Counted from the first letter of the stretch, positions 1 through 64,000 are shown. The stretch: 64,000 nucleotides of DNA from Terrisporobacter glycolicus ATCC 14880 = DSM 1288 (GCF_036812735.1 NZ_CP117523.1:3410001-3474000), one strand, 5' to 3'. The notes: generated from the sequence alone by a model not told the origin. Numbers and translations: made by a program.

Positions 1-25
1 TTTTAAATTTATAATAAATTAAATT

Positions 26-895
26 TTATCCTAATGTCTTGAATTCATATCCATTATCCTTGAAATGTTTTATTATATCTGGTAAAGCTTTAACAGTTTC
101 TTCTTTTGAATAAGTATCATGCATTAGTAAAATTACAACTTCTTTATTTTTTGATGTTTCAATAGCAATTTTAGCTAATTGATCCGCATTTTTTCTTCCA
201 CCCTCTGCATCTTTATTAAGGGCATTCCAGTCTATTGATACCATATTATTTTCTTTTAGATATCCATCTAATTTGTCCATACCCTTCCATGACATATATC
301 CACCAGGACATCTTAAAACTTTAGTTGAAAATTTATCCCCCAGTATAGATTTTAATAGTTTATCATTCTTGGCAAAATCTTCTTTAAATGAATTCAAATC
401 CAAGTTTCTTCCTGGATATAATTTATTCATATCGTGACTGTAGGAATGATTTCCTATTGAATGACCACTGTCAAATGTTCTTTTTAATATTGCTTTAGCA
501 TTTTGCCCTCCATTTTCTAGAGTGGATCCAAGTACAAAAAACGTTCCTTTTACGTTATTTTTGTCTAGTATATCAAGTATCTTTGGCGTATTAGTTACTG
601 ATGGTCCATCATCGAAAGTTAAAAACACCATTTTTTCACCATTATTAGAATAATTATATGTTTTAATTCTTTCTTCTATTTTTTTTGCATCATAAACATA
701 CTTTTGGCCAGATTTACTAGTATTTGGATATTTGGACTCTATTTCTACTTTTTCTTCATTATTGCGTACTACGTTATTCTCTTTTTTACTATTATATCCC
801 ATTACTTTTGAGAAAGATAACCCTGCACCAATCAATAATACTCCACTTATTCCTAAAATCATAGCTAACTTCTTGTAACTTATTCTTCTTCTCAC
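26..895 (-). CDS. Membrane-anchored polysaccharide deacetylase (NodB domain, CE4)
   Basis: This 289-residue protein has an N-terminal hydrophobic anchor or signal (about residues 9-30) followed by a linker and a NodB domain. All five CE4 motifs are visible: TFDDG (93-97), the zinc ligand pair H150/H154 in HSYSH, RCPGG (195-199), DWN (222-224) and LMHD (257-260). CE4 enzymes of this layout remove acetyl groups from GlcNAc or MurNAc in peptidoglycan, often giving lysozyme resistance, so it should act outside the membrane. The substrate cannot be told from sequence; PgdA-like and PdaA-like roles are both possible. The ATG follows an AGGTTT-type site. It appears to be a single-gene unit. Confidence 0.9.
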   Translation of the reverse strand: MRRRISYKKLAMILGISGVLLIGAGLSFSKVMGYNSKKENNVVRNNEEKVEIESKYPNTSKSGQKYVYDAKKIEERIKTYNYSNNGEKMVFLTFDDGPSVTNTPKILDILDKNNVKGTFFVLGSTLENGGQNAKAILKRTFDSGHSIGNHSYSHDMNKLYPGRNLDLNSFKEDFAKNDKLLKSILGDKFSTKVLRCPGGYMSWKGMDKLDGYLKENNMVSIDWNALNKDAEGGRKNADQLAKIAIETSKNKEVVILLMHDTYSKEETVKALPDIIKHFKDNGYEFKTLG

Positions 896-1346
896 ACTAA
901 ACCTCCACTATTATTAATTTTCTTATACTTTAATATTAATAGTTGGAAGTTTCGCTTTTATATTTAAATTGTTTCTTAGTTGTAAAATGTATTATTTTAT
1001 ATCATTTTGTATTTTTTTAATATAAATTGACTTTATCTTCATCAAATATAATTACATTTTTTAATTATTTATTTTCCATCTTAGGATATTTGGACAAATA
1101 TTTCTTTAATTATGTTAACTTGTTCCTCGTTTTGTAAATATATAGTAAAAAGAGCATTATCTATTAATGCTCTTTAACTATAGATATATTAAATTTCTTT
1201 TCATAAACTTAACTTACTCTTATATTAATCTTTGTAAATCATTTACAGGTATATATGTTTTTTATATCCCAAGTTTATTTGTCAGTAACTTTAAAATTTA
1301 TTAATAAGCTTTTTGAGATCCATATTTATCTATATTGTACAATGGT
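896..1346. other. 451-bp intergenic region
   Basis: AT-rich space between the deacetylase and the HIT gene, both on the - strand. It holds the hairpin at 1149-1175 and presumably the deacetylase promoter. The only open frame (1255-1446, +) runs into the HIT gene antisense and lacks a ribosome site, so I see no gene here. Confidence 0.6.
1149..1175 (-). terminator. Intrinsic terminator after the HIT gene
   Basis: An 11-bp perfect stem (1149-1159 with 1165-1175) with a 5-nt loop is followed on the - strand by a short T run. It lies about 170 nt past the HIT stop codon. Confidence 0.7.
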
Positions 1347-1718
1347 TTATTGTTTACTATATTTCATGTATTTAGGTATTGCTCCTCTTACTCCACCTGT
1401 TGGGTCAATTACGTCTCCATTGAATCTAGGCATTAAATGTATATGAACATGAAATACTGTTTGCCCACCCGCTTCATTTACATTGACTCCCACATTATAT
1501 CCATTGGGACTGTATTTTTCATCTAGTAATTCTTTGCCTTTATCTACTAAATCAAATATTGCCTCTCTTTCTTCTTTGGTTATATCAAAGAAGTTTGCAA
1601 CATGACGCTTTGGTATTACTAACATATGACCTGGTGTTGCTGGAAATTTATCAAAAATAGCATAAGCAAGGTCATTTTCCAGTACATAATCTTTTATTTC
1701 ACAAAATATACAACTCAA
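1347..1718 (-). CDS. HIT family nucleotide-binding hydrolase
   Basis: A 123-residue histidine-triad protein. The signature HVHIH gives H90, H92 and H94, with H92 expected to be the nucleophile for nucleotide-phosphoramidate or dinucleoside-polyphosphate hydrolysis. An N-terminal C3-x-x-C6 pair is common in the family. The length is normal for bacterial Hint/Fhit-like proteins and it should be cytosolic. The start is TTG, chosen because GGAGGAAG lies just upstream and the next methionine is inside the fold. It stands alone between two terminated units; the physiological substrate is not predictable. Confidence 0.9.
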   Translation of the reverse strand: MSCIFCEIKDYVLENDLAYAIFDKFPATPGHMLVIPKRHVANFFDITKEEREAIFDLVDKGKELLDEKYSPNGYNVGVNVNEAGGQTVFHVHIHLMPRFNGDVIDPTGGVRGAIPKYMKYSKQ

Positions 1719-1772
1719 TTTACTTCCTCCTTACTTTTTCTATTTAATTTTTCCAATAAATATTTTATCAAT

Positions 1773-3131
1773 TTATTCTATTCCACTATTTATTTCTGAA
1801 TCTGGTACATTACCACCATTATCCCCACCATTATCCCCACCATTACCTTCATCTGGATTAGGATTAGGTGTTGGTGTTTCTTCTCCTCCATTATTTGAGT
1901 TATCGTCTCCTGGATTAGAAGGTTCTTTATCGTTGTCTTGTGATGGCGGTACTACGGTATTATTACCATTACTACTATTGTTTCCGCTATTATTGTTTCC
2001 AGTATTGTTATTATTATGATTATTGTTGTTATTTATATTATTGCTATTGTTAGTATTTTTATTTGAATAATAGTCATTTTGGTATGTATCTACATTATTA
2101 GATTGAGTATCTGTTGCATCAGCCGCTTCAACTTCTGTATTTTCTTCTGGTTCTACAGGTTCTTCTTTAACTGGTTCCTCTTTTACTACTTCTGTAGTTG
2201 GTTTACTTTTATTACTTTCTTTTTTGTCCTTGTTAAGTAACTCTATGCCTTTTACACCTATTACTAGAACTAAAAACACAGCTGCACAAGCGCATACTTT
2301 CTTAATTAATCTTCTTTTATTTAATTTAGAATCGTACTCTTCTACATTCTCTTCTTCTACATCTGAACCACTTTCATCTAATGTTTTTTCAACATCTACT
2401 GGTAGGCTTTCTATGCAAGAACTTACATCTACTATAAACTCATTTAAATTTTCATACATATAATTTGCTTTATTTGTCGTTGCACTATATATAATACTAA
2501 ATATTTCTTCATCTTTAATTTTCTTCTTTAATTTTCTTGAACTAAAATCAAGATCCCTAGTTATTAACGTGTATAAAATAATACCTATAGAATAAATATC
2601 TTCTTCTTTTCCAGCCTCAAAATCATCTTCATCAATCAGTTTTCCTGATTCATCGTATTTTTGCTCTAAATATGATAACACATCAATTTTTACAATACCT
2701 TCTGAATTTATAAATATATTTTCTGTATCTAGATTATCATGACTTAATGATTTATGATGAAACTCTTTTAATCCTTCTGCTATTTGCTTAACTATATTTA
2801 GGCTTTCTCTATAAGTCAGTTTGCTAAATACTACTTTATTCCATAAGCTTCTGCTTTTGAAATACTCCGTTTCTACATAGTAATAAATATAATTATTTTC
2901 TACAAAACTAGATATATCATTTATTCCTATTAGATTTTCATGTTTTAAATCTTTTAACATATTTATTTTCTCTGTTATATCATTGATGTATCTTTTATGA
3001 TTACTTTCTTTTCTTAGAACTTTTATACGTACTTTTTGCTGTGTTTCATTATTTATGGCCACATATACTTCAGCCAATTCGTCTTTTTCTACTAGCTGGA
3101 TATCGGTGTATTTATTCCTGAAATCTTCCAT
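1773..3131 (-). CDS. Membrane-anchored pseudokinase with Asn-rich outer tail
   Basis: The N-terminal 250 residues have a Ser/Thr kinase fold: VRIK supplies the lysine at 37, and HDNLDTEN (131-138) occupies the HRDLKPEN loop. The catalytic Asp of HRD is Asn (133), the loop Lys is Asp (135), DFG reads DVL (150-152), and the glycine-rich loop has no glycines. It is therefore probably a pseudokinase. A transmembrane segment at about 278-295 follows, then an acidic Pro/Glu stretch and a low-complexity Asn/Gly/Asp-rich tail that should be outside the cell. No PASTA domains are present. The role is unknown; a cell-envelope scaffold or sensor is an inference. Confidence 0.75.
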   Translation of the reverse strand: MEDFRNKYTDIQLVEKDELAEVYVAINNETQQKVRIKVLRKESNHKRYINDITEKINMLKDLKHENLIGINDISSFVENNYIYYYVETEYFKSRSLWNKVVFSKLTYRESLNIVKQIAEGLKEFHHKSLSHDNLDTENIFINSEGIVKIDVLSYLEQKYDESGKLIDEDDFEAGKEEDIYSIGIILYTLITRDLDFSSRKLKKKIKDEEIFSIIYSATTNKANYMYENLNEFIVDVSSCIESLPVDVEKTLDESGSDVEEENVEEYDSKLNKRRLIKKVCACAAVFLVLVIGVKGIELLNKDKKESNKSKPTTEVVKEEPVKEEPVEPEENTEVEAADATDTQSNNVDTYQNDYYSNKNTNNSNNINNNNNHNNNNTGNNNSGNNSSNGNNTVVPPSQDNDKEPSNPGDDNSNNGGEETPTPNPNPDEGNGGDNGGDNGGNVPDSEINSGIE

Positions 3132-3257
3132 GCATTATTCCTCCATAATATATTTCCTTTTCCCTAATAATAATTAAGTTAATTATACAAAATTTGTAAA
3201 TAATTATCTATATTTGTGTTTAATTTTTTTATATTATTGTCACTTTTTGGAGTAATA

Positions 3258-3288
3258 AAAGAGTGTATTATTTTTTAATACACTCTTT
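3258..3288 (-). terminator. Terminator after the thioesterase gene
   Basis: A 13-bp inverted repeat (3258-3270 with 3276-3288) around a 5-nt loop, followed on the - strand by CTTTTATT. It lies between the thioesterase stop and the pseudokinase start. Confidence 0.75.
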
Positions 3289-3314
3289 ACATTAATAATT
3301 AATACTTATTTGTA

Positions 3315-3752
3315 CTATAAATCTAGTTTCTTTTCTATGTTGTAATAAGAATTAGTAACCTTGGCAATTAGTCTTTCACTATCATCCCATATATCTACCT
3401 CATAAACTAAGATCTTCTTGCCAAATTTGATTTCCTTGGCAATAGCTATTAACTTCTCGGATTCTATGGCAGGATTTAAATAAGTAATATTACTTGAAGT
3501 AGTTACTACGTAGTTACCTCTAGTCCATGCAGCTGTTCCCCCTACAGTATCTGCCAAAGTGAAAATACATCCTCCATGAACAGATTTTCCAGGATTTAAA
3601 TGACTTTTATTTATATCAATTTCTCCCTTTGCATAACCTTTTGAGATTGATGTTATTTTTATACCTATTTCTTTTGCAAAACCAGCTAAACTATTTCTAT
3701 GTTCCATCATTTTTTTGTAATTTACTTCATCTATAATATCTAGTTTTTCCAA
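3315..3752 (-). CDS. PaaI-like hotdog-fold thioesterase
   Basis: A 145-residue protein with the hotdog thioesterase pattern: LNPGKSVHGGCIFTLADT places the HGG turn and the catalytic acidic residue on the central helix. Members hydrolyse acyl-CoA, often phenylacetyl- or hydroxybenzoyl-CoA, in the cytosol; the actual acyl group is unknown. The start is TTG preceded by AAGGGGGC. It has its own downstream terminator and no evident pathway partner beside it. Confidence 0.85.
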   Translation of the reverse strand: MEKLDIIDEVNYKKMMEHRNSLAGFAKEIGIKITSISKGYAKGEIDINKSHLNPGKSVHGGCIFTLADTVGGTAAWTRGNYVVTTSSNITYLNPAIESEKLIAIAKEIKFGKKILVYEVDIWDDSERLIAKVTNSYYNIEKKLDL

Positions 3753-3876
3753 TTTATTTTGCCCCCTTAATTTGCTATTTTCAATAGTTTTTATAAAATT
3801 TTTACCATAATATTATAATATCTCTATTATGAAAAAATATAAATAGAAATTCTTATTTGCAGTTTACTTTTCAATA

Positions 3877-3906
3877 AAAAAACAGCTATATTTATAGCTG
3901 TTTTTT
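3877..3906 (-). terminator. Terminator of the PTS operon
   Basis: A 14-bp stem (3877-3890 with 3893-3906), ending in T residues on both strands, directly downstream of the IID gene. Confidence 0.8.
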
Positions 3907-3927
3907 GTAATAATGATAATGTTATTT

Positions 3928-4770
3928 TTATACAATTCCAAAACCAGCTAATGCTATACAAATTAACATTGCTGATATAAGTATTGTTGTAGTTTTTACT
4001 TTTTTACCAAGTAACCAGTACATAACTCCGAATATTATGGCTGGAAGCATACATGGCATAATTTGATCTAAATATGTTTGAATTGGCTCTGCCCATTCTC
4101 CACTACCAACATTTATACTAAGTTCTAGCATAACATTGGATGCTGTCATACCTCCAATAACCATAAGTCCTAGCATTGATGTAGCTTCCATTACTTGAGA
4201 AACTATGCTTGAACCACTTACATCTTTAAAGAACTGTGTTCCATATTTAAATCCTTTATCTAAACAAATATAACGTATTATGAAGTGAGGTATATTTATA
4301 ATTAATAGGAATAATATTGGTCCCATTATGTTACCTTGTGATGCTAAGGCTATACCCACACCTGCAGCTATAAGTTTTAAAGTTCCCCAGAAGAATGAAT
4401 CTCCTATTCCCGAAACAGGTCCCATTAAACTTGATTTAACTGCATTTATACCATTTTCATCAAAGTTTTCATTTTTTTCATTTTCTTCTTCCATAGCTCC
4501 AGAAATACCTACTAATAAAGTACTTAGATGGGGAGTAATTGACATAAATTCAAGATGTCTTTTTAATGCTTTAGATGTTTTTTCCTTGTCACCTTTGTAT
4601 AGTCTACGGATGATTGGTGCCATTGTATATGCATATGCTAAGTTTTGCATACGCTCATAGTTCCATGATGAGTCCATTGTTAAAGATCTTCTAAAACATT
4701 TCCAAAAGTCTTTTCTAGTTATTTGACTTTCTGGTGAAATTGTTTCGGGCTTTTTAGAATTCATTGTCAT
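3928..4770 (-). CDS. PTS mannose/fructose/sorbose family subunit IID
   Basis: A 280-residue membrane component of a mannose-family phosphotransferase. The N-terminal ITRKDFWKCFRRSL...NYERMQN stretch is typical of IID, and the C-terminal half has several hydrophobic segments. With IIC it forms the sugar channel. Its ATG lies inside the 3' end of the IIC gene (17-nt overlap) behind AAGGAGGT, so translation is likely coupled. It is the last gene of the GntR-IIA-BtpA-IIB-IIC-IID operon. The sugar cannot be named from sequence. Confidence 0.93.
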   Translation of the reverse strand: MTMNSKKPETISPESQITRKDFWKCFRRSLTMDSSWNYERMQNLAYAYTMAPIIRRLYKGDKEKTSKALKRHLEFMSITPHLSTLLVGISGAMEEENEKNENFDENGINAVKSSLMGPVSGIGDSFFWGTLKLIAAGVGIALASQGNIMGPILFLLIINIPHFIIRYICLDKGFKYGTQFFKDVSGSSIVSQVMEATSMLGLMVIGGMTASNVMLELSINVGSGEWAEPIQTYLDQIMPCMLPAIIFGVMYWLLGKKVKTTTILISAMLICIALAGFGIV

Positions 4771-5515
4771 CTACTATTACCTCCTTATTTCCTGAATTGT
4801 AGTTTACATATATTAAAGCTATTGCTAATCCGAATAAAGCAACCCCTGTTACAGTAATTTTTAAGTATGCTACCATTATAAATCCTAATAAAAGAAAGGC
4901 TACAGTTTTTTTGTTTAACATCATTCTAGCTAACATGGCAAAACCTATAGCTGGTATTACTCCTGCTGCAACATCCATTCCATGTATAACAAACTCAGGA
5001 ATATAAGAAAGTATTTTTTCTATTGCTGGAACACCTAAGGAGAAACCAAAGCCTACTATTAAAGCTAAAATAATTTTATTACCTATACCAAATATTATTT
5101 GCATACGTTCTACGCCTTCGATATTTCCTTCTTCAGCATAACGGTCTGCAATATGAGATCCCCATGTAAGAACTACAGTCATAAGGAAGTTATCAATTAA
5201 AAGTACTAATGTTGCTATTGGTACTGCAAGTACTACTGCTGCAGATACATCTTGTCCAGTTAATATTACAAATGCTGTTGCTATAATTGAACCAGAAACA
5301 AAATCTGGCGGGTTACTTGCTCCAACTGGGAATGCCCCCATAAATACTAGCTCTAACGTAGATCCTATTACTATACCTGTATGCAAATCGCCTAATGCTA
5401 AACCAACAAGTGGTGCCACAACTATTGGTCTATTGTGCATAGTAGAACCTACGTAACTATGCATGTATGCAAAGAAAGCAATAAGAGTAATTAAAACAAC
5501 TTGTGTTATTTGCAT
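4754..5515 (-). CDS. PTS mannose/fructose/sorbose family subunit IIC
   Basis: A 253-residue polytopic membrane protein of the EII-Sor/Man IIC family. It opens with MQITQVVLITLIAFFAYMH and contains MHNRPIVVAPLVGLALGD and a GSTLELVFMGAFPVGASNPPD segment, both family hallmarks. With IID it forms the transport pore in the cytoplasmic membrane. A GGGGGAG ribosome site precedes the ATG. It overlaps IID by 17 nt and follows IIB by 23 nt in the same operon. Confidence 0.94.
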   Translation of the reverse strand: MQITQVVLITLIAFFAYMHSYVGSTMHNRPIVVAPLVGLALGDLHTGIVIGSTLELVFMGAFPVGASNPPDFVSGSIIATAFVILTGQDVSAAVVLAVPIATLVLLIDNFLMTVVLTWGSHIADRYAEEGNIEGVERMQIIFGIGNKIILALIVGFGFSLGVPAIEKILSYIPEFVIHGMDVAAGVIPAIGFAMLARMMLNKKTVAFLLLGFIMVAYLKITVTGVALFGLAIALIYVNYNSGNKEVIVDDNEF

Positions 5516-5538
5516 ATTTATCTCCCCCTAATAAGTAT

Positions 5539-6009
5539 TTATATTAATTTCATTACATCTGTACTGTCATCATCTGGAACTAATTGTACAAATATACTTC
5601 TTCCTTCTTCTGATAACTCTTTTATCATTTTCACATCATCTTGTGATATATTCACAGCTTTAGATATGTTTTTTCTGTCATCTCCTGATTTTGTTCCTCC
5701 TAGGTTTATTGCTGTTATAGTTGGAACTTTTTTAGCTAGACGATAAACATCTTCCACTGATTCACAAAGTATTAATAAATTATATTTGTCTGTAACTCCT
5801 GAATTAAGAGCTTTTGCTGAATCTTCTATACTTTTCATTACTAACTTAACATTTGATGGCTTAGCCATTCTAAGCCCTGCCATTCTTAAATCATCTTTTA
5901 ATAATCCATCACTTGCTATTAAGATACAATCTGTACTTAAAAATTTTGTCCAAGTAAATGCTACTTGTCCGTGTATAAGTCTGTGGTCAACTCTTACTAA
6001 TTTAATCAT
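5539..6009 (-). CDS. PTS mannose/fructose/sorbose family subunit IIB
   Basis: A 156-residue cytosolic phosphocarrier. The N-terminal VDHRLIHGQV motif contains the expected phosphorylated His13, which receives phosphate from IIA and passes it to the incoming sugar. Length and motif fit the family fully. The ATG overlaps the BtpA-like stop codon by one base (TAATG) and is preceded by GGGAGG, so the two genes are translationally coupled. Confidence 0.94.
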   Translation of the reverse strand: MIKLVRVDHRLIHGQVAFTWTKFLSTDCILIASDGLLKDDLRMAGLRMAKPSNVKLVMKSIEDSAKALNSGVTDKYNLLILCESVEDVYRLAKKVPTITAINLGGTKSGDDRKNISKAVNISQDDVKMIKELSEEGRSIFVQLVPDDDSTDVMKLI

Positions 6010-6755
6010 TATAGTTCCTCCCTCATCTTTTTAATTTCATTCATAAATGTTTTAACATGATCTTCACTTACATCTCCAGTATCTTTAAAAGTGTCTTTAA
6101 AGTAACTTCCTACTATTGCAATATCACCTATTTCAAGCTGTTTTTTCGCATTTTCTAGAGTAACTCCAGCAGCAATTACTAATGGAAAATCTCCTAAGTT
6201 TTTTTTGAATAATTCTATTTTTTCCATAGAAGTTTCTTCTCCAGTAGCATTTTCTGTAACAGCAATAGCATCACATCTAGTCATACCTATTTGTAAATCT
6301 TCTTCTACTGTTTTTTCCGATAATACAGGTTGGTATTTGAAACGTACTCCACCTATTAAGTAAGCTTTGCAGTTTCTTCTATATAATTTAAAAAATTCTT
6401 CTAAAGTAGCTTCATCTCTTGGTTTAACATGTCCTACTACTGAATCCACTTGTATATAACTTGCATTATATCTATTTGCTAATTCAAATCCCATGGCATC
6501 AACATTTAAACAGTTAACTCCATAAGGTATTGATAAATTTGATATTGATACATACTCTAAAATTCTTTCTAAGTCATAGTAATTACCGTAGTAATTTTCT
6601 AACATTATTCCATCTACACCGTTTTCCTCAAATATGTGAATCTCTTTCTTAGCTCTTTCAAATATTTCTTCTGGAGTATCTCCTTTTAAATGAACCATAG
6701 CTATAATTGGCTTCTTATTCTTGAAAACTGATAAAATCCCCTTTGTCTCTCCCAT
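6009..6755 (-). CDS. BtpA/SgcQ family TIM-barrel protein
   Basis: A 248-residue protein of the BtpA family, recognised by MVHLKGDTP near the start, ENYYG, a VNCLNVDA segment and the C-terminal DIAIVGSYFKDTF phosphate-binding-like loop. BtpA was named for photosystem I stability in cyanobacteria, but homologues such as SgcQ sit in sugar PTS operons of heterotrophs, and a TIM-barrel fold fits an aldolase- or isomerase-like step on the imported sugar phosphate. That role is an inference. It begins immediately after the IIA stop codon, behind GAGGTG. Confidence 0.85.
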   Translation of the reverse strand: MGETKGILSVFKNKKPIIAMVHLKGDTPEEIFERAKKEIHIFEENGVDGIMLENYYGNYYDLERILEYVSISNLSIPYGVNCLNVDAMGFELANRYNASYIQVDSVVGHVKPRDEATLEEFFKLYRRNCKAYLIGGVRFKYQPVLSEKTVEEDLQIGMTRCDAIAVTENATGEETSMEKIELFKKNLGDFPLVIAAGVTLENAKKQLEIGDIAIVGSYFKDTFKDTGDVSEDHVKTFMNEIKKMREEL

Positions 6756-7169
6756 TTAAAACACCTCTTCTTCTTCATTAATCTCAATTGTCACATGTGT
6801 TACTCCAGCTTTTGATTCTTCCACTAATTGTTTTACATCTTCGTCATTTAGTGAGTCTGAGAATCTTGTAAGTAGTTCTAATAACATGTTTAAGTTCATC
6901 CCAGAGAAAAGCTTAACATTTGGGTAAATTGTTAATTTTAACATTGCAGTACAAACACTTGCACCATATAAGTCCGATAAAATCACATATTCTGTTTCTT
7001 TGTCATTTGCAACTGTATCTTCAATACTTTTTACATATTCTGCAGCGCTTTCTCCAGGATATAAACTATATGAAGTGACGCAATTTGCTAAGTCACCTAC
7101 TATCATTTTTGCTGAATCTAATAGACCTTTTGAAAAATCTCCATGAGATGCTAATAAAATTTTCCTCAT
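6756..7169 (-). CDS. PTS mannose/fructose/sorbose family subunit IIA
   Basis: A 137-residue cytosolic domain beginning MRKILLASHGDFSKGLLDS; His9 is the expected phosphorylation site that accepts phosphate from HPr. SDLYGASV in the middle is also typical. It is a separate polypeptide here rather than an IIAB fusion. It is the first structural gene after the regulator and abuts the BtpA-like gene without a gap. Confidence 0.93.
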   Translation of the reverse strand: MRKILLASHGDFSKGLLDSAKMIVGDLANCVTSYSLYPGESAAEYVKSIEDTVANDKETEYVILSDLYGASVCTAMLKLTIYPNVKLFSGMNLNMLLELLTRFSDSLNDEDVKQLVEESKAGVTHVTIEINEEEEVF

Positions 7170-7193
7170 TACTGTTCCCCTCTCGTTGTAAAA

Positions 7194-7946
7194 TTATATA
7201 TTTGATGAAACTGCATATTTATATTTATCACTTCTAATGTATTGCTCATTATAATAAAGTACTTCATCATTTTCTGCATATACTAACTGACGTACTTTTA
7301 ATAAAGGCATATTTGTAGCACATTTTAGATGATCTGAGTATTCCTTATTTGAGTACTTTACTTCAAAAACATCTTCCACACGCTTAGGCTGAGTACTAAT
7401 ATTTTTTGATATAGTTTCCATTAATGACACATCTTCCAAATCTTCTTTTAATAAAAACATATACTCCATTCTGAAATAATCTATTTCAAATATAGCTGGC
7501 ATATCATCTATTAATCTAAGCCTTTTTATACAGATTACTTTATCATCTTGCTCTATATTTAAAGCTTCACACACAGCTTTTTTAGCTTTTTCTATTGAAG
7601 TTAAAATAATTTTTGTACTCGGTTTGGCATCTAAACGATGACAAGAATTTGTGAAACTATTACCTGCGCACAAAGCCTCTACTCTCGCCGGAATTGTTAC
7701 ATACGTTCCTTTACCACGCTTTTTGCATAAAATTTCTTCTTCCACAAGTTGCTTAAGAGCATTTCTTACAGTTATACGACTTACATTAAACTCCTTACAT
7801 AAGTCACCTTCTGATGGAAGCTTGTCCCCTGGTTTGTATATACCTGCTGTAATTTGCTTTCTTATGTTGTCATAAAGCTGCTGGTATAAAGGAATAAATG
7901 AATTAACTTCTAAGTCATTTTCATGTTTTTGCTTTTCTTCATTCAC
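7194..7946 (-). CDS. GntR/HutC family transcription regulator (UTRA domain)
   Basis: About 250 residues: an N-terminal winged helix (PLYQQLYDNIRKQI, PGDKLPSEGDLCKEFNVSRITV, KKRGKGTYV) and a C-terminal UTRA effector-binding domain. HutC-type GntR proteins usually bind a sugar phosphate and relieve repression of their operon. I use the GTG at 7944-7946 as start because GGAGG lies 8 nt upstream; a GTG nine bases earlier overlaps the ribosome site itself. It is the first gene of the PTS operon and most likely its autoregulator, acting at the palindrome at 7990-8005. Confidence 0.88.
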   Translation of the reverse strand: MNEEKQKHENDLEVNSFIPLYQQLYDNIRKQITAGIYKPGDKLPSEGDLCKEFNVSRITVRNALKQLVEEEILCKKRGKGTYVTIPARVEALCAGNSFTNSCHRLDAKPSTKIILTSIEKAKKAVCEALNIEQDDKVICIKRLRLIDDMPAIFEIDYFRMEYMFLLKEDLEDVSLMETISKNISTQPKRVEDVFEVKYSNKEYSDHLKCATNMPLLKVRQLVYAENDEVLYYNEQYIRSDKYKYAVSSNI

Positions 7947-7989
7947 TAGCAACACCTCCTTATTTTTATAACATTATATAACAACTTTC

Positions 7990-8005
7990 TTATTACATGT
8001 TATAA
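7990..8005. promoter_or_regulatory. Palindrome, candidate GntR operator
   Basis: TTATTACATGTTATAA is a 16-bp near-perfect palindrome (one mismatched pair) covering the -10 region of the PTS operon promoter. Its position fits autoregulation by the adjacent GntR protein; binding is inferred. Confidence 0.5.
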
Positions 8006-8025
8006 CAAGTTGAAAACGGTGTCAA
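7997..8025 (-). promoter_or_regulatory. Promoter of the GntR-PTS operon
   Basis: On the - strand TTGACA (8020-8025) is followed after 17 nt by TAACAT (7997-8002). The -35 is perfect and the -10 matches 4 of 6. The leader to the GTG start is about 45 nt. Confidence 0.6.
8011..8024. promoter_or_regulatory. cre site (CcpA operator)
   Basis: TGAAAACGGTGTCA matches the consensus TGWAANCGNTNWCA at every fixed position and overlaps the -35 box of the PTS operon. CcpA binding there would give carbon catabolite repression. Confidence 0.75.
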
Positions 8026-8098
8026 CTTAATGTTTTTATTATATAAATAATATTTTTAATACAATAAAAATATATTGGAAACAAATTTAAACAAAGTA

Positions 8099-8148
8099 AA
8101 AGGAGTGCTCCTTTAGATGATTTTTTAGTCACCTTGAAACACTCCTTA
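8099..8148 (-). terminator. Possible terminator after the CcdA-TlpA gene
   Basis: AAGGAGTG near 8100 can pair with CACTCCTT at 8140-8147, and a shorter AAGGAG/CTCCTT hairpin is nested within. On the - strand it ends CTCCTTTTACTTT. The stem is imperfect. Confidence 0.4.
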
Positions 8149-8166
8149 TTAATATTTAAATTATAA

Positions 8167-9363
8167 TTAATTGTCACTTTCTATTAAACTTTTCATAGTA
8201 CTCTTATTCATAGCACCTGGCACGTATTTTGTAACATATCCATTTTCGTCAATTATAAGTGTTGATGGTAGAGAAGTAAATCCATATTGGTAACTTAGCA
8301 TGCCTCCATCATCAAATACTACAGGAAAAGTATACTTATTTTCTTTTAGGAAGTCTTCTATATATTGTTTGTCTCCTTCTTTTCCAACATTAGGTGAAGC
8401 AACCCCTAGTATAATTACATCCTTGCTATTTTGCCCATATTCCTTATATAAATCTTCTATATGAGGCATTTCTCCTCTACATGGTGGACACCAAGTTGCC
8501 CAGAAGTTTAAAAATACCGTCTTACCTCTATAGTCACTTAATTTATGTTCTTTTCCATATTGATCATATAAAGTAAAATCTAAGGCTTCAATTTTTTGTT
8601 CTTGATCTGAATTTGTACCTGTTTCAGATTCACTACTTTGGCTAATTTCAGTTTTATTTTGGCTTTTTATCCACTCTGCTTCTCTTTTAGCTTTGATCCC
8701 ATTAGAGAACATGACCATACCAGATATTACAATAATTATGCCTCCAATTTTCTTTATTTTGTCCATATGCATTTTAAGCTTATCTATGCTTTTTACTAAT
8801 TTGTTGTAGAATAATGCAACTAGTAAGAATGGCAAAATAAATCCTAGAGTATACACAATTATCAATAAATAAGATATGACTGTACTATCTGCATTACTTG
8901 ACATTATAAGTACAGAAGCAAGGATTGGTCCTATACATGGAGTCCACCCAAAGCTAAATGTGAAACCTAGCAAGAATGATGTCCATATATTCATCTCTTT
9001 AGATTTAAACTCAAATCTTTTTTCTCTATTTAAAAAATTAGATTTTATGCTATCCATGTAGAATAGCCCCATGATTATTGTGATAATTCCACCTATCATC
9101 ATGACCATATATTTGTAATCATTGAAAAATGAGCTTAGAGCATTTACTGAAGAGCCTAAAATAAAGAAAGTCGTTGAAATACCCAATGTAAATAATAAAG
9201 TATTTCTAAATAATGAACTTTTCGTAAATCTTCCTTGGTTTAAGTTTTCTATGCTGCTATTAGATAACATACTTAAGTAAATGGGCAGTATTGGTAGTAC
9301 ACAAGGTGATAAAAATGACACTAAACCTTCTATAAATACTACAATAAAGTTTATTTTTTCCAT
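8167..9363 (-). CDS. CcdA-TlpA fusion: thiol-disulfide transporter with thioredoxin domain
   Basis: A 398-residue fusion. Residues 1 to about 220 are a six-helix CcdA/DsbD-beta-like membrane domain with the reactive cysteines C21 (SPCVLP) and C143 (TPCIGP). A Ser/Gln-rich linker (about 235-258) leads to a TlpA/ResA-like thioredoxin domain with WCPPC (C292, C295). The membrane domain should pass electrons from cytosolic thioredoxin to the outer domain, which reduces extracytoplasmic disulfides. Usually these are separate proteins. The ATG follows GGAGAAGC. No cytochrome c or sulfoxide reductase partner lies nearby, so the client is unknown. Confidence 0.9.
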   Translation of the reverse strand: MEKINFIVVFIEGLVSFLSPCVLPILPIYLSMLSNSSIENLNQGRFTKSSLFRNTLLFTLGISTTFFILGSSVNALSSFFNDYKYMVMMIGGIITIIMGLFYMDSIKSNFLNREKRFEFKSKEMNIWTSFLLGFTFSFGWTPCIGPILASVLIMSSNADSTVISYLLIIVYTLGFILPFLLVALFYNKLVKSIDKLKMHMDKIKKIGGIIIVISGMVMFSNGIKAKREAEWIKSQNKTEISQSSESETGTNSDQEQKIEALDFTLYDQYGKEHKLSDYRGKTVFLNFWATWCPPCRGEMPHIEDLYKEYGQNSKDVIILGVASPNVGKEGDKQYIEDFLKENKYTFPVVFDDGGMLSYQYGFTSLPSTLIIDENGYVTKYVPGAMNKSTMKSLIESDN

Positions 9364-9450
9364 AAGCTTCTCCTCTGTTGCTAAATTTATTCAACTTTTT
9401 ATTCATTTTTAATTTATACCCATCTTTTTATATGTTAACTTATAAATTTA

Positions 9451-9494
9451 AATCCCCTCAATATGATGACTTATAACATAATATTGAGGGGATT
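9451..9494 (-). terminator. Terminator after the M28 peptidase gene
   Basis: A 14-bp perfect stem (9451-9464 with 9481-9494) with a 16-nt loop, followed on the - strand by a T- and A-rich tail. It separates the peptidase gene from the CcdA-TlpA gene. Confidence 0.65.
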
Positions 9495-9518
9495 AATATC
9501 TAAACTAGAAATAAATTA

Positions 9519-12215
9519 TTATTTTGATATTAAATTTTCTTTTTCTACTTTATCTACATTATAATTAGCTATTAATGCCTTTGCACCTACTCTATCAGGT
9601 TGAGACTGCATTTCAATTACAGAGTTTATTACTACATCTACAGAATTATATAACCACTTAGGATTTATAGTCTCTATCTTATCACCTTTTGTGTGATAAT
9701 ATTGATCAAGTGTACCATTTTCATCTAATGTATATCCTATAAATGTAGATGGTATACCTACTGATTCAAATGGTGCATGATCACTAGATGTACTATGTAA
9801 ATCTTTAGTCGTAGACATATTTAAATAACCTAGTTGACTAGCCATTTTCTTAGTTAAATCAGTAACTTCATGGTTTGAGTTTTTATTAGAGTTCCACATT
9901 ACCATATTATTACCAACACCAACCATATCTAAATTGATCATAGATTTTACTTTATTTACTCTTCCTGAATCTTGTAAACTCTTAACATATTCTTTTGATC
10001 CTATAAGACCTATTTCTTCTGCACCAAAGTTAACAAATTCTATATTGTATTTTAATTGGCTAGCTATTTCTGGTCTAGATAATATTCTTGCAGCTTCTAT
10101 TATTGAAACTGTTCCTGAACCATTATCATTTGCACCAGGAGTTTGTACACTATCCATATGAGCTCCTATTACTATTGTTTGTGCAGTTCTTGAATTTTTA
10201 GCTGCTGGTAAAGAAGCAATTACGTTGTAAGAATAACTGTCAGTTTCTACTGATGTTTTTACTTCCATAGAAACTTCTATCTTTTCTCCATTTGCTAATT
10301 TAGATACTAATGCATCTCCATCTGATAAAGTCAGTGAAGTTGATGGAATTCTCTTTGAACTATATTCACCTAAAGTTCCATTTAAATCTCCACTAGCATT
10401 ATTGTAAATAATAACACCAGATGCCCCTTTTGCTGTTGCATTATCTACTTTTTCAGCGAAAGATATATCTCCTCTTTTAATAAGAGCAATTTTACCTTTT
10501 ACGTTATTTATTTCCTCTGGTTTTCCTAAACCACAATAAACTAAATCACCTTCAAGTACACCATTTGTTGCATTAGAATATGTAAGTGTTTTTGAACTTA
10601 GTTCTTTATTTCCAACTTTTACAGTTGAACCTTCAGACATAAATCCATCTATACCATTTATTATTTGTTTTCTAGTTTTAAGTCCCATAGCTTTATATTG
10701 ACTTGCTATATAATTTGCTGCATCATGTTCCCCTTCAAAACCAGTAACTCTAGCATTATCCTTACCAGCTAATACTTCTAGATCTTTCATCATATTATCT
10801 ATGCTTATTAAATTCTCATGATATGTATCAACAGTTTCATATATAGCTGAACCTATTAATTTTATAGTTCTTTCTAGTCTTTCTTGGCTAGCATGCTCTG
10901 TATGATCAGTTGGTTTATGATAATATGGCTCTAAAGCAGATCTTGGGTCATGTAGCTTTTCTGGATCACCGTTTATAAATAATGCTGATGGTATACCCAC
11001 ATTATCAAAGGATACGTGATCTGAAGATCCCATTGAAACTAAATTTCCATCTTTTTTAACTTCATGGTTTCCATCATAGCTTGTAAAGTTTGTACTATTG
11101 CTTTCTAATCTTTTTCCTGCTTCTTTAACTGCGTCTGTAACTACATTTTTAACACCTTTATTTGTATATACTGCTAACTCTGAGCATGCCTCGTAATTAG
11201 TAGCAACCATGTCTAAGTTAAAGTTTCCTATGCTTCTATCTAATTCGTCCTTACTTAAAGTTTTTACATAAGCTGCAGAACCTTTTAGGCCAACTTCTTC
11301 TGCTCCACAAGCTATAAATCTTATTTCTCTATCTGTATCTAAATCTTTTATAGCATTTGCAATTTCAATCATTGCTGCCACACCTGAAGCATTATCATTT
11401 GCACCAGGAGCTTTTGCTACACTATCAAGGTGAGCACTTATATATACTATTTCATCAGTATTTTCACTATCATTTCCTCTTGCTCCTTGTTTAGCAACTA
11501 CATTCCAAGAAGTTGTAGATGGTGATTTACCTACTTCTAAAGATAGCTTTACTGATTCGCCTTTATTTAATTTTTCAAATAGAGATAAACCAGCTTGTCT
11601 TTCTATTCCTACTGCTGGTACAGATACATCTCCTACTGATCCTGTAGAAATCCCACTAGTATTATTGTACATTACTAGTGCAACAGCTCCTGCATTTGCT
11701 GCATTTGTAACTTTATCTACGAAAGATACAGTTCCTCTTTCAACAAATGCTATTTTCCCTTTAACATCTACCTTTGCAAAATCTTCTTCACTTCCTAGAT
11801 TACAATATACTATTTCACTACTTATCTCCCCATCCGTAGCTTTAGAACCTGTAAATGCTGATGAATTTATAACTTCTTGTCCTAATTTTAAAGAAGAAGC
11901 CCCTTTTCCTGAAGCATAACTAAATTCTTGAATTTCTGAATCATAACCTAATTTATCAAATTGTTTTTTGATATATTGTGCAGCTTGGTACTCCTCGTTT
12001 GTACCTACAATCCTTGGCCCTATAGTGTCTGCCAAGTATCTTATGTGGTTAAAAGCCCTACTTCCATCAATGGAATTTAAAAACTGATTTTGCTCAGAAC
12101 ATATAACCCCACTCACATTCTTTTTGTCTATTTGTGCATTAGATATACCCGAGGATGCAGCAATCAACATCAATGCCATAGATGTAGATAATATTTTATT
12201 GCTTAATTTAAACAA
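9519..12215 (-). CDS. Secreted tandem M28 zinc aminopeptidase
   Basis: About 898 residues with a signal peptide (LSNKILSTSMALMLIAASSGISNA) and two full M28 units, each a PA-type insert plus a catalytic domain. Unit 1 has SAHLDS, GANDNASG, GAEEVG, NLDMV and SSDHVSF; unit 2 has GAHMDS, GANDNGSG, GAEEIG, NLDMVG and SSDHAPF. Both carry the full set of zinc ligands (His, Asp, Glu, Asp, His), so both look active. M28 enzymes release N-terminal residues from peptides outside the cell. I use the TTG at 12213-12215, seven bases after AAAGGGGG; the longer frame upstream would put a charged extension before the signal peptide. No sortase motif or cell-wall repeat is present. Confidence 0.9.
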   Translation of the reverse strand: MFKLSNKILSTSMALMLIAASSGISNAQIDKKNVSGVICSEQNQFLNSIDGSRAFNHIRYLADTIGPRIVGTNEEYQAAQYIKKQFDKLGYDSEIQEFSYASGKGASSLKLGQEVINSSAFTGSKATDGEISSEIVYCNLGSEEDFAKVDVKGKIAFVERGTVSFVDKVTNAANAGAVALVMYNNTSGISTGSVGDVSVPAVGIERQAGLSLFEKLNKGESVKLSLEVGKSPSTTSWNVVAKQGARGNDSENTDEIVYISAHLDSVAKAPGANDNASGVAAMIEIANAIKDLDTDREIRFIACGAEEVGLKGSAAYVKTLSKDELDRSIGNFNLDMVATNYEACSELAVYTNKGVKNVVTDAVKEAGKRLESNSTNFTSYDGNHEVKKDGNLVSMGSSDHVSFDNVGIPSALFINGDPEKLHDPRSALEPYYHKPTDHTEHASQERLERTIKLIGSAIYETVDTYHENLISIDNMMKDLEVLAGKDNARVTGFEGEHDAANYIASQYKAMGLKTRKQIINGIDGFMSEGSTVKVGNKELSSKTLTYSNATNGVLEGDLVYCGLGKPEEINNVKGKIALIKRGDISFAEKVDNATAKGASGVIIYNNASGDLNGTLGEYSSKRIPSTSLTLSDGDALVSKLANGEKIEVSMEVKTSVETDSYSYNVIASLPAAKNSRTAQTIVIGAHMDSVQTPGANDNGSGTVSIIEAARILSRPEIASQLKYNIEFVNFGAEEIGLIGSKEYVKSLQDSGRVNKVKSMINLDMVGVGNNMVMWNSNKNSNHEVTDLTKKMASQLGYLNMSTTKDLHSTSSDHAPFESVGIPSTFIGYTLDENGTLDQYYHTKGDKIETINPKWLYNSVDVVINSVIEMQSQPDRVGAKALIANYNVDKVEKENLISK

Positions 12216-12285
12216 TATAATTCCCCCTTTTATATATTTTTTAAATATATAAAAAAATAAAAACACTTATCCAGCATATTTGCCT

Positions 12286-12588
12286 TTAATTATTACTTTC
12301 AACTTTGCTATTAAGCTCTGCTTCTAATTCTTTTATATATTTTTCTTTCTCACCTAAAGATTTTTCTAAATCTTTTATTTTACTGTTTGAATCATTGTAT
12401 AACTCATTATATTTACTTAATAATCCATCTCTATTTTCTTTTAAATCCTCATATTTTTCTATAATAGTATCCAAATTGTTATAAATATCACTTATATTAT
12501 CAAACCTAAAAGTCTCATAAGTGTAAAATACGCCTCCCATAGATATAGTTCCCGCTACTAAACCAGCTATGATTTTTTCTTTTATCAT
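12286..12588 (-). CDS. Small membrane-anchored coiled-coil protein
   Basis: About 100 residues: an N-terminal hydrophobic segment (IIAGLVAGTISMGGVFY) and then a charged helix of coiled-coil type. It is a paralogue of the next gene upstream: LLSKYNELYNDSNSKIKDLEK here aligns with the same region of that protein (LLQKYNDLYNKAKEEISNLEK). I place the start at the ATG 7 nt after GGGGG rather than at the TTG just before it. It lies between the larger paralogue and the M28 peptidase, all three with similar GGGGGA leaders. No function can be assigned. Confidence 0.65.
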   Translation of the reverse strand: MIKEKIIAGLVAGTISMGGVFYTYETFRFDNISDIYNNLDTIIEKYEDLKENRDGLLSKYNELYNDSNSKIKDLEKSLGEKEKYIKELEAELNSKVESNN

Positions 12589-12641
12589 CAATAATCCCCC
12601 TTATTATCTTTATAGATTTGATACTAAGTCTGTAATATTAA

Positions 12642-13310
12642 TTAATCTAAAGTTGGTAAACTATCTACATCAACTAATTCATCTGGGATTTCTTCAAGTC
12701 TTTGTTCTGTATATTTTTTTAATTTTCCTACTTCATCATTAGCTTTTATAACTTCCCCATTAGCTTCTTCTAAAGCTGCTTCTGTATCACTTAATTTTTT
12801 ATTACTATCAGCCAATTGACCTTTTAAGTTTGATATTTCTCCTTTTAATTGTGTCAACTGCTCATGTTTTATTTCTAACATTTCATCATATTTTACTAAT
12901 TCAGCATCTAGCCAGGCAATTTCTGACTCTGCATCCGCTAACGCTTCCTTTAGCTCAGCTATTTCTGCTTTTAATGCTTCATTTTCTTTCTTCATTTGCC
13001 CAATAGTTGTATTTTCTAGCTTTTCTATTTCTGCTTTTAATTCAGCTTTTTCAGATTCTAAAGCTGACTTTTGTTCTTCTAGTTCAGTTTTCTTCTTTTC
13101 AAGATTTGATATTTCTTCTTTAGCCTTATTGTATAAATCATTATATTTTTGTAATAATTTACTTTCGTTGTCCTTATAAGTGGTCTCCATCGCTGATACA
13201 TTAGATTTAACATCTTCTACTGCTTGTCCATCAAACTTTTTTACCCCTATAACTATGCTTCCTGCTAAAGCTGTCACTAGTAATCCTGTTGCTAATTTTG
13301 ACATTGCCAT
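12642..13310 (-). CDS. Membrane-anchored coiled-coil protein
   Basis: A 222-residue protein with an N-terminal hydrophobic segment (residues 5-23) and a long, nearly uninterrupted Glu/Lys/Leu heptad helix to about residue 205. It resembles the smaller gene downstream in sequence and layout. The ATG is 8 nt after GGGGG. Such proteins can act as envelope spacers or scaffolds, but I recognise no family, and the assignment stops at structure. The two paralogues probably share a transcript. Confidence 0.65.
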   Translation of the reverse strand: MAMSKLATGLLVTALAGSIVIGVKKFDGQAVEDVKSNVSAMETTYKDNESKLLQKYNDLYNKAKEEISNLEKKKTELEEQKSALESEKAELKAEIEKLENTTIGQMKKENEALKAEIAELKEALADAESEIAWLDAELVKYDEMLEIKHEQLTQLKGEISNLKGQLADSNKKLSDTEAALEEANGEVIKANDEVGKLKKYTEQRLEEIPDELVDVDSLPTLD

Positions 13311-13681
13311 TTTAAATTCCCCCTTATACCCTCTTATATTTTTTAATACATATTTTTTTTATATTTTAAAAATAGAATATAATATGTATTAAACTCTTAG
13401 TTAATATTGTATTGTATGAATATTCAGAAATCAATAAGTTTTCTTACTTTTTTAATTTAATTATAAATAGTTAATTTTAACATTATAAAAGATTAATGAA
13501 TAAAATATATTACATCCCGTCATTTCTACATAAATGTTGATTAATTATTTTTAAGGATATTCGTTAGTTAAAGTAGTTACCTTTGCATTCATATTGGAAA
13601 AAAATAAGAGCCAAACCAAAATGGATGACTCTTATCTTTTAACAATTTATTCTGTTCTCTATCTAATTTTAAAACGTATAT
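13311..13681. other. 371-bp intergenic region
   Basis: AT-rich spacer between the ApbE gene and the coiled-coil gene. It contains the ApbE terminator (13597-13635) and presumably the coiled-coil promoter. I see no gene or conserved RNA. Confidence 0.6.
13597..13635 (-). terminator. Terminator after apbE
   Basis: ATAAGAG (13604-13610) pairs with CTCTTAT (13629-13635), and the - strand continues with seven T residues. Confidence 0.7.
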
Positions 13682-14719
13682 CTACATTAATTTATAATCT
13701 TGTGATGTTAATTTGAATTTATCTCTTATACCTTTACTTAAATAAATCTTATTATCTTTAGTTATAAATATTGCTTCCACATTATCTCTACTTTCCACGA
13801 ATTTCATTCCTTCTTTTGCCCCCATAGAAAGCAATGCTGTGGATAATGCATCACAGTAAGTAGAGTTCTCACTAATTACACTTACACCTAATAATTCATT
13901 TTTTACTGGGTATCCTGTATTAGTATCAAGTATATGATGATATAGCTTTCCATTTTGCTTAAAATTTCTTTCATATATTCCCGATGAAACTACTGATTTA
14001 TTTTCTACTTCTAGTATTCCTAGATAATCATTGTTACCTTTATTCCCATCTCTTATGGCAACTTTATAAGGTAGGTTATCTGATTTGGTACCCACACAAA
14101 CTATATTTCCACCTATATTTAATAATGCTTTTTCATAACCTGCATCTAAGATTATAGACTTCACTTTTTCTCCCACATATCCCTTTGCTATGGATCCTAA
14201 ATCTATTATCATACCTTGTTTTCTCAATTTTACAGAATTACTTTTATAATCAAGCTCAATATCATCAATATTGCATAACTTTAAAGCCCCATCTATGTCT
14301 TTGTCATTTGGAACAGATGCGTTTTCAAATCCTATATTCCAAAGTTTCACCACTGCTCCAATGCTTATATCATTATGTCTATTAGTCTCCTTTGCATATT
14401 TTATGGACTCTTCAATTAGTTCAAAGGTATCCTTACTTACACTAACGTATTTTTTTCCTGCATTTTTATTAATTTTATCTATTTCACTTATTATTTCCTC
14501 ATTATTTATAGATATATTATTATCTATATTTACTATAGTATTTTTAATACTATCAAATATTTGATTATCTACTGTAGTTTGAGAGTATATAGTAACATTT
14601 ATGTATGAACCCATAGCGTACATGTCCATATTATAATCACTATATTCTTTATCTTTTTCACATCCTAAATTTAAACTTGTTGATATAACAATAATTAATA
14701 GTAAATATATTTTTTTCAT
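13682..14719 (-). CDS. apbE: ApbE family FAD:protein FMN transferase, lipoprotein
   Basis: A 345-residue protein with a lipoprotein signal (lipobox NLGC, Cys20). The ApbE core is visible: MDMYAMGSYINVTIY near the mature N-terminus, DLGSIAKGYVGEKV (FAD/Mg site), LLNIGGNIVCVG and DALSTALLSMGAKEG. ApbE enzymes move FMN from FAD onto Thr of extracytoplasmic redox proteins such as RnfG/NqrC or fumarate-reductase-like proteins. The start ATG follows AGGGAG. It lies downstream of the large Fur-box gene but behind a hairpin (14738-14774), so co-transcription is possible only by read-through. Confidence 0.92.
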   Translation of the reverse strand: MKKIYLLLIIVISTSLNLGCEKDKEYSDYNMDMYAMGSYINVTIYSQTTVDNQIFDSIKNTIVNIDNNISINNEEIISEIDKINKNAGKKYVSVSKDTFELIEESIKYAKETNRHNDISIGAVVKLWNIGFENASVPNDKDIDGALKLCNIDDIELDYKSNSVKLRKQGMIIDLGSIAKGYVGEKVKSIILDAGYEKALLNIGGNIVCVGTKSDNLPYKVAIRDGNKGNNDYLGILEVENKSVVSSGIYERNFKQNGKLYHHILDTNTGYPVKNELLGVSVISENSTYCDALSTALLSMGAKEGMKFVESRDNVEAIFITKDNKIYLSKGIRDKFKLTSQDYKLM

Positions 14720-14737
14720 AATTTCTCCCTATAATAT

Positions 14738-14774
14738 AAATGGCTGCCACAATTATTTTATGTGACAGCCATTT
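14738..14774 (-). terminator. Hairpin between the large secreted-protein gene and apbE
   Basis: A 14-bp stem with one mismatch (14738-14751 with 14761-14774). It lies 9 nt past the stop codon of the large gene. The U tract is weak on the - strand, so read-through into apbE is plausible. Confidence 0.6.
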
Positions 14775-14782
14775 TTACAAAT

Positions 14783-17700
14783 TTATCTTACTTTTATATA
14801 TTTAATACTACTATATAAACTGTAAACCTTCTTTCCGTCTACCTTCTTATAGGCTCTTACCTTATAGTAATATCCTTTATTTTTACTTACACTAGTATTT
14901 GTATAAGATGTAGTACTACTATTTACAGCTTTTGCAAGGCTATATTTCCCATTCTTACTTGTGGCTCTATATACCTGGTATCCGCTTGCTCCTGATACTT
15001 TATTCCATTTCACATATACTTTTTTATTTTTAGAACTCAAAGTTGCAGAAGGTGTAATAAGTTTTGGTTTTGCAGAAACTATTTTTGAGTAACTACTATA
15101 AGTTTTACTTCCATTCACTGTCTTATATGCTCTTACTTTATAGTAATATGTTTTTCCTGTTGTTAATTTTGCATCTGTGTAACTTACAGTACTGCCACTT
15201 TTTATTGTCTTTATTGAAGCATATTTTCCATCTTTACTTGTTGATCTGTACACTTGGTAGCCACTTGCTTTTGATACTTTATTCCAAGTAATTTTGTTGC
15301 TATTATAGGATGCAACATCTACTTTAGCAGTTGGTGTAGAAACTTTTATTACTGGTTTCTCATTGTTTTTTACTGTTACTTTTATTGTTTTTAATACACT
15401 TCCTCCTAAGACTCCTTTAACATTATATACAACCTTGTATTCTCCTGCTTTTGTTGTATCTACTGTATTTTCTACTACTTTAATTTTGTCAGTTATATCA
15501 CTTCCATCACTATCAATTGCACTTATTCCATTCATTGCATTGAATTTGTCATCAACTTTTATTTCTACATCTTTGGCTGTTATTTTAGTATTTTCATAAA
15601 TATAGTCTTTGTACCCATCTGCTTTTATTTCTAATTTATCACCATTTTCTAAAGATTCATATATGTCTATTCCTCCTGAGTAGTTTAATTTATATCCTTT
15701 TGTCGGTGAAAGATCTGTGCTTTTTTCTATTTCATTCCCATTTATTTTTACTGATGTAATTTTATTTTTCCAATTATCATCAGCTGAATTAAATGAATAT
15801 CTATGGCTATATGAGTTATATTCAGCTTTTACTTTATTCTCAAATGATTCTACTGAATAATTATATTCTTCATAGCCCTTAGATTTGATACTTAATTTAT
15901 CGCCTTCTTTTAAATTTTGTAAAATAGTAACTACTCCATAACTTGATTTATAACCTTCATCTTTTTTAAGTAGTTTTCCATTTAGATAAACTTGAACATT
16001 ATCTGTCCAATTATACTGAGAATTAGAAAATTTGTGATATCCATCTGAGTCCTTTGACACATTTATTTTTTCTACTGATAGTAATGGAGTATTATAAGTG
16101 TAATCTTCATATCCATTAGATTTAAATACTACCTTACTACCTCCATCTAATGTTGATAATATTGTTATCTTATTTCCATTTTTATAAAAACCTTCACTTG
16201 CAAATGAGCTGCTAGCTTCTTCTAATTCTTTATCATTTACCAACACATTCGTTATATTAAAAATATACTCTGCATCTTTTGCTGTAAAAGCATAATCTCC
16301 CCAAAGATCTTTTTCCACTTCTATATCAGGTACTGATGTATTGTCTCCTTTAACTTCTAGTTTTACTTCATAATCTTTGTAATTATTAGCTTTTATAACT
16401 ATGTTATAAGATTTAGCCTTTCTAAAGTTTTCTCCAGAAAGTTCTATACTATAAAACTCGTCTGAACACGTTTTATAATCAACTTCCTTATTATCTACTA
16501 ATACACTAGTTATAGCTTTTTTATAGTTGGAGTTCATAGCTTGTTCCACATCTATAATTACTCTTTCATTTGGTTTATAAGAGTTCTTATTGTTTAGTTT
16601 CACAAAAGATGGTATCTCCATCTTCTTTGCATCTACAGTTTTTAATTCACTTGGTGTAAATATAGTTATAGAATCTTCATAACCATTAGCTTTTATGGCT
16701 AAAGTCTGTTGTTTATCTTCCTTACCTTTAAATAGTTTATTTTTTAATACTAATGTATTGTCTATAAAGTAATAATCACCATTGTCTCCACCTAGTTGAG
16801 TATTATTGAATGAGGATTTTCCGTTTATAGTTAATCCCTTTATAGCATTTTTATAATCATTCTTTAGTTCTATTGTTATATTGTTATCTGCATCTTTTTT
16901 AGGTACTAGAGTTTCTACACCTTGTGATAAATCTATACTTGTTTTATTTGTTTTGTATCCATTGGCTAATACAGATATTTCATTGCTTCCTTTTGCAAAT
17001 TTACTTGTATCTTTGATTGTTATTTTGCCGTCTAATATGTCATAGGATGATTTATTTAAGATAGTCATTCCTACTCTTATATTTTCTATATTTTTAGTGT
17101 ATTCCTCATTATTTTCATATGATAATATTATATTTCCATCTGATTTGATTACTTTTAAATTTGGTGCTACTTTTAAATTTTCTTCTGAATAGCTTTTAAC
17201 ATCTCCGAGCAAACCATCTTCTAATATATGTTTAACAGAGTATGGTTTATTTACATAGTCACTTTCCGCCAACTTATTATAGTAATCTTTAAATGTAAAA
17301 TAATCACTTTCATAAGCTTCATTTAATGCATTTTTATAGTTTTGATAATCTACCACCTTTTGAGATCCCTTTGTCAATATGGCATCTTTTGTCATTGCAT
17401 TCCAATAAGACAATACTGATGTAGAGTACTTTGTTGACATTCCTATATTTCTTAAAATAAAGGCATTTGCCAATAAATCAAAATCATAAACTAAATTTGC
17501 TCTAATATATCCTGTAGCTCCGCCCTCACTAGTGGATCCGCCTCCGCCTCCACCACTTGCACTTGATAGTACATCAAATGTAGGCTTAGACTTAGCAGCT
17601 AATTTATTAGTAACTTTTGATTCTACTGTAGAACTATTTTCTGACTTTGCTTCTTTAGTACCTAAAGTTGGATTACTACTGCCTTTTGGAGCTTCTTCTA

Positions 17701-18826
17701 AGTAAAAGTTTCTAGTATAATCTTCATATCCATGAGCCTTGATTGTTATAGTATGCTTTCCTTTTGTTAATTTTGATAAAGCTTTATTTTCTAATCTAAC
17801 AAGATTGGATACAACATGATAATCTACACAATCGCCATGTAATACCTTTCCATCTAATAAAACTTTATATATAGGGTTTGTTGCTCCATAATTAAAGCCA
17901 ACTAGTTCAAATAACAAATCGTTATTTGCCCAAAAATTAAAATCACCAGATAATTGTAATTTGCCAGCCTTTTTTATTGTTTCAATATTTACGTAGGCAT
18001 CATTAAATCCTTTAGATTTTATTTTTATTTTATGAATTGCATTTCTACCCTCAATCGCACTTGAGTTTCCATCTATTATTACTTTTCCATTTTCTATTGA
18101 ATACTGTAATTTTGCCGAAGTATTTGTTCCTTCATATACTTTTTCCACACTATAAATATTTTTTTGCCAATTTTTATATTCAGTAAAATCAGTATCTACA
18201 TTAATTACAATATCTTCTCCCAGCTTTGTTCTTTTAGAAGTCAAAGCAGGTATAGTTTTATCTATTTCTGGCTGACCTTCATTAACCACATTAAATGTAG
18301 TTTTTGATGGTAAAGTTCTTACATTTCCATTTTTATCGTAATTAGTTTGGTGATATTCAAAAATATCTAAAGGACCTGATACAAGTACTTTATCTGGAGC
18401 TTCATTATTTATTACTTTTGTAAATTTTTTGCCCTTACTATTTAGTATTATGCTATCCGTAACATCACCTTGGATTACATCAACCTTAGCAATTTCAGTT
18501 GGATTAACTTCAAATTTAACTATACTTCCATCATCTGTAACTGGTGTTGGTGTTATTTTTTGATCATTAAGTTTAAATTCTGTATTACTTAAGTTTCCTT
18601 GTTTTAAATCTACTACAGTATAGCTTGTGCCCTCCACATTAACTATTTTTGTATTTTCTTCATCAATAAGTTTGTTATCATTTTCATTATCCTTTACAAC
18701 AACCTTATTAATTTGTTTAGAACTAGTATCTGTGCTAACTTCCCTATTTGATAATGCTAACACTTGGCCTGTTGAACTAACTGTGATTAATGAAGCTAGT
18801 ACCAAGCTTCTTACTTTTTTATGCAT
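14783..18826 (-). CDS. Large secreted Fur-regulated protein with repeated beta domains
   Basis: A 1347-residue protein with a signal peptide (VLASLITVSSTGQVLA). Its body holds many ~80-90 residue repeats ending in patterns like IKANGYEDY, IKSKGYEEY and IKADGYKDY, which resemble DUF1533, a family linked to Shr-type hemoglobin interaction. A Gly-rich hinge (GGGGGG, about 424-429) leads to a helical region. Near the C-terminus are an Ig-like DUF5011-type domain and two fibronectin III-like repeats (YQVYR...YYYKVRAYK). There is no LPXTG. The Fur box and sigma-A promoter at 18868-18917 imply expression under iron limitation. A role in heme or hemoglobin capture is inferred from domain type and regulation together. 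Confidence 0.75.
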   Translation of the reverse strand: MHKKVRSLVLASLITVSSTGQVLALSNREVSTDTSSKQINKVVVKDNENDNKLIDEENTKIVNVEGTSYTVVDLKQGNLSNTEFKLNDQKITPTPVTDDGSIVKFEVNPTEIAKVDVIQGDVTDSIILNSKGKKFTKVINNEAPDKVLVSGPLDIFEYHQTNYDKNGNVRTLPSKTTFNVVNEGQPEIDKTIPALTSKRTKLGEDIVINVDTDFTEYKNWQKNIYSVEKVYEGTNTSAKLQYSIENGKVIIDGNSSAIEGRNAIHKIKIKSKGFNDAYVNIETIKKAGKLQLSGDFNFWANNDLLFELVGFNYGATNPIYKVLLDGKVLHGDCVDYHVVSNLVRLENKALSKLTKGKHTITIKAHGYEDYTRNFYLEEAPKGSSNPTLGTKEAKSENSSTVESKVTNKLAAKSKPTFDVLSSASGGGGGGSTSEGGATGYIRANLVYDFDLLANAFILRNIGMSTKYSTSVLSYWNAMTKDAILTKGSQKVVDYQNYKNALNEAYESDYFTFKDYYNKLAESDYVNKPYSVKHILEDGLLGDVKSYSEENLKVAPNLKVIKSDGNIILSYENNEEYTKNIENIRVGMTILNKSSYDILDGKITIKDTSKFAKGSNEISVLANGYKTNKTSIDLSQGVETLVPKKDADNNITIELKNDYKNAIKGLTINGKSSFNNTQLGGDNGDYYFIDNTLVLKNKLFKGKEDKQQTLAIKANGYEDSITIFTPSELKTVDAKKMEIPSFVKLNNKNSYKPNERVIIDVEQAMNSNYKKAITSVLVDNKEVDYKTCSDEFYSIELSGENFRKAKSYNIVIKANNYKDYEVKLEVKGDNTSVPDIEVEKDLWGDYAFTAKDAEYIFNITNVLVNDKELEEASSSFASEGFYKNGNKITILSTLDGGSKVVFKSNGYEDYTYNTPLLSVEKINVSKDSDGYHKFSNSQYNWTDNVQVYLNGKLLKKDEGYKSSYGVVTILQNLKEGDKLSIKSKGYEEYNYSVESFENKVKAEYNSYSHRYSFNSADDNWKNKITSVKINGNEIEKSTDLSPTKGYKLNYSGGIDIYESLENGDKLEIKADGYKDYIYENTKITAKDVEIKVDDKFNAMNGISAIDSDGSDITDKIKVVENTVDTTKAGEYKVVYNVKGVLGGSVLKTIKVTVKNNEKPVIKVSTPTAKVDVASYNSNKITWNKVSKASGYQVYRSTSKDGKYASIKTIKSGSTVSYTDAKLTTGKTYYYKVRAYKTVNGSKTYSSYSKIVSAKPKLITPSATLSSKNKKVYVKWNKVSGASGYQVYRATSKNGKYSLAKAVNSSTTSYTNTSVSKNKGYYYKVRAYKKVDGKKVYSLYSSIKYIKVR

Positions 18827-18867
18827 ATTTAGCTCTCTCCTTTACCATAATATTCCTTACAACATAT

Positions 18868-18896
18868 ATTCTAAGTCTAGTTATTTTCCTTGTCAA
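18868..18896 (-). promoter_or_regulatory. Sigma-A promoter of the large secreted-protein gene
   Basis: On the - strand TTGACA (18891-18896) is followed after exactly 17 nt by TAGAAT (18868-18873). Confidence 0.8.
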
Positions 18897-18917
18897 TGAA
18901 AATGATAATTATTTTCA
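18897..18917. promoter_or_regulatory. Fur box
   Basis: TGAAAATGATAATTATTTTCA is a 21-bp near-palindrome containing TGATAATTATTTTCA, one base from the 7-1-7 Fur core TGATAATNATTATCA. It directly abuts the -35 box of the adjacent - strand promoter, a repressing position. It also lies about 80 nt upstream of the divergent Nudix gene. Confidence 0.8.
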
Positions 18918-18995
18918 ATTATTTTTGTTCTTCATGCTTTTTAGTACATTTTAAATTTATCTTATTTATGGTATCTTATTGTATGAGGTGATATT

Positions 18996-19388
18996 TTGAA
19001 AAAGACAATTAAAGTGGTTGCTGCCATAATAGAAAACGAAAATAAGGAAATATTATGTGCACTTAGATCTCCAGAAATGACTCTTCCCAACCAATGGGAG
19101 TTTCCTGGTGGAAAAGTTGAAGAAGGAGAATCTTTATTTGAAGCTATAGAAAGAGAAATCCAAGAAGAGTTAAGCTGTACAGTAAAAGCTGTTGATGAGT
19201 TTGACGAGAATACTCATGAATATGAAAAAGTTATAGTAAATCTTATAGGGATTAAGTGTAAATTAGTGGAAGGCACTCCTGTTGCTAGAGAACATTCTAA
19301 GCTGGTTTATCTAAAAAAAGAAAATCTAAATTCCTTAGTGTGGGCTCCTGCTGATGTGCCTATTGTGGAAAATCTTATAAAAAAATAG
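18996..19388 (+). CDS. MutT-like Nudix hydrolase
   Basis: A 130-residue single-domain Nudix protein. The Nudix box reads GGKVEEGESLFEAIEREIQEEL, giving the metal-binding REIQEE; the usual Gly two residues after EE is Ser. MutT-type enzymes convert 8-oxo-dGTP to the monophosphate and protect against mutation, and NQWEFPGGK at the box fits that subgroup. The TTG start is set by GAGGTG just upstream. It is a single gene closed by a strong terminator, divergent from the Fur-regulated gene. Confidence 0.88.
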   Translation: MKKTIKVVAAIIENENKEILCALRSPEMTLPNQWEFPGGKVEEGESLFEAIEREIQEELSCTVKAVDEFDENTHEYEKVIVNLIGIKCKLVEGTPVAREHSKLVYLKKENLNSLVWAPADVPIVENLIKK

Positions 19389-19412
19389 AGGACAAAATGC
19401 CCTCTATTTTTT
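19385..19412 (+). terminator. Terminator after the Nudix gene
   Basis: ATAGAGG (19385-19391) pairs with CCTCTAT (19401-19407), followed by a T run. A-rich sequence on the other side makes it usable also for the convergent helicase gene. Confidence 0.85.
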
Positions 19413-19416
19413 CTAT

Positions 19417-22227
19417 CTAAATCTTTTCAACAAACTCTCTATAAATTTTTGTAGGAACTTCATTTTGAAGTTTTAATTTTACTGTAATAGGCTTTTCTCC
19501 TTCATACTCTACTGTGTCACCTTTTCCAATATAAATATAAGGTTGAGCCTTTTTATCTATTTCTTTGTATTTTCTCACAAATAAATGTAAATTTACATTT
19601 CTATCTTTGTTGAAAATTATGTTCTTTCCTCTGTCTGAATCTTGCTTAGTTGCGTTTGGACTTTGCCATTGGAAGTAGTTTTCACTTAAAAACTTGTCCT
19701 TATAGTTGATTCTCTCTTCTATTCCTTCTTCTTTGTGAAGATCTATAAACAAGAAATATTCCTTACCATTTGATAAAAGTCCACTTCCTCTAAATGAAGA
19801 GTGTATCTTTCTGTAATTAGACAATAAAGCTAAATCCACCATTTTATACTGCTCATATAACTTTAAGAATGGCACACCATAGTACTCTTCTTGGAATTCT
19901 TTTTCATATCTGAAAATACCGTAATTAATAGCATCTTCCATATATTTTTTGTATTCTTTCTTGTTTATTATAGCTTCAAATCTGTCAGTTCTATATAAAG
20001 TATCTTCTTTATACTCTATTAACTTCATTTTTTGCCTAATCATTACAGAATCCCAGTACTGATGATTTAAACATTCAAAAGCATGTTTTACACTATCCTC
20101 ATCCATATTATTTATATATTTTAAAATCTCATTTTTAGCTATTTCCAGAGAAATACTGTTGTGATTTAACAAATATTTTAATATGACAAATTCATTTATT
20201 CTTTTTAAAGGTAAACTTGTGTTAAGTTCTTTTAAGATTTTTTCGAAATCCTCATTTAATAATAATTCTTTTAATTCATCATCCTTCTCTGTTTTTGCCA
20301 CAAATCCTAAATAAGTTCCTTCTTTATCAATAAACTTGACAGGATCTGGCGCACCGTCATATTTTACATAATCAAGTAACATATATGGAATTTTTCCACC
20401 ACATAAAATCTTAAACTGATTATATTCTTCTCTTAAATATTTCAAATCTCTAAAGTTTTCTTTATCAATTTGCTCCAAAATTCTATCTTTTGATATTTGA
20501 TCTATTTGAATATGAGTACATCCTGGCACATCAGCAAAATCAGTAGCCACAGCCACCTTTAAACTATCCTTGTCATAATATCTAGCTCCATTTAACGCTA
20601 TGGCTATTAAAAAAGTTTTGTTGTGATTTCCTATAAAGTCAAGCACTGTTAAAAACTCTTTGCTGCCACTTTTTCTAAGACCTCTACCCAGTTGTTGAAT
20701 AAAAATAATAGGTGAATTAGTAGGTCTTAACATTAAAACAGTATTTACAGAAGGTATATCAACTCCTTCATTGAAAATATCCACTGTAAAAATAACTTGT
20801 AAATCATCTTTATCACTTTCTAATCTTTTTATATATTCATCTCTTTTAGCAACAGTATCCTCACCACTTAGAGCCACACTGTTAATTCCTCTTTTATTAA
20901 ATTCTTCAGCCATATATTTAGCATGTTCTATATTTACACAGAAACCTAACAGCTTTCTAAAGTTTCCATCATGGCCGTAGAAATTCATTTTTTCTATAAT
21001 AAAATCAACTCTTCTATTTATCATTAGACGCTGTGCCAACTGTGATTTATCATCTAAATTAACATCTTCCAAATCCACTCCTTCTATATCCGTAACGCCG
21101 AAATAATGGAATGGTATAACCAAGTCTTCATCCAAAGCCTCATGTAGCCTAACTTCTAGAGCCACATTGTTGTCAAATAACTCAAATACGCTAAGGCTGT
21201 CACATCTTTCCGGTGTGGCAGTCATTCCTAAAGTAAATTTTGGTTCAAAATGACCTAACACATTTAAATAAGAATCACTGGCACCATGATGAGCCTCATC
21301 AATTATAATATAATCAAAATAATTTTTATCAAATTCCTCATAATACCTGTTCATAGTTTGAATAGTAGCAAATAAATAATTAGCTTCTCTATCCTTTGCA
21401 TTACCTGTAAACAGACCAGTTTTTATATTTCTATTCTTAAATAATTTCTCAAAAGTGTCTTTAGCTTTCTTTAAAATTTCTTCTCTATGAACTATAAATA
21501 GCATAGTCTTAGGCTTATATTGCATTACATCAAAGGCTGACATATAAGTTTTTCCCGTTCCAGTAGCTGCAATAACCAAAGCCTTATTTTCTCCATGAGC
21601 TCTAAGTCTTTCTAAGTTTTCCATGGCTCTTTTTTGCATTTTATTAGGACTTATAGGTTTTAAATTTTCAAAAACCATTTGTCTTCTTACTTCTGTCCTT
21701 TTGATTTCATTTAAAAACAACATATATCTTTGTAGAACTTCATCATTTAACTCAGAACTCATATCCCATAGATTGTTGTACTCTTTCAGTACATGTTCAA
21801 TAAATGGAGCTCCTTCTTTGGAAAGAACTTTTACATTCCACTCCACATTGCTTTTTAATGCGCTTTGAGTTAGATTTGATGATCCTATTATTATTTTGTA
21901 GTCATTTTCGTTTTCAAAAATATATACCTTTGTATGAAAACCTACTTTATTGTCTGCTATGAATATTTTCATATCTATATTTTCGAATTCTTGCATTCTT
22001 TCCAATGCTTTTGGTTCTGTAAAGTTCAAATAAGTTGTAGTTATTATTTTTCCTTTTACCTTTTTTTCTTCTACTTCTTTTAATGTATCTAATAAAAGTT
22101 GTAAACCACTGTAGTTTATAAATGCTACAGAGAAATAAAATGATTTACATTCTTTTAAGCTTTTCTTCAGTTCGTTTAGCAAGTTGTTGTGTTTTGAATT
22201 TATTATTAGCTCATTTGTTTGTTGCAT
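19417..22227 (-). CDS. PLD-nuclease / SF2 helicase / DUF3427-type protein
   Basis: A 936-residue multidomain protein. Residues 1-170 form a phospholipase-D-like domain with H98-T-K100 and GSSNLT (115-120). Residues about 195-550 are a superfamily 2 helicase: Walker A ATGTGKT (221-227), DEAH (310-313), TATPE, and the motif VI stretch QQLGRGLRKSG. The rest matches the DUF3427-type C-terminus. Only one HxK half-site is present, so dimerisation would be needed for PLD activity. The architecture suggests nucleic-acid processing or phage defence, and its place beside the Dnd region supports that. ATG follows AGGGGG. Confidence 0.85.
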   Translation of the reverse strand: MQQTNELIINSKHNNLLNELKKSLKECKSFYFSVAFINYSGLQLLLDTLKEVEEKKVKGKIITTTYLNFTEPKALERMQEFENIDMKIFIADNKVGFHTKVYIFENENDYKIIIGSSNLTQSALKSNVEWNVKVLSKEGAPFIEHVLKEYNNLWDMSSELNDEVLQRYMLFLNEIKRTEVRRQMVFENLKPISPNKMQKRAMENLERLRAHGENKALVIAATGTGKTYMSAFDVMQYKPKTMLFIVHREEILKKAKDTFEKLFKNRNIKTGLFTGNAKDREANYLFATIQTMNRYYEEFDKNYFDYIIIDEAHHGASDSYLNVLGHFEPKFTLGMTATPERCDSLSVFELFDNNVALEVRLHEALDEDLVIPFHYFGVTDIEGVDLEDVNLDDKSQLAQRLMINRRVDFIIEKMNFYGHDGNFRKLLGFCVNIEHAKYMAEEFNKRGINSVALSGEDTVAKRDEYIKRLESDKDDLQVIFTVDIFNEGVDIPSVNTVLMLRPTNSPIIFIQQLGRGLRKSGSKEFLTVLDFIGNHNKTFLIAIALNGARYYDKDSLKVAVATDFADVPGCTHIQIDQISKDRILEQIDKENFRDLKYLREEYNQFKILCGGKIPYMLLDYVKYDGAPDPVKFIDKEGTYLGFVAKTEKDDELKELLLNEDFEKILKELNTSLPLKRINEFVILKYLLNHNSISLEIAKNEILKYINNMDEDSVKHAFECLNHQYWDSVMIRQKMKLIEYKEDTLYRTDRFEAIINKKEYKKYMEDAINYGIFRYEKEFQEEYYGVPFLKLYEQYKMVDLALLSNYRKIHSSFRGSGLLSNGKEYFLFIDLHKEEGIEERINYKDKFLSENYFQWQSPNATKQDSDRGKNIIFNKDRNVNLHLFVRKYKEIDKKAQPYIYIGKGDTVEYEGEKPITVKLKLQNEVPTKIYREFVEKI

Positions 22228-22457
22228 TAATTTCCCCCTGATTTTTGTAAGTATATGCTTGAATTATATCATAAAAAAATAATCCATAGACCTTAGTCCT
22301 ATGGATTTTCATTAGTAATTATTTCATTTATTTCTTATATAGTAAATACTCAGATAACAGTTTATAAGCTAGATTTTATTTTTTAAAAAACGCTTTACAA
22401 TTATATGGAAATGTTTTACTATTTAATTATAAATGATAACTATATTATGAAAATATA

Positions 22458-22491
22458 AAAAAGTCAGAAGGCTTATACCTTCTGACTTTTT
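22458..22491. terminator. Bidirectional terminator hairpin
   Basis: A perfect 14-bp stem (22458-22471 with 22478-22491), 6-nt loop, with A and T tracts on both sides. Confidence 0.75.
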
Positions 22492-22584
22492 GTTTTTTAA
22501 CCCTTAGAAAAAGTAACTTTGTTTTATCATAAGAATTATAATTTACATAATATTCTACTTTCCCCGAGTATGAATTATGTTATT

Positions 22585-22610
22585 AAAAGATGGCGTTGCC
22601 ATCTTTTTTT
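22585..22610 (+). terminator. Compact hairpin with + strand T tract
   Basis: A 10-bp stem (22585-22594 with 22598-22607) and 3-nt loop, followed on the + strand by T residues. No + strand gene lies upstream; on the - strand it could serve the GNAT gene, but the U tract there is shorter. Confidence 0.6.
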
Positions 22611-22699
22611 CTTTACACTTTTAGATATTCGCTCTATTAATATTGCCGTATTATTTAATCTAATATATGATTCTAAAGTACATCATTGCAGTTGATTCT

Positions 22700-23299
22700 C
22701 TAATTATTAGGTTTTCTTATCATACAATATTGTGTTAACTTTTCATATTGTTGCTTCTTTACTACTTCAAAACCAAAATGTTTATATATATGAACATTGG
22801 TAAGATTTTGTGTTTCCAGTGTGACCACTATATTTTCTTTGTCTGCCTCTTCAAAAACACTTTTTATTATTTCCTTAGCTAATCCTTTATTTCTGTATTT
22901 TTCATCCACAACTATTAGGTCTATGTGTATAAATTCACCTTTTACAAATTCGTCTATCCATGCTGATGAATTGTTGTATATGGCTTTTCCAAATCTTATA
23001 AATTCTTTTATTGATATATGCTTCATCATTGATATAAGCTTTGTTGAATATTTTATTAAGTTATATAGTTGGGTTGATTTTTTTATATTGTGCTTATTGT
23101 AAAATATGTATCCTATGGCCTGGGCATCTTTTGATGGTGATACTATGGTTCCTGTTGGGTACATATTTGTGTAGCAATAAAAAAATTTTCCCAGTGCTTT
23201 TAATCTTGTTTTGTTGTTTTGCAGTATGTAAGTGTATAGTGTGTCATCATAAAATTCTTTTGCTAGTATTTTTGAGATTCCTCTTCTGGATATGCTCAA
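22700..23299 (-). CDS. GNAT family N-acetyltransferase
   Basis: About 200 residues with an acetyl-CoA binding motif A (DLIVVDEKYRNKGLAKEII) and a C-terminal NVHIYKHFGFEVV, typical of GNAT proteins. The acceptor is unknown. The start is uncertain. The TTG at 23297-23299 has AAAGGA only two bases before it. A better ribosome site, AAGGAG (23329-23334), lies exactly 8 nt before an in-frame ATT (23318-23320); starting there adds ILYTEKD, which matches the usual GNAT N-terminus. It lies between the helicase and the LPD28-like gene at the edge of the Dnd region. Confidence 0.82.
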   Translation of the reverse strand: MSISRRGISKILAKEFYDDTLYTYILQNNKTRLKALGKFFYCYTNMYPTGTIVSPSKDAQAIGYIFYNKHNIKKSTQLYNLIKYSTKLISMMKHISIKEFIRFGKAIYNNSSAWIDEFVKGEFIHIDLIVVDEKYRNKGLAKEIIKSVFEEADKENIVVTLETQNLTNVHIYKHFGFEVVKKQQYEKLTQYCMIRKPNN

Positions 23300-23513
23300 A
23301 TCCTTTTCTGTATATAAAATAGTTCCAACTCCTTATTGTGTTTTTGTTATTTTTGATTTCAATTGTATGGTAAAATACATTTTTTCTTGTTATTTGTATT
23401 GTAAAATATGATTTCAGAGTGATATTTTTTTGATACACTCTTGTATGTTGCACTTTGAAGCCTCTTATCAACCACTATATCACATGTGAACTTATTTGAA
23501 AATTATTATGATG

Positions 23514-23780
23514 TTATTTAAAACTGTAATTCTCTTCTATATAAATACAGTGGTTGATATGTATATCTTCTTTTGTTATAAAATCACCACAATGATTTGC
23601 CAACACGAATTTTTCTAGTGTGCAAAACCATTGGTCTCCTTCGTCACTGTGTCTTATGGAGTATTTATTGTACCCTTCTGATATTGTATATTTGTCAACT
23701 CTTAGACTAGTAAATGGTCCTTCTATTCCACATATGGTAATGGGTTCAAATTCTATGTCTTTAAAATTTACTGGTTGCAT
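23514..23780 (-). CDS. LPD28-like small protein
   Basis: An 88-residue protein whose pattern GPFTSLRVDKYTISEGYNKY...IRHSDEGD...NHCGDFITKE resembles LPD28, a small domain first described in large polyvalent proteins of mobile elements and found widely as stand-alone genes in gut Firmicutes. No catalytic residues are known. The ATG follows AAGGAG. It is transcribed away from dndC. The family assignment is from memory of the motif. Confidence 0.55.
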   Translation of the reverse strand: MQPVNFKDIEFEPITICGIEGPFTSLRVDKYTISEGYNKYSIRHSDEGDQWFCTLEKFVLANHCGDFITKEDIHINHCIYIEENYSFK

Positions 23781-24163
23781 ATTAAATTCTCCTTAAATGC
23801 TAATATATAAATTATATACCTCATTTCTTTCTGTGTCTTTATATACTAAATCTTATAATTTTTTAATTTTACAAGCATCCCTATAAATCATAGTATTATC
23901 AAATTTTAAAGATACTCTATTTCATTCTAAATTTATAAAATCACTTAATATCGCATAAAATTCAATCTACTCTATCATTCTATCTTTAATACTCCAAATA
24001 CATTATTCTTAAATATGTTCTTCATAGATAATATTATCATAATAATTCCACATAAATAAAGTCATCTAATCATGATATAAGTCAAAAAATGTGCTATAAT
24101 GATAAGTGATCCATTTTTATAAAAAAGGATTATTTTCTAAAAAAACAGAAAGGATTTGAATAT
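23781..24163. other. 383-bp divergent promoter region upstream of dndC
   Basis: Very AT-rich space between the LPD28-like gene (-) and dndC (+). It holds the dndC promoter near 24091-24100. No dndB gene or fragment is present. Confidence 0.55.
24091..24100 (+). promoter_or_regulatory. Extended -10 promoter of dndCDE
   Basis: TGCTATAAT gives a perfect -10 with an upstream TG (extended -10). No good -35 is seen at 17 nt. The leader to the ATG is about 55 nt. Confidence 0.6.
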
Positions 24164-25627
24164 ATGGCTGCTAATTTTTTAGATGAAAATTCAATAGAAA
24201 GTATATACGACGAAATGCAAGCCGTATATCTTAATGATAATAGACCTTGGATTATAGGTTATAGTGGTGGAAAAGATAGTACAGTTTGCACAGAGTTAAC
24301 ATTTAGGATGTTAATGAGACTTCCTAAAGAAAAAAGAATTAAACCAGTTTATATCGTATCGTCAGATACATTAATAGAAAATCCAGTTATCCTAAACTTT
24401 TTAAATTATAATATAAAAAAAATAAATGAAAGTGCTAAGGAATTAGATTTACCAGTTGAGGCTACAGTTGTTCAACCTGAATCAACTAATACTTACTGGT
24501 CTAATATAATCGGTAAAGGATACCCAACGCCAAAATCTATACAATATAGATGGTGTACAGAAAGACTTAAAATTAAGCCTTCTAATGACTTTATAAAAAA
24601 ACAATTAGAAAAAGAAGACGTTGTTGTAATACTTGGTGTACGTAAAGATGAAAGTATTGCAAGAAAAGCGAGAATAGAAAAAAGAGAAATCGATGGTTAT
24701 CTTTTAACACCTCATAAAACATTAAGAAGTAAAAACAAATTAGCATATGTTTATACACCTATAGTTGATTTTACTACTGCTGATGTTTGGGACGTTTTAG
24801 TTAACTCTAACGAAAATACAGTTCCTACTCCTGATGATATATTTGACCATCCAGCTACTTGTTGGGGAACAGATACTATGGAGTTATTTAACTTATACCT
24901 TAAAGGTACTGGTGATTCTGGAGAATGTCCATTTATAGCTGATGAGTCAACTGCAAAAAGTAGTTGTGGTAATAGTAGATTTGGATGTTGGATTTGTACT
25001 GTAGTTAAAGAAGACAAATCTTTAAACGGATTTATAGAATCTGGACATGATGAACTAAAACCACTTGTTGAGTTCAGAAAATGGATATTAGAAAACAGAG
25101 ATATTCCTGAAAATAGAAAAATGCATAAAAGAAATGGTGCTGTTATAAAAAGAGATGGAAGGATAATGATGGGACCTTTTACTTTTGAAGCAAGACAAAA
25201 GATTTTAATAAAATTATTAGAAACTCAAATTGAAATGCAAAAGTTTTATCCTGAACTTGAGTTAATAACATTAGATGAACTTAAAGCAATAAATGATATA
25301 TGGGATGATGAAGAAGACTTAACATCTGCTACTCTTTTAAAAATTTACAAAGAAGTAATAGGAAAAGAACTTCCATGGTCAGAATATAAAAAGCCTATGT
25401 TTGATCCTTCTACTCTTGATATAGTAAATCAAAAATGCAGTGAGTATAAAGTAGATACTGACTTATTTAGTAAATTATTAATTGACTCTAATAAATTTAA
25501 ACATTTTAGCAACAATACTAAATTAAAGAACTCAGTTAATAAAATATTAAATCAACAATGGCTACATCAAGATATAGTAGAAAAGATCGAAGCAGAAAGT
25601 AGCAAGGAGCTAAATTATGAAGATTAA
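24164..25627 (+). CDS. dndC: DNA phosphorothioation protein DndC
   Basis: A 487-residue PAPS-reductase-like ATP pyrophosphatase. SGGKDST (34-40) is the nucleotide loop. Cysteines that can hold the 4Fe-4S cluster are C233, C255, C268, C275 and C278 (WGT, GECPF, SSCGN, GCWIC contexts), with C131 in RWCTERLKI. DndC activates the DNA backbone with ATP so that sulfur from a cysteine desulfurase replaces a non-bridging oxygen. No dndA is in the window; a host IscS/NifS-like enzyme would have to supply sulfur. First gene of dndC-dndD-dndE, 11-nt overlap with dndD, ATG after AGAAAGGA. Confidence 0.95.
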   Translation: MAANFLDENSIESIYDEMQAVYLNDNRPWIIGYSGGKDSTVCTELTFRMLMRLPKEKRIKPVYIVSSDTLIENPVILNFLNYNIKKINESAKELDLPVEATVVQPESTNTYWSNIIGKGYPTPKSIQYRWCTERLKIKPSNDFIKKQLEKEDVVVILGVRKDESIARKARIEKREIDGYLLTPHKTLRSKNKLAYVYTPIVDFTTADVWDVLVNSNENTVPTPDDIFDHPATCWGTDTMELFNLYLKGTGDSGECPFIADESTAKSSCGNSRFGCWICTVVKEDKSLNGFIESGHDELKPLVEFRKWILENRDIPENRKMHKRNGAVIKRDGRIMMGPFTFEARQKILIKLLETQIEMQKFYPELELITLDELKAINDIWDDEEDLTSATLLKIYKEVIGKELPWSEYKKPMFDPSTLDIVNQKCSEYKVDTDLFSKLLIDSNKFKHFSNNTKLKNSVNKILNQQWLHQDIVEKIEAESSKELNYED

Positions 25628-27776
25628 TAAACTTGTATTAAAAAACTTTAGATCTTATGAAGAAGAAACTGTATTTGATTTTACTACTACTAATGATAAA
25701 AATATTATTCTTGTTGGTGGTAAAAACGGCGCAGGTAAATCAACAATATTTGAAGCTATTAAGGTGTGTATTTATGGACCTATTGCATATAAATATCAAG
25801 GATTTAATTCTTCATATATTTCTAAAATTAAATCAAATATAAATAATAATTCATTAAAAAATGATAGTGTTGATGCATTTGTATCTATAGATATTGAATT
25901 AACTGAGAATACAGAAAAAAATACTTATACATTATCAAGAGAATGGACTTATGAAGATAAAAAATTGAATGAGAAATTCTATGTTTATAAAAACCACTCT
26001 ACTTCTCCTTTAGATGAAGAAGAGTTAAATTACTTTGAAAATTATATTACGTCAATAATATCACCTAAGATATTTGAATTTTTCTTCTTTGATGGTGAAC
26101 ATTTATCTGAGTTTTTCATAGGTAAAAACTCTAATGTTCATTTAAAAGAATCTCTGTTATCTCTATGTAATTTTGATACTTTTGAAGTATTAAAGAATAC
26201 AATCATCTCAAATAACAGAAGTAGCAAAAACTCTAGTGACGAAATTGAAATAGCAAAAGAAAATTATCTAAACTTAGAAGATAAACTTCGTCAATTATGT
26301 ACTGAGGAAGAAATACTAAGTAACGATCTTCAAAATCTTTCAAATGAATTAGAAGATTTACAACAAGACCAAGTTAAATTAAACAATGATTTCAGAAAAA
26401 AAGGTGGACTTTTAGCTGAAGAAAGAGACTCTTTTAATGCTCGAATTGTTCAACTTGAATCAAGAAGAAGTTTTATTAATCAGAATATAAAAGATTTCTG
26501 TAATGAAATGCTTCCTTTTTTAATTGTTAAAAATAACCTACTAAATCTTGAAAAACAATTAAAAACAGAAAATGAAAGTTTACTATATAATCATTTAAAA
26601 GATAAACTTAATATGAAATATATAAAAAATATTCTTTTAGGAAAAATTGATGATTCTGTATTAGATTCAGTTGCTGTAACTGTTTCTGATTCTTTAGTAG
26701 AAGATATTAAGCCTGATGGATATGGTGACCATTTAGAAACTATATATAATTTATCCAGTGAGGAAAATAGCACTTTATCTAGTCTGATAAAAACAATTTT
26801 ATCTACAGATAACAAAAGTACTCTAGATTTATTTGATGAACTTAGGAATATTGCTAATGAGTTAGCAGAAATAAGGCAAAAACTAAATGCTAGCTTAGAG
26901 GACAACTCCTTAAATGTATATTTAGATTCTCTATCAGATTTAACTACTCAAATAGCTAAATTAAGTGAAAACAAAAATATACTAAATAGTAAATTTGAAC
27001 TTTTAACTAATAAAATTGATGCTATGAATACTGAAAGAGATAAGTCTAAAGCTAAGTATACTGAACTTCTTCAAGCTAATAAAATTATTGATATGTCTGA
27101 TAATCTTATTCTTATGTTAGATGATATTGTATCAACTTTAACAGATAATAAGATTAAAGAAATTCAAAATAATTTTATGACTATATTCAAAAAAATTATA
27201 CAAAAAGATAATTTCATTGACTTTATTAATGTAGATAGTAAATTTAATGTTTCGTTATATATAAATAAAATGTACTCTTCTTTAGAAATAGAAAATTTAA
27301 TTAGTAACATAGGCTATGATGAAATGGAGAAAAAATTAGGTAAGCTATTCTTCCAAGATTTATTTGAAATATATAATGTTGAAAATAAAACTGATCTATC
27401 ATCTGCTATAAAAAATAATACTCAATCTTCATTCCTAGATTTGAGAACAAAAATTGATATTAACGGATTCTCTAGTGGAGAAAAACAAATCTATATACTT
27501 TGTCTATATTGGGCTTTAATTAAGTCATCCGATATAGAAATACCATTTATTATAGATACTCCTTATGCTAGGATAGATGAAACTCATAGAAATAATATTA
27601 CTAGTGAATATTTATCTAGTATTAGTAATCAAGTTATTATACTATCTACAAATACAGAAATTGATGAGAAGTCGTATAGAGAAATCAAACCAAAATTAAA
27701 CGGTGAATATCTAATCGAATATGATGATAAAAATAGAAAAACAATACAAAGTAAAGGATACTTTTTTGAGGTGTAA
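25617..27776 (+). CDS. dndD: DNA phosphorothioation protein DndD (SMC-like ATPase)
   Basis: A 719-residue SMC/Rad50-like ATPase: Walker A GGKNGAGKST (34-43), two long coiled-coil arms in the middle, the signature SSGEKQ (619-624), and Walker B IPFIID (642-647). DndD provides the ATPase that is thought to open or nick DNA for sulfur insertion, working with DndC and DndE. Translation is likely coupled: its ATG lies within the last codons of dndC behind AAGGAG. Length and order are as in known dnd operons. Confidence 0.95.
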   Translation: MKINKLVLKNFRSYEEETVFDFTTTNDKNIILVGGKNGAGKSTIFEAIKVCIYGPIAYKYQGFNSSYISKIKSNINNNSLKNDSVDAFVSIDIELTENTEKNTYTLSREWTYEDKKLNEKFYVYKNHSTSPLDEEELNYFENYITSIISPKIFEFFFFDGEHLSEFFIGKNSNVHLKESLLSLCNFDTFEVLKNTIISNNRSSKNSSDEIEIAKENYLNLEDKLRQLCTEEEILSNDLQNLSNELEDLQQDQVKLNNDFRKKGGLLAEERDSFNARIVQLESRRSFINQNIKDFCNEMLPFLIVKNNLLNLEKQLKTENESLLYNHLKDKLNMKYIKNILLGKIDDSVLDSVAVTVSDSLVEDIKPDGYGDHLETIYNLSSEENSTLSSLIKTILSTDNKSTLDLFDELRNIANELAEIRQKLNASLEDNSLNVYLDSLSDLTTQIAKLSENKNILNSKFELLTNKIDAMNTERDKSKAKYTELLQANKIIDMSDNLILMLDDIVSTLTDNKIKEIQNNFMTIFKKIIQKDNFIDFINVDSKFNVSLYINKMYSSLEIENLISNIGYDEMEKKLGKLFFQDLFEIYNVENKTDLSSAIKNNTQSSFLDLRTKIDINGFSSGEKQIYILCLYWALIKSSDIEIPFIIDTPYARIDETHRNNITSEYLSSISNQVIILSTNTEIDEKSYREIKPKLNGEYLIEYDDKNRKTIQSKGYFFEV

Positions 27777-27778
27777 TT

Positions 27779-28162
27779 ATGGGATTTAGACTTAAAACTT
27801 CATTAGAAACAAAAGAGATATTTGAAGAGTTAGGTAGTCGAATGAACTTAAAACCATTTGCTTTATCTAAGCTAGCTATTTCAATGTCTCTAACTAATAA
27901 TGAACCAATTGAAAATTATAAGAGTCTTGATAATAATGGCCTTGAACTTAATAGACAAACTATTACAGCTCAATATGATTTATTATTTAAAACTCTGATA
28001 GAACAACATGCCGGCAAGCATCTTACTGACGATGAGTACTTCCCTACTCATGCTAAACTTCATATTGATCGTGGTGCTGTTATGTTGAAGAATCGATATA
28101 ATTATTCTAGTAACATGGAACATTTTATTAATCAGATAATACAAAATGATATTAGTATATAA
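27779..28162 (+). CDS. dndE: DNA phosphorothioation protein DndE
   Basis: A 127-residue basic protein matching DndE: RLKTSLETKEIFEELGSRMNLKPFALSKLAI at the start and a KLHIDRGAVML segment near the C-terminus. DndE binds nicked DNA and is required for sulfur insertion with DndC and DndD. It starts two bases after the dndD stop and ends the operon at a shared terminator. Confidence 0.93.
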   Translation: MGFRLKTSLETKEIFEELGSRMNLKPFALSKLAISMSLTNNEPIENYKSLDNNGLELNRQTITAQYDLLFKTLIEQHAGKHLTDDEYFPTHAKLHIDRGAVMLKNRYNYSSNMEHFINQIIQNDISI

Positions 28163-28199
28163 AAAAGCCTCTACTTAAATATTTTAAGTAGAGGCTTTT
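28163..28199. terminator. Bidirectional terminator between dndE and the DUF262 gene
   Basis: A perfect 16-bp stem (28163-28178 with 28184-28199), 5-nt loop, placed between the convergent dnd operon (+) and DUF262 gene (-). Confidence 0.88.
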
Positions 28200-28201
28200 A
28201 A

Positions 28202-30016
28202 TTATTTTCTTTTTAATACATCTTCGTAAAATACTTTTGCTAATTTTTTAGCTCTTTCTTCTATTTTATTTTTATTGAATTCTTTAACAGATTTGTATTC
28301 TTCTATAAATTTATTTATAAACTTATAATCAGATTCATCATATGCATCTATTTTTTTGCTAAATTCATCATCACCTATTTTTGAATTTATATAATTTTCA
28401 AGTAGAATTAAATTCCCTATGTTAAAGGTATTTTCATCTTCTTTATTCTCAGGTAATATATGTTCTACAGATCCATTTCTCTTTTGTACATCCTCATCTG
28501 AGTAATATTTTTCAATATTATATAAAACATACTTTGAAAGCATATTATTTTTTTTAACTTTGTTTGTTTTCCTTTTAACACTCTTTTCCCTAAACTCTAA
28601 TTTTATGAAAGCCTCTTCAAATTCTGAATAAGATGGGTATATACTATCCAATTCTTGTTTTAGATTATCTATCGCTTTATTTACTTCATCTTTCGTCTTT
28701 GAATTAAATAAACACTTCGAAAAATTAGTAAATTTATTTGTAAGCGCAGAACCTCTTTTTCCACATAATCCTATATATACAAAATGAAATTGATGTAAAT
28801 AAGTTAATATCTCTTTAAATTTCTTTCCACTTAATATGCCTTTTTCGTTTTCTACAAACATAGATTTTTTATGAACTTCAATATATTTATATGTAAATCT
28901 ACAGCTAAATAATGATAGTAATGCTATCCTTACTTGAGAAACGTCTAATGTATTATTAAAGTACTCTAAGTGTTCTACTATATAATCATACTGTTGTTTA
29001 TTACCATAATGTTGTCTAGCCGGAAACAATAGTTTCATATAAATTTTAGACATATACTCCATATCTTCTATAAAGTCTTTGTATCCAGACTTATTAACTA
29101 GATTTATAAAATCAGAATAAATTTCATTTTCACTACTATTCTTATATTTTGATTTCCAATAATGATTAAAAAATACTGGAAATTCAACAGCACTATCTTC
29201 ATGAAGTAAATTATCTTTTATATTACACCATACATTATACGCATGATCTGTAGGATTCACAGTATTCAACTCTTTAAAGATTGTATTTTTAATTATGTCT
29301 ATAGAATCTAATTTCTTGCCTCTTCCGTTTAATATTTCGAATATTGTATTTGAATCTTTTCTGTCAGTTACAATAATACATATTATTTTACTTCCTATCA
29401 ATTGATGCCTTATTCCTTTTAATAACTCAACATATTCTATATCTCTAAAACTTTCACTCTTATGTATCTTTTCTAATCTTTTTTTAAGATTTTCTTCAGA
29501 TAATATAGATCTAAATTCATCATATGCCAATAATATTCTTTCTTGCTCCTCATCTACGGGATTTTTTTTACACTTACCTTTCATTTGGATTAGATATTCA
29601 AAAAAGTCACCTTTTGTATCTGTAGACAATATATTATATATATCTCCATCATCATCCTCTGCCATAACATATTCCCATACTTTATCTCCCAATTTTTTTT
29701 CTGGTATTTCATAAAATGTTTTAGCTAAAGCTGATAATAATATTGTCATTGTTGTTATTCTTTGTTGACCATCAATAACTTCAAGTTCTCCGCCTTGTTC
29801 TTCATTATTTCCTGCTAATAATGCTGTTCCAAAAAAATAATCACTTGTTTTAACTTTGCTATCAACAATTTTTAATCCTTTTAAAATATCATTTATAAAC
29901 TCTGATACTTCTTTTTTTTCCCACGAATAATCTCTTTGATATCTAGGTATTTTTAATATTCTCTTGTTATTGGTCAATAATGAACCTACATTCCAATTTT
30001 CAAATAAAAAACTCAA
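28202..30016 (-). CDS. DUF262-DUF1524 protein, SspE/GmrSD-like restriction nuclease
   Basis: A 604-residue protein with an N-terminal DUF262 ParB-like NTPase domain (IPRYQRDYSW at 23-32; DGQQRITT at 82-89) and a C-terminal DUF1524 HNH-type nuclease (VEHILPEN with H519, NIGNLILL at 532-539). GmrSD enzymes cut modified phage DNA. SspE, with the same two domains, is stimulated by phosphorothioate DNA and nicks phage DNA. Its place at the end of the dptFGH operon and opposite dndCDE suggests an SspE-like partner of this phosphorothioation system. TTG start, 9 nt after GGGAGG. The link to phosphorothioation is inferred from location. Confidence 0.8.
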   Translation of the reverse strand: MSFLFENWNVGSLLTNNKRILKIPRYQRDYSWEKKEVSEFINDILKGLKIVDSKVKTSDYFFGTALLAGNNEEQGGELEVIDGQQRITTMTILLSALAKTFYEIPEKKLGDKVWEYVMAEDDDGDIYNILSTDTKGDFFEYLIQMKGKCKKNPVDEEQERILLAYDEFRSILSEENLKKRLEKIHKSESFRDIEYVELLKGIRHQLIGSKIICIIVTDRKDSNTIFEILNGRGKKLDSIDIIKNTIFKELNTVNPTDHAYNVWCNIKDNLLHEDSAVEFPVFFNHYWKSKYKNSSENEIYSDFINLVNKSGYKDFIEDMEYMSKIYMKLLFPARQHYGNKQQYDYIVEHLEYFNNTLDVSQVRIALLSLFSCRFTYKYIEVHKKSMFVENEKGILSGKKFKEILTYLHQFHFVYIGLCGKRGSALTNKFTNFSKCLFNSKTKDEVNKAIDNLKQELDSIYPSYSEFEEAFIKLEFREKSVKRKTNKVKKNNMLSKYVLYNIEKYYSDEDVQKRNGSVEHILPENKEDENTFNIGNLILLENYINSKIGDDEFSKKIDAYDESDYKFINKFIEEYKSVKEFNKNKIEERAKKLAKVFYEDVLKRK

Positions 30017-30114
30017 TAAATTTATCCTCCCAATTATACCTTTTTACTATATTATTCCATTATTATTCATTATTGTAAATATTTGTAACATAAATAATAG
30101 TAATTTTTAATTTA

Positions 30115-33100
30115 CTATTTTATTAACTCCCAAAATGCCTTATCTTTCATAAATATAGCTCTATCACTATCCCCCATCTTAACTAAGCTATAATGTTTAT
30201 TTAAACCTTTAATCTTATTACAAATATGCTCTTGTTCTGACTTTTCTTGTAAATTGAATATATATTTAGCATCCTTCAAGCTAATCTCTGCCACATTATG
30301 AACTATCCAAGTTAAAACATAGTCCGAGTATTTATTTTCACCTGTAGAGAAATGACTTAGTAACTGAGTTGAAAGTATTGTACCTACGCCAAACTCTCTA
30401 CCTTCTTTAAGTATTTTCTTCAGTGTCTCAAAGTCTTTACTTAAGAAGTTATCAGCTTCATCAACTAAAATCATTTTATTTAATTGTCTCATATTACCAT
30501 CTATTCTAGAATGTCCATGAGCTTGCATTTGTGAATAGAATAAATCTAGTGTAATTGCTACTACTAAGTTTTGTATATCTGGATCATATCCTGATAAATC
30601 AATAACTGTTACACCGTCTACTAAATCAAATAAACTTTTAGTTTCATTTCCATCTGGCTCAAAAATTTCAAAGTCTATTAAATTACTAAATGCTGCATAT
30701 AAACTATCTTCTTTTAAATCCTCTCTATTAACATATAAATCATATACATCTTTCAATGTTGGTGCTGGTTTATCCCAAGTATCAGGTTTATTCTTTATTA
30801 TACCTTTACTTTCATAAGCATCCATTATTAAATCTCTAAGTAAAGTTTCTTGCTTAATACCTAAACCAAATGCTTTTGCTAAAGTTACCTTTAAGCTATT
30901 TGCTGTATGAAGTGGTAACATAGGCTTAGAGTTTTTAGCTGTTATTACTGATAATGGATTGAATGGTAAATGATATAATTCATATACATTGGCACCTGTT
31001 GCTTCAATAAAATCTTCTTTTGATTTATTGTAATCGCCTTTATAGTCAAAGATTAATATTCCTAATTTATGTCCATCTACATTATTTTTTGATTCTCTAT
31101 ATAACTGAGTAACTAATGATTTTGTAAACTGAGTTTTTCCAGTTCCCATAGTACCTATTATACCTGTATTTGTATGAAGCACTTTATTAGTATCGTTTGG
31201 TTCCCAGTAAACTTTTTTATTATTTTTCTGATTAATACCAAATAAAATATCCATACTTCTTGATGAAGCATCTGGATTTGTATTTCCATATCCTTCACTT
31301 CCACCTTCTACTACATGCCCATCATCTATAACTTCTGTTGGAGGATCATTTGGCACAGCTAACTCTACTGCCCCACCTATTTCTCCTGTACCATGATCAT
31401 ATACTGTTTTAGGAATATTATCTAGGTCCTGACCATTCGTACCTTCAAATTTAACTTTGTCTAAATTCTCAGCTATTTCGCTTACACTCTTAGTTATAAA
31501 GTTTACACCATCATCTTCAGACATTTCTACAATCATAACTCCATCTTCTACTCCTATATGACTATATCCCATGCCCTTTTTAAAAGATATAACAGCCGCT
31601 TTTCCTAGTACTTCTTCTAGGGATGTAGTTATCTCATACTCTTCATTAAGTAACTTTCTTCTTAAATCTGTACTAGTTATTTCACTCCAGTTTTGATCAT
31701 TACAAACATTATATAAGCATAATTTTTCTGCACTGGCTATAACTAGTTGCATTAAAAAGTTTCTATATACCTTTTGAGTGTTACTTATATCTCCATTTTC
31801 ATCAGGTAATAGTGTTTTTTCAAAGATACTCTTAGTAGCTTTAGCTTGTTCCATACCTTTTTGTATATAAGAATTATCATTTATACCGATCTTCACTTCC
31901 ACTGGATAATAGTGAACAAATACCCTATCGCTATTATTTTCTATACCAACAAATAAGATATCATCACTAGTGACTCCACCTTCAAAACCTAAGTTTTTAG
32001 CTGAGAAAAATCCTTCACTTTGCTTTAATCCTGCTCCACCAGATACCCTTAATATTTCTTCAAGAGATATAGGTACCCAAATGATATTCTCATTTTTAAA
32101 TTGAGCAAGACCTAGCTTGATAGCTGACAATATACTAATTTTTTCTTTAGGAAAATGTGATTTACTTGATAAAAGTCTCAGTAACCAATCTCCATTGACA
32201 GCATTAAACATATTTATAACTGCTGGTGAATATTCATTAGCATTTTCTACACCATTCTTACTTAAAAATTCTTCAATAACCCTTTGATATGGACCGGACT
32301 TTCTAGTAACTGTTATTGCGTCATATCCACCAGCTGTTGTATATTGATCACTGTAGTGAATTATTAAGAGATCCTTTGCATCTGGATCATTTTTAAAGAA
32401 GTTTAAATCAACTTTAGGGTCTATAAAAGTTATCCAGTGACTTGCATCATAAATATTTTCTAATATACTTTTGCCATTATTCTGTATAGATATAGCTTTG
32501 CATTGGTTACTATTAAATGGTTCTCCTGAAGATGCTGCATTTAATGCATTTAGTCTTATTGCCATATTCATTAATTTGCTTTGTGTATTTGTAAACTTAG
32601 TTCCAAATCCGGTCCTATACGAATCTCCTAAAAACACTGAAGGTACCCCAGATATATTTCCATTTAATATAACTCCAGATGGTATATCATCCATATTTGA
32701 TGTAATTTTCTTAGCGTTATCATTCATCTCAAAGAACGTTATATGTGCATATTCAACACCATCTTCAATATTCTTAGAATAAAAATGTACCTTTTCTCTG
32801 TATAAGTTTAGTACATCTTCTTCTGACATACTGTCTACACTTAGATCTAGGTTATATATTTCTTTTAATGACTCTATATTTTCATTAAATGCTACTTCTT
32901 CAAATGCATTTGTTATATTTCTATCTGAATATATAAATAAATCAATCGGCAATATTTCATTACTTTGACTGTTTTTTAATTGCTTCACATAGTACTTAAA
33001 TATACCTTGCAATATTTCTTTACTATCACCTGTATTTATTAAATTAATTTTTATGGGAGCATTGTTGCCCATATCAAACATATATTTAAAATGCCCTACA

Positions 33101-35265
33101 AACTCTTCTATTTTCTCATTTACTAATTTTGAAACAAAATCCCTAGAACTTTTATATCTTGGTAAATTTTCATCTACGTAGTACTTCCATTCTGGAGAAT
33201 GCATTTGTTCCATTGGTATAAATAGTCTCTCATCTTCATCAATTATATATGGGAGAAGATAAGTTGATGTAAATTTTTTAAGTACATCATCTGTCATTTC
33301 CTCTGTATCTATACAATCATTTAAATGAAGTTGATAAGCTATATTCAATGGATGAAGAGAAGTAAATATAAGTTCTCTATCTTCTATTTCTCTTTTTATA
33401 GTTCCTAATCTAAATAAGTTCTTTTCTGATTTTGTAAGATAAGATCCCTCTTCAATCTTGTTCAATGCATCAATATATTCTTTTAAAAAATTACTATATA
33501 AATTTTTCAAATCAGAATTTAAATAAGCTAAACTAGGAAGTTTTCTAGATAAATTATAATAATCTATTATCTTTCTATAAGCATTTTCTACACTGGAGTT
33601 AATTTCTAAATCTATACTTTGTATGCCTTCCTTGTCTTCAATAAAACATAAGCCTTCTAATTCTAAAAGTTGCTTTTCAATGGCTAAAGTTTTTCTAAAT
33701 TCATCTCTTGCAAAATATTCTTTCGTTCCGTGTTGTAATTTGTTATCTCCGGCTATTCTAAAGTCACAACTTTTTTCTCTTTTTAACTTCCAGACCTTAA
33801 AGCCTTCAATTGATACGCTCTTTTCATTAGTACCAACCATACCTAGCGGTACTAACTCATTACCTATTCTTAGGTCAAATCTAACTAAATCATTATCATT
33901 TATATATTCAAACTTATCGCTTATTTTAACAGTTAATTTTTCGTCATTAGATATATTTATTACATCATTATTTGAATCTATTTCATAAATAGTGTTTCCT
34001 TGGTTGAACTCATTAAATACAATTTCTGAATCATTCGTATTAATTGAAATATACTTTTCTTTTTTCTTAATTACTAAGGAGTACTTAGATTTTATAGATT
34101 CAAAATATTTAGGACTGCATCTAAACATTGCAATCTTAAACTCAAATTTCAAGTTATCTGCTTTATATACAACTTTGTAAAAATTAGATTTTCCTTCTAC
34201 ATCCTTAATTGTAACTTTTAATTTATACCCTGATGCCTTTACAGAAACTTCTCCTTCTGGTTTTTGAATAAATTCGTTTTTTAAGTAATCATCAAATGAA
34301 AACTCTAAATCAATTTCTTCTTTTCCACTTTCATTAAATACAATTATATTTCTTACTCTTGATTTTGCCTTAGATGGTCCTTCTTCCTTATCCCATTCTT
34401 CTGAACCTGAAAGATATTCGAGAGGCTTTGTATTTTTCTTATTTTCAACAGATTTTTCAACTATTTTATACTCTACTTCCATCCAGTCTTTATTTTTTAA
34501 TTTAGATATTCCATTATCATCAAAATACTTTTCTAATTGTGTCTCTGGATTACCATAGTTGTGTATTTCATCAACTCTAGTAAAATATAATGCATTGTCT
34601 TTTAATCTCTTTTTTAATTCTTTTCCTGTTAATTCATTTAACTTCTCATCATAAAATAAACCAAAGTCTTTATACTGTTCCCTTGGAATATATCCTTTAT
34701 TTAAAATATCAAGTACATCTTCATACTCAAATACTGAATTATTGTCTCCAAATAAGGCATTCTTTTTTCTCTCTAAGTCAGATTCAATTACTGACTTATC
34801 TACCTCACTAAATGAATCTCCTGTTAATTTTTTCTTTATATCTTTTTGAATAGAATCTATATGAAAAGGCATACCACCTTTTGCAAAGGATTCTGTTCCT
34901 CCTATAATACTGTCTAGTGTTGTATTATGAATAAATAATATTGCCTTATTTTCATATCCATCTTCTAGGCCAACCATATTTCTTAACCTAGTAAGAAAAT
35001 CTGGTTGAACATTATCCATTGTAGAAGATATTATTAATCCTATTCCATTAAAATCTAATTGATAAGATTTATATTTTACCTCTCCATTTAAATCCTTATA
35101 TTCATATTCTCTATATAAAATATTATCTTTTAGCTTCTCATACAAATTCCTAACTTGATCTTCTGTCTCAAACTGAATATTATACTTTGAACCAGGAGTT
35201 AAAGGATTTTGTTGAAAAAATTCTATTATCCTTTCAGATAAATAACTATAAAACTGATTTGACAT
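30115..35265 (-). CDS. dptH: Phosphorothioation-dependent restriction protein DptH
   Basis: About 1716 residues. The long N-terminal part has no motif I can name; the C-terminal quarter is a HerA/FtsK-like ATPase with Walker A GTMGTGKT (1371-1378) and Walker B MILVDEAD (1598-1605), then TILSTQLLSHF. DptH with DptF and DptG damages DNA lacking phosphorothioate, completing the Dnd restriction system. I use the ATG 9 nt after GGGG (MSNQFYSYL); a GTG and an ATG just upstream overlap that ribosome site. It overlaps the dptG end, so translation is coupled. The next gene, the DUF262 protein, follows after 98 nt without a clear terminator. Confidence 0.9.
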   Translation of the reverse strand: MSNQFYSYLSERIIEFFQQNPLTPGSKYNIQFETEDQVRNLYEKLKDNILYREYEYKDLNGEVKYKSYQLDFNGIGLIISSTMDNVQPDFLTRLRNMVGLEDGYENKAILFIHNTTLDSIIGGTESFAKGGMPFHIDSIQKDIKKKLTGDSFSEVDKSVIESDLERKKNALFGDNNSVFEYEDVLDILNKGYIPREQYKDFGLFYDEKLNELTGKELKKRLKDNALYFTRVDEIHNYGNPETQLEKYFDDNGISKLKNKDWMEVEYKIVEKSVENKKNTKPLEYLSGSEEWDKEEGPSKAKSRVRNIIVFNESGKEEIDLEFSFDDYLKNEFIQKPEGEVSVKASGYKLKVTIKDVEGKSNFYKVVYKADNLKFEFKIAMFRCSPKYFESIKSKYSLVIKKKEKYISINTNDSEIVFNEFNQGNTIYEIDSNNDVINISNDEKLTVKISDKFEYINDNDLVRFDLRIGNELVPLGMVGTNEKSVSIEGFKVWKLKREKSCDFRIAGDNKLQHGTKEYFARDEFRKTLAIEKQLLELEGLCFIEDKEGIQSIDLEINSSVENAYRKIIDYYNLSRKLPSLAYLNSDLKNLYSNFLKEYIDALNKIEEGSYLTKSEKNLFRLGTIKREIEDRELIFTSLHPLNIAYQLHLNDCIDTEEMTDDVLKKFTSTYLLPYIIDEDERLFIPMEQMHSPEWKYYVDENLPRYKSSRDFVSKLVNEKIEEFVGHFKYMFDMGNNAPIKINLINTGDSKEILQGIFKYYVKQLKNSQSNEILPIDLFIYSDRNITNAFEEVAFNENIESLKEIYNLDLSVDSMSEEDVLNLYREKVHFYSKNIEDGVEYAHITFFEMNDNAKKITSNMDDIPSGVILNGNISGVPSVFLGDSYRTGFGTKFTNTQSKLMNMAIRLNALNAASSGEPFNSNQCKAISIQNNGKSILENIYDASHWITFIDPKVDLNFFKNDPDAKDLLIIHYSDQYTTAGGYDAITVTRKSGPYQRVIEEFLSKNGVENANEYSPAVINMFNAVNGDWLLRLLSSKSHFPKEKISILSAIKLGLAQFKNENIIWVPISLEEILRVSGGAGLKQSEGFFSAKNLGFEGGVTSDDILFVGIENNSDRVFVHYYPVEVKIGINDNSYIQKGMEQAKATKSIFEKTLLPDENGDISNTQKVYRNFLMQLVIASAEKLCLYNVCNDQNWSEITSTDLRRKLLNEEYEITTSLEEVLGKAAVISFKKGMGYSHIGVEDGVMIVEMSEDDGVNFITKSVSEIAENLDKVKFEGTNGQDLDNIPKTVYDHGTGEIGGAVELAVPNDPPTEVIDDGHVVEGGSEGYGNTNPDASSRSMDILFGINQKNNKKVYWEPNDTNKVLHTNTGIIGTMGTGKTQFTKSLVTQLYRESKNNVDGHKLGILIFDYKGDYNKSKEDFIEATGANVYELYHLPFNPLSVITAKNSKPMLPLHTANSLKVTLAKAFGLGIKQETLLRDLIMDAYESKGIIKNKPDTWDKPAPTLKDVYDLYVNREDLKEDSLYAAFSNLIDFEIFEPDGNETKSLFDLVDGVTVIDLSGYDPDIQNLVVAITLDLFYSQMQAHGHSRIDGNMRQLNKMILVDEADNFLSKDFETLKKILKEGREFGVGTILSTQLLSHFSTGENKYSDYVLTWIVHNVAEISLKDAKYIFNLQEKSEQEHICNKIKGLNKHYSLVKMGDSDRAIFMKDKAFWELIK

Positions 35266-36640
35266 ATTGAGCATCCCCACTATCCGATTTTTTTTCTAGT
35301 AAATTTAATTTTTCGTACAATTGAACTATTTTCATCTTTGAATCCCTATCAAAGAATAGACCTCTTAGTTCAAATTCCTCAAATAATTTATTTAACTTTA
35401 ATTTTTCATTATCATTTATACATATTTTAGTCATTAAAATTATATCGTCTTCCGTGATATTTAAGTTATATCCTAATTGACCTCTTCTTTTAGCAAAATT
35501 CTTTTGAACAAATCTCATAAACCAGTTCCTATAAGCTTCATTAGCTCTATACCTTGTATTAGAGTTTTCAAACTGATATCTTATCGTATCAAATAATTCA
35601 TATACCGAATTAAAACCTTCTACATCATACTCTCTATCTTTAATTTTAAATTCATTCCACTTTACGTCATCAATTTGATTTTTATATAATTCAATAACAG
35701 AACTTATCTGTTTAGCTATTTCTAATCCATCTTCTTCATTAAAAATCTTAGCCAAATCCATATAATTTAATTGTTCATCAGTATCATTATGATTTAACAT
35801 TTCTAATGTAACTGCATGAGAAAATAAAGAATTCAAATCATTTTTTATCTTCTCCCAACCAAATTGGTAAGCTGTTCTAGTTTTAGACGTACGTTCCCAG
35901 TCTAATGTATAATATAGAGGATCTGGCTTACTTAAGTCTGCCTTTTCAAATGCATCAAGTTTCATAACAAGCTGTGATACATAAAAAACATAGTAGTATT
36001 CTAATAGTCGTTTTAATGAATCTTTATATAATTCTTCCTTGGATATTAAAAATTTAAAATCCTTTATAAATTGATCTCGTACAAAAGGTAAGTAACATTT
36101 ATATTCTCCTATAGGTATGTTCTTATCCTTTAGTTCTGGTAATGCTTTTAATACTATATTGTAAAGTATATTGTCAACATCTCTATCATAATGTAGACTT
36201 ACATCTTCTTTTAAATCATCACAAAATAATACCGAGTATAAAAATAATGCTATCTTTTGGTCTGCTGAGGTTGATGACAAGTAATTAATAGTTTTTATAT
36301 CAAAATCAATTAAATTTCCATTATCAATAAACATAGTTCTAACTATGCTTTTAAACGATTCTCTACTCATATCTCCTTCATATTCACCAATTTGATCAGC
36401 AACCTCTTCAATGAAAAGTTCTACTTCAAATTTGCCTTTTAATTCCTTGTTAGATATAATTCTTGAAAATGCACCTACTACTCCTGCAAACTCATTAACT
36501 AGAGTCTTTTCATTTGCTACATATGGTAGTAATTTATATCTGTTACCTTGCTTATGAGTTAAACCTTTTTTATCTTCTGAAATCTTAAAGGTTTCTTTGA
36601 TTCCATTTAAATCTATATTAAAATTATTTATTTCTCCCAT
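35246..36640 (-). CDS. dptG: Phosphorothioation-dependent restriction protein DptG
   Basis: A 464-residue protein with no catalytic motif that I can see; it is recognised from size, acidic helical composition and its fixed place between DptF and DptH. It starts two bases after the dptF stop (GGAG ribosome site inside dptF) and overlaps dptH. Known DptG proteins are required for restriction, but their biochemical role is not settled. Confidence 0.85.
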   Translation of the reverse strand: MGEINNFNIDLNGIKETFKISEDKKGLTHKQGNRYKLLPYVANEKTLVNEFAGVVGAFSRIISNKELKGKFEVELFIEEVADQIGEYEGDMSRESFKSIVRTMFIDNGNLIDFDIKTINYLSSTSADQKIALFLYSVLFCDDLKEDVSLHYDRDVDNILYNIVLKALPELKDKNIPIGEYKCYLPFVRDQFIKDFKFLISKEELYKDSLKRLLEYYYVFYVSQLVMKLDAFEKADLSKPDPLYYTLDWERTSKTRTAYQFGWEKIKNDLNSLFSHAVTLEMLNHNDTDEQLNYMDLAKIFNEEDGLEIAKQISSVIELYKNQIDDVKWNEFKIKDREYDVEGFNSVYELFDTIRYQFENSNTRYRANEAYRNWFMRFVQKNFAKRRGQLGYNLNITEDDIILMTKICINDNEKLKLNKLFEEFELRGLFFDRDSKMKIVQLYEKLNLLEKKSDSGDAQYVKSVL

Positions 36641-36642
36641 AG

Positions 36643-39033
36643 CTAAATCTCCATAAATCTATATATTTCAAATTCATCATCATATTCTAATTTGAACTTT
36701 TTATTGTTATCTCTATTTTTTTCTGTAAATATTAATTCTTTGTTTTGAGATCCTGATGATTCAATCTTATTCATAAATTCAATGAATTTTATAAATTGGT
36801 TTTTATCTTTTTTGTTAGGTCTATAACCATTACCAACTCTTATCAGCAACTCATATAACGGAAAATCTATATCTATTCCATAACTTACATTCGCCTTATC
36901 ACTTTTATATTTTATTTCAATTGTTGTTAAGAATTTTTCTAATTTACTTTCATTATTAGATGGCAGATTACCCGTATCAGCCTTTAATTCTAAATATTCA
37001 CTTGTCTTATATTTAATCTGGCTCTTTCCTATAAATATGTTGATAAAGTTTTTATCAGCTTCTCCGTTCCATTTTAATACTCCATCTTTTACTTCTGAAT
37101 ATAGATCCTTTAACCTAGGTTTATCTCCTTTATTCCAGTGATATAAATATTCAATAAAGTTATTATATACTTCATCTCTAAGATCGAATAATTCTCCTTT
37201 TCCACATAAGTAATAACTTCTAATAAATAGTTTTAACACTTCTTTTTTTGTATTTCTATTTATTTTCTCTTCCATTTTATCTTTATTTAAATTATCTAAA
37301 TATCCCTTTGGATAATCTATATACTCTTTAAAAAACTCCATTATATTTGTTGAGTTATTGAATTTAATAATAAAGTCATCTACTTCTCTATTTCTAACGT
37401 TAAGAGGATCTAGTGTACTTAATGATTTAAATATAAATGATAACTCATTCTGTTCAAAAATCATATTTGGTGTTAATGAGTTTATATATTCTAAATCTTT
37501 AAGCCTACCTATTTTATCCTTAAACATTGGGTCATGTACATCTATATGTGTTCTATTTATTAATAAATCATATATAAAGTTTAATAATGCCCTTGTAGAT
37601 ATGATTATTTTATTTTTTATAATACATTGAACTAATAAATCTACTATTGCCTCTTGAGTTTTATGTTCAGCCATTAACTCATAATTAGCTTTTATGGGAC
37701 ATTTCTGATTATTTTCACATCTAATACAGTTTTTTTGATATGATTTATAGAAATCATTCATTTCTGATTTATCTGTAATTTTTTTTATTAATGATTTAAT
37801 ATATTCTGACTCTATCCTTTCATCTTTTAACGTATACAAGCTGTAATCACTAAAGTTAATAAATTGTATATTTCTATCTGCATCAAATTTATTATCCACA
37901 ATACTTTTCTCTAATATCTTATTTTCATTTACAAATGCTTTTAGCTTTGTGAATCTTTCCCCATATTTTGAGTCAATAAAGTTATTTAACGTTCCTAAAT
38001 TTATTGCTAATATTAATTTTTCATTACTAATTTCTATTTTTTTATCCGTAAAGTTTTCTAGTAAATCGTTTAGAGTATCCATTGATGTTTTATCTGGTTC
38101 TAAACTTTCTGTAGCATCATTATGCAATGTAAATTTAGCTATTATTTCTGGATATTTATTTTTAAAATATGAAATAATGTGAGACTTACCATCTCCAACA
38201 CTACCACATACTAAAATTAACTGTGAATTATCCTGTTTATGCGCTTCTAAAATTATATCTTCTAATTCTCTTTGAACATTTCTATCAACATGCATATACA
38301 TTTTAAAATCTGTAAATACATTTAATCCTTCAACTGCTTCTTTTGAAGACTCTTTTAACTTACTTAGTTCCTGAATCAAACATATACTTTCTGATACTTT
38401 TTCTAAATTATTACTTTCTCTTTCTTTATCATCGTTATTTTTTTCTTCTTGATTCGGTGCATCTGCATCATTTTCACAATCAACTTTTTCTGTCATGTGT
38501 TCAACTTTAATACCTTTGTTATTAATATTTAATATATTTTCTAATTTACCTATTTTTTCAATAAACTTAGACATTATAGTATTATTTTCTTTTTCATTTA
38601 AATTTACATTATGTGATGGTTTTGGACTTTTATAAATAGGTGTTTTAAAAGTATAATCTACATATGTTTCTATAAACCAACCTGTTATTTTGTAAACATT
38701 TCTATGCACTTGCAAAGCTAATAGTAATTCGTCTTCAACATCTTCATGCGCTGCTTTATTACCAATTTTTCTAATTTCATAAAAATAATCATTAATTTCT
38801 TTATCAAGTATTTCATTATATCTTAAGTTTGTTAATCTATCTGCCAAACTTAAATTATCTAGTTTTGGCATATTCTCTAATTTTGCTATGTCTTTACTTA
38901 TTTGTTCAGCAAATATCCTAGCTTTTACAATCACACTGTGTGGTGACGTAAATATGGAATCATTTATCTCATTACAAAGATTATACAATTCACTATAATT
39001 TTTATTTAATAACTCGTACATGTTACTATTCAC
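36643..39033 (-). CDS. dptF: Phosphorothioation-dependent restriction protein DptF, with N-terminal extension
   Basis: A 796-residue protein. Residues about 1-125 form a helical domain like DUF4145 (AEQISKDI, RKIGNKAAHE), as found in restriction proteins. A linker (140-215) leads to a P-loop ATPase with GSVGDGKS (277-284). A CIRCENNQKC segment around 445-455 could bind zinc. DptF is the ATPase partner of DptGH. The extension ahead of the ATPase may be an added domain. Start is uncertain: GTG at 39031-39033 or the ATG four codons later. Confidence 0.85.
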   Translation of the reverse strand: MNSNMYELLNKNYSELYNLCNEINDSIFTSPHSVIVKARIFAEQISKDIAKLENMPKLDNLSLADRLTNLRYNEILDKEINDYFYEIRKIGNKAAHEDVEDELLLALQVHRNVYKITGWFIETYVDYTFKTPIYKSPKPSHNVNLNEKENNTIMSKFIEKIGKLENILNINNKGIKVEHMTEKVDCENDADAPNQEEKNNDDKERESNNLEKVSESICLIQELSKLKESSKEAVEGLNVFTDFKMYMHVDRNVQRELEDIILEAHKQDNSQLILVCGSVGDGKSHIISYFKNKYPEIIAKFTLHNDATESLEPDKTSMDTLNDLLENFTDKKIEISNEKLILAINLGTLNNFIDSKYGERFTKLKAFVNENKILEKSIVDNKFDADRNIQFINFSDYSLYTLKDERIESEYIKSLIKKITDKSEMNDFYKSYQKNCIRCENNQKCPIKANYELMAEHKTQEAIVDLLVQCIIKNKIIISTRALLNFIYDLLINRTHIDVHDPMFKDKIGRLKDLEYINSLTPNMIFEQNELSFIFKSLSTLDPLNVRNREVDDFIIKFNNSTNIMEFFKEYIDYPKGYLDNLNKDKMEEKINRNTKKEVLKLFIRSYYLCGKGELFDLRDEVYNNFIEYLYHWNKGDKPRLKDLYSEVKDGVLKWNGEADKNFINIFIGKSQIKYKTSEYLELKADTGNLPSNNESKLEKFLTTIEIKYKSDKANVSYGIDIDFPLYELLIRVGNGYRPNKKDKNQFIKFIEFMNKIESSGSQNKELIFTEKNRDNNKKFKLEYDDEFEIYRFMEI

Positions 39034-39489
39034 TCTCTTTTGTTCCCCCCATAAATTAATCTGTTCTCTATCTAAAATGTTAAGTAAACATAAATTATTT
39101 ATATGTTTATTCTATATAGACTAATTTTCATCCTATAATAATATTATAAATTGTAATTATTTGTTTGAGATCCATTTACACGAAATAAAATATATTTTAG
39201 AAAATAGAAAATTTCCATATACTTCTAAGTACTCTAATAATTTATACACAAAGCTTAATACACTCCTATAAATATTTATATTTCGCATTTAAAGGCTTAC
39301 ACAAATTCGTGTACCCCTTATTTTCAATAAATAATATATCATAAGTTTCATATATTATTTGTCATTTAATGTCGATATTTTAAAGGAAATATACTCCTCT
39401 ACTCACATAAAAAAATGGCCGTAACAAAAATGTAACGGCCTTAAAAAAAATATATGATTTTATATATATCAATACATCTCCCCAAAGTT
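39034..39489. other. 456-bp intergenic region upstream of dptF
   Basis: AT-rich spacer that must hold the dptF promoter; a TATAAT on the - strand (39143-39148) lacks a good -35. The words TACACGAA (39177-39184) and TTCGTGTA (39306-39313) are inverted copies about 120 bp apart. A terminator sits at 39417-39440. No gene is visible. Confidence 0.5.
39417..39440 (-). terminator. Terminator after the HEPN fragment, repeat-like
   Basis: GGCCGT pairs with ACGGCC and, after one mismatch, three more pairs form; A and T tracts flank both sides. Its core CAAAAATGTAACG (39425-39437) recurs inverted at 40825-40837 and, with two differences, at 41076-41088. Confidence 0.65.
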
Positions 39490-39705
39490 CTAGCTTTCAA
39501 GGAAATCTTTTAATTTTTTAAACTCAAATACGTATTTTTCTTTTACTAATTTCACAATATTAAGAGCTGTAGTTTCATCATACATGTGAGATGTTCTGTT
39601 TCTATGTAACATCATTTCTATCCATATATCTCCATCACTTATTAATTTATGTTTAAATGCACATCTTATAGTACTTCTTGGTCTAAAACCCCTTATAATT
39701 GCCAT
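39490..39705 (-). CDS. Truncated HEPN (HepT/HI0074-like) protein
   Basis: A 71-residue protein that aligns with only the C-terminal half of the nucleotidyltransferase substrate-binding (HI0074/HepT) family: DGDIWIEMMLHRNRTSH, where R35-x4-H40 is the HEPN RNase motif. The N-terminal helices, about 60 residues, are absent. No MntA-like nucleotidyltransferase is nearby. Its ATG overlaps the J-protein stop by 13 nt. It may be a fossil or a minimal domain; if folded, it would need the missing helices from another protein. Confidence 0.6.
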   Translation of the reverse strand: MAIIRGFRPRSTIRCAFKHKLISDGDIWIEMMLHRNRTSHMYDETTALNIVKLVKEKYVFEFKKLKDFLES

Positions 39706-40520
39706 AGCTCCTTCAAATCATTGATTATCTGCATAGCTCTCACACTTTCATCACTATTATGGTTTTTATCAGGATGAAAATTTCTAGCCAAAGTCTTATA
39801 CATTTTTTTCAATATTTTCTTATCATCTTCACCGTAATCGGAATTATTCATTGAGCTGTCTTTGTAGTTACTACCACATTTTTCTTGGTAGCTACTTTTC
39901 TTAGAATTGTCTTTGTAGTTACTATAATTTTTTCTTTGGTAACTACCTGTAAAGTAATCTTGTTTTGCATAGATCTGCTTTATTTTCTTTAGGTTTTCTG
40001 CATTTCTCAAATTTAGAAATACGTCGTAGCAATAATCAAAATTTCCTGCTCCGTATTTATCTTCAAACTCTGTCTTAGCTTTTCTGTATTTTCGCAAAAT
40101 TTCCTCCACCTCCATAGAACACTTATACTCCTCAGTATCTTTGTATTCCTGGTTTATTTTTTCTTGCAGAGGGTTTAATTTGCAACATACCAAGCTATAA
40201 ATTTCCTCACCTGTCATGTTTAATTCTTGGGATAAATTATTTATTTTATCCACCACAAAATCGTAGTACCCATAATCTACGAAATCGTAATACCCAATGG
40301 TGCAAATGCTATATTGTCTCTTTTTCACCTTGTTGTTTTCCCTGTAGCTGCTGTGCAATGTGACTTTGTATGCTGTTTTCACTGATCGTTGAAATTTTTC
40401 CTGGGAATGAGTGTAGGAGTAAAATTCCTGGTTATTGATTTTACAAGCATTCACTACTAATCCCTTGCTCTTCCCTTTGCTGGAAGCTTTTCTCTCAAGT
40501 TCTTGAACAACACAATACAA
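39693..40520 (-). CDS. J-domain protein with unknown N-terminal region
   Basis: A 275-residue protein ending in a compact J domain (KKMYKTLARNFHPDKNHN; HPD at 249-251), which should stimulate an Hsp70. The N-terminal 170 residues match no family that I know. Residues around GYYDFVDYGYYDFVVD and NYKDNSKKSSYQ...NYKDSS show short internal duplications. It begins at TTG, 9 nt after AAAGGA, and overlaps the HEPN fragment gene. Upstream lies the repeat array at 40757-40909. Function unknown. Confidence 0.7.
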   Translation of the reverse strand: MYCVVQELERKASSKGKSKGLVVNACKINNQEFYSYTHSQEKFQRSVKTAYKVTLHSSYRENNKVKKRQYSICTIGYYDFVDYGYYDFVVDKINNLSQELNMTGEEIYSLVCCKLNPLQEKINQEYKDTEEYKCSMEVEEILRKYRKAKTEFEDKYGAGNFDYCYDVFLNLRNAENLKKIKQIYAKQDYFTGSYQRKNYSNYKDNSKKSSYQEKCGSNYKDSSMNNSDYGEDDKKILKKMYKTLARNFHPDKNHNSDESVRAMQIINDLKELWQL

Positions 40521-40756
40521 TTCATCACATCCTTTGGGTTTATTTTAATTTCTTTGGGGCAACATATTCGGTGCTCCTCAAGTTGGAAAAATAACTATTT
40601 AGCCTTTTCCATGTATCAACGGCATTTTGGAATAATTATCCAAAATTCAAATTTTATTTTTAAGTTAATTATAATCAACTTTTTCAAAAAGTCTATTAAT
40701 TTTTCATAATTTTTTAAAATTAATCACATACTCGCCTGGAGAATCTTTTTTAGCTA

Positions 40757-40822
40757 AAATCTGTGTCTGTATCTAATTCTATATCTTACTCTTACTCTTA
40801 CTCTATATCTATATCTATATCT
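40757..40822. repeat. Eleven hexamers ending in TCT
   Basis: Sixty-six bases divide exactly into 11 hexamers of the form NNNTCT, including three TACTCT in a row and three ATATCT in a row. It directly precedes the phased array. This is a compound microsatellite and may vary in length between strains. Confidence 0.85.
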
Positions 40823-40825
40823 AGC

Positions 40826-40904
40826 GTTACATTTTTGCTTCATATTTATTACATAGGGTTACATGGTGTTTCAAAAATGTTACATAGCGTTTCATCATGT
40901 TACA
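40826..40904. repeat. Eight-unit array with 10-11 bp step
   Basis: GTTACA-like hexamers start at 40826, 40837, 40848, 40858, 40868, 40879, 40889 and 40899. Steps are 11, 11, 10, 10, 11, 10, 10, mean 10.4 bp, equal to one helical turn. Read on the - strand the unit is TGWAAC followed by 4-5 variable bases. Confidence 0.85.
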
Positions 40905-41065
40905 AAAACATAAATAGAATTTTTTCCATGAGTTAGCTCATTTATATTTTTTAAGCATAAATAAAAAATTTACATTATTAATATAGTATTTTAAATTTTT
41001 ATGATTTATTAATATTTTTTTCTCCATTATTTTTCCACATTTTTTTTATCACTTTTCAACTAAAA

Positions 41066-41093
41066 AAGGCCATCATAAAAATGTGACGACCTT
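41066..41093 (-). terminator. Terminator after the glycosyltransferase gene
   Basis: A 10-bp stem (41066-41075 with 41084-41093), two G-U pairs on the - strand, followed by six T residues. Sequence is similar to the hairpin at 39417-39440. Confidence 0.7.
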
Positions 41094-41114
41094 AAAAATA
41101 TCCTAAACTTTATT

Positions 41115-42494
41115 CTACTTCCATACTCTTTTTGCACCTATTAATTCCTGAACATAACCATATAAAGAAACAGGTGACATTACTATTTGGTAGAAAAGTA
41201 TAAATATAAAGAATCCTAGAGTATTTTTTCTTACTTTAAGATTTAAGTTTTTAAATACAACGTGAGCTTGGTAATAATATAAAATATAAAAACTAACCAA
41301 TGTTAAAGGAAATACCAATAACATCATCGGTCCTACTATATAATATTTTTGGTAGAACACTGCTAATATTACCCCTGGTATCCAGAAGAATGTATAGCTA
41401 AGATCCATATATGGTATAAACAAATCTATGCCTGTCAAAAACTTATAATATATAGAAGGTTGTTGCCATGGTTTTACTTCTCTCAACCCTTCTATCATAC
41501 CCCTTGCCCAACGAGAACGTTGCTTGGCAAAGTGAGATAGTTTTGTCGGAACGTCTGTAAATGCCACTGCATGAGGTTCAAAATAAACCCTATAACCTTG
41601 TTTTAATATTTTCCAAGTTAAAACAATATCTTCTCCTATTGCATCAGACCAACCATCTACATTTTGTACTACAGATGTTTTGTATAATGAAAATGCACCT
41701 TGGGCAACTAGTGTCCCTTGGTACAATCCTTGCATTCTCTTAATAGATGCAATACTTAAAAAATAGTCCCATTCTTGTATTTTTGCTAGCAAATTTTCTC
41801 TACTATTTCTTACTAACATGGAACCTGCAACGGCGCAAACATCATTTGGTGCTGAATTAGCTCTAGAAATCAAGTAGTTTACTGCCTTATTATGAATAAG
41901 AGTATCTGCATCAAGTGTAATTACATACTTAGTTTTTACATATTTTAATCCATGATTTAGAGCGTTGAACTTTCCTGGAGTATTTTCATGCAACAATAAA
42001 ACATCCATGTTCATCTCTTTCTTTGCTCTTTCCACTTCAGCACATGTGTTATCATTGGAATTATTGTTTATTACTATGGTATGAATTTTACCCTTGTATT
42101 CTTGATTTTTTATATATTTCAATGTGTTAAAAATTCCAGTCTCTTCATTGTAGGCAGCTACCAAAATAGTTACTTCATCTTCAGGATAAGTTACCTTAAA
42201 CTTAGGCTGTTTATCTAAGAGTAAGCTTGATACTAAAAATGCATTCATAAATCCTGGTATATAGGCTATTCCTGCTATAATAAATACTGCTAAAAAAACT
42301 GAGGAAGTTACCTCAGATAAGTCCAAAATCCATTGTCTAGATACATAGTAGGAAAAAATTACCCATAATATACTTATGACTAAACTTATAATAAATTTAT
42401 ATTTAATAGGTATATATAATCTTGTTTTAGTTGACTCTTCGTCTTTTTTTTCATCTTCTTTAACTATTTCCGAGAGCTTAATATTATTTTCCAT
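41115..42494 (-). CDS. Membrane GT2 glycosyltransferase (processive type)
   Basis: A 459-residue protein with two N-terminal membrane helices (about 33-52 and 65-90), a GT2 domain with DAD (195-197), GED (287-289) and QRSRW (325-329), and several C-terminal helices. This D,D,D,QxxRW layout is that of processive synthases such as hyaluronan, chitin or poly-GlcNAc synthase (PgaC/IcaA). Substrate and product are unknown. No deacetylase or export partner lies beside it. ATG with GGGGG about 13 nt upstream. Confidence 0.85.
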   Translation of the reverse strand: MENNIKLSEIVKEDEKKDEESTKTRLYIPIKYKFIISLVISILWVIFSYYVSRQWILDLSEVTSSVFLAVFIIAGIAYIPGFMNAFLVSSLLLDKQPKFKVTYPEDEVTILVAAYNEETGIFNTLKYIKNQEYKGKIHTIVINNNSNDNTCAEVERAKKEMNMDVLLLHENTPGKFNALNHGLKYVKTKYVITLDADTLIHNKAVNYLISRANSAPNDVCAVAGSMLVRNSRENLLAKIQEWDYFLSIASIKRMQGLYQGTLVAQGAFSLYKTSVVQNVDGWSDAIGEDIVLTWKILKQGYRVYFEPHAVAFTDVPTKLSHFAKQRSRWARGMIEGLREVKPWQQPSIYYKFLTGIDLFIPYMDLSYTFFWIPGVILAVFYQKYYIVGPMMLLVFPLTLVSFYILYYYQAHVVFKNLNLKVRKNTLGFFIFILFYQIVMSPVSLYGYVQELIGAKRVWK

Positions 42495-42612
42495 GTTATA
42501 TTAATTTCCCCCTTATGTCTAAATTAACTATACAATAATAACATATAATTTTTAGTATTTATAATGTATCTTTTACCAGTAAAAAAGACACTTCTGAGCC
42601 TTTATATTGATT

Positions 42613-43191
42613 TTAGATATTGTCGTAACCATCTACTACCACATCTATTTTACCTGTTTCAGGAGAAATTACTAATCCATGTATAATAATGTCGTCTGGC
42701 ACTAAAGGATGATTTTTAATAAGACTTACACTATCTTCTATAGACTGTTCCACTGATTCAAATCCATGCAACCATCCCTTCACATTTATTCCTGCATTTG
42801 AAAGTGTGTCTATAGTTTCACTAGGTATACCTCTATCTAATACTTTATTTAATAAATCATCTGTGTCTAAATTACACATACCACATCCATGGTGGCCTAC
42901 TACCAATACCTCTTCCACATCAAATTCGTATATAGCTACTACTATACTTCTCATAATACTTCCAAATGGATGCATTATTGCTGCTCCAGCATTTTTCACT
43001 ATTTTTGCATCTCCATTTCTAAGATTCATGGACTTTGGTAACAAATCTGTCAATCTAGTGTCCATACATGATAGTATTACAACCTTTTTATCAGGTCTAC
43101 TTGAAGTTTCATATTGTTTATATTCTTTGTTTTCCACAAATTTTTCATTGTATTTCAATATTTCATCTAACTTTCCACGACTTGTTATCAT
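42613..43191 (-). CDS. Beta-class carbonic anhydrase
   Basis: A 192-residue cytosolic zinc enzyme for CO2/bicarbonate interconversion. Zinc ligands C42, H100 and C103 are in SCMDTR and GHHGCGMC, and the catalytic D44-R46 pair is present. Length fits the short bacterial type. ATG follows AGGAGG. It appears to be a single gene. Confidence 0.93.
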   Translation of the reverse strand: MITSRGKLDEILKYNEKFVENKEYKQYETSSRPDKKVVILSCMDTRLTDLLPKSMNLRNGDAKIVKNAGAAIMHPFGSIMRSIVVAIYEFDVEEVLVVGHHGCGMCNLDTDDLLNKVLDRGIPSETIDTLSNAGINVKGWLHGFESVEQSIEDSVSLIKNHPLVPDDIIIHGLVISPETGKIDVVVDGYDNI

Positions 43192-43366
43192 AATATTATC
43201 CTCCTATGGAATACATCTTGCCTATGCTTTTTATTGTTAACTCTGGAGCTCTTTTTAAAGGACAAGATTTACATTCATAATTATATAATTTTCGTAATAT
43301 TATAGCTTATATTCTGCTGTTTTTCTACAATTAAACAAATAATATAATTTCCTTGTAATATAAAAA

Positions 43367-43387
43367 GGCATTACAAATTGTAATACC
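43367..43387 (-). terminator. Terminator after the small membrane-protein gene
   Basis: A 9-bp stem with one G-U pair on the - strand and a 3-nt loop, followed by CTTTTT. Confidence 0.6.
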
Positions 43388-43402
43388 CTTACATCATACA
43401 TA

Positions 43403-43705
43403 TTAATCTTCAAAAACAGTATTTTCTGTTTTCCATTGTAACATTTTTATATAAAGCCAGAATCCATATATTCCTAAAGTAATAATAGTAAGTATTAACC
43501 ATTTTATATAATGTAAAAATAAACTTCCTCCACTACCTATGAATTTAAGTCTTCTTCCTTCAATCACTGTGTGTTTAGCTTCCCATCTGTACTTTATGCA
43601 CATAGCCCAAGGTGTAGCTATTCCAAGTGTAAAGAATGTTACAGCCCATGCTAATATATTAACTCCTATAAGGCCTAGAAGTCCGCCTTCAAATCTTGAT
43701 CTCAT
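43403..43705 (-). CDS. Small two-helix membrane protein
   Basis: A 100-residue protein with two hydrophobic stretches (about 10-35 and 62-88), Trp-rich loops and the pattern FFTLGIATPWA...IITLGIYGFW. The repeated TLGI(A/Y)xxW half resembles DUF898-type membrane proteins; no function is known. ATG follows AGGAGAG. Confidence 0.6.
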   Translation of the reverse strand: MRSRFEGGLLGLIGVNILAWAVTFFTLGIATPWAMCIKYRWEAKHTVIEGRRLKFIGSGGSLFLHYIKWLILTIITLGIYGFWLYIKMLQWKTENTVFED

Positions 43706-43789
43706 GTTCTCTCTCCTATAATTAATTTTTCAGTTTTAACTAATATATTTTATCATAAGAAGAAATTAAGTAAATAATTATTTTTAATA

Positions 43790-43817
43790 AAAAAGAGAAT
43801 CAAAAGATTCTCTTTTT
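43790..43817 (-). terminator. Terminator of the carrier-iadA operon
   Basis: A perfect 12-bp stem (43790-43801 with 43806-43817) with a 4-nt loop and T tract on the - strand. Confidence 0.85.
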
Positions 43818-43822
43818 CAAAG

Positions 43823-44971
43823 TTATATTTGCTCATATGATCCATAAACTAAGATTTCCTTATTCTCTATCATAAGCTTTCCACCCGCAACAACAGTATC
43901 TATATCTAAGTTTTCATCTAATAATAATAAGTCTGCATCAGATCCTTCTTCAACACATCCTTTTCTAGGATAAACTTCAAGCCCCTTTGCCACATTAGAA
44001 GTGACATAAGTTAGGGCATCTTCTATATTGAATTTTAACTCGTTAACCATAGATTTAAACTCTTTGTGTAAGCTAGAAACACTAGAAACTCCCATCTTTA
44101 CAAGATTTCCTGCTTCATCATATCTTGACCAACTTCCATATCCATCAGAACTTATTGTTATGTTTTCCCTTGGTACATTTTTATCCAATGCCATTTTTAT
44201 GCATTTTCCTGGAGTAAAGTGGTCTTTTATTCCACAAGTTAAATCAATTTTTCCTCCTGCTTTTGCATAATCAAAAGCTTCTTCTAACAATTCTTCTCTT
44301 CTGTTTACATGAGTAGGTCTTATGGTTTTCATTGGAATTTCCGTTTCTTCTAAAATTTCTCTCACTTGTTGAAGACCTTTTTTTCCATCTCCCATATGAA
44401 GTACTACTATGCCTGCTTTTCCACTTAACATCCCTGCAACTCTAGCATCAGAAGCTACTCTTTGTAACTCCAAGTTACTTACATTTGGTGCTCTATGGTC
44501 TGATAGAGCTAATTTTACTCCTATTATTTCATCTATAAAACATATATCTTTTTTTACAGAACCTGTAATTGTTACAGAGGGGTATTCATAAGAACCTGTG
44601 TGAGCAAAAACTGTTATTCCTTCTTCCTTTAATGCCTTTGCTTTTGATACTAAGTTTTCAACACTTCTAGTAGTTCCATCTGTTCCCAAAAGCCCTACTA
44701 CTGTTGTTATTCCACCACTAGTTAGTTTGCTTAAAGTTATTTCTGGTGCTCTAGTTTTAAAACTACCTTCACCACCTCCACCAGTTATATGAACATGTTG
44801 ATCTATAAAACCTGGTGTAAGTTTTTTTCCACTACCATCTATTATTTTTATTTTTTCATTTTCAAAATTTATATTATCTTCTATTAAAGAGATTTTTCCA
44901 CCACTTACAAAAACGTCTTTTTTTCCCTTATACTCTGGTGAATATAATTCCACATTTTTTATTAATATCAT
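43823..44971 (-). CDS. iadA: Isoaspartyl dipeptidase (beta-aspartyl peptidase)
   Basis: A 382-residue amidohydrolase of the IadA family: QHVHITGGGGEG carries the first zinc pair (H59, H61), GVKLALSDHRA the bridging Lys, and ISSDGYGSW the late Asp. It releases N-terminal isoaspartate from isomerised dipeptides in the cytosol. It follows the NhaC-like gene by 18 nt, so the carrier and peptidase are one operon under the sigma-54 promoter at 46485-46500. ATG after AAGGAG. Confidence 0.92.
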   Translation of the reverse strand: MILIKNVELYSPEYKGKKDVFVSGGKISLIEDNINFENEKIKIIDGSGKKLTPGFIDQHVHITGGGGEGSFKTRAPEITLSKLTSGGITTVVGLLGTDGTTRSVENLVSKAKALKEEGITVFAHTGSYEYPSVTITGSVKKDICFIDEIIGVKLALSDHRAPNVSNLELQRVASDARVAGMLSGKAGIVVLHMGDGKKGLQQVREILEETEIPMKTIRPTHVNRREELLEEAFDYAKAGGKIDLTCGIKDHFTPGKCIKMALDKNVPRENITISSDGYGSWSRYDEAGNLVKMGVSSVSSLHKEFKSMVNELKFNIEDALTYVTSNVAKGLEVYPRKGCVEEGSDADLLLLDENLDIDTVVAGGKLMIENKEILVYGSYEQI

Positions 44972-44989
44972 AAATTTTATACTCCTTAT

Positions 44990-46423
44990 TTAAACAACAT
45001 TCTTATCGTCTTTAGTTTCATTTTTGTCTAATTTAGCTATACCAAATCCTGTAATAGCAAATATAATTGCAAATACTATTCCTGAGTAGTTAAGTATTGC
45101 CCATGGTAAGTATTGTAGTGTATCTACTCCCAGGGTTGCAGTCATATATGCCCCTGCTGCTGACCATGGTATTAGCGGAACTAAAACTGTTCCTGAATCT
45201 TCTAGTGTTCTAGATAGGTTTTTAGGATGTAGATTTTTCTTAGGATAAACATCTTTAAATAACTCCCCTGGCACAAGTATTGATAAATATGAACTACCTG
45301 TTACAAAGGCAACTGTAAAACATGATACTATTGTAGATATTATTATTCCTGCTGTTGATTTTACTTTTGACATTAATAAATCTAAAACCACATCTAACAT
45401 TCCAGAAACGCTCACTATTCCTGCAAATCCCATAGCACAGAATATAAGAACTGTAGTGCTTGTTACTGATGCAACTCCACCTCTGTTTATAAGTTTAATA
45501 ACTTCTTCTGTAGCAGTACCTGTAAATCCAGTCATTGTTATATCAAATCCTGATATTAAAGATGTAAAACCATCTACTATATTAAATCCTTGCACTGCTG
45601 CTCCTAAAACTATTGTTAATAAACTTGTTCCTAACATTGTAGGTATTGTTGGCCATTTTTTTACTGAGCCTAAAATTACTAATACAAATGGTAAAAGTAA
45701 TACTATGTTAAAGTTAAACATTGTGTCTAACTGATCCATCATTAATTGAACTGATTCAGGTCTTACTAAATCACCTGATGCGCTAAACCCAACAAATAAA
45801 TATACAATCATTGCTAATAATGCAGCTGGAACAGTTGTGTAAAGCATGTGTTTTATATGTTCGTATAACTCACTTCCTGCAGCCATAGGCGCTAAGTTTG
45901 TTGTATCTGAAAGTGGTGATAATTTATCTCCAAAGAAGGCTCCTGAAACTACAGCTCCTGCTGTTGCTGATAAAGATATTCCCAGTCCTCCTGCAATTCC
46001 CATCATTGCCACTCCTATAGTACCAGCTGCACCCCAAGATGTACCTGTTACTATTGCAAGTATTGCTGATGATAAAAATGCTGTAACTAATATAAACTTA
46101 GGATTTATCATTTGAACTCCGTAATATATTATCATTGGAACTGCTCCAGAGAACATTAATGCTCCTATTAATAGACCCACACTCCATAAAATCAATGTGG
46201 CTGGAAGTGCACTTGCTATTTTTTCAACTATTGCCTTTTGCATATCGTCCCATTTGTATCCCAATTTAAGGGCTATTATTCCTGCAATAAATGCTGAACA
46301 TATTATTATAGGTTCTGCCTTTATTTTAAAAACCCCATAACCTAATGCTAATGCCACCACCATAAAAATTATTGGTGTCAATGCTTGAGCCAAAGTTGGT
46401 TTTTTCTTTTGCATCTCTTTCAT
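44990..46423 (-). CDS. NhaC-like sodium antiporter family carrier
   Basis: A 477-residue protein with about 11-12 membrane helices. TGTSWGAAGTIGVAMMGI and FFGDKLSPLSDTTNLA are NhaC-family hallmarks. Family members exchange Na+ for protons or amino/organic acids. Because it is co-transcribed with iadA, import or exchange of aspartate-containing peptides is a possible role; this is inference from context. ATG follows GAAGGTG. Confidence 0.85.
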   Translation of the reverse strand: MKEMQKKKPTLAQALTPIIFMVVALALGYGVFKIKAEPIIICSAFIAGIIALKLGYKWDDMQKAIVEKIASALPATLILWSVGLLIGALMFSGAVPMIIYYGVQMINPKFILVTAFLSSAILAIVTGTSWGAAGTIGVAMMGIAGGLGISLSATAGAVVSGAFFGDKLSPLSDTTNLAPMAAGSELYEHIKHMLYTTVPAALLAMIVYLFVGFSASGDLVRPESVQLMMDQLDTMFNFNIVLLLPFVLVILGSVKKWPTIPTMLGTSLLTIVLGAAVQGFNIVDGFTSLISGFDITMTGFTGTATEEVIKLINRGGVASVTSTTVLIFCAMGFAGIVSVSGMLDVVLDLLMSKVKSTAGIIISTIVSCFTVAFVTGSSYLSILVPGELFKDVYPKKNLHPKNLSRTLEDSGTVLVPLIPWSAAGAYMTATLGVDTLQYLPWAILNYSGIVFAIIFAITGFGIAKLDKNETKDDKNVV

Positions 46424-46484
46424 AATTAATTCACCTTCTCCATAAATATTTAAAATTTAATTAAATTCACTATTATATAAGGTT

Positions 46485-46500
46485 AGCAATTATCGTGCCA
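46485..46500 (-). promoter_or_regulatory. Sigma-54 promoter of the carrier-iadA operon
   Basis: On the - strand TGGCACGATAATTGCT matches TGGCAC-N5-TTGCW exactly: -24 element at 46495-46500, -12 at 46485-46489. It lies about 60 nt before the carrier start and is next to a sigma-54 activator gene. Confidence 0.85.
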
Positions 46501-46632
46501 AGTTTTTCATTCCTAGAAAACCTTCTTTCTACTTTAAAACATAAGGTGTGTAGAATTTTCTGAATTTTTATTTAAGGTTATATTATGTTTATTACTTTAA
46601 TATTAAATATGTCTTATTATAATATTAAAAAG

Positions 46633-46668
46633 AAAAAGGGATAGTTTTGAAAGCAACCATCCCTTTTT
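46633..46668 (-). terminator. Terminator after the sigma-54 activator gene
   Basis: A 10-bp stem (46633-46642 with 46659-46668) with extra inner pairs and T tract on the - strand. Confidence 0.8.
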
Positions 46669-46687
46669 ATCCCTTTTATTCTTTTTA

Positions 46688-48679
46688 TTATCCCTTTTCT
46701 ACAATTTCCAATCCCTTTTTTAATATTTTTGTACCTTTTAATCCTTTATTAATTTCTATATATTCTTGATTTTTTAGTTTAGTCATTATAGTTCTGATTT
46801 TTCCTTCACCTAAATAAATACCTTCTTCTTTCGACAATAAAGATAATGTTCTTCTACCAATTCCTTCATACTTATGGATTTTTTCCAATACCCACTTTTC
46901 TTTTTCATTTAATAATTCTTCTTCTTTTATTTCAGCAAGTAAATCACTAGAATCACAATTTTCAATAATATACTTAGGCAAATATGTGCTATCTATTTTT
47001 ATTTTATTTTCCTTTATAGTGGATACATACTCTACCACATTAACAAGCTCTCTTATATTTCCAGGCCAATTATATTTAATTAATATTTCAATAGCTTCTT
47101 TTGTAAAAAATTCTTCTAAATTTTCCTCATTAGTAATTTTAAACAAATAATATTGTAGTAATAATTTTATATCTGTTCTTCTCTCTCTCAAAGGTATAGA
47201 ATACATTGGCATAACATTTAATCTATAGTATAAGTCTTCTCTAAAATTTTTAAGTTTCACTTCGTGCAACAGCTCTTTATTTGTTGCTGCTATAACTCTA
47301 ATGTCTATTGGAATAGTTTCCGTACTACCAACAGGAGTTATCTCCCTTTCTTGAAGTACTCTAAGCAACCTAGACTGTAAATATAAAGATGCGTCTCCTA
47401 TTTCATCTAAAAATATGGTTCCTTTGTGTGCCTTTTTAAATAAACCTTCTTTTCCACCTTTTCTAGCTCCAGTAAAGGCTCCATCTTCATATCCAAAAAG
47501 TTCACTTTCTATTAGATTTTCTGGTATTGCAGCAAAATTTATGGCAATAAAAGGATAGTCACATCTTTCAGATTCATTGTGTATAGCTTGTGCTAGTACC
47601 TCTTTTCCTGTACCTGTTTCCCCTTGGATTAATACAGTTGAGTTTGTTTTTGCTACTTTTTTAGCCAGTTTAATATTTTTCACTATGGAGCTACAATTAC
47701 CTACCATATCTTCAAAAGTATACTTTGCTTGATTTTCTCTTATTTTTTCTCTTCTTCTTACTTCCTCATCAATTTTATGAATATGTTTAACTTCATTAAG
47801 AATAATCATATTACCTGTGTATATGTTATTATCTTCTATTTTTTCTTTTGAAACTAAAATTTCCTTGTTGTTTATATTAATAATATCTTCTTTTAATGAT
47901 GGAAAAGTTTCATAAATATCCTTAGATAACACGTGATTTTTCTTAACACCTAATAATCTTAAGGCTTCTTCATTTAAAACAACAACTTTGTTTTTTATAT
48001 TAGTATAAATAATTCCGTTCTTTTGATTATCTAGTAAATTAGTTAATAAATCTTTTAACCTAGTTGATTCTTGAGATTTTTTTATATATTTTGTTGATAC
48101 ATTTATCATATCTCTATAAAAATAAGATGACACCATGCTTCCATATTTGTCCATGCAGTTTAATCTTATTAATATTTCAATTAATGTGGATACATCTAGA
48201 TGTCTTGATTTTATATCTATGATATTAGAGACTTCGTCAGGTACTAAATGAGCTTCACCAGGTGTTATTGCAATTTCTAAATTTTTATAAGACTTAATTC
48301 CTGGGTAATATTGGTGATAATTTATATGATTAAGTCCCTGACTCTTTAACTGTCTAATAACTTCTTCACAAGAACTCTTTGCATCATTTACTAAAAGTAC
48401 ATCTGTCCCTCTAGGAATACTTAAAATTTCATCAATATAATCATGCTTTATTACTCTTTTTGAAACTATATAATTTATATTGTCATTAAGTATATGATCA
48501 CAAATATCTTTTACTTCTTCACCAGAAAAAATCAATAAATCACAATCTAAGTATTTTTCTTTATAGTTATTTAAATTTAAACATTCTATATAAAATTCTT
48601 TTTCAAATATTATTTCTAACTGCTGCTTTATACTAAATCCAGTATACTCACTCATTGATATTATATAAATTTTTTTCAT
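46688..48679 (-). CDS. Sigma-54-dependent transcriptional activator (bEBP)
   Basis: About 663 residues: an N-terminal sensory region of unknown ligand, a PAS-like segment around 205-300, and an AAA+ domain with GETGTGKE (353-360), the sigma-54 loop GAFTGA (400-405) and IFLDE (422-426). Instead of a usual Fis-type helix it ends in a winged-helix-like stretch. It should activate the sigma-54 promoter at 46485-46500. I use the ATG at 48677-48679, because GGGGG lies just before it and the upstream TTG overlaps that site. It lies between the GGT-like gene and the carrier operon. Confidence 0.9.
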
Positions 48680-48777
48680 AATGTCCCCCAAATTTATATG
48701 GTAACTTCCTATTATATATGTTTAAGTATAACATTTTTAGATTTTATGACAAATATGAAATTCCTAGTAATAAAAAA

Positions 48778-48803
48778 GAGCTACCCAAATCATAAGGTAA
48801 CTC
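48778..48803 (-). terminator. Terminator after the GGT-like gene
   Basis: An 8-bp stem with one G-U pair (48778-48785 with 48796-48803), followed by six T residues on the - strand. Confidence 0.7.
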
Positions 48804-48827
48804 TATTTACAATTTAGCACAAAACAA

Positions 48828-50441
48828 TTACCAAATAGCCACATGACCATCACATCTTTTTTCTGTGGCGCAAACATAAGACCCAGCTTCAATATTTTTT
48901 AATATAATCTGTCCCTTACCCATATTTGTGAAGTCTTCCATAACTTTAATATGATGACCTTTTTCCATAAGTCCTTGTACAATTGCTTCATTCATATCAC
49001 TTTCAACTTCAATGTCTTTGTTTTTAATCCATTGCCAACGAGGCGCATCTAATGCTTCTTGAGGATTCATATTAAAATCAATCAAATTAGTAAGAACTTG
49101 CAACTGTCCTTGAGGTTGCATAAATGCACCCATTACACCAAATGCCCCTACAGCTTCATTATCCTTGCATAAAAATCCTGGTATAATTGTGTGGTATGGC
49201 TTTTTAAATGGTTTTACCACATTAACATGATTTTTATCTAAACTAAAGTTGTTTCCCCTATTATGAAGGGCTATTCCTGTACTTGGAACTACTAATCCTG
49301 ATCCAAATTCTGTGTAATTGCTTTGTATGTATGACACCATATTTCCATCTTTGTCACCGCTACACAAATATACTGTTCCTGGTGAATAAGGATCTCCACA
49401 TATAGGTTCAATAGCCTTATCTCCTATTAAGCTTCTTCTTTTCTTTGCATAATCTTCATTTAGTAATTCTTCAACCTTTACTTCCATTTCTTTTATATCT
49501 GTTACATAAGTTTTGCTATCAGCAAAGGCAAGTTTTAAACTTTCTATAATTTTATGGTAATTATCTACATGTTCTTTATCACTATGCAAATTAAGCCCCT
49601 TTAATATATTTAAAGCCATAAGCACTGTTATTCCATGACCATTTGGTGGTATTTCAAAAACCTCATATCCTTTGTACTCTGTGCTAATTGGCTCCATCCA
49701 CTGAGGATAAAATTTCTCCAGATCACTTTTTCTAATAAATCCATTGTACTTTCTAGAGAACTCATCTATTTCATCTGCCAAACTTCCTCTATAGAAACTT
49801 TCACCGTTGCTTCTTCCTATTTCCTCAAGAGTTTCTGCCATGTCTTCACACCTGAAAATTTCTCCAGCCTTAGGAGCTCTTCCTAATTTACCAAAAGTTT
49901 CAAACCAGTACTTATACTCTTCCCCCTGTAAGTTTTCTTCGTATTCATCATAAACTTTCTGCCATAAATTTGATACAGTTTGTCCCACAGCATAGCCATT
50001 TCTAGCATATTCTATGGCACTTTTCAAACATTCTAATAAACTTAACTTTCCGTATTTTTCATTAAGTTCTCCCCATGCAGCAGGTATTCCAGGAACTGTC
50101 ACAGCACCAAATCCATACTTAGGCATAGATTCCATCCCCTCATATTCTTCCAACTTCATTTTCTCCGGTGCAAATCCGCTGGAATTTAATCCATAAAGCT
50201 TCTTTTCTTCTTCTATCCATACTAATGCATAAGCATCCCCACCAATTCCACATCCTGTAGGCTCAACAACAGTAAGACAAGCTGCCGTAGCTATGGCTGC
50301 ATCTACTGCATTGCCACCCTTTTTCAAAATTTCCAAACCAGCCTGAGCTGCAATTGGCGTTGATGTTGCCACTGCTCCATTTTTTCCATAAACTATATTT
50401 CTTATGGAATTATATTTATTATTAATTGAAGTTAAATTCAT
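48828..50441 (-). CDS. Gamma-glutamyltransferase family protein, no signal peptide
   Basis: A 537-residue Ntn hydrolase precursor of the GGT family. The likely autocleavage/nucleophile Thr is T356 in SPGTVYLCSGDKDGN; GGNAVDAAIA, GCGIGGDAY and NGHGITVLMALN are family motifs. No signal peptide is present, so it should be cytosolic, like YwrD-type proteins, and could act on imported gamma-glutamyl peptides. It is transcribed toward the sigma-54 activator but has its own terminator. ATG after GGGGGG. Confidence 0.88.
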   Translation of the reverse strand: MNLTSINNKYNSIRNIVYGKNGAVATSTPIAAQAGLEILKKGGNAVDAAIATAACLTVVEPTGCGIGGDAYALVWIEEEKKLYGLNSSGFAPEKMKLEEYEGMESMPKYGFGAVTVPGIPAAWGELNEKYGKLSLLECLKSAIEYARNGYAVGQTVSNLWQKVYDEYEENLQGEEYKYWFETFGKLGRAPKAGEIFRCEDMAETLEEIGRSNGESFYRGSLADEIDEFSRKYNGFIRKSDLEKFYPQWMEPISTEYKGYEVFEIPPNGHGITVLMALNILKGLNLHSDKEHVDNYHKIIESLKLAFADSKTYVTDIKEMEVKVEELLNEDYAKKRRSLIGDKAIEPICGDPYSPGTVYLCSGDKDGNMVSYIQSNYTEFGSGLVVPSTGIALHNRGNNFSLDKNHVNVVKPFKKPYHTIIPGFLCKDNEAVGAFGVMGAFMQPQGQLQVLTNLIDFNMNPQEALDAPRWQWIKNKDIEVESDMNEAIVQGLMEKGHHIKVMEDFTNMGKGQIILKNIEAGSYVCATEKRCDGHVAIW

Positions 50442-50535
50442 ATTTTTCCCCCCCAGTTATAATATTAATTTACTACATATATATATTGTATATTATATAA
50501 CAATGAACTATATGGTTTTATCCTTAAATTGACTG

Positions 50536-50563
50536 TTGACAATCTTTTTAAATAAACTATAAT
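50536..50563 (+). promoter_or_regulatory. Sigma-A promoter of the thiamine operon
   Basis: TTGACA (50536-50541), 16-nt spacer, TATAAT (50558-50563). Transcription should start near 50570, just before the riboswitch. Confidence 0.85.
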
Positions 50564-50582
50564 GAAGTTAAAAGTAAATATT

Positions 50583-50661
50583 TGCTAGGGGTGCCTTTAT
50601 TGGCTGAGAGGTTTTGCCGACCCTTGTACCTGATCTGGATAATACCAGCGTAGGAAAGCTA
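50583..50661 (+). ncRNA. TPP riboswitch (THI element)
   Basis: The conserved parts are present in order: GGGGTGCC, GGCTGAGAG, ACCCTTG, ACCTGATCTGGATAATACCAGCG, each in its normal place around the two helical arms (the last given as two pieces of 20 bases or fewer: ACCTGATCTGGATAAT and ACCAGCG). It is followed by a hairpin near 50663-50687 that may be the antiterminator and then the terminator at 50710. It should switch off the thiamine uptake genes when thiamine pyrophosphate is abundant. Confidence 0.95.
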
Positions 50662-50709
50662 TATACTTTATTTCTCATAAAGAGTATCAGGGATTAAATT
50701 TGATTATAT

Positions 50710-50739
50710 ATGCTATGCCTACGGGTATAGCATTTTTTT
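50710..50739 (+). terminator. Riboswitch-controlled terminator with TACG loop
   Basis: A 10-bp stem (50710-50719 with 50724-50733) closed by C-TACG-G, a stable UNCG-type tetraloop, followed by six or more T residues. Confidence 0.88.
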
Positions 50740-50778
50740 ATGTATTTATATATGTAATTATAAAAAGGAGGAATAATA

Positions 50779-51069
50779 ATGGTTATAGCAGACGTGGCAG
50801 TAATGCCTCTTAGACCTTATACAGGTGAGGAGGAAATGTACAAAGTAGTAGATGCTTGCATCGAAAAAGTAAAGGAAAGTGGTCTTAAGTATGAAATCGG
50901 TGCCATGAGTACAACATTTGAAGGGGAATTTGATGAAGTTTTTGATTTAATAAAAGTAATGCACAAAATACCCTTTCAACTAGGATGTGAAAGAGTCATC
51001 ACAGTTGCTAGGGTTGACGAGAAAGCTGGAGGCCTAACAATTGAGAACAAACTTAGAAATCACAGATAA
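50779..51069 (+). CDS. Thiamine-binding MTH1187/YkoF family protein
   Basis: A 96-residue protein of the MTH1187/YkoF family: IADVAVMPLRPYTGEEEMYKVV at the start and YEIGAMSTTFEGEFDEVFDLI in the middle. Homologues bind thiamine or its precursor and sit in thiamine or HMP salvage operons. It is the first gene after the riboswitch, so regulation by TPP is expected. ATG follows AGGAGG. Its end overlaps the next gene by 29 nt. Confidence 0.88.
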   Translation: MVIADVAVMPLRPYTGEEEMYKVVDACIEKVKESGLKYEIGAMSTTFEGEFDEVFDLIKVMHKIPFQLGCERVITVARVDEKAGGLTIENKLRNHR

Positions 51070-51817
51070 GATTAAAAATTATATTTATCCACTTATAACG
51101 TTTGTAAGTATTTTATTATTATGGCAGTTTATTGTGGTAAGTAATGATATACCTCAATATATTATGCCTGCACCAAGCAAAATAATAAAAGTTTTTAGCA
51201 CAGATTTTGCAAACTTGCAAATGCATGCTTTAGTTACTTTAAATGAATCTGTTTTAGGATTTATTTATTCCATATTATTGGCATTAGCAATAGGTACAAT
51301 TATGGACTTTGTTCCATTTATAAAGAAATGTTTCTATCCTATAATGCTAGTATCTCAAATGATACCAACAATAACCATAGCTCCACTACTTATAATATGG
51401 TTTGGATTTGATTCATTACCAAAAATAATCATGGTAATGACTACTTGTTTCTTCCCCATATTAATAAATTTTGTGGATGGTATGGAAAATATAGATAAAG
51501 ACTATATAAATTTATTCAAAACTATGGATGCCAGCAAACTAAATACATTTATTCATTTAAAACTTCCCATGTCTTTGGAAAGCTTATTTACAGGCTTAAA
51601 AATTTCAGCTACTTATGCCTTTGTTGCTGCAACAGTTGCTGAGTGGCTTGGTGGAAGTGTAGGGCTTGGTGTTTATATGGTAAGAGCAAAAAGTGCATAT
51701 GCTTTGGACAAAGTATTTGCATCTACAATTTTAGTAATAATCTTTAGTTTAATATTTGTAATGGGTATAAATATTTTGAAGAAAATAATATTAAAACACA
51801 AGTACAAAGGAGAATAA
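51041..51817 (+). CDS. thiX: ThiX-like ABC transporter permease
   Basis: A 258-residue permease with about six membrane helices and the EAA-like loop near [16 protein letters not shown]. It belongs to the SsuC/TauC/ThiX group and should carry the pyrimidine moiety of thiamine with ThiY and ThiZ. The TTG start is set by GGAGG 8 nt upstream, inside the thiamine-binding gene. Confidence 0.85.
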
Positions 51818-51818
51818 A

Positions 51819-52829
51819 ATGAAGTTTAAAAAAAGCATATCATTAATGACAGCTGCACTACTTACTATAGGTTTAGTGACAGGTTGCTCAAAGAAAAGTA
51901 CTGAAAAAAAAGAAGGAAACTCAGATTTACAAAAGGTTACTGTAGTTCTTGACTGGACTCCAAATACTAACCATACAGGATTATATGTTGCTTTAGATAA
52001 AGGATATTACAAAGAACAAGGTTTAGATGTGGAAATAATTCAACCATCTGATGGTACTGCTACTACTATAGTTGCCACAGGAAAAGCTGATTTTGGTGTA
52101 AGTTATCAAGAAGATGTTACTTATGCAAAAACTAGTGAAGACCCACTTCCAATAAAATCTATAGCTACAATTATTCAACACAATACTTCTGGGTTTGCAT
52201 CTCCAGCAAACAAAAAAATTAAAACTGTAAAAGATTTTGAAAACAAAACTTACGGTGGATGGGGATCAGAATCAGAAAAAGCTACTTTAAATGCAATTAT
52301 GACTAACAACGGTGCTGATTTTAGCAAAATCAAAATAGTAGATATAGGAAAAGATGATTTCTTCACAGCTACTAAAGGTGACATAGATATAGCTAATATT
52401 TTCGAAGGTTGGACAGGTGTAGAGGCAAAGCTTCGTGGGGAAGATATAAACTTTGTAGCTACTAAGGATTTAGACAAAAGATTAGACTACTATACTCCTC
52501 TTTTAATAACTAGTGAAAAAATAATAAATGAAAATCCAGACCTTGCTAAGAAGTTTTTAGCTGCAACAAGCAAAGGATACCAAGATTGTGTTAAAAATCC
52601 TGAAGAAAGTGCAAAAATATTATTAAAACATGCTCCTGAAATAAACGAAGACTTAGCTATTGAAAGTCAAAAGTATTTAGCTGATAAATATATAGATGAC
52701 GCTTCTAAATGGGGCGAAATGAAAGATAGTGTTTGGAATAATTACACTGATTTCATGAAAGAATATAAATTAATAAACAAGGATATGAAAGCAAGTGATG
52801 CATATACAAATGAATTCTTACCAAACTAA
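51819..52829 (+). CDS. thiY: ThiY-like substrate-binding lipoprotein
   Basis: A 336-residue lipoprotein with lipobox VTGC (Cys23) and an NMT1/THI5-like fold: [19 protein letters not shown] opens the ligand domain. Such proteins bind HMP/formylaminopyrimidine or related pyrimidines and deliver them to ThiX/ThiZ. It follows thiX by one base and has AAGGAG before the ATG. Confidence 0.88.
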
Positions 52830-53529
52830 TAAAAAAATTATTATTAGTAATTTATCAAAAAAATACAAAGATAAGCTTATTTTAAAAGATATTGATTTAC
52901 ATGTTTATGATGAAGAGATTGTTTCCATTATAGGTCCTAGTGGTTGTGGTAAAAGTACTATTTTCAACATACTTTCCAACTTAACAACTAGTGATTCTGG
53001 TGAAGTAGATATTAATGGTCGTTTCAGCTATATGTACCAAAAAGATCTTCTACTCCCTTACAAAAACATAATGGATAATGTTTCTCTTCCCTTAATCTTA
53101 AAAGGTGAAAAAAAGAAAAAAAGTCAAGAAACAGTTAAACCTTACTTCTCCACTTTTGGTTTAGAAGGTTACGAAAATAAATATCCTCATGAACTTTCTG
53201 GTGGTATGAGGCAAAGGGTGAACTTTATGAGAACCTTTGTTAATTCCAGCGATATTATGCTTTTAGATGAACCTTTTGGAGCATTAGATTCCATTACAAG
53301 AGCTTCCATGCAAAATTGGCTACTGGACATAAAGAAGGAAATTAAGTCTACCATATTGCTTATTACTCACGATATTGACGAGGCAATAATTTTGTCAGAC
53401 AGAATTTATATTTTATCAAATAAACCTGCTGTAGTTAATAAAGAAGTTTTTGTAGACAAACGTATCTACAGTAAAGATAATCTAGAAAACATAGCTAAAC
53501 TTAAGAAAGAAATCTTAGGTTATTTATAA
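52795..53529 (+). CDS. thiZ: ThiZ-like ABC transporter ATP-binding protein
   Basis: A 244-residue ATPase: Walker [10 protein letters not shown], signature LSGGMRQR, Walker [13 protein letters not shown]. It powers the ThiXY transporter. It overlaps the thiY end by up to 35 nt. Several starts (GTG 52795, ATG 52798, ATG 52810) are possible, and no ribosome site clearly decides between them. Confidence 0.85.
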
Positions 53530-54270
53530 ATGTATATAGATTTTCACAGTCATATAGATTTCTACAAAGACCATGAATTGCAAAAGGTTTATGATGATAT
53601 AAATAAAAACAATATAAAAGTAATCTCCTGTGCTATGGATGAAAAAAGCTATAAGAAAAATCTTGGCTTTTCTAAAGTTTGTTCCAATATTATACCTACT
53701 TTTGGTATACATCCTTGGAAAGTTACTAATGTAGTCACCAACCTAGATATCTATGATAACTACATAAAAAGTAGCAAAATCATAGGTGAAGTCGGTCTGG
53801 ATTTTCACTGGGTGGAGGATAAGTCAACTTATGAGCCTCAGGTTGAAGTTTTTAAACATTTTGTAAAAAAATCTAAAACTTATGATAAATTCTTAAACAT
53901 CCATACTAAAGGTGCAGAAGAATTAATTTATAATATTTTACATGAAGAAAATATGTTGGAAAAATCCATAATTCACTGGTATAGCGGAGATTTATCTACC
54001 TTAAATAAATTTATAGATGCTAAATCTTATTTCACTTTAAGCGTAGATATAAATACTTCACAAAAAAGCCAAGAAATTGCCAGGCTAGTCCCTGTTGATC
54101 TTATTCTAGCAGAAACAGATGGTCCTACTGCTTTGGAATGGGTTACTGGAGTTTATGGTATGCCTAGTGAGATTATCAATGTATACGATGGCATATGTAA
54201 TACAAAAGATATCTCTATGGATGAATTAAAACATCATATTGAACACAATTACAATATTATATTTAAGTAG
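53530..54270 (+). CDS. TatD-like metal-dependent hydrolase in the thiamine operon
   Basis: A 246-residue TatD-family protein: DFHSHID provides the first metal pair, IPTFGIHPW and IGEVGLDFHW follow, with LNIHTKGA, IHWYSGD and LAETDGP near the end. TatD enzymes are usually DNases or general hydrolases. Its ATG follows the thiZ stop directly, so it is part of the TPP-controlled operon and may instead act on a thiamine-related substrate; this is inference from position. Confidence 0.82.
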   Translation: MYIDFHSHIDFYKDHELQKVYDDINKNNIKVISCAMDEKSYKKNLGFSKVCSNIIPTFGIHPWKVTNVVTNLDIYDNYIKSSKIIGEVGLDFHWVEDKSTYEPQVEVFKHFVKKSKTYDKFLNIHTKGAEELIYNILHEENMLEKSIIHWYSGDLSTLNKFIDAKSYFTLSVDINTSQKSQEIARLVPVDLILAETDGPTALEWVTGVYGMPSEIINVYDGICNTKDISMDELKHHIEHNYNIIFK

Positions 54271-54290
54271 ATTAATGTTTATATAAAAAT

Positions 54291-54331
54291 AAAGTATGTA
54301 AGTTGATTAAAACTATCAACTTGCATACTTT
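54291..54331. terminator. Terminator between the thiamine operon and the bce locus
   Basis: A 17-bp stem with one mismatch (54291-54307 with 54315-54331), 7-nt loop, then T residues on the + strand. Usable from both convergent units. Confidence 0.85.
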
Positions 54332-54372
54332 TTTAATATTTGTATTTGTTTATTGTCTTAGAATTATATATT

Positions 54373-56463
54373 TTAATATTCTTTAGACTTTATATTTCTT
54401 TTAAAAGTGTAATAAGTACCTGCAAAATAGCACACATATATGAATATCATTAAAATCATGGCTATTACAATGTTAATTACAAAGGCTTTATCACCTATAT
54501 AAGAATTAATTATTTCCGAATTTAAAATATAATAATTAGATATAAATATTACAAAACCAATTAAAGCTATAAATATGGGAATTACAAAATATATGGATAT
54601 TTGTTTTAAAATTATTTTATTAATATCATCCTCTTCCACTCCCAACTTTTTAAGTACATTGAACCTACTTCTATGTTCTATAGAGTCAGAAAGTTGCTGA
54701 AGAGCAAGGACTGTTAAACTAATCATAAGTAAAACTGTGCCTAAATATATTCCTAAAATCCTCATGGCTAAAGTTGAATTTAATATATTATTAGTTTCAA
54801 AAGCTCTCACTCTAGTTTCAATTAAATATTCACTTATATCTCCATTTTTATTATTATATTTTTTAGTTAAATTCTCATTATTACTTTTAAACCAATCGTA
54901 TATATATTTACCTTTAAACTCTATGATTTTCTCAAAATCTACTTCCTTCTTTGTATTAACTAATAAATTAGTACTTGCAAGAGTTAGATTTTCACATAAC
55001 TTGTCTGGCAATACTATAATGTGATCTGAGTAAATATTATAAATTCCCTCTCCAATAGATTCAGTATAATATCCAGTGTCACTGATATTTAAATTTTTTC
55101 CATCTATATTTATAATTGAATTTTCTTTTATGGATTTTTTTATATCATCTTCCTTTATGATTTTTTGCCACTGAGTAGTAAATTCATTATCTCTTAGCTT
55201 AATTTCCTTATAACCTAACATACTTCTTAGTTTATTAAAATCACTTAATTTCACTACAACTATAGGTATATTGTCTACATCTCTTATATAAAAATCTTCT
55301 TTATTCAAAAAGTATTTTTCCACCTGACAGTACTCTTCAACACCATAATCATTGTCGTTTAAATATTTTATAACTTCCTCATAATTTATTTTAGGTATGT
55401 CCTTAATATCCTCTAAACTTGTGTTTTCACCAAATCTATAGCTATACTCATTTCTCACATCTATATCAAAAGGTACTCTATAATCCAAATAACCTAAACT
55501 CCATTGACTCATTACAAGAGTTAACATAAAACTAATGGCTGCTCCTAGAAATGTTATACAAATGGTAGCCATTAATATTGGCGCTGTTTTTATTTTTGAT
55601 ACTATTGCTCCTATTAAAAAAAGATTTGTATTTTCGTATTTAAAATTAATACATCTCTCTTTTATAAAAATTATGATATATGCTATAGAGTAAAACAGTA
55701 AGTATGTAGCTACTATAAAACTTGCTAAGGATATCACTTGAAAAATAAATCCATTTCTATAATCCACAGCTGAGTAGCCATTATTGTTAATAAGTTTATA
55801 AGTACAGTATCCTCCCACACTATATAAAATTACTGACAATCCAAAAACTATTGCATAAAACTTACCACTTCTTTTAAATTGAAACTCTGTTTTCTTCTCC
55901 ACATTCATCATATTAATCAGCTTTAATTTTTTTAAAACTCTAATATTATAAACTCCAATTATACAAAACATGGATATGAAAAATATAAAAGTTATAACAA
56001 CAGTATCCATATACAGCCTAAAGTTAAATACTACTTCTTGTTTTGCTGTAGTTAAAACTATGGCAGTTACTACTTGTGAAAACAGAGTCCCTATACATAT
56101 TCCACACATTATAGCCATTACACCAACTATTAATGTTTCAATAAAAAACATTAAAGCCACACTTTTTTGTTCACTGCCAAGTAATATATATGTAGCAAAT
56201 TCTCTTTGTCTTCTTTTCATCATATATTTATTTACATAACCAACTAGAATTATTAATACTCCTGTTATTACATAAGTTGAATATTTTAATATTGCTTTTA
56301 AAACCTCAAATTTATAGGACTTCTCTGTTATAAGTTCATAGCTTGAACTTGATAAAGACATAAAAGCATAAAATAAACTTACACATATGGTTATAGTTAT
56401 AAAATATATTAAGTAGTCTTTAATTGATTTCTTTGCATTTTCCAGTGCTAATTTAACGTACAT
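54373..56463 (-). CDS. BceB-like ABC transporter permease
   Basis: About 696 residues with the BceB layout: four N-terminal helices, two around 230-320, a large outer domain (about 340-560), and the final helix block with LQQLSDSIEHRSRFNVLKKLG. In this family the outer domain binds cell-wall-active peptides, and the transporter removes them and signals to the kinase. Start is placed at the ATG six codons into the frame; AGGTGG lies about 11 nt before it. It overlaps the BceA-like gene. Confidence 0.87.
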   Translation of the reverse strand: MYVKLALENAKKSIKDYLIYFITITICVSLFYAFMSLSSSSYELITEKSYKFEVLKAILKYSTYVITGVLIILVGYVNKYMMKRRQREFATYILLGSEQKSVALMFFIETLIVGVMAIMCGICIGTLFSQVVTAIVLTTAKQEVVFNFRLYMDTVVITFIFFISMFCIIGVYNIRVLKKLKLINMMNVEKKTEFQFKRSGKFYAIVFGLSVILYSVGGYCTYKLINNNGYSAVDYRNGFIFQVISLASFIVATYLLFYSIAYIIIFIKERCINFKYENTNLFLIGAIVSKIKTAPILMATICITFLGAAISFMLTLVMSQWSLGYLDYRVPFDIDVRNEYSYRFGENTSLEDIKDIPKINYEEVIKYLNDNDYGVEEYCQVEKYFLNKEDFYIRDVDNIPIVVVKLSDFNKLRSMLGYKEIKLRDNEFTTQWQKIIKEDDIKKSIKENSIINIDGKNLNISDTGYYTESIGEGIYNIYSDHIIVLPDKLCENLTLASTNLLVNTKKEVDFEKIIEFKGKYIYDWFKSNNENLTKKYNNKNGDISEYLIETRVRAFETNNILNSTLAMRILGIYLGTVLLMISLTVLALQQLSDSIEHRSRFNVLKKLGVEEDDINKIILKQISIYFVIPIFIALIGFVIFISNYYILNSEIINSYIGDKAFVINIVIAMILMIFIYVCYFAGTYYTFKRNIKSKEY

Positions 56464-57220
56464 CCCTAACGTCACCACCTAACAATGCAACCACATCTAA
56501 TATTTGATTGAAAAATTGCTTACGAGTATTTTTACCTTTTATTAGCTCAGTAAAAATCTTTCCATCATTAATAAATAAAATCCTATCACAATAGCTTGCT
56601 GTAAATGAATCATGAGTTACCATTAATATTGTAGCTCCTAATTCTTTATTCATGTTCGAAATCATCTCTATAAGCATTTGTGCCGACCTGGAATCTAGTG
56701 CACCTGTTGGCTCATCAGCTAAAATAATCTTTGGATTTGTTATTAATGCTCTTGCACAAGCAGTTCTTTGTTTTTGCCCACCAGACACTTCATAAGGATA
56801 TTTTGAAAGTAAATCTTCAATACCCAACTCTTTTGCCACATTTAGAACTTTTTCATCTATCTCTGTTTTTTTAGTCCTATTAATTGTAAGGGCCAGTGCA
56901 ATATTCTCATGTATAGTTAAAGTATCTAATAAGTTAAAATCTTGAAAAATAAATCCTAAATTTTCTCTTCTAAACTTTGCTATATTCTTTGGAGTTATTT
57001 CTGTTAGATCTTGCTTATCTAAATAAATATGACCAGAGCTAACTTCATCTATAGTAGCAATGGTATTTAACAATGTTGTCTTTCCGGAACCAGATGGTCC
57101 CATAACCCCTATAAATTCTCCCCTTTCCACGTTAAAGCTTATATCATCTATTGCCTTAACTATATTTCCTTTATTACCATAATATTTTTCTATGTTTTCT
57201 ATTTTTAGTATTTCACTCAT
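56453..57220 (-). CDS. BceA-like ABC transporter ATP-binding protein
   Basis: About 255 residues: Walker A GPSGSGKTT, signature VSGGQKQR, Walker B IILADEPTGALD, typical of the MacB/BceA group. With the permease below it forms an antimicrobial-peptide detoxification pump. I use the ATG 8 nt after GGGGAGG; the GTG nine bases upstream overlaps that site. Regulation by the adjacent two-component system is expected. Confidence 0.88.
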   Translation of the reverse strand: MSEILKIENIEKYYGNKGNIVKAIDDISFNVERGEFIGVMGPSGSGKTTLLNTIATIDEVSSGHIYLDKQDLTEITPKNIAKFRRENLGFIFQDFNLLDTLTIHENIALALTINRTKKTEIDEKVLNVAKELGIEDLLSKYPYEVSGGQKQRTACARALITNPKIILADEPTGALDSRSAQMLIEMISNMNKELGATILMVTHDSFTASYCDRILFINDGKIFTELIKGKNTRKQFFNQILDVVALLGGDVRDVR

Positions 57221-57276
57221 CAATATCACCTCCCCTTTATCTTACCTTATTTTGTTATTAGTTGATTCGATGTAAT

Positions 57277-57292
57277 GTTACTTTAACGTTAC
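57277..57292. promoter_or_regulatory. GTTAC direct repeat, candidate response-regulator site
   Basis: Two GTTAC words start at 57277 and 57288, 11 bp apart, a spacing common for OmpR-family regulators. They lie between the bceA-like start and the histidine-kinase gene. Confidence 0.4.
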
Positions 57293-57321
57293 GATGTTGT
57301 CACCTAATGCTCTATGGCATA

Positions 57322-57351
57322 AAAAAAGGAACTTAAATAAGATCCTTTTTT
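57322..57351 (-). terminator. Terminator overlapping the kinase stop codon
   Basis: A 9-bp A/T-and-G/C stem (57322-57330 with 57343-57351) whose loop contains the kinase stop codon (57333-57335). T tract follows on the - strand. Confidence 0.65.
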
Positions 57352-58361
57352 TCAAATTTACAAAAGCTTCCCTTTGGAAAGGTAATAATAACTTTTGTAT
57401 ATTTATTTTCTTCAGAATTTATGCATATTAATAGTCCCAGCTTATCACATAGTTTCTTACATAAATATAATCCAATTCCTGTTGATTTACTATTTACTCG
57501 TCCTTTATTACCTGTAAATCCTTTTTCAAATACACGATTTATTTCATCATCTGGTATTCCTATACCATTATCTTCTATAATTAGTTGGGTTCCATTTTTA
57601 ATATCCTCTGCGTATATTTTTATAATTGGCGATTCATTTTTTCTGTATTTTGCAGAGTTAACTAGGATTTGATTTATTATAAACTCTAACCATTTACTGT
57701 CACAATAAATATTCTTATTTATATCTTTAGTTTCAATATCTATACTATTTAATATCAATAGTTGCTTATTTTTTATAATAACCCTATTTACACATTCCTC
57801 TAAAGATATTTCTTTAATAAGGTAATCTTTTTCCACATCTTCACTTCTTGCATAAAACAAAGCTTGCTCAACATAAGCATCTATATTTTCTAACTGTTGT
57901 AGTACAGCCCTAGAGGTAGAGGTTTTGTTGTTTTCTTCTATTAATTTAATGGATGATATGGGCGTTTTAACTTCATGTATCCACTGCTCTATGTATTCTT
58001 TATAATCTTTACGTTGTTTTTGTATTTTATTAATTTCTTCCCTCATAGACTTGCTAGATTTTTTTAATAAATAATAATAGGGAACAGCATCCACATATGG
58101 AGGTATATCTATAATCTCACTAATTAAATATTTCTTATCTAGATTTTCTGTTGATTTTAGAACTTCATTAAAATAAACATTTCTCTCTTTATATTCAAAA
58201 GTAAAAAACAATATAAGTACTATAATCCATGAAATCACAATAACCTTTATACTTTCAAAAGTATTTCCAATACTAAATAAGAAAACTACAAGTGTTATTA
58301 ATGAGATAAGATTTATGAATATTACACTAATTTTACTTTTTAAGTATTCTTTTAAACTCAT
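57333..58361 (-). CDS. BceS-like intramembrane-sensing histidine kinase
   Basis: A 342-residue kinase with two N-terminal helices (about 10-32 and 37-54) and almost no outer loop, as in kinases that sense through a Bce transporter. H129 in QWIHEVKTPISS is the phosphorylated His; N-box and G-boxes (NQILVNSAKY, DNGIGI, GFTGNKG) are present. It overlaps the response regulator by 4 nt. Its target is most likely the adjacent transporter operon. Confidence 0.9.
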   Translation of the reverse strand: MSLKEYLKSKISVIFINLISLITLVVFLFSIGNTFESIKVIVISWIIVLILFFTFEYKERNVYFNEVLKSTENLDKKYLISEIIDIPPYVDAVPYYYLLKKSSKSMREEINKIQKQRKDYKEYIEQWIHEVKTPISSIKLIEENNKTSTSRAVLQQLENIDAYVEQALFYARSEDVEKDYLIKEISLEECVNRVIIKNKQLLILNSIDIETKDINKNIYCDSKWLEFIINQILVNSAKYRKNESPIIKIYAEDIKNGTQLIIEDNGIGIPDDEINRVFEKGFTGNKGRVNSKSTGIGLYLCKKLCDKLGLLICINSEENKYTKVIITFPKGSFCKFEKKDLI

Positions 58362-59026
58362 ATTATATATCCCTGGCCTCTTTTAGTTTTTATAAAATCA
58401 CTTAGACCAATTTCTTCTATCTTATTTCTTATTCTTGTTATATTAACAGTCAAAGTATTATCATTTACAAATAAAGAACTATCCCATAAATATTCCATAA
58501 TATCCACTCTAGATACTATCTTTCCTTTGTTATTAAGTAAATAGTGCAAAATCTTCAATTCATTTTTAGTAAGTTCAACAGTCTTTCCATCATGTTCTAA
58601 AGTACTTGATAATATGTTAAGTTTTAACCCCTTATATTCAATAATATCCATGGATTTATCATTAGGATAAGCTCTTTTTAATAATGAAGATATTCTAGCT
58701 AAAAGTATTTGAGTGTTATATGGCTTTATTATAAAGTCATCTCCACCTAGAGTAATTCCCATAAGTTCATCCACATTTGTATCTCTACTTGTAATAAATA
58801 TGATTGGCACCTTTGAAAAGCTTCTTATTTCTGTACAAATTTTAAATCCATCTTCATTTGGCAAGTTTATATCTAATAATATTAAATCTGGATTATTATT
58901 TTCCACTTGGGAAGATATATTATTAAATTCTTTTATCTTTGTTACTAAATAACCATTATTAAATAACATGTTCCCCAGTTCATTTTGTAATTGTTCATTG
59001 TCGTCTATTATCATTATATTAAACAT
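58358..59026 (-). CDS. OmpR-family response regulator
   Basis: A 222-residue two-domain regulator: receiver with D52 (LLDINLP), then a winged-helix DNA-binding domain (LTKNELKILHYLL...RTKRGQGY-like end, here IKTKRGQGYII). Partner of the kinase immediately downstream. ATG start with GGGGG nearby. Confidence 0.92.
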   Translation of the reverse strand: MFNIMIIDDNEQLQNELGNMLFNNGYLVTKIKEFNNISSQVENNNPDLILLDINLPNEDGFKICTEIRSFSKVPIIFITSRDTNVDELMGITLGGDDFIIKPYNTQILLARISSLLKRAYPNDKSMDIIEYKGLKLNILSSTLEHDGKTVELTKNELKILHYLLNNKGKIVSRVDIMEYLWDSSLFVNDNTLTVNITRIRNKIEEIGLSDFIKTKRGQGYII

Positions 59027-59226
59027 ATTTAATATCCCCCCTTTAAATTTTTATACTAATATATTACTTCTTATTTTGTTAAAAATAAAGTACCCTATAA
59101 TACTATTAATAACTGTATTTAATTTTCTCTTAATTTACATCTTAATTCTATCTCATCTTGTATAGAATATGAAAATATATTTTTTATTTCTGTCTTTTTA
59201 TGTAACTTTTAGTAGCCTTAATTAAT

Positions 59227-59266
59227 AATATAAATTAGTAGATTGATAAATCTATTAATTTATATT
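59227..59266 (+). promoter_or_regulatory. Long leader hairpin before the small-protein operon
   Basis: Two 18-bp arms (59227-59244 and 59249-59266) with one mismatch and a GATA loop. It ends just before the AAAAAGGG ribosome site. No T tract, so it is more likely an mRNA-stabilising 5' hairpin or an operator than a terminator. Confidence 0.7.
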
Positions 59267-59281
59267 AAAAAGGGTGATCTT

Positions 59282-59596
59282 ATGGCTATTTATAAAATGG
59301 CTGAAATATCTGTTACAGCTCCTGCAACAGGAAGTGCTGGTGTGATTATTGCATCCACTCCAACATTAGCTGATGAAACTTATTCTTTAGCTAGTGGTGC
59401 TGTTGTAGATGGTAGTGTTGCTATTGCAGGTGCAGCTGTGGTGCTAGTAGAAATAACTACTACTCCAGCTGCTTCTAAAAATGTTGCCATTGCTTATACT
59501 GATACAAACGGTAAATTTGGTATTCCTTATGCATTCAGCACAGCTTCTGGAACAACTTATAAACTAGATGTTTATACTCCAAACACATTGTCTTAA
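59282..59596 (+). CDS. Small beta-sandwich-like protein 1
   Basis: A 104-residue protein (start ATG after AAGGGTG). It has no signal peptide. GAAVVLVE...AYTDTNGKFGIPYAF...YKLDVYTPN fits the carboxypeptidase regulatory-like/transthyretin-type fold (Ala/Val/Thr-rich beta strands, a turn with TDTNGKF). The third and fourth genes of the cluster share this layout. Function is unknown; structural or coat-like use is a guess. Confidence 0.65.
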   Translation: MAIYKMAEISVTAPATGSAGVIIASTPTLADETYSLASGAVVDGSVAIAGAAVVLVEITTTPAASKNVAIAYTDTNGKFGIPYAFSTASGTTYKLDVYTPNTLS

Positions 59597-59639
59597 TAAC
59601 TTCTAGTTAAGATTAATAACATGGAGGTAGCTTAGGTCT

Positions 59640-59846
59640 ATGGAAACAAAAATAATTGATGGAAAAGAATATACTAAAGTTGGTATAAAGGAATTAAGTA
59701 TAAATGGTGAAAAAAGTAAAAATTCATTTTCTTTAAATAATATTGATAATAAAGGCGAGATTTCTTTTAATATTCAAATTGATTATGATACAGAAAATAA
59801 TCCAACTTCACTTACCACAGACTCCTCAAATAATGAAATAGAATAA
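59640..59846 (+). CDS. Small hypothetical protein in the beta-sandwich cluster
   Basis: A 68-residue acidic protein, Asn/Asp/Ser-rich, without hydrophobic segments; I recognise no family. GGAGG and TTAGGT both lie upstream of the ATG. It is followed by the hairpin at 59855-59885. Confidence 0.55.
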   Translation: METKIIDGKEYTKVGIKELSINGEKSKNSFSLNNIDNKGEISFNIQIDYDTENNPTSLTTDSSNNEIE

Positions 59847-59854
59847 TTAAAAAT

Positions 59855-59885
59855 CATGGATTAGGCTTTTATAGCCTAACCCATG
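59855..59885 (+). other. Intercistronic hairpin
   Basis: CATGG-A-TTAGGC can pair with GCCTAA-C-CCATG (12-bp arms with one mismatch), 7-nt loop, without a T tract. It separates the second and third small genes and may influence relative expression. Confidence 0.6.
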
Positions 59886-59900
59886 GCAATAGGAGTTGCT

Positions 59901-60206
59901 ATGAGTTATAAAGTAATAACTTGCACAATAAAAAAAAATGAAATTAAAAATAACGTCTTAATAAGTAAAATGTTTGTTTTAGAAAAAGAGATAAATTCAG
60001 TAATAATTGGTACTGTTTCAAATAAGGAAGGTAAAGTTATTAAGGGATGTGCCGTTGTTTTGCAGGAGTATAGTAGCCAAGAAGATCAAATCATAGATAA
60101 AAGTATTGTCTATACAAATGAGGAAGGATATTTTGGATTTTCTCTAGTCTTAAAAAAGAATAAAAAATATAGAATAATTGTTTACGCCCCAAATAATCTG
60201 ATTTAA
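59901..60206 (+). CDS. Small beta-sandwich-like protein 2
   Basis: A 101-residue paralogue of the first small protein: IGTVSNKEGKVIKGCAVVLQE...VYTNEEGYFGFSLVL...YRIIVYAPN. The ATG lies 5 nt after TAGGAG; an upstream ATG in frame overlaps the hairpin. No signal peptide. Confidence 0.65.
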   Translation: MSYKVITCTIKKNEIKNNVLISKMFVLEKEINSVIIGTVSNKEGKVIKGCAVVLQEYSSQEDQIIDKSIVYTNEEGYFGFSLVLKKNKKYRIIVYAPNNLI

Positions 60207-60219
60207 TGGAGAATTGTAT

Positions 60220-60510
60220 ATGGGAACTTTTAAAGATACTATGGATGTAAAAATTAATCAAGGCGAGTTAGTTAGCAAAGTGTCTGTGTTAAAAAGACAG
60301 ATGGGATCCGTAGTTATAGGTACTGTTTTATTTAGTAATCATAGGCCTGTAGATGGTGCCACTGCTGTTTTATCCTACATTGATTCAAAAACTAATGAAA
60401 CAATTCCACTATCTTTCACATTTACTGATAGAAATGGTCAATTTATATTTGCTTTGAAAAATACATGTTGGGACTATGTTATAAATATAGTCTACAATGA
60501 GGAAGCATGA
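60220..60510 (+). CDS. Small beta-sandwich-like protein 3
   Basis: A 96-residue paralogue: VVIGTVLFSNHRPVDGATAVLSY...TFTDRNGQFIFAL. The ATG lies 7-8 nt after GGAG; a TTG six bases earlier is too close to it. Last gene of the operon, before a strong terminator. Confidence 0.65.
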   Translation: MGTFKDTMDVKINQGELVSKVSVLKRQMGSVVIGTVLFSNHRPVDGATAVLSYIDSKTNETIPLSFTFTDRNGQFIFALKNTCWDYVINIVYNEEA

Positions 60511-60528
60511 TTTTTATGAAATTCACGT

Positions 60529-60561
60529 AAAAAGAGTAAGGCTACATACCTTACTCTTTTT
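60529..60561. terminator. Bidirectional terminator
   Basis: A perfect 13-bp stem (60529-60541 with 60549-60561) with a 7-nt loop between convergent genes. Confidence 0.88.
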
Positions 60562-60563
60562 AT

Positions 60564-61322
60564 CTATTTTAATATTTGTAATGTTATTGTTCTAACTCCC
60601 CAGTTTCTGCAAGCAGATTCTGTGTTCATATATATATCTACTTTATTTCCTTTTATTCCACCACCACAATCTTCAGCAGTGAAAACTTTATCTAATTCTT
60701 TTATGTAAACTTTAGTTCCATAAGGAATTACCTTTGGATCTACAGCTAATGTTCCATACTTTGCTTTTGTTCCTGTTGCTGTGTATCCTCCTCCTGTATA
60801 TGCATAAGATTTAACAGTAAGTTTTCTTGCAACATTCATTGATGATCCTGACGAATTTGATGAACTCGTTTTATTTATATAGTCCTCGTGAGACCATCCA
60901 GTTTCATTTCCATCAAATTGTACTCTATGCCAATCACCTGAAGAAGATAATACTTTTACCTTTTCTCCCTTGCTAAGTTTATCTACAACTTTGTGCTTTT
61001 TTGACGCTCCACTTCTCACGTTTACAGTAGATTTTACTGTAGCATTTGTAGTTGTTAAGTATTTTTTGCTAGACCATCCAGTTTTGTTGCCAGATAATTG
61101 TACTTTGTACCATCCGCTTTTTGACGATAATACTTTTACTACTTTACCTTTTTTAAGTTTATCTATTGATTTATATTTAGTTGATGCTCCAGTTCTAACA
61201 TTTACACTTCCTGTTGACATTACATAAGTAGTCGCTGCATCAACATTTATAGGCTTAGCCATACCTACCATTATCGCTAATGACGATAAAAGTGCTGTCG
61301 CTTTTAAAGTTTTCTTAAACAT
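60564..61322 (-). CDS. Secreted SH3b-SH3b-3D cell-wall protein
   Basis: A 252-residue protein with a signal peptide (cleavage near residues 28-29), two bacterial SH3 domains (about 38-90 and 97-150; each GSVNVRTGAS- or STVNVRSGAS-like, ending GW...YL/YI), a Ser-rich linker and a 3D domain with D195, D218 and D229 (LAVDPK, AEDCGG, KVDIYM). The 3D fold is that of lytic transglycosylases such as MltA and of germination or resuscitation enzymes. It should trim or bind peptidoglycan outside the cell. ATG after GGGGGAAG. Confidence 0.88.
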   Translation of the reverse strand: MFKKTLKATALLSSLAIMVGMAKPINVDAATTYVMSTGSVNVRTGASTKYKSIDKLKKGKVVKVLSSKSGWYKVQLSGNKTGWSSKKYLTTTNATVKSTVNVRSGASKKHKVVDKLSKGEKVKVLSSSGDWHRVQFDGNETGWSHEDYINKTSSSNSSGSSMNVARKLTVKSYAYTGGGYTATGTKAKYGTLAVDPKVIPYGTKVYIKELDKVFTAEDCGGGIKGNKVDIYMNTESACRNWGVRTITLQILK

Positions 61323-61682
61323 ACATCTTCCCCCTATATTAATTTTCAGGACTCTATTTCACATTAAAAATTATTTTCGTCTCTGTTTTCTCTGTAACTT
61401 TATATATGTATTATATTACATTTCTGTAACTTTTTAAAGAGTTTTCCAGTAAAAAATTTACAAACAAGTAACATCATTGAATAAACGTCCTTATTTCCCA
61501 CAGTTAAACACCAGTGTTTTCAAGGTATTCACTAGATAATGTTTTTTTACAAAAAAAAAATCATTTTTACCGTTTTGTAACCTTTTAATTAGTATATAAT
61601 TTGCATTTTTTGTATCAAAATTATAAATAGCTAGACCGAAATATTTCATATTTCAATCTAGCTATTTTATCTATATATTTAA
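61323..61682. other. 360-bp intergenic region
   Basis: AT-rich. It must hold the SH3-3D promoter and contains the GltD-like terminator (61625-61667). I see no gene or conserved RNA. Confidence 0.55.
61625..61667 (-). terminator. Terminator after the GltD-like gene
   Basis: An 11-bp outer stem (61625-61635 with 61657-61667) plus an inner GAAAT/ATTTC pairing. U tract is short. Confidence 0.65.
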
Positions 61683-62927
61683 TTATTTTTGTCTACAGTA
61701 TTCATCAATAGAATCAGCAACTTTTTTACCATGAGCCACAGCTTCCACTACTGTTCTTGCTCCTGTAACCACATCTCCAGATGCAAAAACACCTTCTTTT
61801 GTTGTGTGTCCAATATCATCTATAACAAGTAAACCATGTCTATTTGTTTCTAGATTTTCTGTGTTTGAAACAATATTGTTTTTTGGACTTTGGCTAACAG
61901 CAATTATTACAGAATCAGCTTCCATTAGCTTTTCTGAATTTTCCACATTGACCATTTTAGTTTTTCCATCTTCCTCAACAAACTTTGTATCAACAAATAC
62001 AACACCTTCGTCTACTATTTCCACAGGAGATTTGAATAATTCAAATTTAACTCCTTCTTCTTTTGCATCTTCTATTTCTGCATTTGTAGCTGTCATATGT
62101 TCAAAATCTTTTCTATAAACAACAGTGACCTCTTTTGCGCCATAGTACTTTGCAGTTCTTGCTGCATCCATTGCCACATTTCCAGCTCCTATAATTATAA
62201 CTTTGTCACCTAATCTAAATGACTTTGGAGATTTTAGGTAGTTAATAGCATAGTGAACATCACCTAGGCTTTCACCTTTTATTCTAAGTGGTTTTGGATT
62301 CCATACTCCAGTACCTATAAATATTGCCTTATATCCATCTTCTAACAATTTGTCTATAGTTAAAACTGGACCAACTAAGGCATTGTATCTAATTTTCACA
62401 TTTAAGTCTAAAAGTCTTTTTTCTATATTGTCTAATACTTCTCTTGATAATCTAAAATCAGGTATTCCATATCTAAGTACTCCACCTATGGCTTCATTTT
62501 TCTCAAATATAGTAATTTTGTATCCTCTTTTAGCTAAGTTAAATGCTAAAGTAATTCCTGCAGGTCCTGAACCTACTATTGCTATTCTATCTTCTAGTTT
62601 TTTGTGTTGTGTAAATTTTGCATTTTTTAAATATTCACTAGATATATGAGTTTCTAGCTCATGAAACTTCACTGGCTTATCCTTTATTCCTTTAATACAA
62701 TTTCCTAAACATTGATCTTCATGAGGGCATATAACTCCACACACTGCTGATAAAGGATTATTCTCAAATAATATTCGTCCAGCTTCTTCCATTTTTCCAG
62801 TTTTATAAAGCTCTATTATTTCTGGAATTGGCGTTTCTACAGGACAATTTGCCTTACATCTTGGCTTTTTGCAATGTAAACATCTGCTTACTTCCTCTTG
62901 CAGTTCATTTATGTCTATTTTTCTCAT
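61683..62927 (-). CDS. GltD-like NAD(P)-dependent flavin oxidoreductase
   Basis: A 414-residue protein related to the glutamate synthase small subunit. N-terminal cysteines (SRCLHCKKPRCKANCP; AVCGVICPHEDQCLGNC) can hold two 4Fe-4S clusters. Then an FAD site (IAIVGSGPAG) and an NAD(P) site (IIIGAGNVAMDAA) follow. No gltA (large subunit) lies beside it, so it may serve another enzyme such as a preTA- or SudA-type partner. Start set by AGGAGG six bases before ATGAGAAAA. Confidence 0.85.
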   Translation of the reverse strand: MRKIDINELQEEVSRCLHCKKPRCKANCPVETPIPEIIELYKTGKMEEAGRILFENNPLSAVCGVICPHEDQCLGNCIKGIKDKPVKFHELETHISSEYLKNAKFTQHKKLEDRIAIVGSGPAGITLAFNLAKRGYKITIFEKNEAIGGVLRYGIPDFRLSREVLDNIEKRLLDLNVKIRYNALVGPVLTIDKLLEDGYKAIFIGTGVWNPKPLRIKGESLGDVHYAINYLKSPKSFRLGDKVIIIGAGNVAMDAARTAKYYGAKEVTVVYRKDFEHMTATNAEIEDAKEEGVKFELFKSPVEIVDEGVVFVDTKFVEEDGKTKMVNVENSEKLMEADSVIIAVSQSPKNNIVSNTENLETNRHGLLVIDDIGHTTKEGVFASGDVVTGARTVVEAVAHGKKVADSIDEYCRQK

Positions 62928-63090
62928 AACCATCCTCCTGATGAATTTTGTGTATGTAAAACTTCTACCTATTTATTTTACTTGTATTATTCCTATTTTG
63001 CAAAAAATAAAAATAATAAATACCCTCTTTTTCACATATATATTAAAATACCCATATTATTTTAACTAAAACGCTTATGTACAATAGTAA

Positions 63091-63122
63091 AAGCTACCCA
63101 AAATTACCTCTGGGTAGCTTTC
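63091..63122 (-). terminator. Terminator after the methionine gamma-lyase-like gene
   Basis: An 11-bp stem (63091-63101 with 63112-63122) closing at the T-rich - strand end. Confidence 0.8.
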
Positions 63123-63154
63123 TTCTTTTAAATATTAGTCAAAATCCAATAAAC

Positions 63155-64000
63155 TTATAACAGTTGATCTAGACCTTGTTTTAAATCATCTATAATGTCT
63201 TTTACATCTTCCAAACCAACAGAAATCCTAACTAAACCATCACTTATTCCTGCTGCTTCTCTTTCTTCCTTAGAATATGGCGAATGTGTCATAGATGCTG
63301 CATGTTCCACTAGAGTCTCTGCATCTCCCAAACTTACTGCCAATATACAAAGATGAAGACTGTTCATTAATTTCTTACCAGCTTCTACTCCACCTTTTAC
63401 TTCAAATGCCATTATTCCTCCGAACTGACTCATTTGCTTTTTAGCTAATTCATGACCTTCAAAACTTTCAAGTCCTGGATAGTAAACTTTTTCTACTGCA
63501 GGGTGTGATTCTAAGAATTTTGCAACTTCCATAGCATTGGAACAATGTCTATCCATTCTTATTTGAAGTGTTTTCATTCCTCTTATCATTAAAAAAGCAT
63601 CGTTGGGACTTAACACACTTCCTGTCATATCTTTTATACCAAACATTTTAACTTGAGTTATATAGTCTTCTCTACCAACAACTATACCTGCTATAACATC
63701 ACCATGTCCATTTATATATTTTGTTGCAGAGTGAACCACTATGTCCGCTCCAAGTTCAAGTGGTCTTTGTAAATAAGGTGAACAGAAAGTGTTGTCTACC
63801 ATAACCTGGCATCCCTCTACTTCATGAGCAATCTTACTTACTGCCTCTACATCTGTAATTAGCATAGTTGGATTTGCTGGAGTTTCTAGATAAACTACCT
63901 TTGTGTTTTTCTTCATTGCTTTTCTAACATTTTCCGGATCTGTAACATCAACAAAATCAACTTCTACACCATATCTTGTTAATCCATGATTAAGTAGTGC
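63155..64000 (-). CDS. Methionine gamma-lyase / cystathionine PLP enzyme, 5' part outside
   Basis: The final 281 residues of a Cys/Met-metabolism PLP enzyme; the frame is open through base 64000, and the upstream part lies beyond the window. LETPANPTM, VDNTFCSPYLQRPLELGADIVVHSATKYINGHGD (in two parts: VDNTFCSPYLQRPLELGAD and IVVHSATKYINGHGD) contains the Schiff-base lysine in SATKY. CSPYLQ with the rest favours methionine gamma-lyase, which makes methanethiol, ammonia and 2-oxobutyrate; cystathionine lyase/synthase remain possible. The ATG inside the frame (63916) is internal, not the start. Confidence 0.88.
   Translation of the reverse strand, partial: ALLNHGLTRYGVEVDFVDVTDPENVRKAMKKNTKVVYLETPANPTMLITDVEAVSKIAHEVEGCQVMVDNTFCSPYLQRPLELGADIVVHSATKYINGHGDVIAGIVVGREDYITQVKMFGIKDMTGSVLSPNDAFLMIRGMKTLQIRMDRHCSNAMEVAKFLESHPAVEKVYYPGLESFEGHELAKKQMSQFGGIMAFEVKGGVEAGKKLMNSLHLCILAVSLGDAETLVEHAASMTHSPYSKEEREAAGISDGLVRISVGLEDVKDIIDDLKQGLDQLL

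What the first reader, a model, noticed from the sequence alone, without database searches (positions are those of the whole stretch)
24164..39033. Dnd phosphorothioation locus carrying two candidate restriction effectors
The sequence shows dndC-dndD-dndE on + and, convergent to it, dptF-dptG-dptH then a DUF262-DUF1524 gene on -. Established knowledge: DptFGH is the usual Dnd restriction module, while SspE (DUF262 plus HNH-type DUF1524) belongs to the separate Ssp phosphorothioation system. Both together beside one DndCDE set suggests a hybrid with two lines of attack. No dndB and no dndA are present. That the DUF262 protein senses phosphorothioate is inference.
Basis: partly seen in the sequence, partly recalled or inferred. 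Interest (0 to 1): 0.75.

Follow-up and report, generated by a model that had tools for sequence, protein, structure and literature searches.

The report
Dnd locus with swappable nuclease gene
This is an intact bacterial anti-phage system that marks its own DNA with sulphur and cuts unmarked DNA; it carries an extra nuclease gene in a slot where other bacteria keep different defence genes, so the pairing is of a published kind, but this nuclease belongs to a separate lineage and the slot itself looks like an exchange site.

Summary
Window 24164-39033 holds intact dndCDE (+) and, convergent to it, dptF-dptG-dptH followed by a 604-aa DUF262-DUF1524 gene (-). The pairing is not new. Salmonella DndI (NAR 2024, PMC11662687; PDB 9JFL) is a DUF262-HNH protein co-transcribed with dndFGH, and that paper counts 72 genomes with dndBCD, dndFGH and dndI. 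No SspE hybrid is needed: DndI is the nearest solved relative by sequence and by fold. The window protein is nevertheless not a DndI orthologue. A DndI clade (9JFL, Pontibacter, Intestinibacter) excludes it (AU p = 2.7e-6). Its nearest relatives (36-38%) are a prophage/phage copy and genes in two genomes without dndC. What is new here is the place. The interval between the stop codons of dptH and dndE is an exchange slot. Against Intestinibacter, alignment of the dnd (85%) and dpt (79%) genes breaks exactly at those two ends; each holds a different DUF262 gene. Within E. coli, 96-97% identical flanks hold unrelated cassettes. Elsewhere the slot holds AIPR, RADAR, HATPase-methyltransferase, RelA/SpoT or nothing. 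Whether the window protein reads phosphorothioate cannot be told from sequence; the tyrosine said to sense it also occurs in half of the unlinked relatives.

The parts
24164..25627 (+). dndC, PAPS-reductase-like sulphur-transfer enzyme of DNA phosphorothioation (487 aa)
   Evidence: TIGR03183 406 bits, above cut-off; PADLOC DndC 472 bits
25617..27776 (+). dndD, SMC/ABC-type ATPase (719 aa)
   Evidence: TIGR03185 377 bits; PADLOC DndD 403 bits
27779..28162 (+). dndE, ribbon-helix-helix DNA-binding subunit (127 aa)
   Evidence: PF08870 92 bits, above cut-off; 93% identical to the Intestinibacter protein
28163..28199 (.). 37-base hairpin (17 pairs) with T tails on both sides, between the convergent 3' ends of dndE and the DUF262 gene; probable two-way terminator
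   Evidence: sequence
28167..30110 (.). exchange slot: interval not shared with Intestinibacter (other DUF262 gene), Clostridioides difficile HC132 (no gene) or Romboutsia (AIPR gene), although dndE and dptH align on both sides
   Evidence: blastn break points at window 28166 and 30111
28202..30016 (-). DUF262-DUF1524 (ParB/Srx-like NTPase plus HNH nuclease) protein, 604 aa, TTG start behind a GGGAGG site; motifs P24/Y26/Q27, DGQQR 82-86, H519, N544; closest to PADLOC HEC-06, then Orf5 (= DndI)
30115..35280 (-). dptH (dndH), 1721 aa, with C-terminal HerA/FtsK ATPase
   Evidence: TIGR03237 744 bits, above cut-off; PADLOC DndH 2871 bits
35246..36640 (-). dptG (dndG), 464 aa
   Evidence: TIGR03236 187 bits; PADLOC DndG 532 bits
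36643..39033 (-). dptF (dndF), 796 aa, with an N-terminal ~220-residue DUF4145/HsdR-N-like extension
   Evidence: TIGR03238 293 bits, residues 241-790; DUF4145 residues 22-97
23794..39319 (.). whole dnd-dpt block as an insertion at a genus-level defence hotspot; two sister species carry other restriction systems here

Best explanation
A complete DndCDE modification set (sulphur presumably from a housekeeping desulfurase) and its DptFGH restriction complex, carrying in the DndI position a DUF262-DUF1524 nuclease from another, mobile-element-borne lineage. The gene sits in an exchange slot bounded by the 3' ends of dptH and dndE, where unrelated defence cassettes replace one another. SHOWN by sequence: the genes, their intactness, the separate ancestry of this nuclease from DndI, and the sharp cassette boundaries. 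INFERRED: DndCDE puts phosphorothioate (PT) into host DNA; DptFGH nicks DNA lacking it; the DUF262 domain hydrolyses NTP and controls the HNH domain, which nicks or cuts DNA. I think it more likely (about 60:40) that this protein acts as a second layer that does not need PT, for instance against phage DNA with modified bases as BrxU does beside BREX, than that it is licensed by PT as DndI is.
For: Gene identities. Among solved structures the protein is nearest to DndI by sequence (9JFL, E 3e-10; profile E 1e-83) and by predicted fold (pLDDT 85; 9JFL E 5e-15, TM 0.53; SspE 2e-11; BrxU 3e-5). DGQQR, HNH H519 and N544 are kept. Separate ancestry: the DndI clade of 9JFL, L139 and L078 is 98-100% supported, the window protein falls with L024, L025 and phage copy L164 (97/94), and one clade of window plus DndI group is rejected (p 2.7e-6), as is a single clade of all slot proteins. 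None of the 137 unlinked DUF262 frames fetched (some duplicated) has dnd or dpt genes nearby, and the two closest host genomes have no dndC. Slot: alignment to Intestinibacter breaks at window 28166 and 30111; E. coli H240 and TL-14 share dptFGH at 96.2% and dndBCDE at 97.2% but have unrelated cassettes between them; all 14 DUF262 hits around dptH lie downstream on the same strand, none upstream of dptF. The slot also holds AIPR, RADAR, HATPase plus methyltransferase and others.
Against: DndI is itself PT-licensed, and the window gene occupies the same operon position. DUF262-DUF1524 genes have entered this slot at least three times, which could mean that PT-reading is what makes them useful here. 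The window protein has Tyr at the PT-sensing position while its three closest unlinked relatives have Phe. Nothing here measures PT, expression or nuclease activity. Deep branches of the tree are long and partly unsupported, and the unlinked sequences were sampled with window-derived patterns.
Confidence: 0.57

Rival explanations
1. A DndI-like PT-licensed effector: the DUF262 domain senses phosphorothioate through a hydrophobic patch with Y26, ATP hydrolysis then releases the enzyme from self DNA, and the HNH domain nicks phage DNA that lacks PT, as shown for Salmonella DndI.
For: Same operon position as dndI (last gene after dptH, same strand, 98-bp gap). Same two-domain layout, best solved match is DndI. 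P24, Y26, Q27, DGQQR, H519 and N544 align with DndI P23, Y25, Q26, DGQQR, HNH His and N541. Repeated recruitment of this architecture to the slot.
Against: The same residues occur in unlinked relatives: Tyr in 52 of 102, Phe in 35, Asn in 13, so they are not diagnostic. A slot protein of Saccharibacillus (L101) has Phe there. The clade lives mostly without dnd genes, whereas DndI is toxic without PT (PMC11662687). A common clade with DndI is rejected.
Confidence: 0.33
2. An SspE-type effector borrowed from an Ssp system, giving a Dnd/Ssp hybrid.
For: Shared DUF262 plus DUF1524 domains; SspE is the second-best fold.
Against: SspE profiles match only the N-terminal ~100 residues (65 bits, against HEC-06 207 and Orf5 164 over the full length). 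SspE is ~770 aa with a large insert. No ssp genes were found in the locus.
Confidence: 0.03
3. A plain defence-island passenger: an unrelated gene that happens to lie between two Dnd modules, with no functional tie to them.
For: The locus is a hotspot; sister species carry other restriction systems at the same place. Many cassette types share the slot.
Against: Exact placement between the two stop codons, same strand as dptH in all cases, within ~100 bp in 8 of 13 loci, and never upstream of dptF, which argues for co-transcription with dptFGH.
Confidence: 0.07

Closest known systems
IscS-DndBCDE-DndI with dndFGH (Salmonella enterica Cerro 87; PMC11662687, PDB 9JFL)
   Same: One Dnd modification set, dndFGH and a DUF262-DUF1524 gene in one locus, the latter cotranscribed with dndFGH there; same domains, catalytic motifs and overall fold.
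   Different: The window has no dndB; its nuclease is about 16% identical to DndI in the structural alignment, lies in another supported clade, and comes from a lineage mostly unlinked to dnd. PT-sensing is unproven.
PADLOC HEC-06 (Hma-embedded candidate 06; single-gene defence)
   Same: Best PADLOC match over the full length (207 bits); DUF262-DUF1524, single gene; antiviral activity reported for HEC-06 (PMC12988326).
   Different: The window gene is embedded in Dnd, not in an Hma locus; 207 bits is a distant match; mechanism of HEC-06 not established here.
PADLOC Orf5 models (PDLC02686-02702)
   Same: DUF262-DUF1524 proteins; 9JFL DndI scores 954 bits on PDLC02701, so Orf5 includes DndI. Window scores 164 on PDLC02693.
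   Different: Window prefers HEC-06; the Orf5 matches are distant.
GmrSD / BrxU type IV enzymes (BrxU inside BREX; PMC8565348)
   Same: DUF262-DUF1524 single polypeptide placed inside another modification-based defence locus, giving two layers.
   Different: BrxU is a weak match (profile E 1e-4, fold E 3e-5); specificity for modified cytosine not tested for the window protein.
SspE of SspABCD-SspE
   Same: DUF262 and DUF1524 domains, DGQQR, PT-reading Tyr position.
   Different: ~770 aa; only the N-terminus aligns well; different system.

Membership tests
Dnd modification module (DndCDE) | dndC, dndD and dndE adjacent and intact | tested here: met
Dnd modification module (DndCDE) | phosphorothioate in genomic DNA | not testable with these tools
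   needs LC-MS/MS or iodine cleavage
Dnd modification module (DndCDE) | cysteine desulfurase (DndA or IscS) available | tested here: met
   none in the locus; two desulfurases 35-40% identical to clostridial DndA elsewhere in the genome; which one serves is unknown
DndFGH restriction module | dptF, dptG, dptH together, intact, above curated cut-offs | tested here: met
DndI | N-terminal DUF262 with DGQQR plus C-terminal DUF1524 HNH | tested here: met
DndI | gene in the dndFGH operon beside dndBCDE | tested here: met
   last gene after dptH, same strand; co-transcription itself not measured; dndB absent
DndI | falls in the clade of Salmonella DndI | tested here: not met
   AU p 2.7e-6 against one clade; PADLOC prefers HEC-06
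DndI | PT-stimulated ATPase and PT-protected self DNA | not testable with these tools
   Y26 equivalent present but not diagnostic
SspE | full-length SspE profile and sspABCD partners | tested here: not met
   N-terminal match only, 65 bits; partners are DndCDE
HEC-06 | full-length match to PADLOC HEC-06 models as best family | tested here: met
   207 bits, residues 7-594; distant, and PADLOC's own thresholds are not shown
GmrSD / BrxU | cleavage of DNA with modified cytosine | not testable with these tools
   weak similarity to BrxU

The most novel reading that the evidence does not exclude
The junction between dptH and dndE is a general exchange site of Dnd loci: whole effector cassettes (DndI-type and HEC-06-type DUF262 nucleases, AIPR, RADAR, HATPase-methyltransferase, DGQHR proteins, DUF262 plus ATP-dependent nuclease) are swapped precisely between the two stop codons by recombination in the conserved flanks, so that one PT modification set serves a changing second effector.
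Probability: 0.5. Interest if true: 0.6.

Novelty: new variant of a known kind. Interest (0 to 1): 0.42.

Why it matters
The two-effector Dnd locus itself is known. What the comparison adds is where second effectors live: a fixed slot with exact ends, in Clostridia and in E. coli, that can be mined for unknown defence genes, and in which one can ask whether each cassette needs phosphorothioate. The window protein is a useful test case, because its lineage exists both with and without Dnd, so PT-dependence can be compared between relatives.

Tried and rejected
SspE membership: rejected on profile coverage. DndI orthology: rejected by tree and AU test, though the fold is DndI's. PT-sensing tyrosine as proof: rejected, since Tyr occurs in half of the unlinked relatives. 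An own promoter for the DUF262 gene: a TTTACA-17-AATAAT site lies in the 98-bp gap (30079-30051), but such sites are no commoner than in shuffled sequence (107 found, 123 expected), so nothing is concluded. A genome-contig scan with the DUF262 protein alone found no relatives; searching whole genomes worked. A sister relation of the window and Saccharibacillus slot proteins was tested and rejected, so they look like separate recruitments.

Full report
WHAT IS THERE. dndC, dndD and dndE run on the + strand at 24164-28162, and dptF, dptG, dptH and a 604-residue DUF262-DUF1524 gene run on the - strand at 39033-28202; all frames are intact. Curated profiles name the Dnd and Dpt genes above their cut-offs, except that DndE passes the Pfam cut-off only. 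The DUF262 gene has a TTG start behind a GGGAGG site, starts 98 bases after dptH, and shares a 37-base two-way hairpin with dndE at 28163-28199. dndB is absent from the genome; two cysteine desulfurases 35-40% identical to clostridial DndA lie elsewhere.

THE SETTING. The window lies in a 4.06-Mb genome of the family Peptostreptococcaceae: a genome of the same family in the search set, G015, has the same 42,618-base contig as Intestinibacter bartlettii N19. In sister species the genes on both sides, a GNAT gene (22700-23299) and a DnaJ-like gene (39693-40520), are conserved at about 90%. What lies between them differs: one species has a C5-methylase and MutH-type nuclease, another an NgoFVII-like restriction-modification pair plus an AIPR, DUF4420, Z1 and HATPase set. 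The whole dnd-dpt block therefore sits at a defence hotspot.

IS THE PAIRING NEW? No. Tang et al. 2024 (PMC11662687) describe Salmonella DndI, a DUF262-HNH protein co-transcribed with dndFGH that works with IscS-DndBCDE. They report 72 genomes with dndBCD, dndFGH and dndI together. DndI nicks DNA, is toxic without PT, and is released from PT-marked DNA when PT raises its ATPase; Y25 is needed for the PT response. PADLOC already holds such proteins as Orf5: the 9JFL sequence scores 954 bits on Orf5 model PDLC02701.

WHAT IS THE DUF262 PROTEIN? Against solved structures it is nearest to DndI by sequence (E 3e-10; profile E 1e-83 against SspE 7e-27 and BrxU 1e-4). Its predicted model (pLDDT 85) also matches DndI best (E 5e-15, TM 0.53), then SspE, then BrxU. 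In PADLOC its best full-length match is HEC-06 (207 bits), then Orf5 (164), while SspE matches the N-terminus only (65). In a tree of 114 relatives and a careful tree of 35, DndI, Pontibacter L139 and Intestinibacter L078 form one clade. The window protein falls with two clostridial genes (37-38% identical) and a prophage/phage copy, inside a larger set of phage and plasmid genes. Holding the window protein with the DndI clade is rejected (p 2.7e-6), and so is one clade of all slot proteins. None of the unlinked relatives has dnd or dpt genes nearby, and the genomes of the two closest have no dndC. The nearest plasmid relative lies next to the portal gene of a P2-like phage-plasmid.

DOES IT READ PHOSPHOROTHIOATE? 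Sequence cannot say. It has the equivalents of DndI P23, Y25, Q26, DGQQR and the HNH residues (N541 = N544), but among 102 unlinked relatives the tyrosine position is Tyr in 52, Phe in 35 and Asn in 13, and a slot protein of Saccharibacillus has Phe. That the lineage lives without Dnd, whereas DndI harms PT-free cells, makes me lean towards a PT-independent second layer, as BrxU is for BREX (PMC8565348). The odds are only about 60:40.

THE SLOT. The best 80 DptH loci of GTDB were read with flanks of up to 10 kb. Thirteen loci including the window hold DUF262-DUF1524 genes; all fourteen hits lie downstream of dptH on its strand, eight within about 100 bases, and none upstream of dptF. Against Intestinibacter, the dnd genes align at 84.6% and the dpt genes at 78.7% of bases; alignment stops at window 28166 and 30111, the ends of dndE and dptH, and the DUF262 genes between are not orthologous. 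Clostridioides difficile HC132 has no gene in the slot and Romboutsia has an AIPR gene, with similar break points. Other occupants are AIPR (C. neonatale, Flavobacterium), HATPase plus Methyltransf_35 (Paenibacillus, Anaerobacterium), RADAR rdrB with its neighbours (a Peptostreptococcaceae MAG), RelA/SpoT, NB-ARC with HNH, helicase with DndD-like genes, and DGQHR proteins. In E. coli, strains H240 and TL-14 share dptFGH at 96.2% and dndBCDE at 97.2% but hold unrelated cassettes. Of about 204 dnd-positive genomes, 123 have the DGQHR cassette (109 of them most of it) and 31 the DUF262 plus ATP-dependent nuclease cassette, each at 99% or more; others hold another DGQHR pair or a restriction endonuclease pair. 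Rakesh et al. 2024 (PMC10853773) noted diverse nucleases at Dnd loci but, in the text searched, not this fixed slot.

LIMITS. Only 80 of 315 DptH loci were read, chosen by similarity to the query. The unlinked DUF262 sequences were sampled with patterns from the window's own group, which inflates that group. Deep branches are long. How cassettes are exchanged, and whether they depend on PT, is inference. Papers outside the held library were not searched.

Noticed in passing
window 19417-22227 (-): PLD-nuclease plus SF2 helicase plus DUF3427 gene (936 aa) about 2 kb from dndC, absent at this position in two sister species; Rakesh et al. report HKD/PLD-SF2 helicase proteins as usual Dnd neighbours, so it may be a third nuclease of the island.
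   Followed up: partly
window 36643-39033, residues 1-220 of DptF: DptF carries an N-terminal DUF4145/HsdR-N-like extension; Clostridium and Paraclostridium DptF share the length, Romboutsia DptF lacks it.
   Followed up: no
L116 / L020 (Peptostreptococcaceae MAG), slot: A RADAR-like set (rdrB adenosine deaminase 98 bits in PADLOC, a 934-aa neighbour, a 372-aa membrane protein) nested between dptH and dndA.
   Followed up: partly
L090 / L015 (Clostridioides difficile HC132): Dnd locus with empty slot and a dptH split into two frames (1333 and 383 aa): possibly a decayed restriction module beside intact dndCDE.
   Followed up: no
L072 (Enterobacter phage-plasmid pOSUCZ140_3): A broken-up DUF262-DUF1524 gene, the closest plasmid relative of the window protein (32%), next to the portal gene of a P2-like phage.
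   Followed up: partly
L075 and L077 (E. coli), slot: A 400-aa DUF262 protein without DUF1524 followed by an ATP-dependent nuclease; a Menshen-like pair by recollection; the L075 cassette is in 31 E. coli genomes at 99% or more.
   Followed up: partly
L275 399-632 against 1160-1393: A stretch like window 22376-22609 occurs twice in sister species G067, on either side of a copy of window 18950-19381; a possible recombination repeat at the hotspot edge.
   Followed up: no
window 14783-18826 (-): Surface protein with six Shr-like haemoglobin-interacting domains, next to the hotspot.
   Followed up: no
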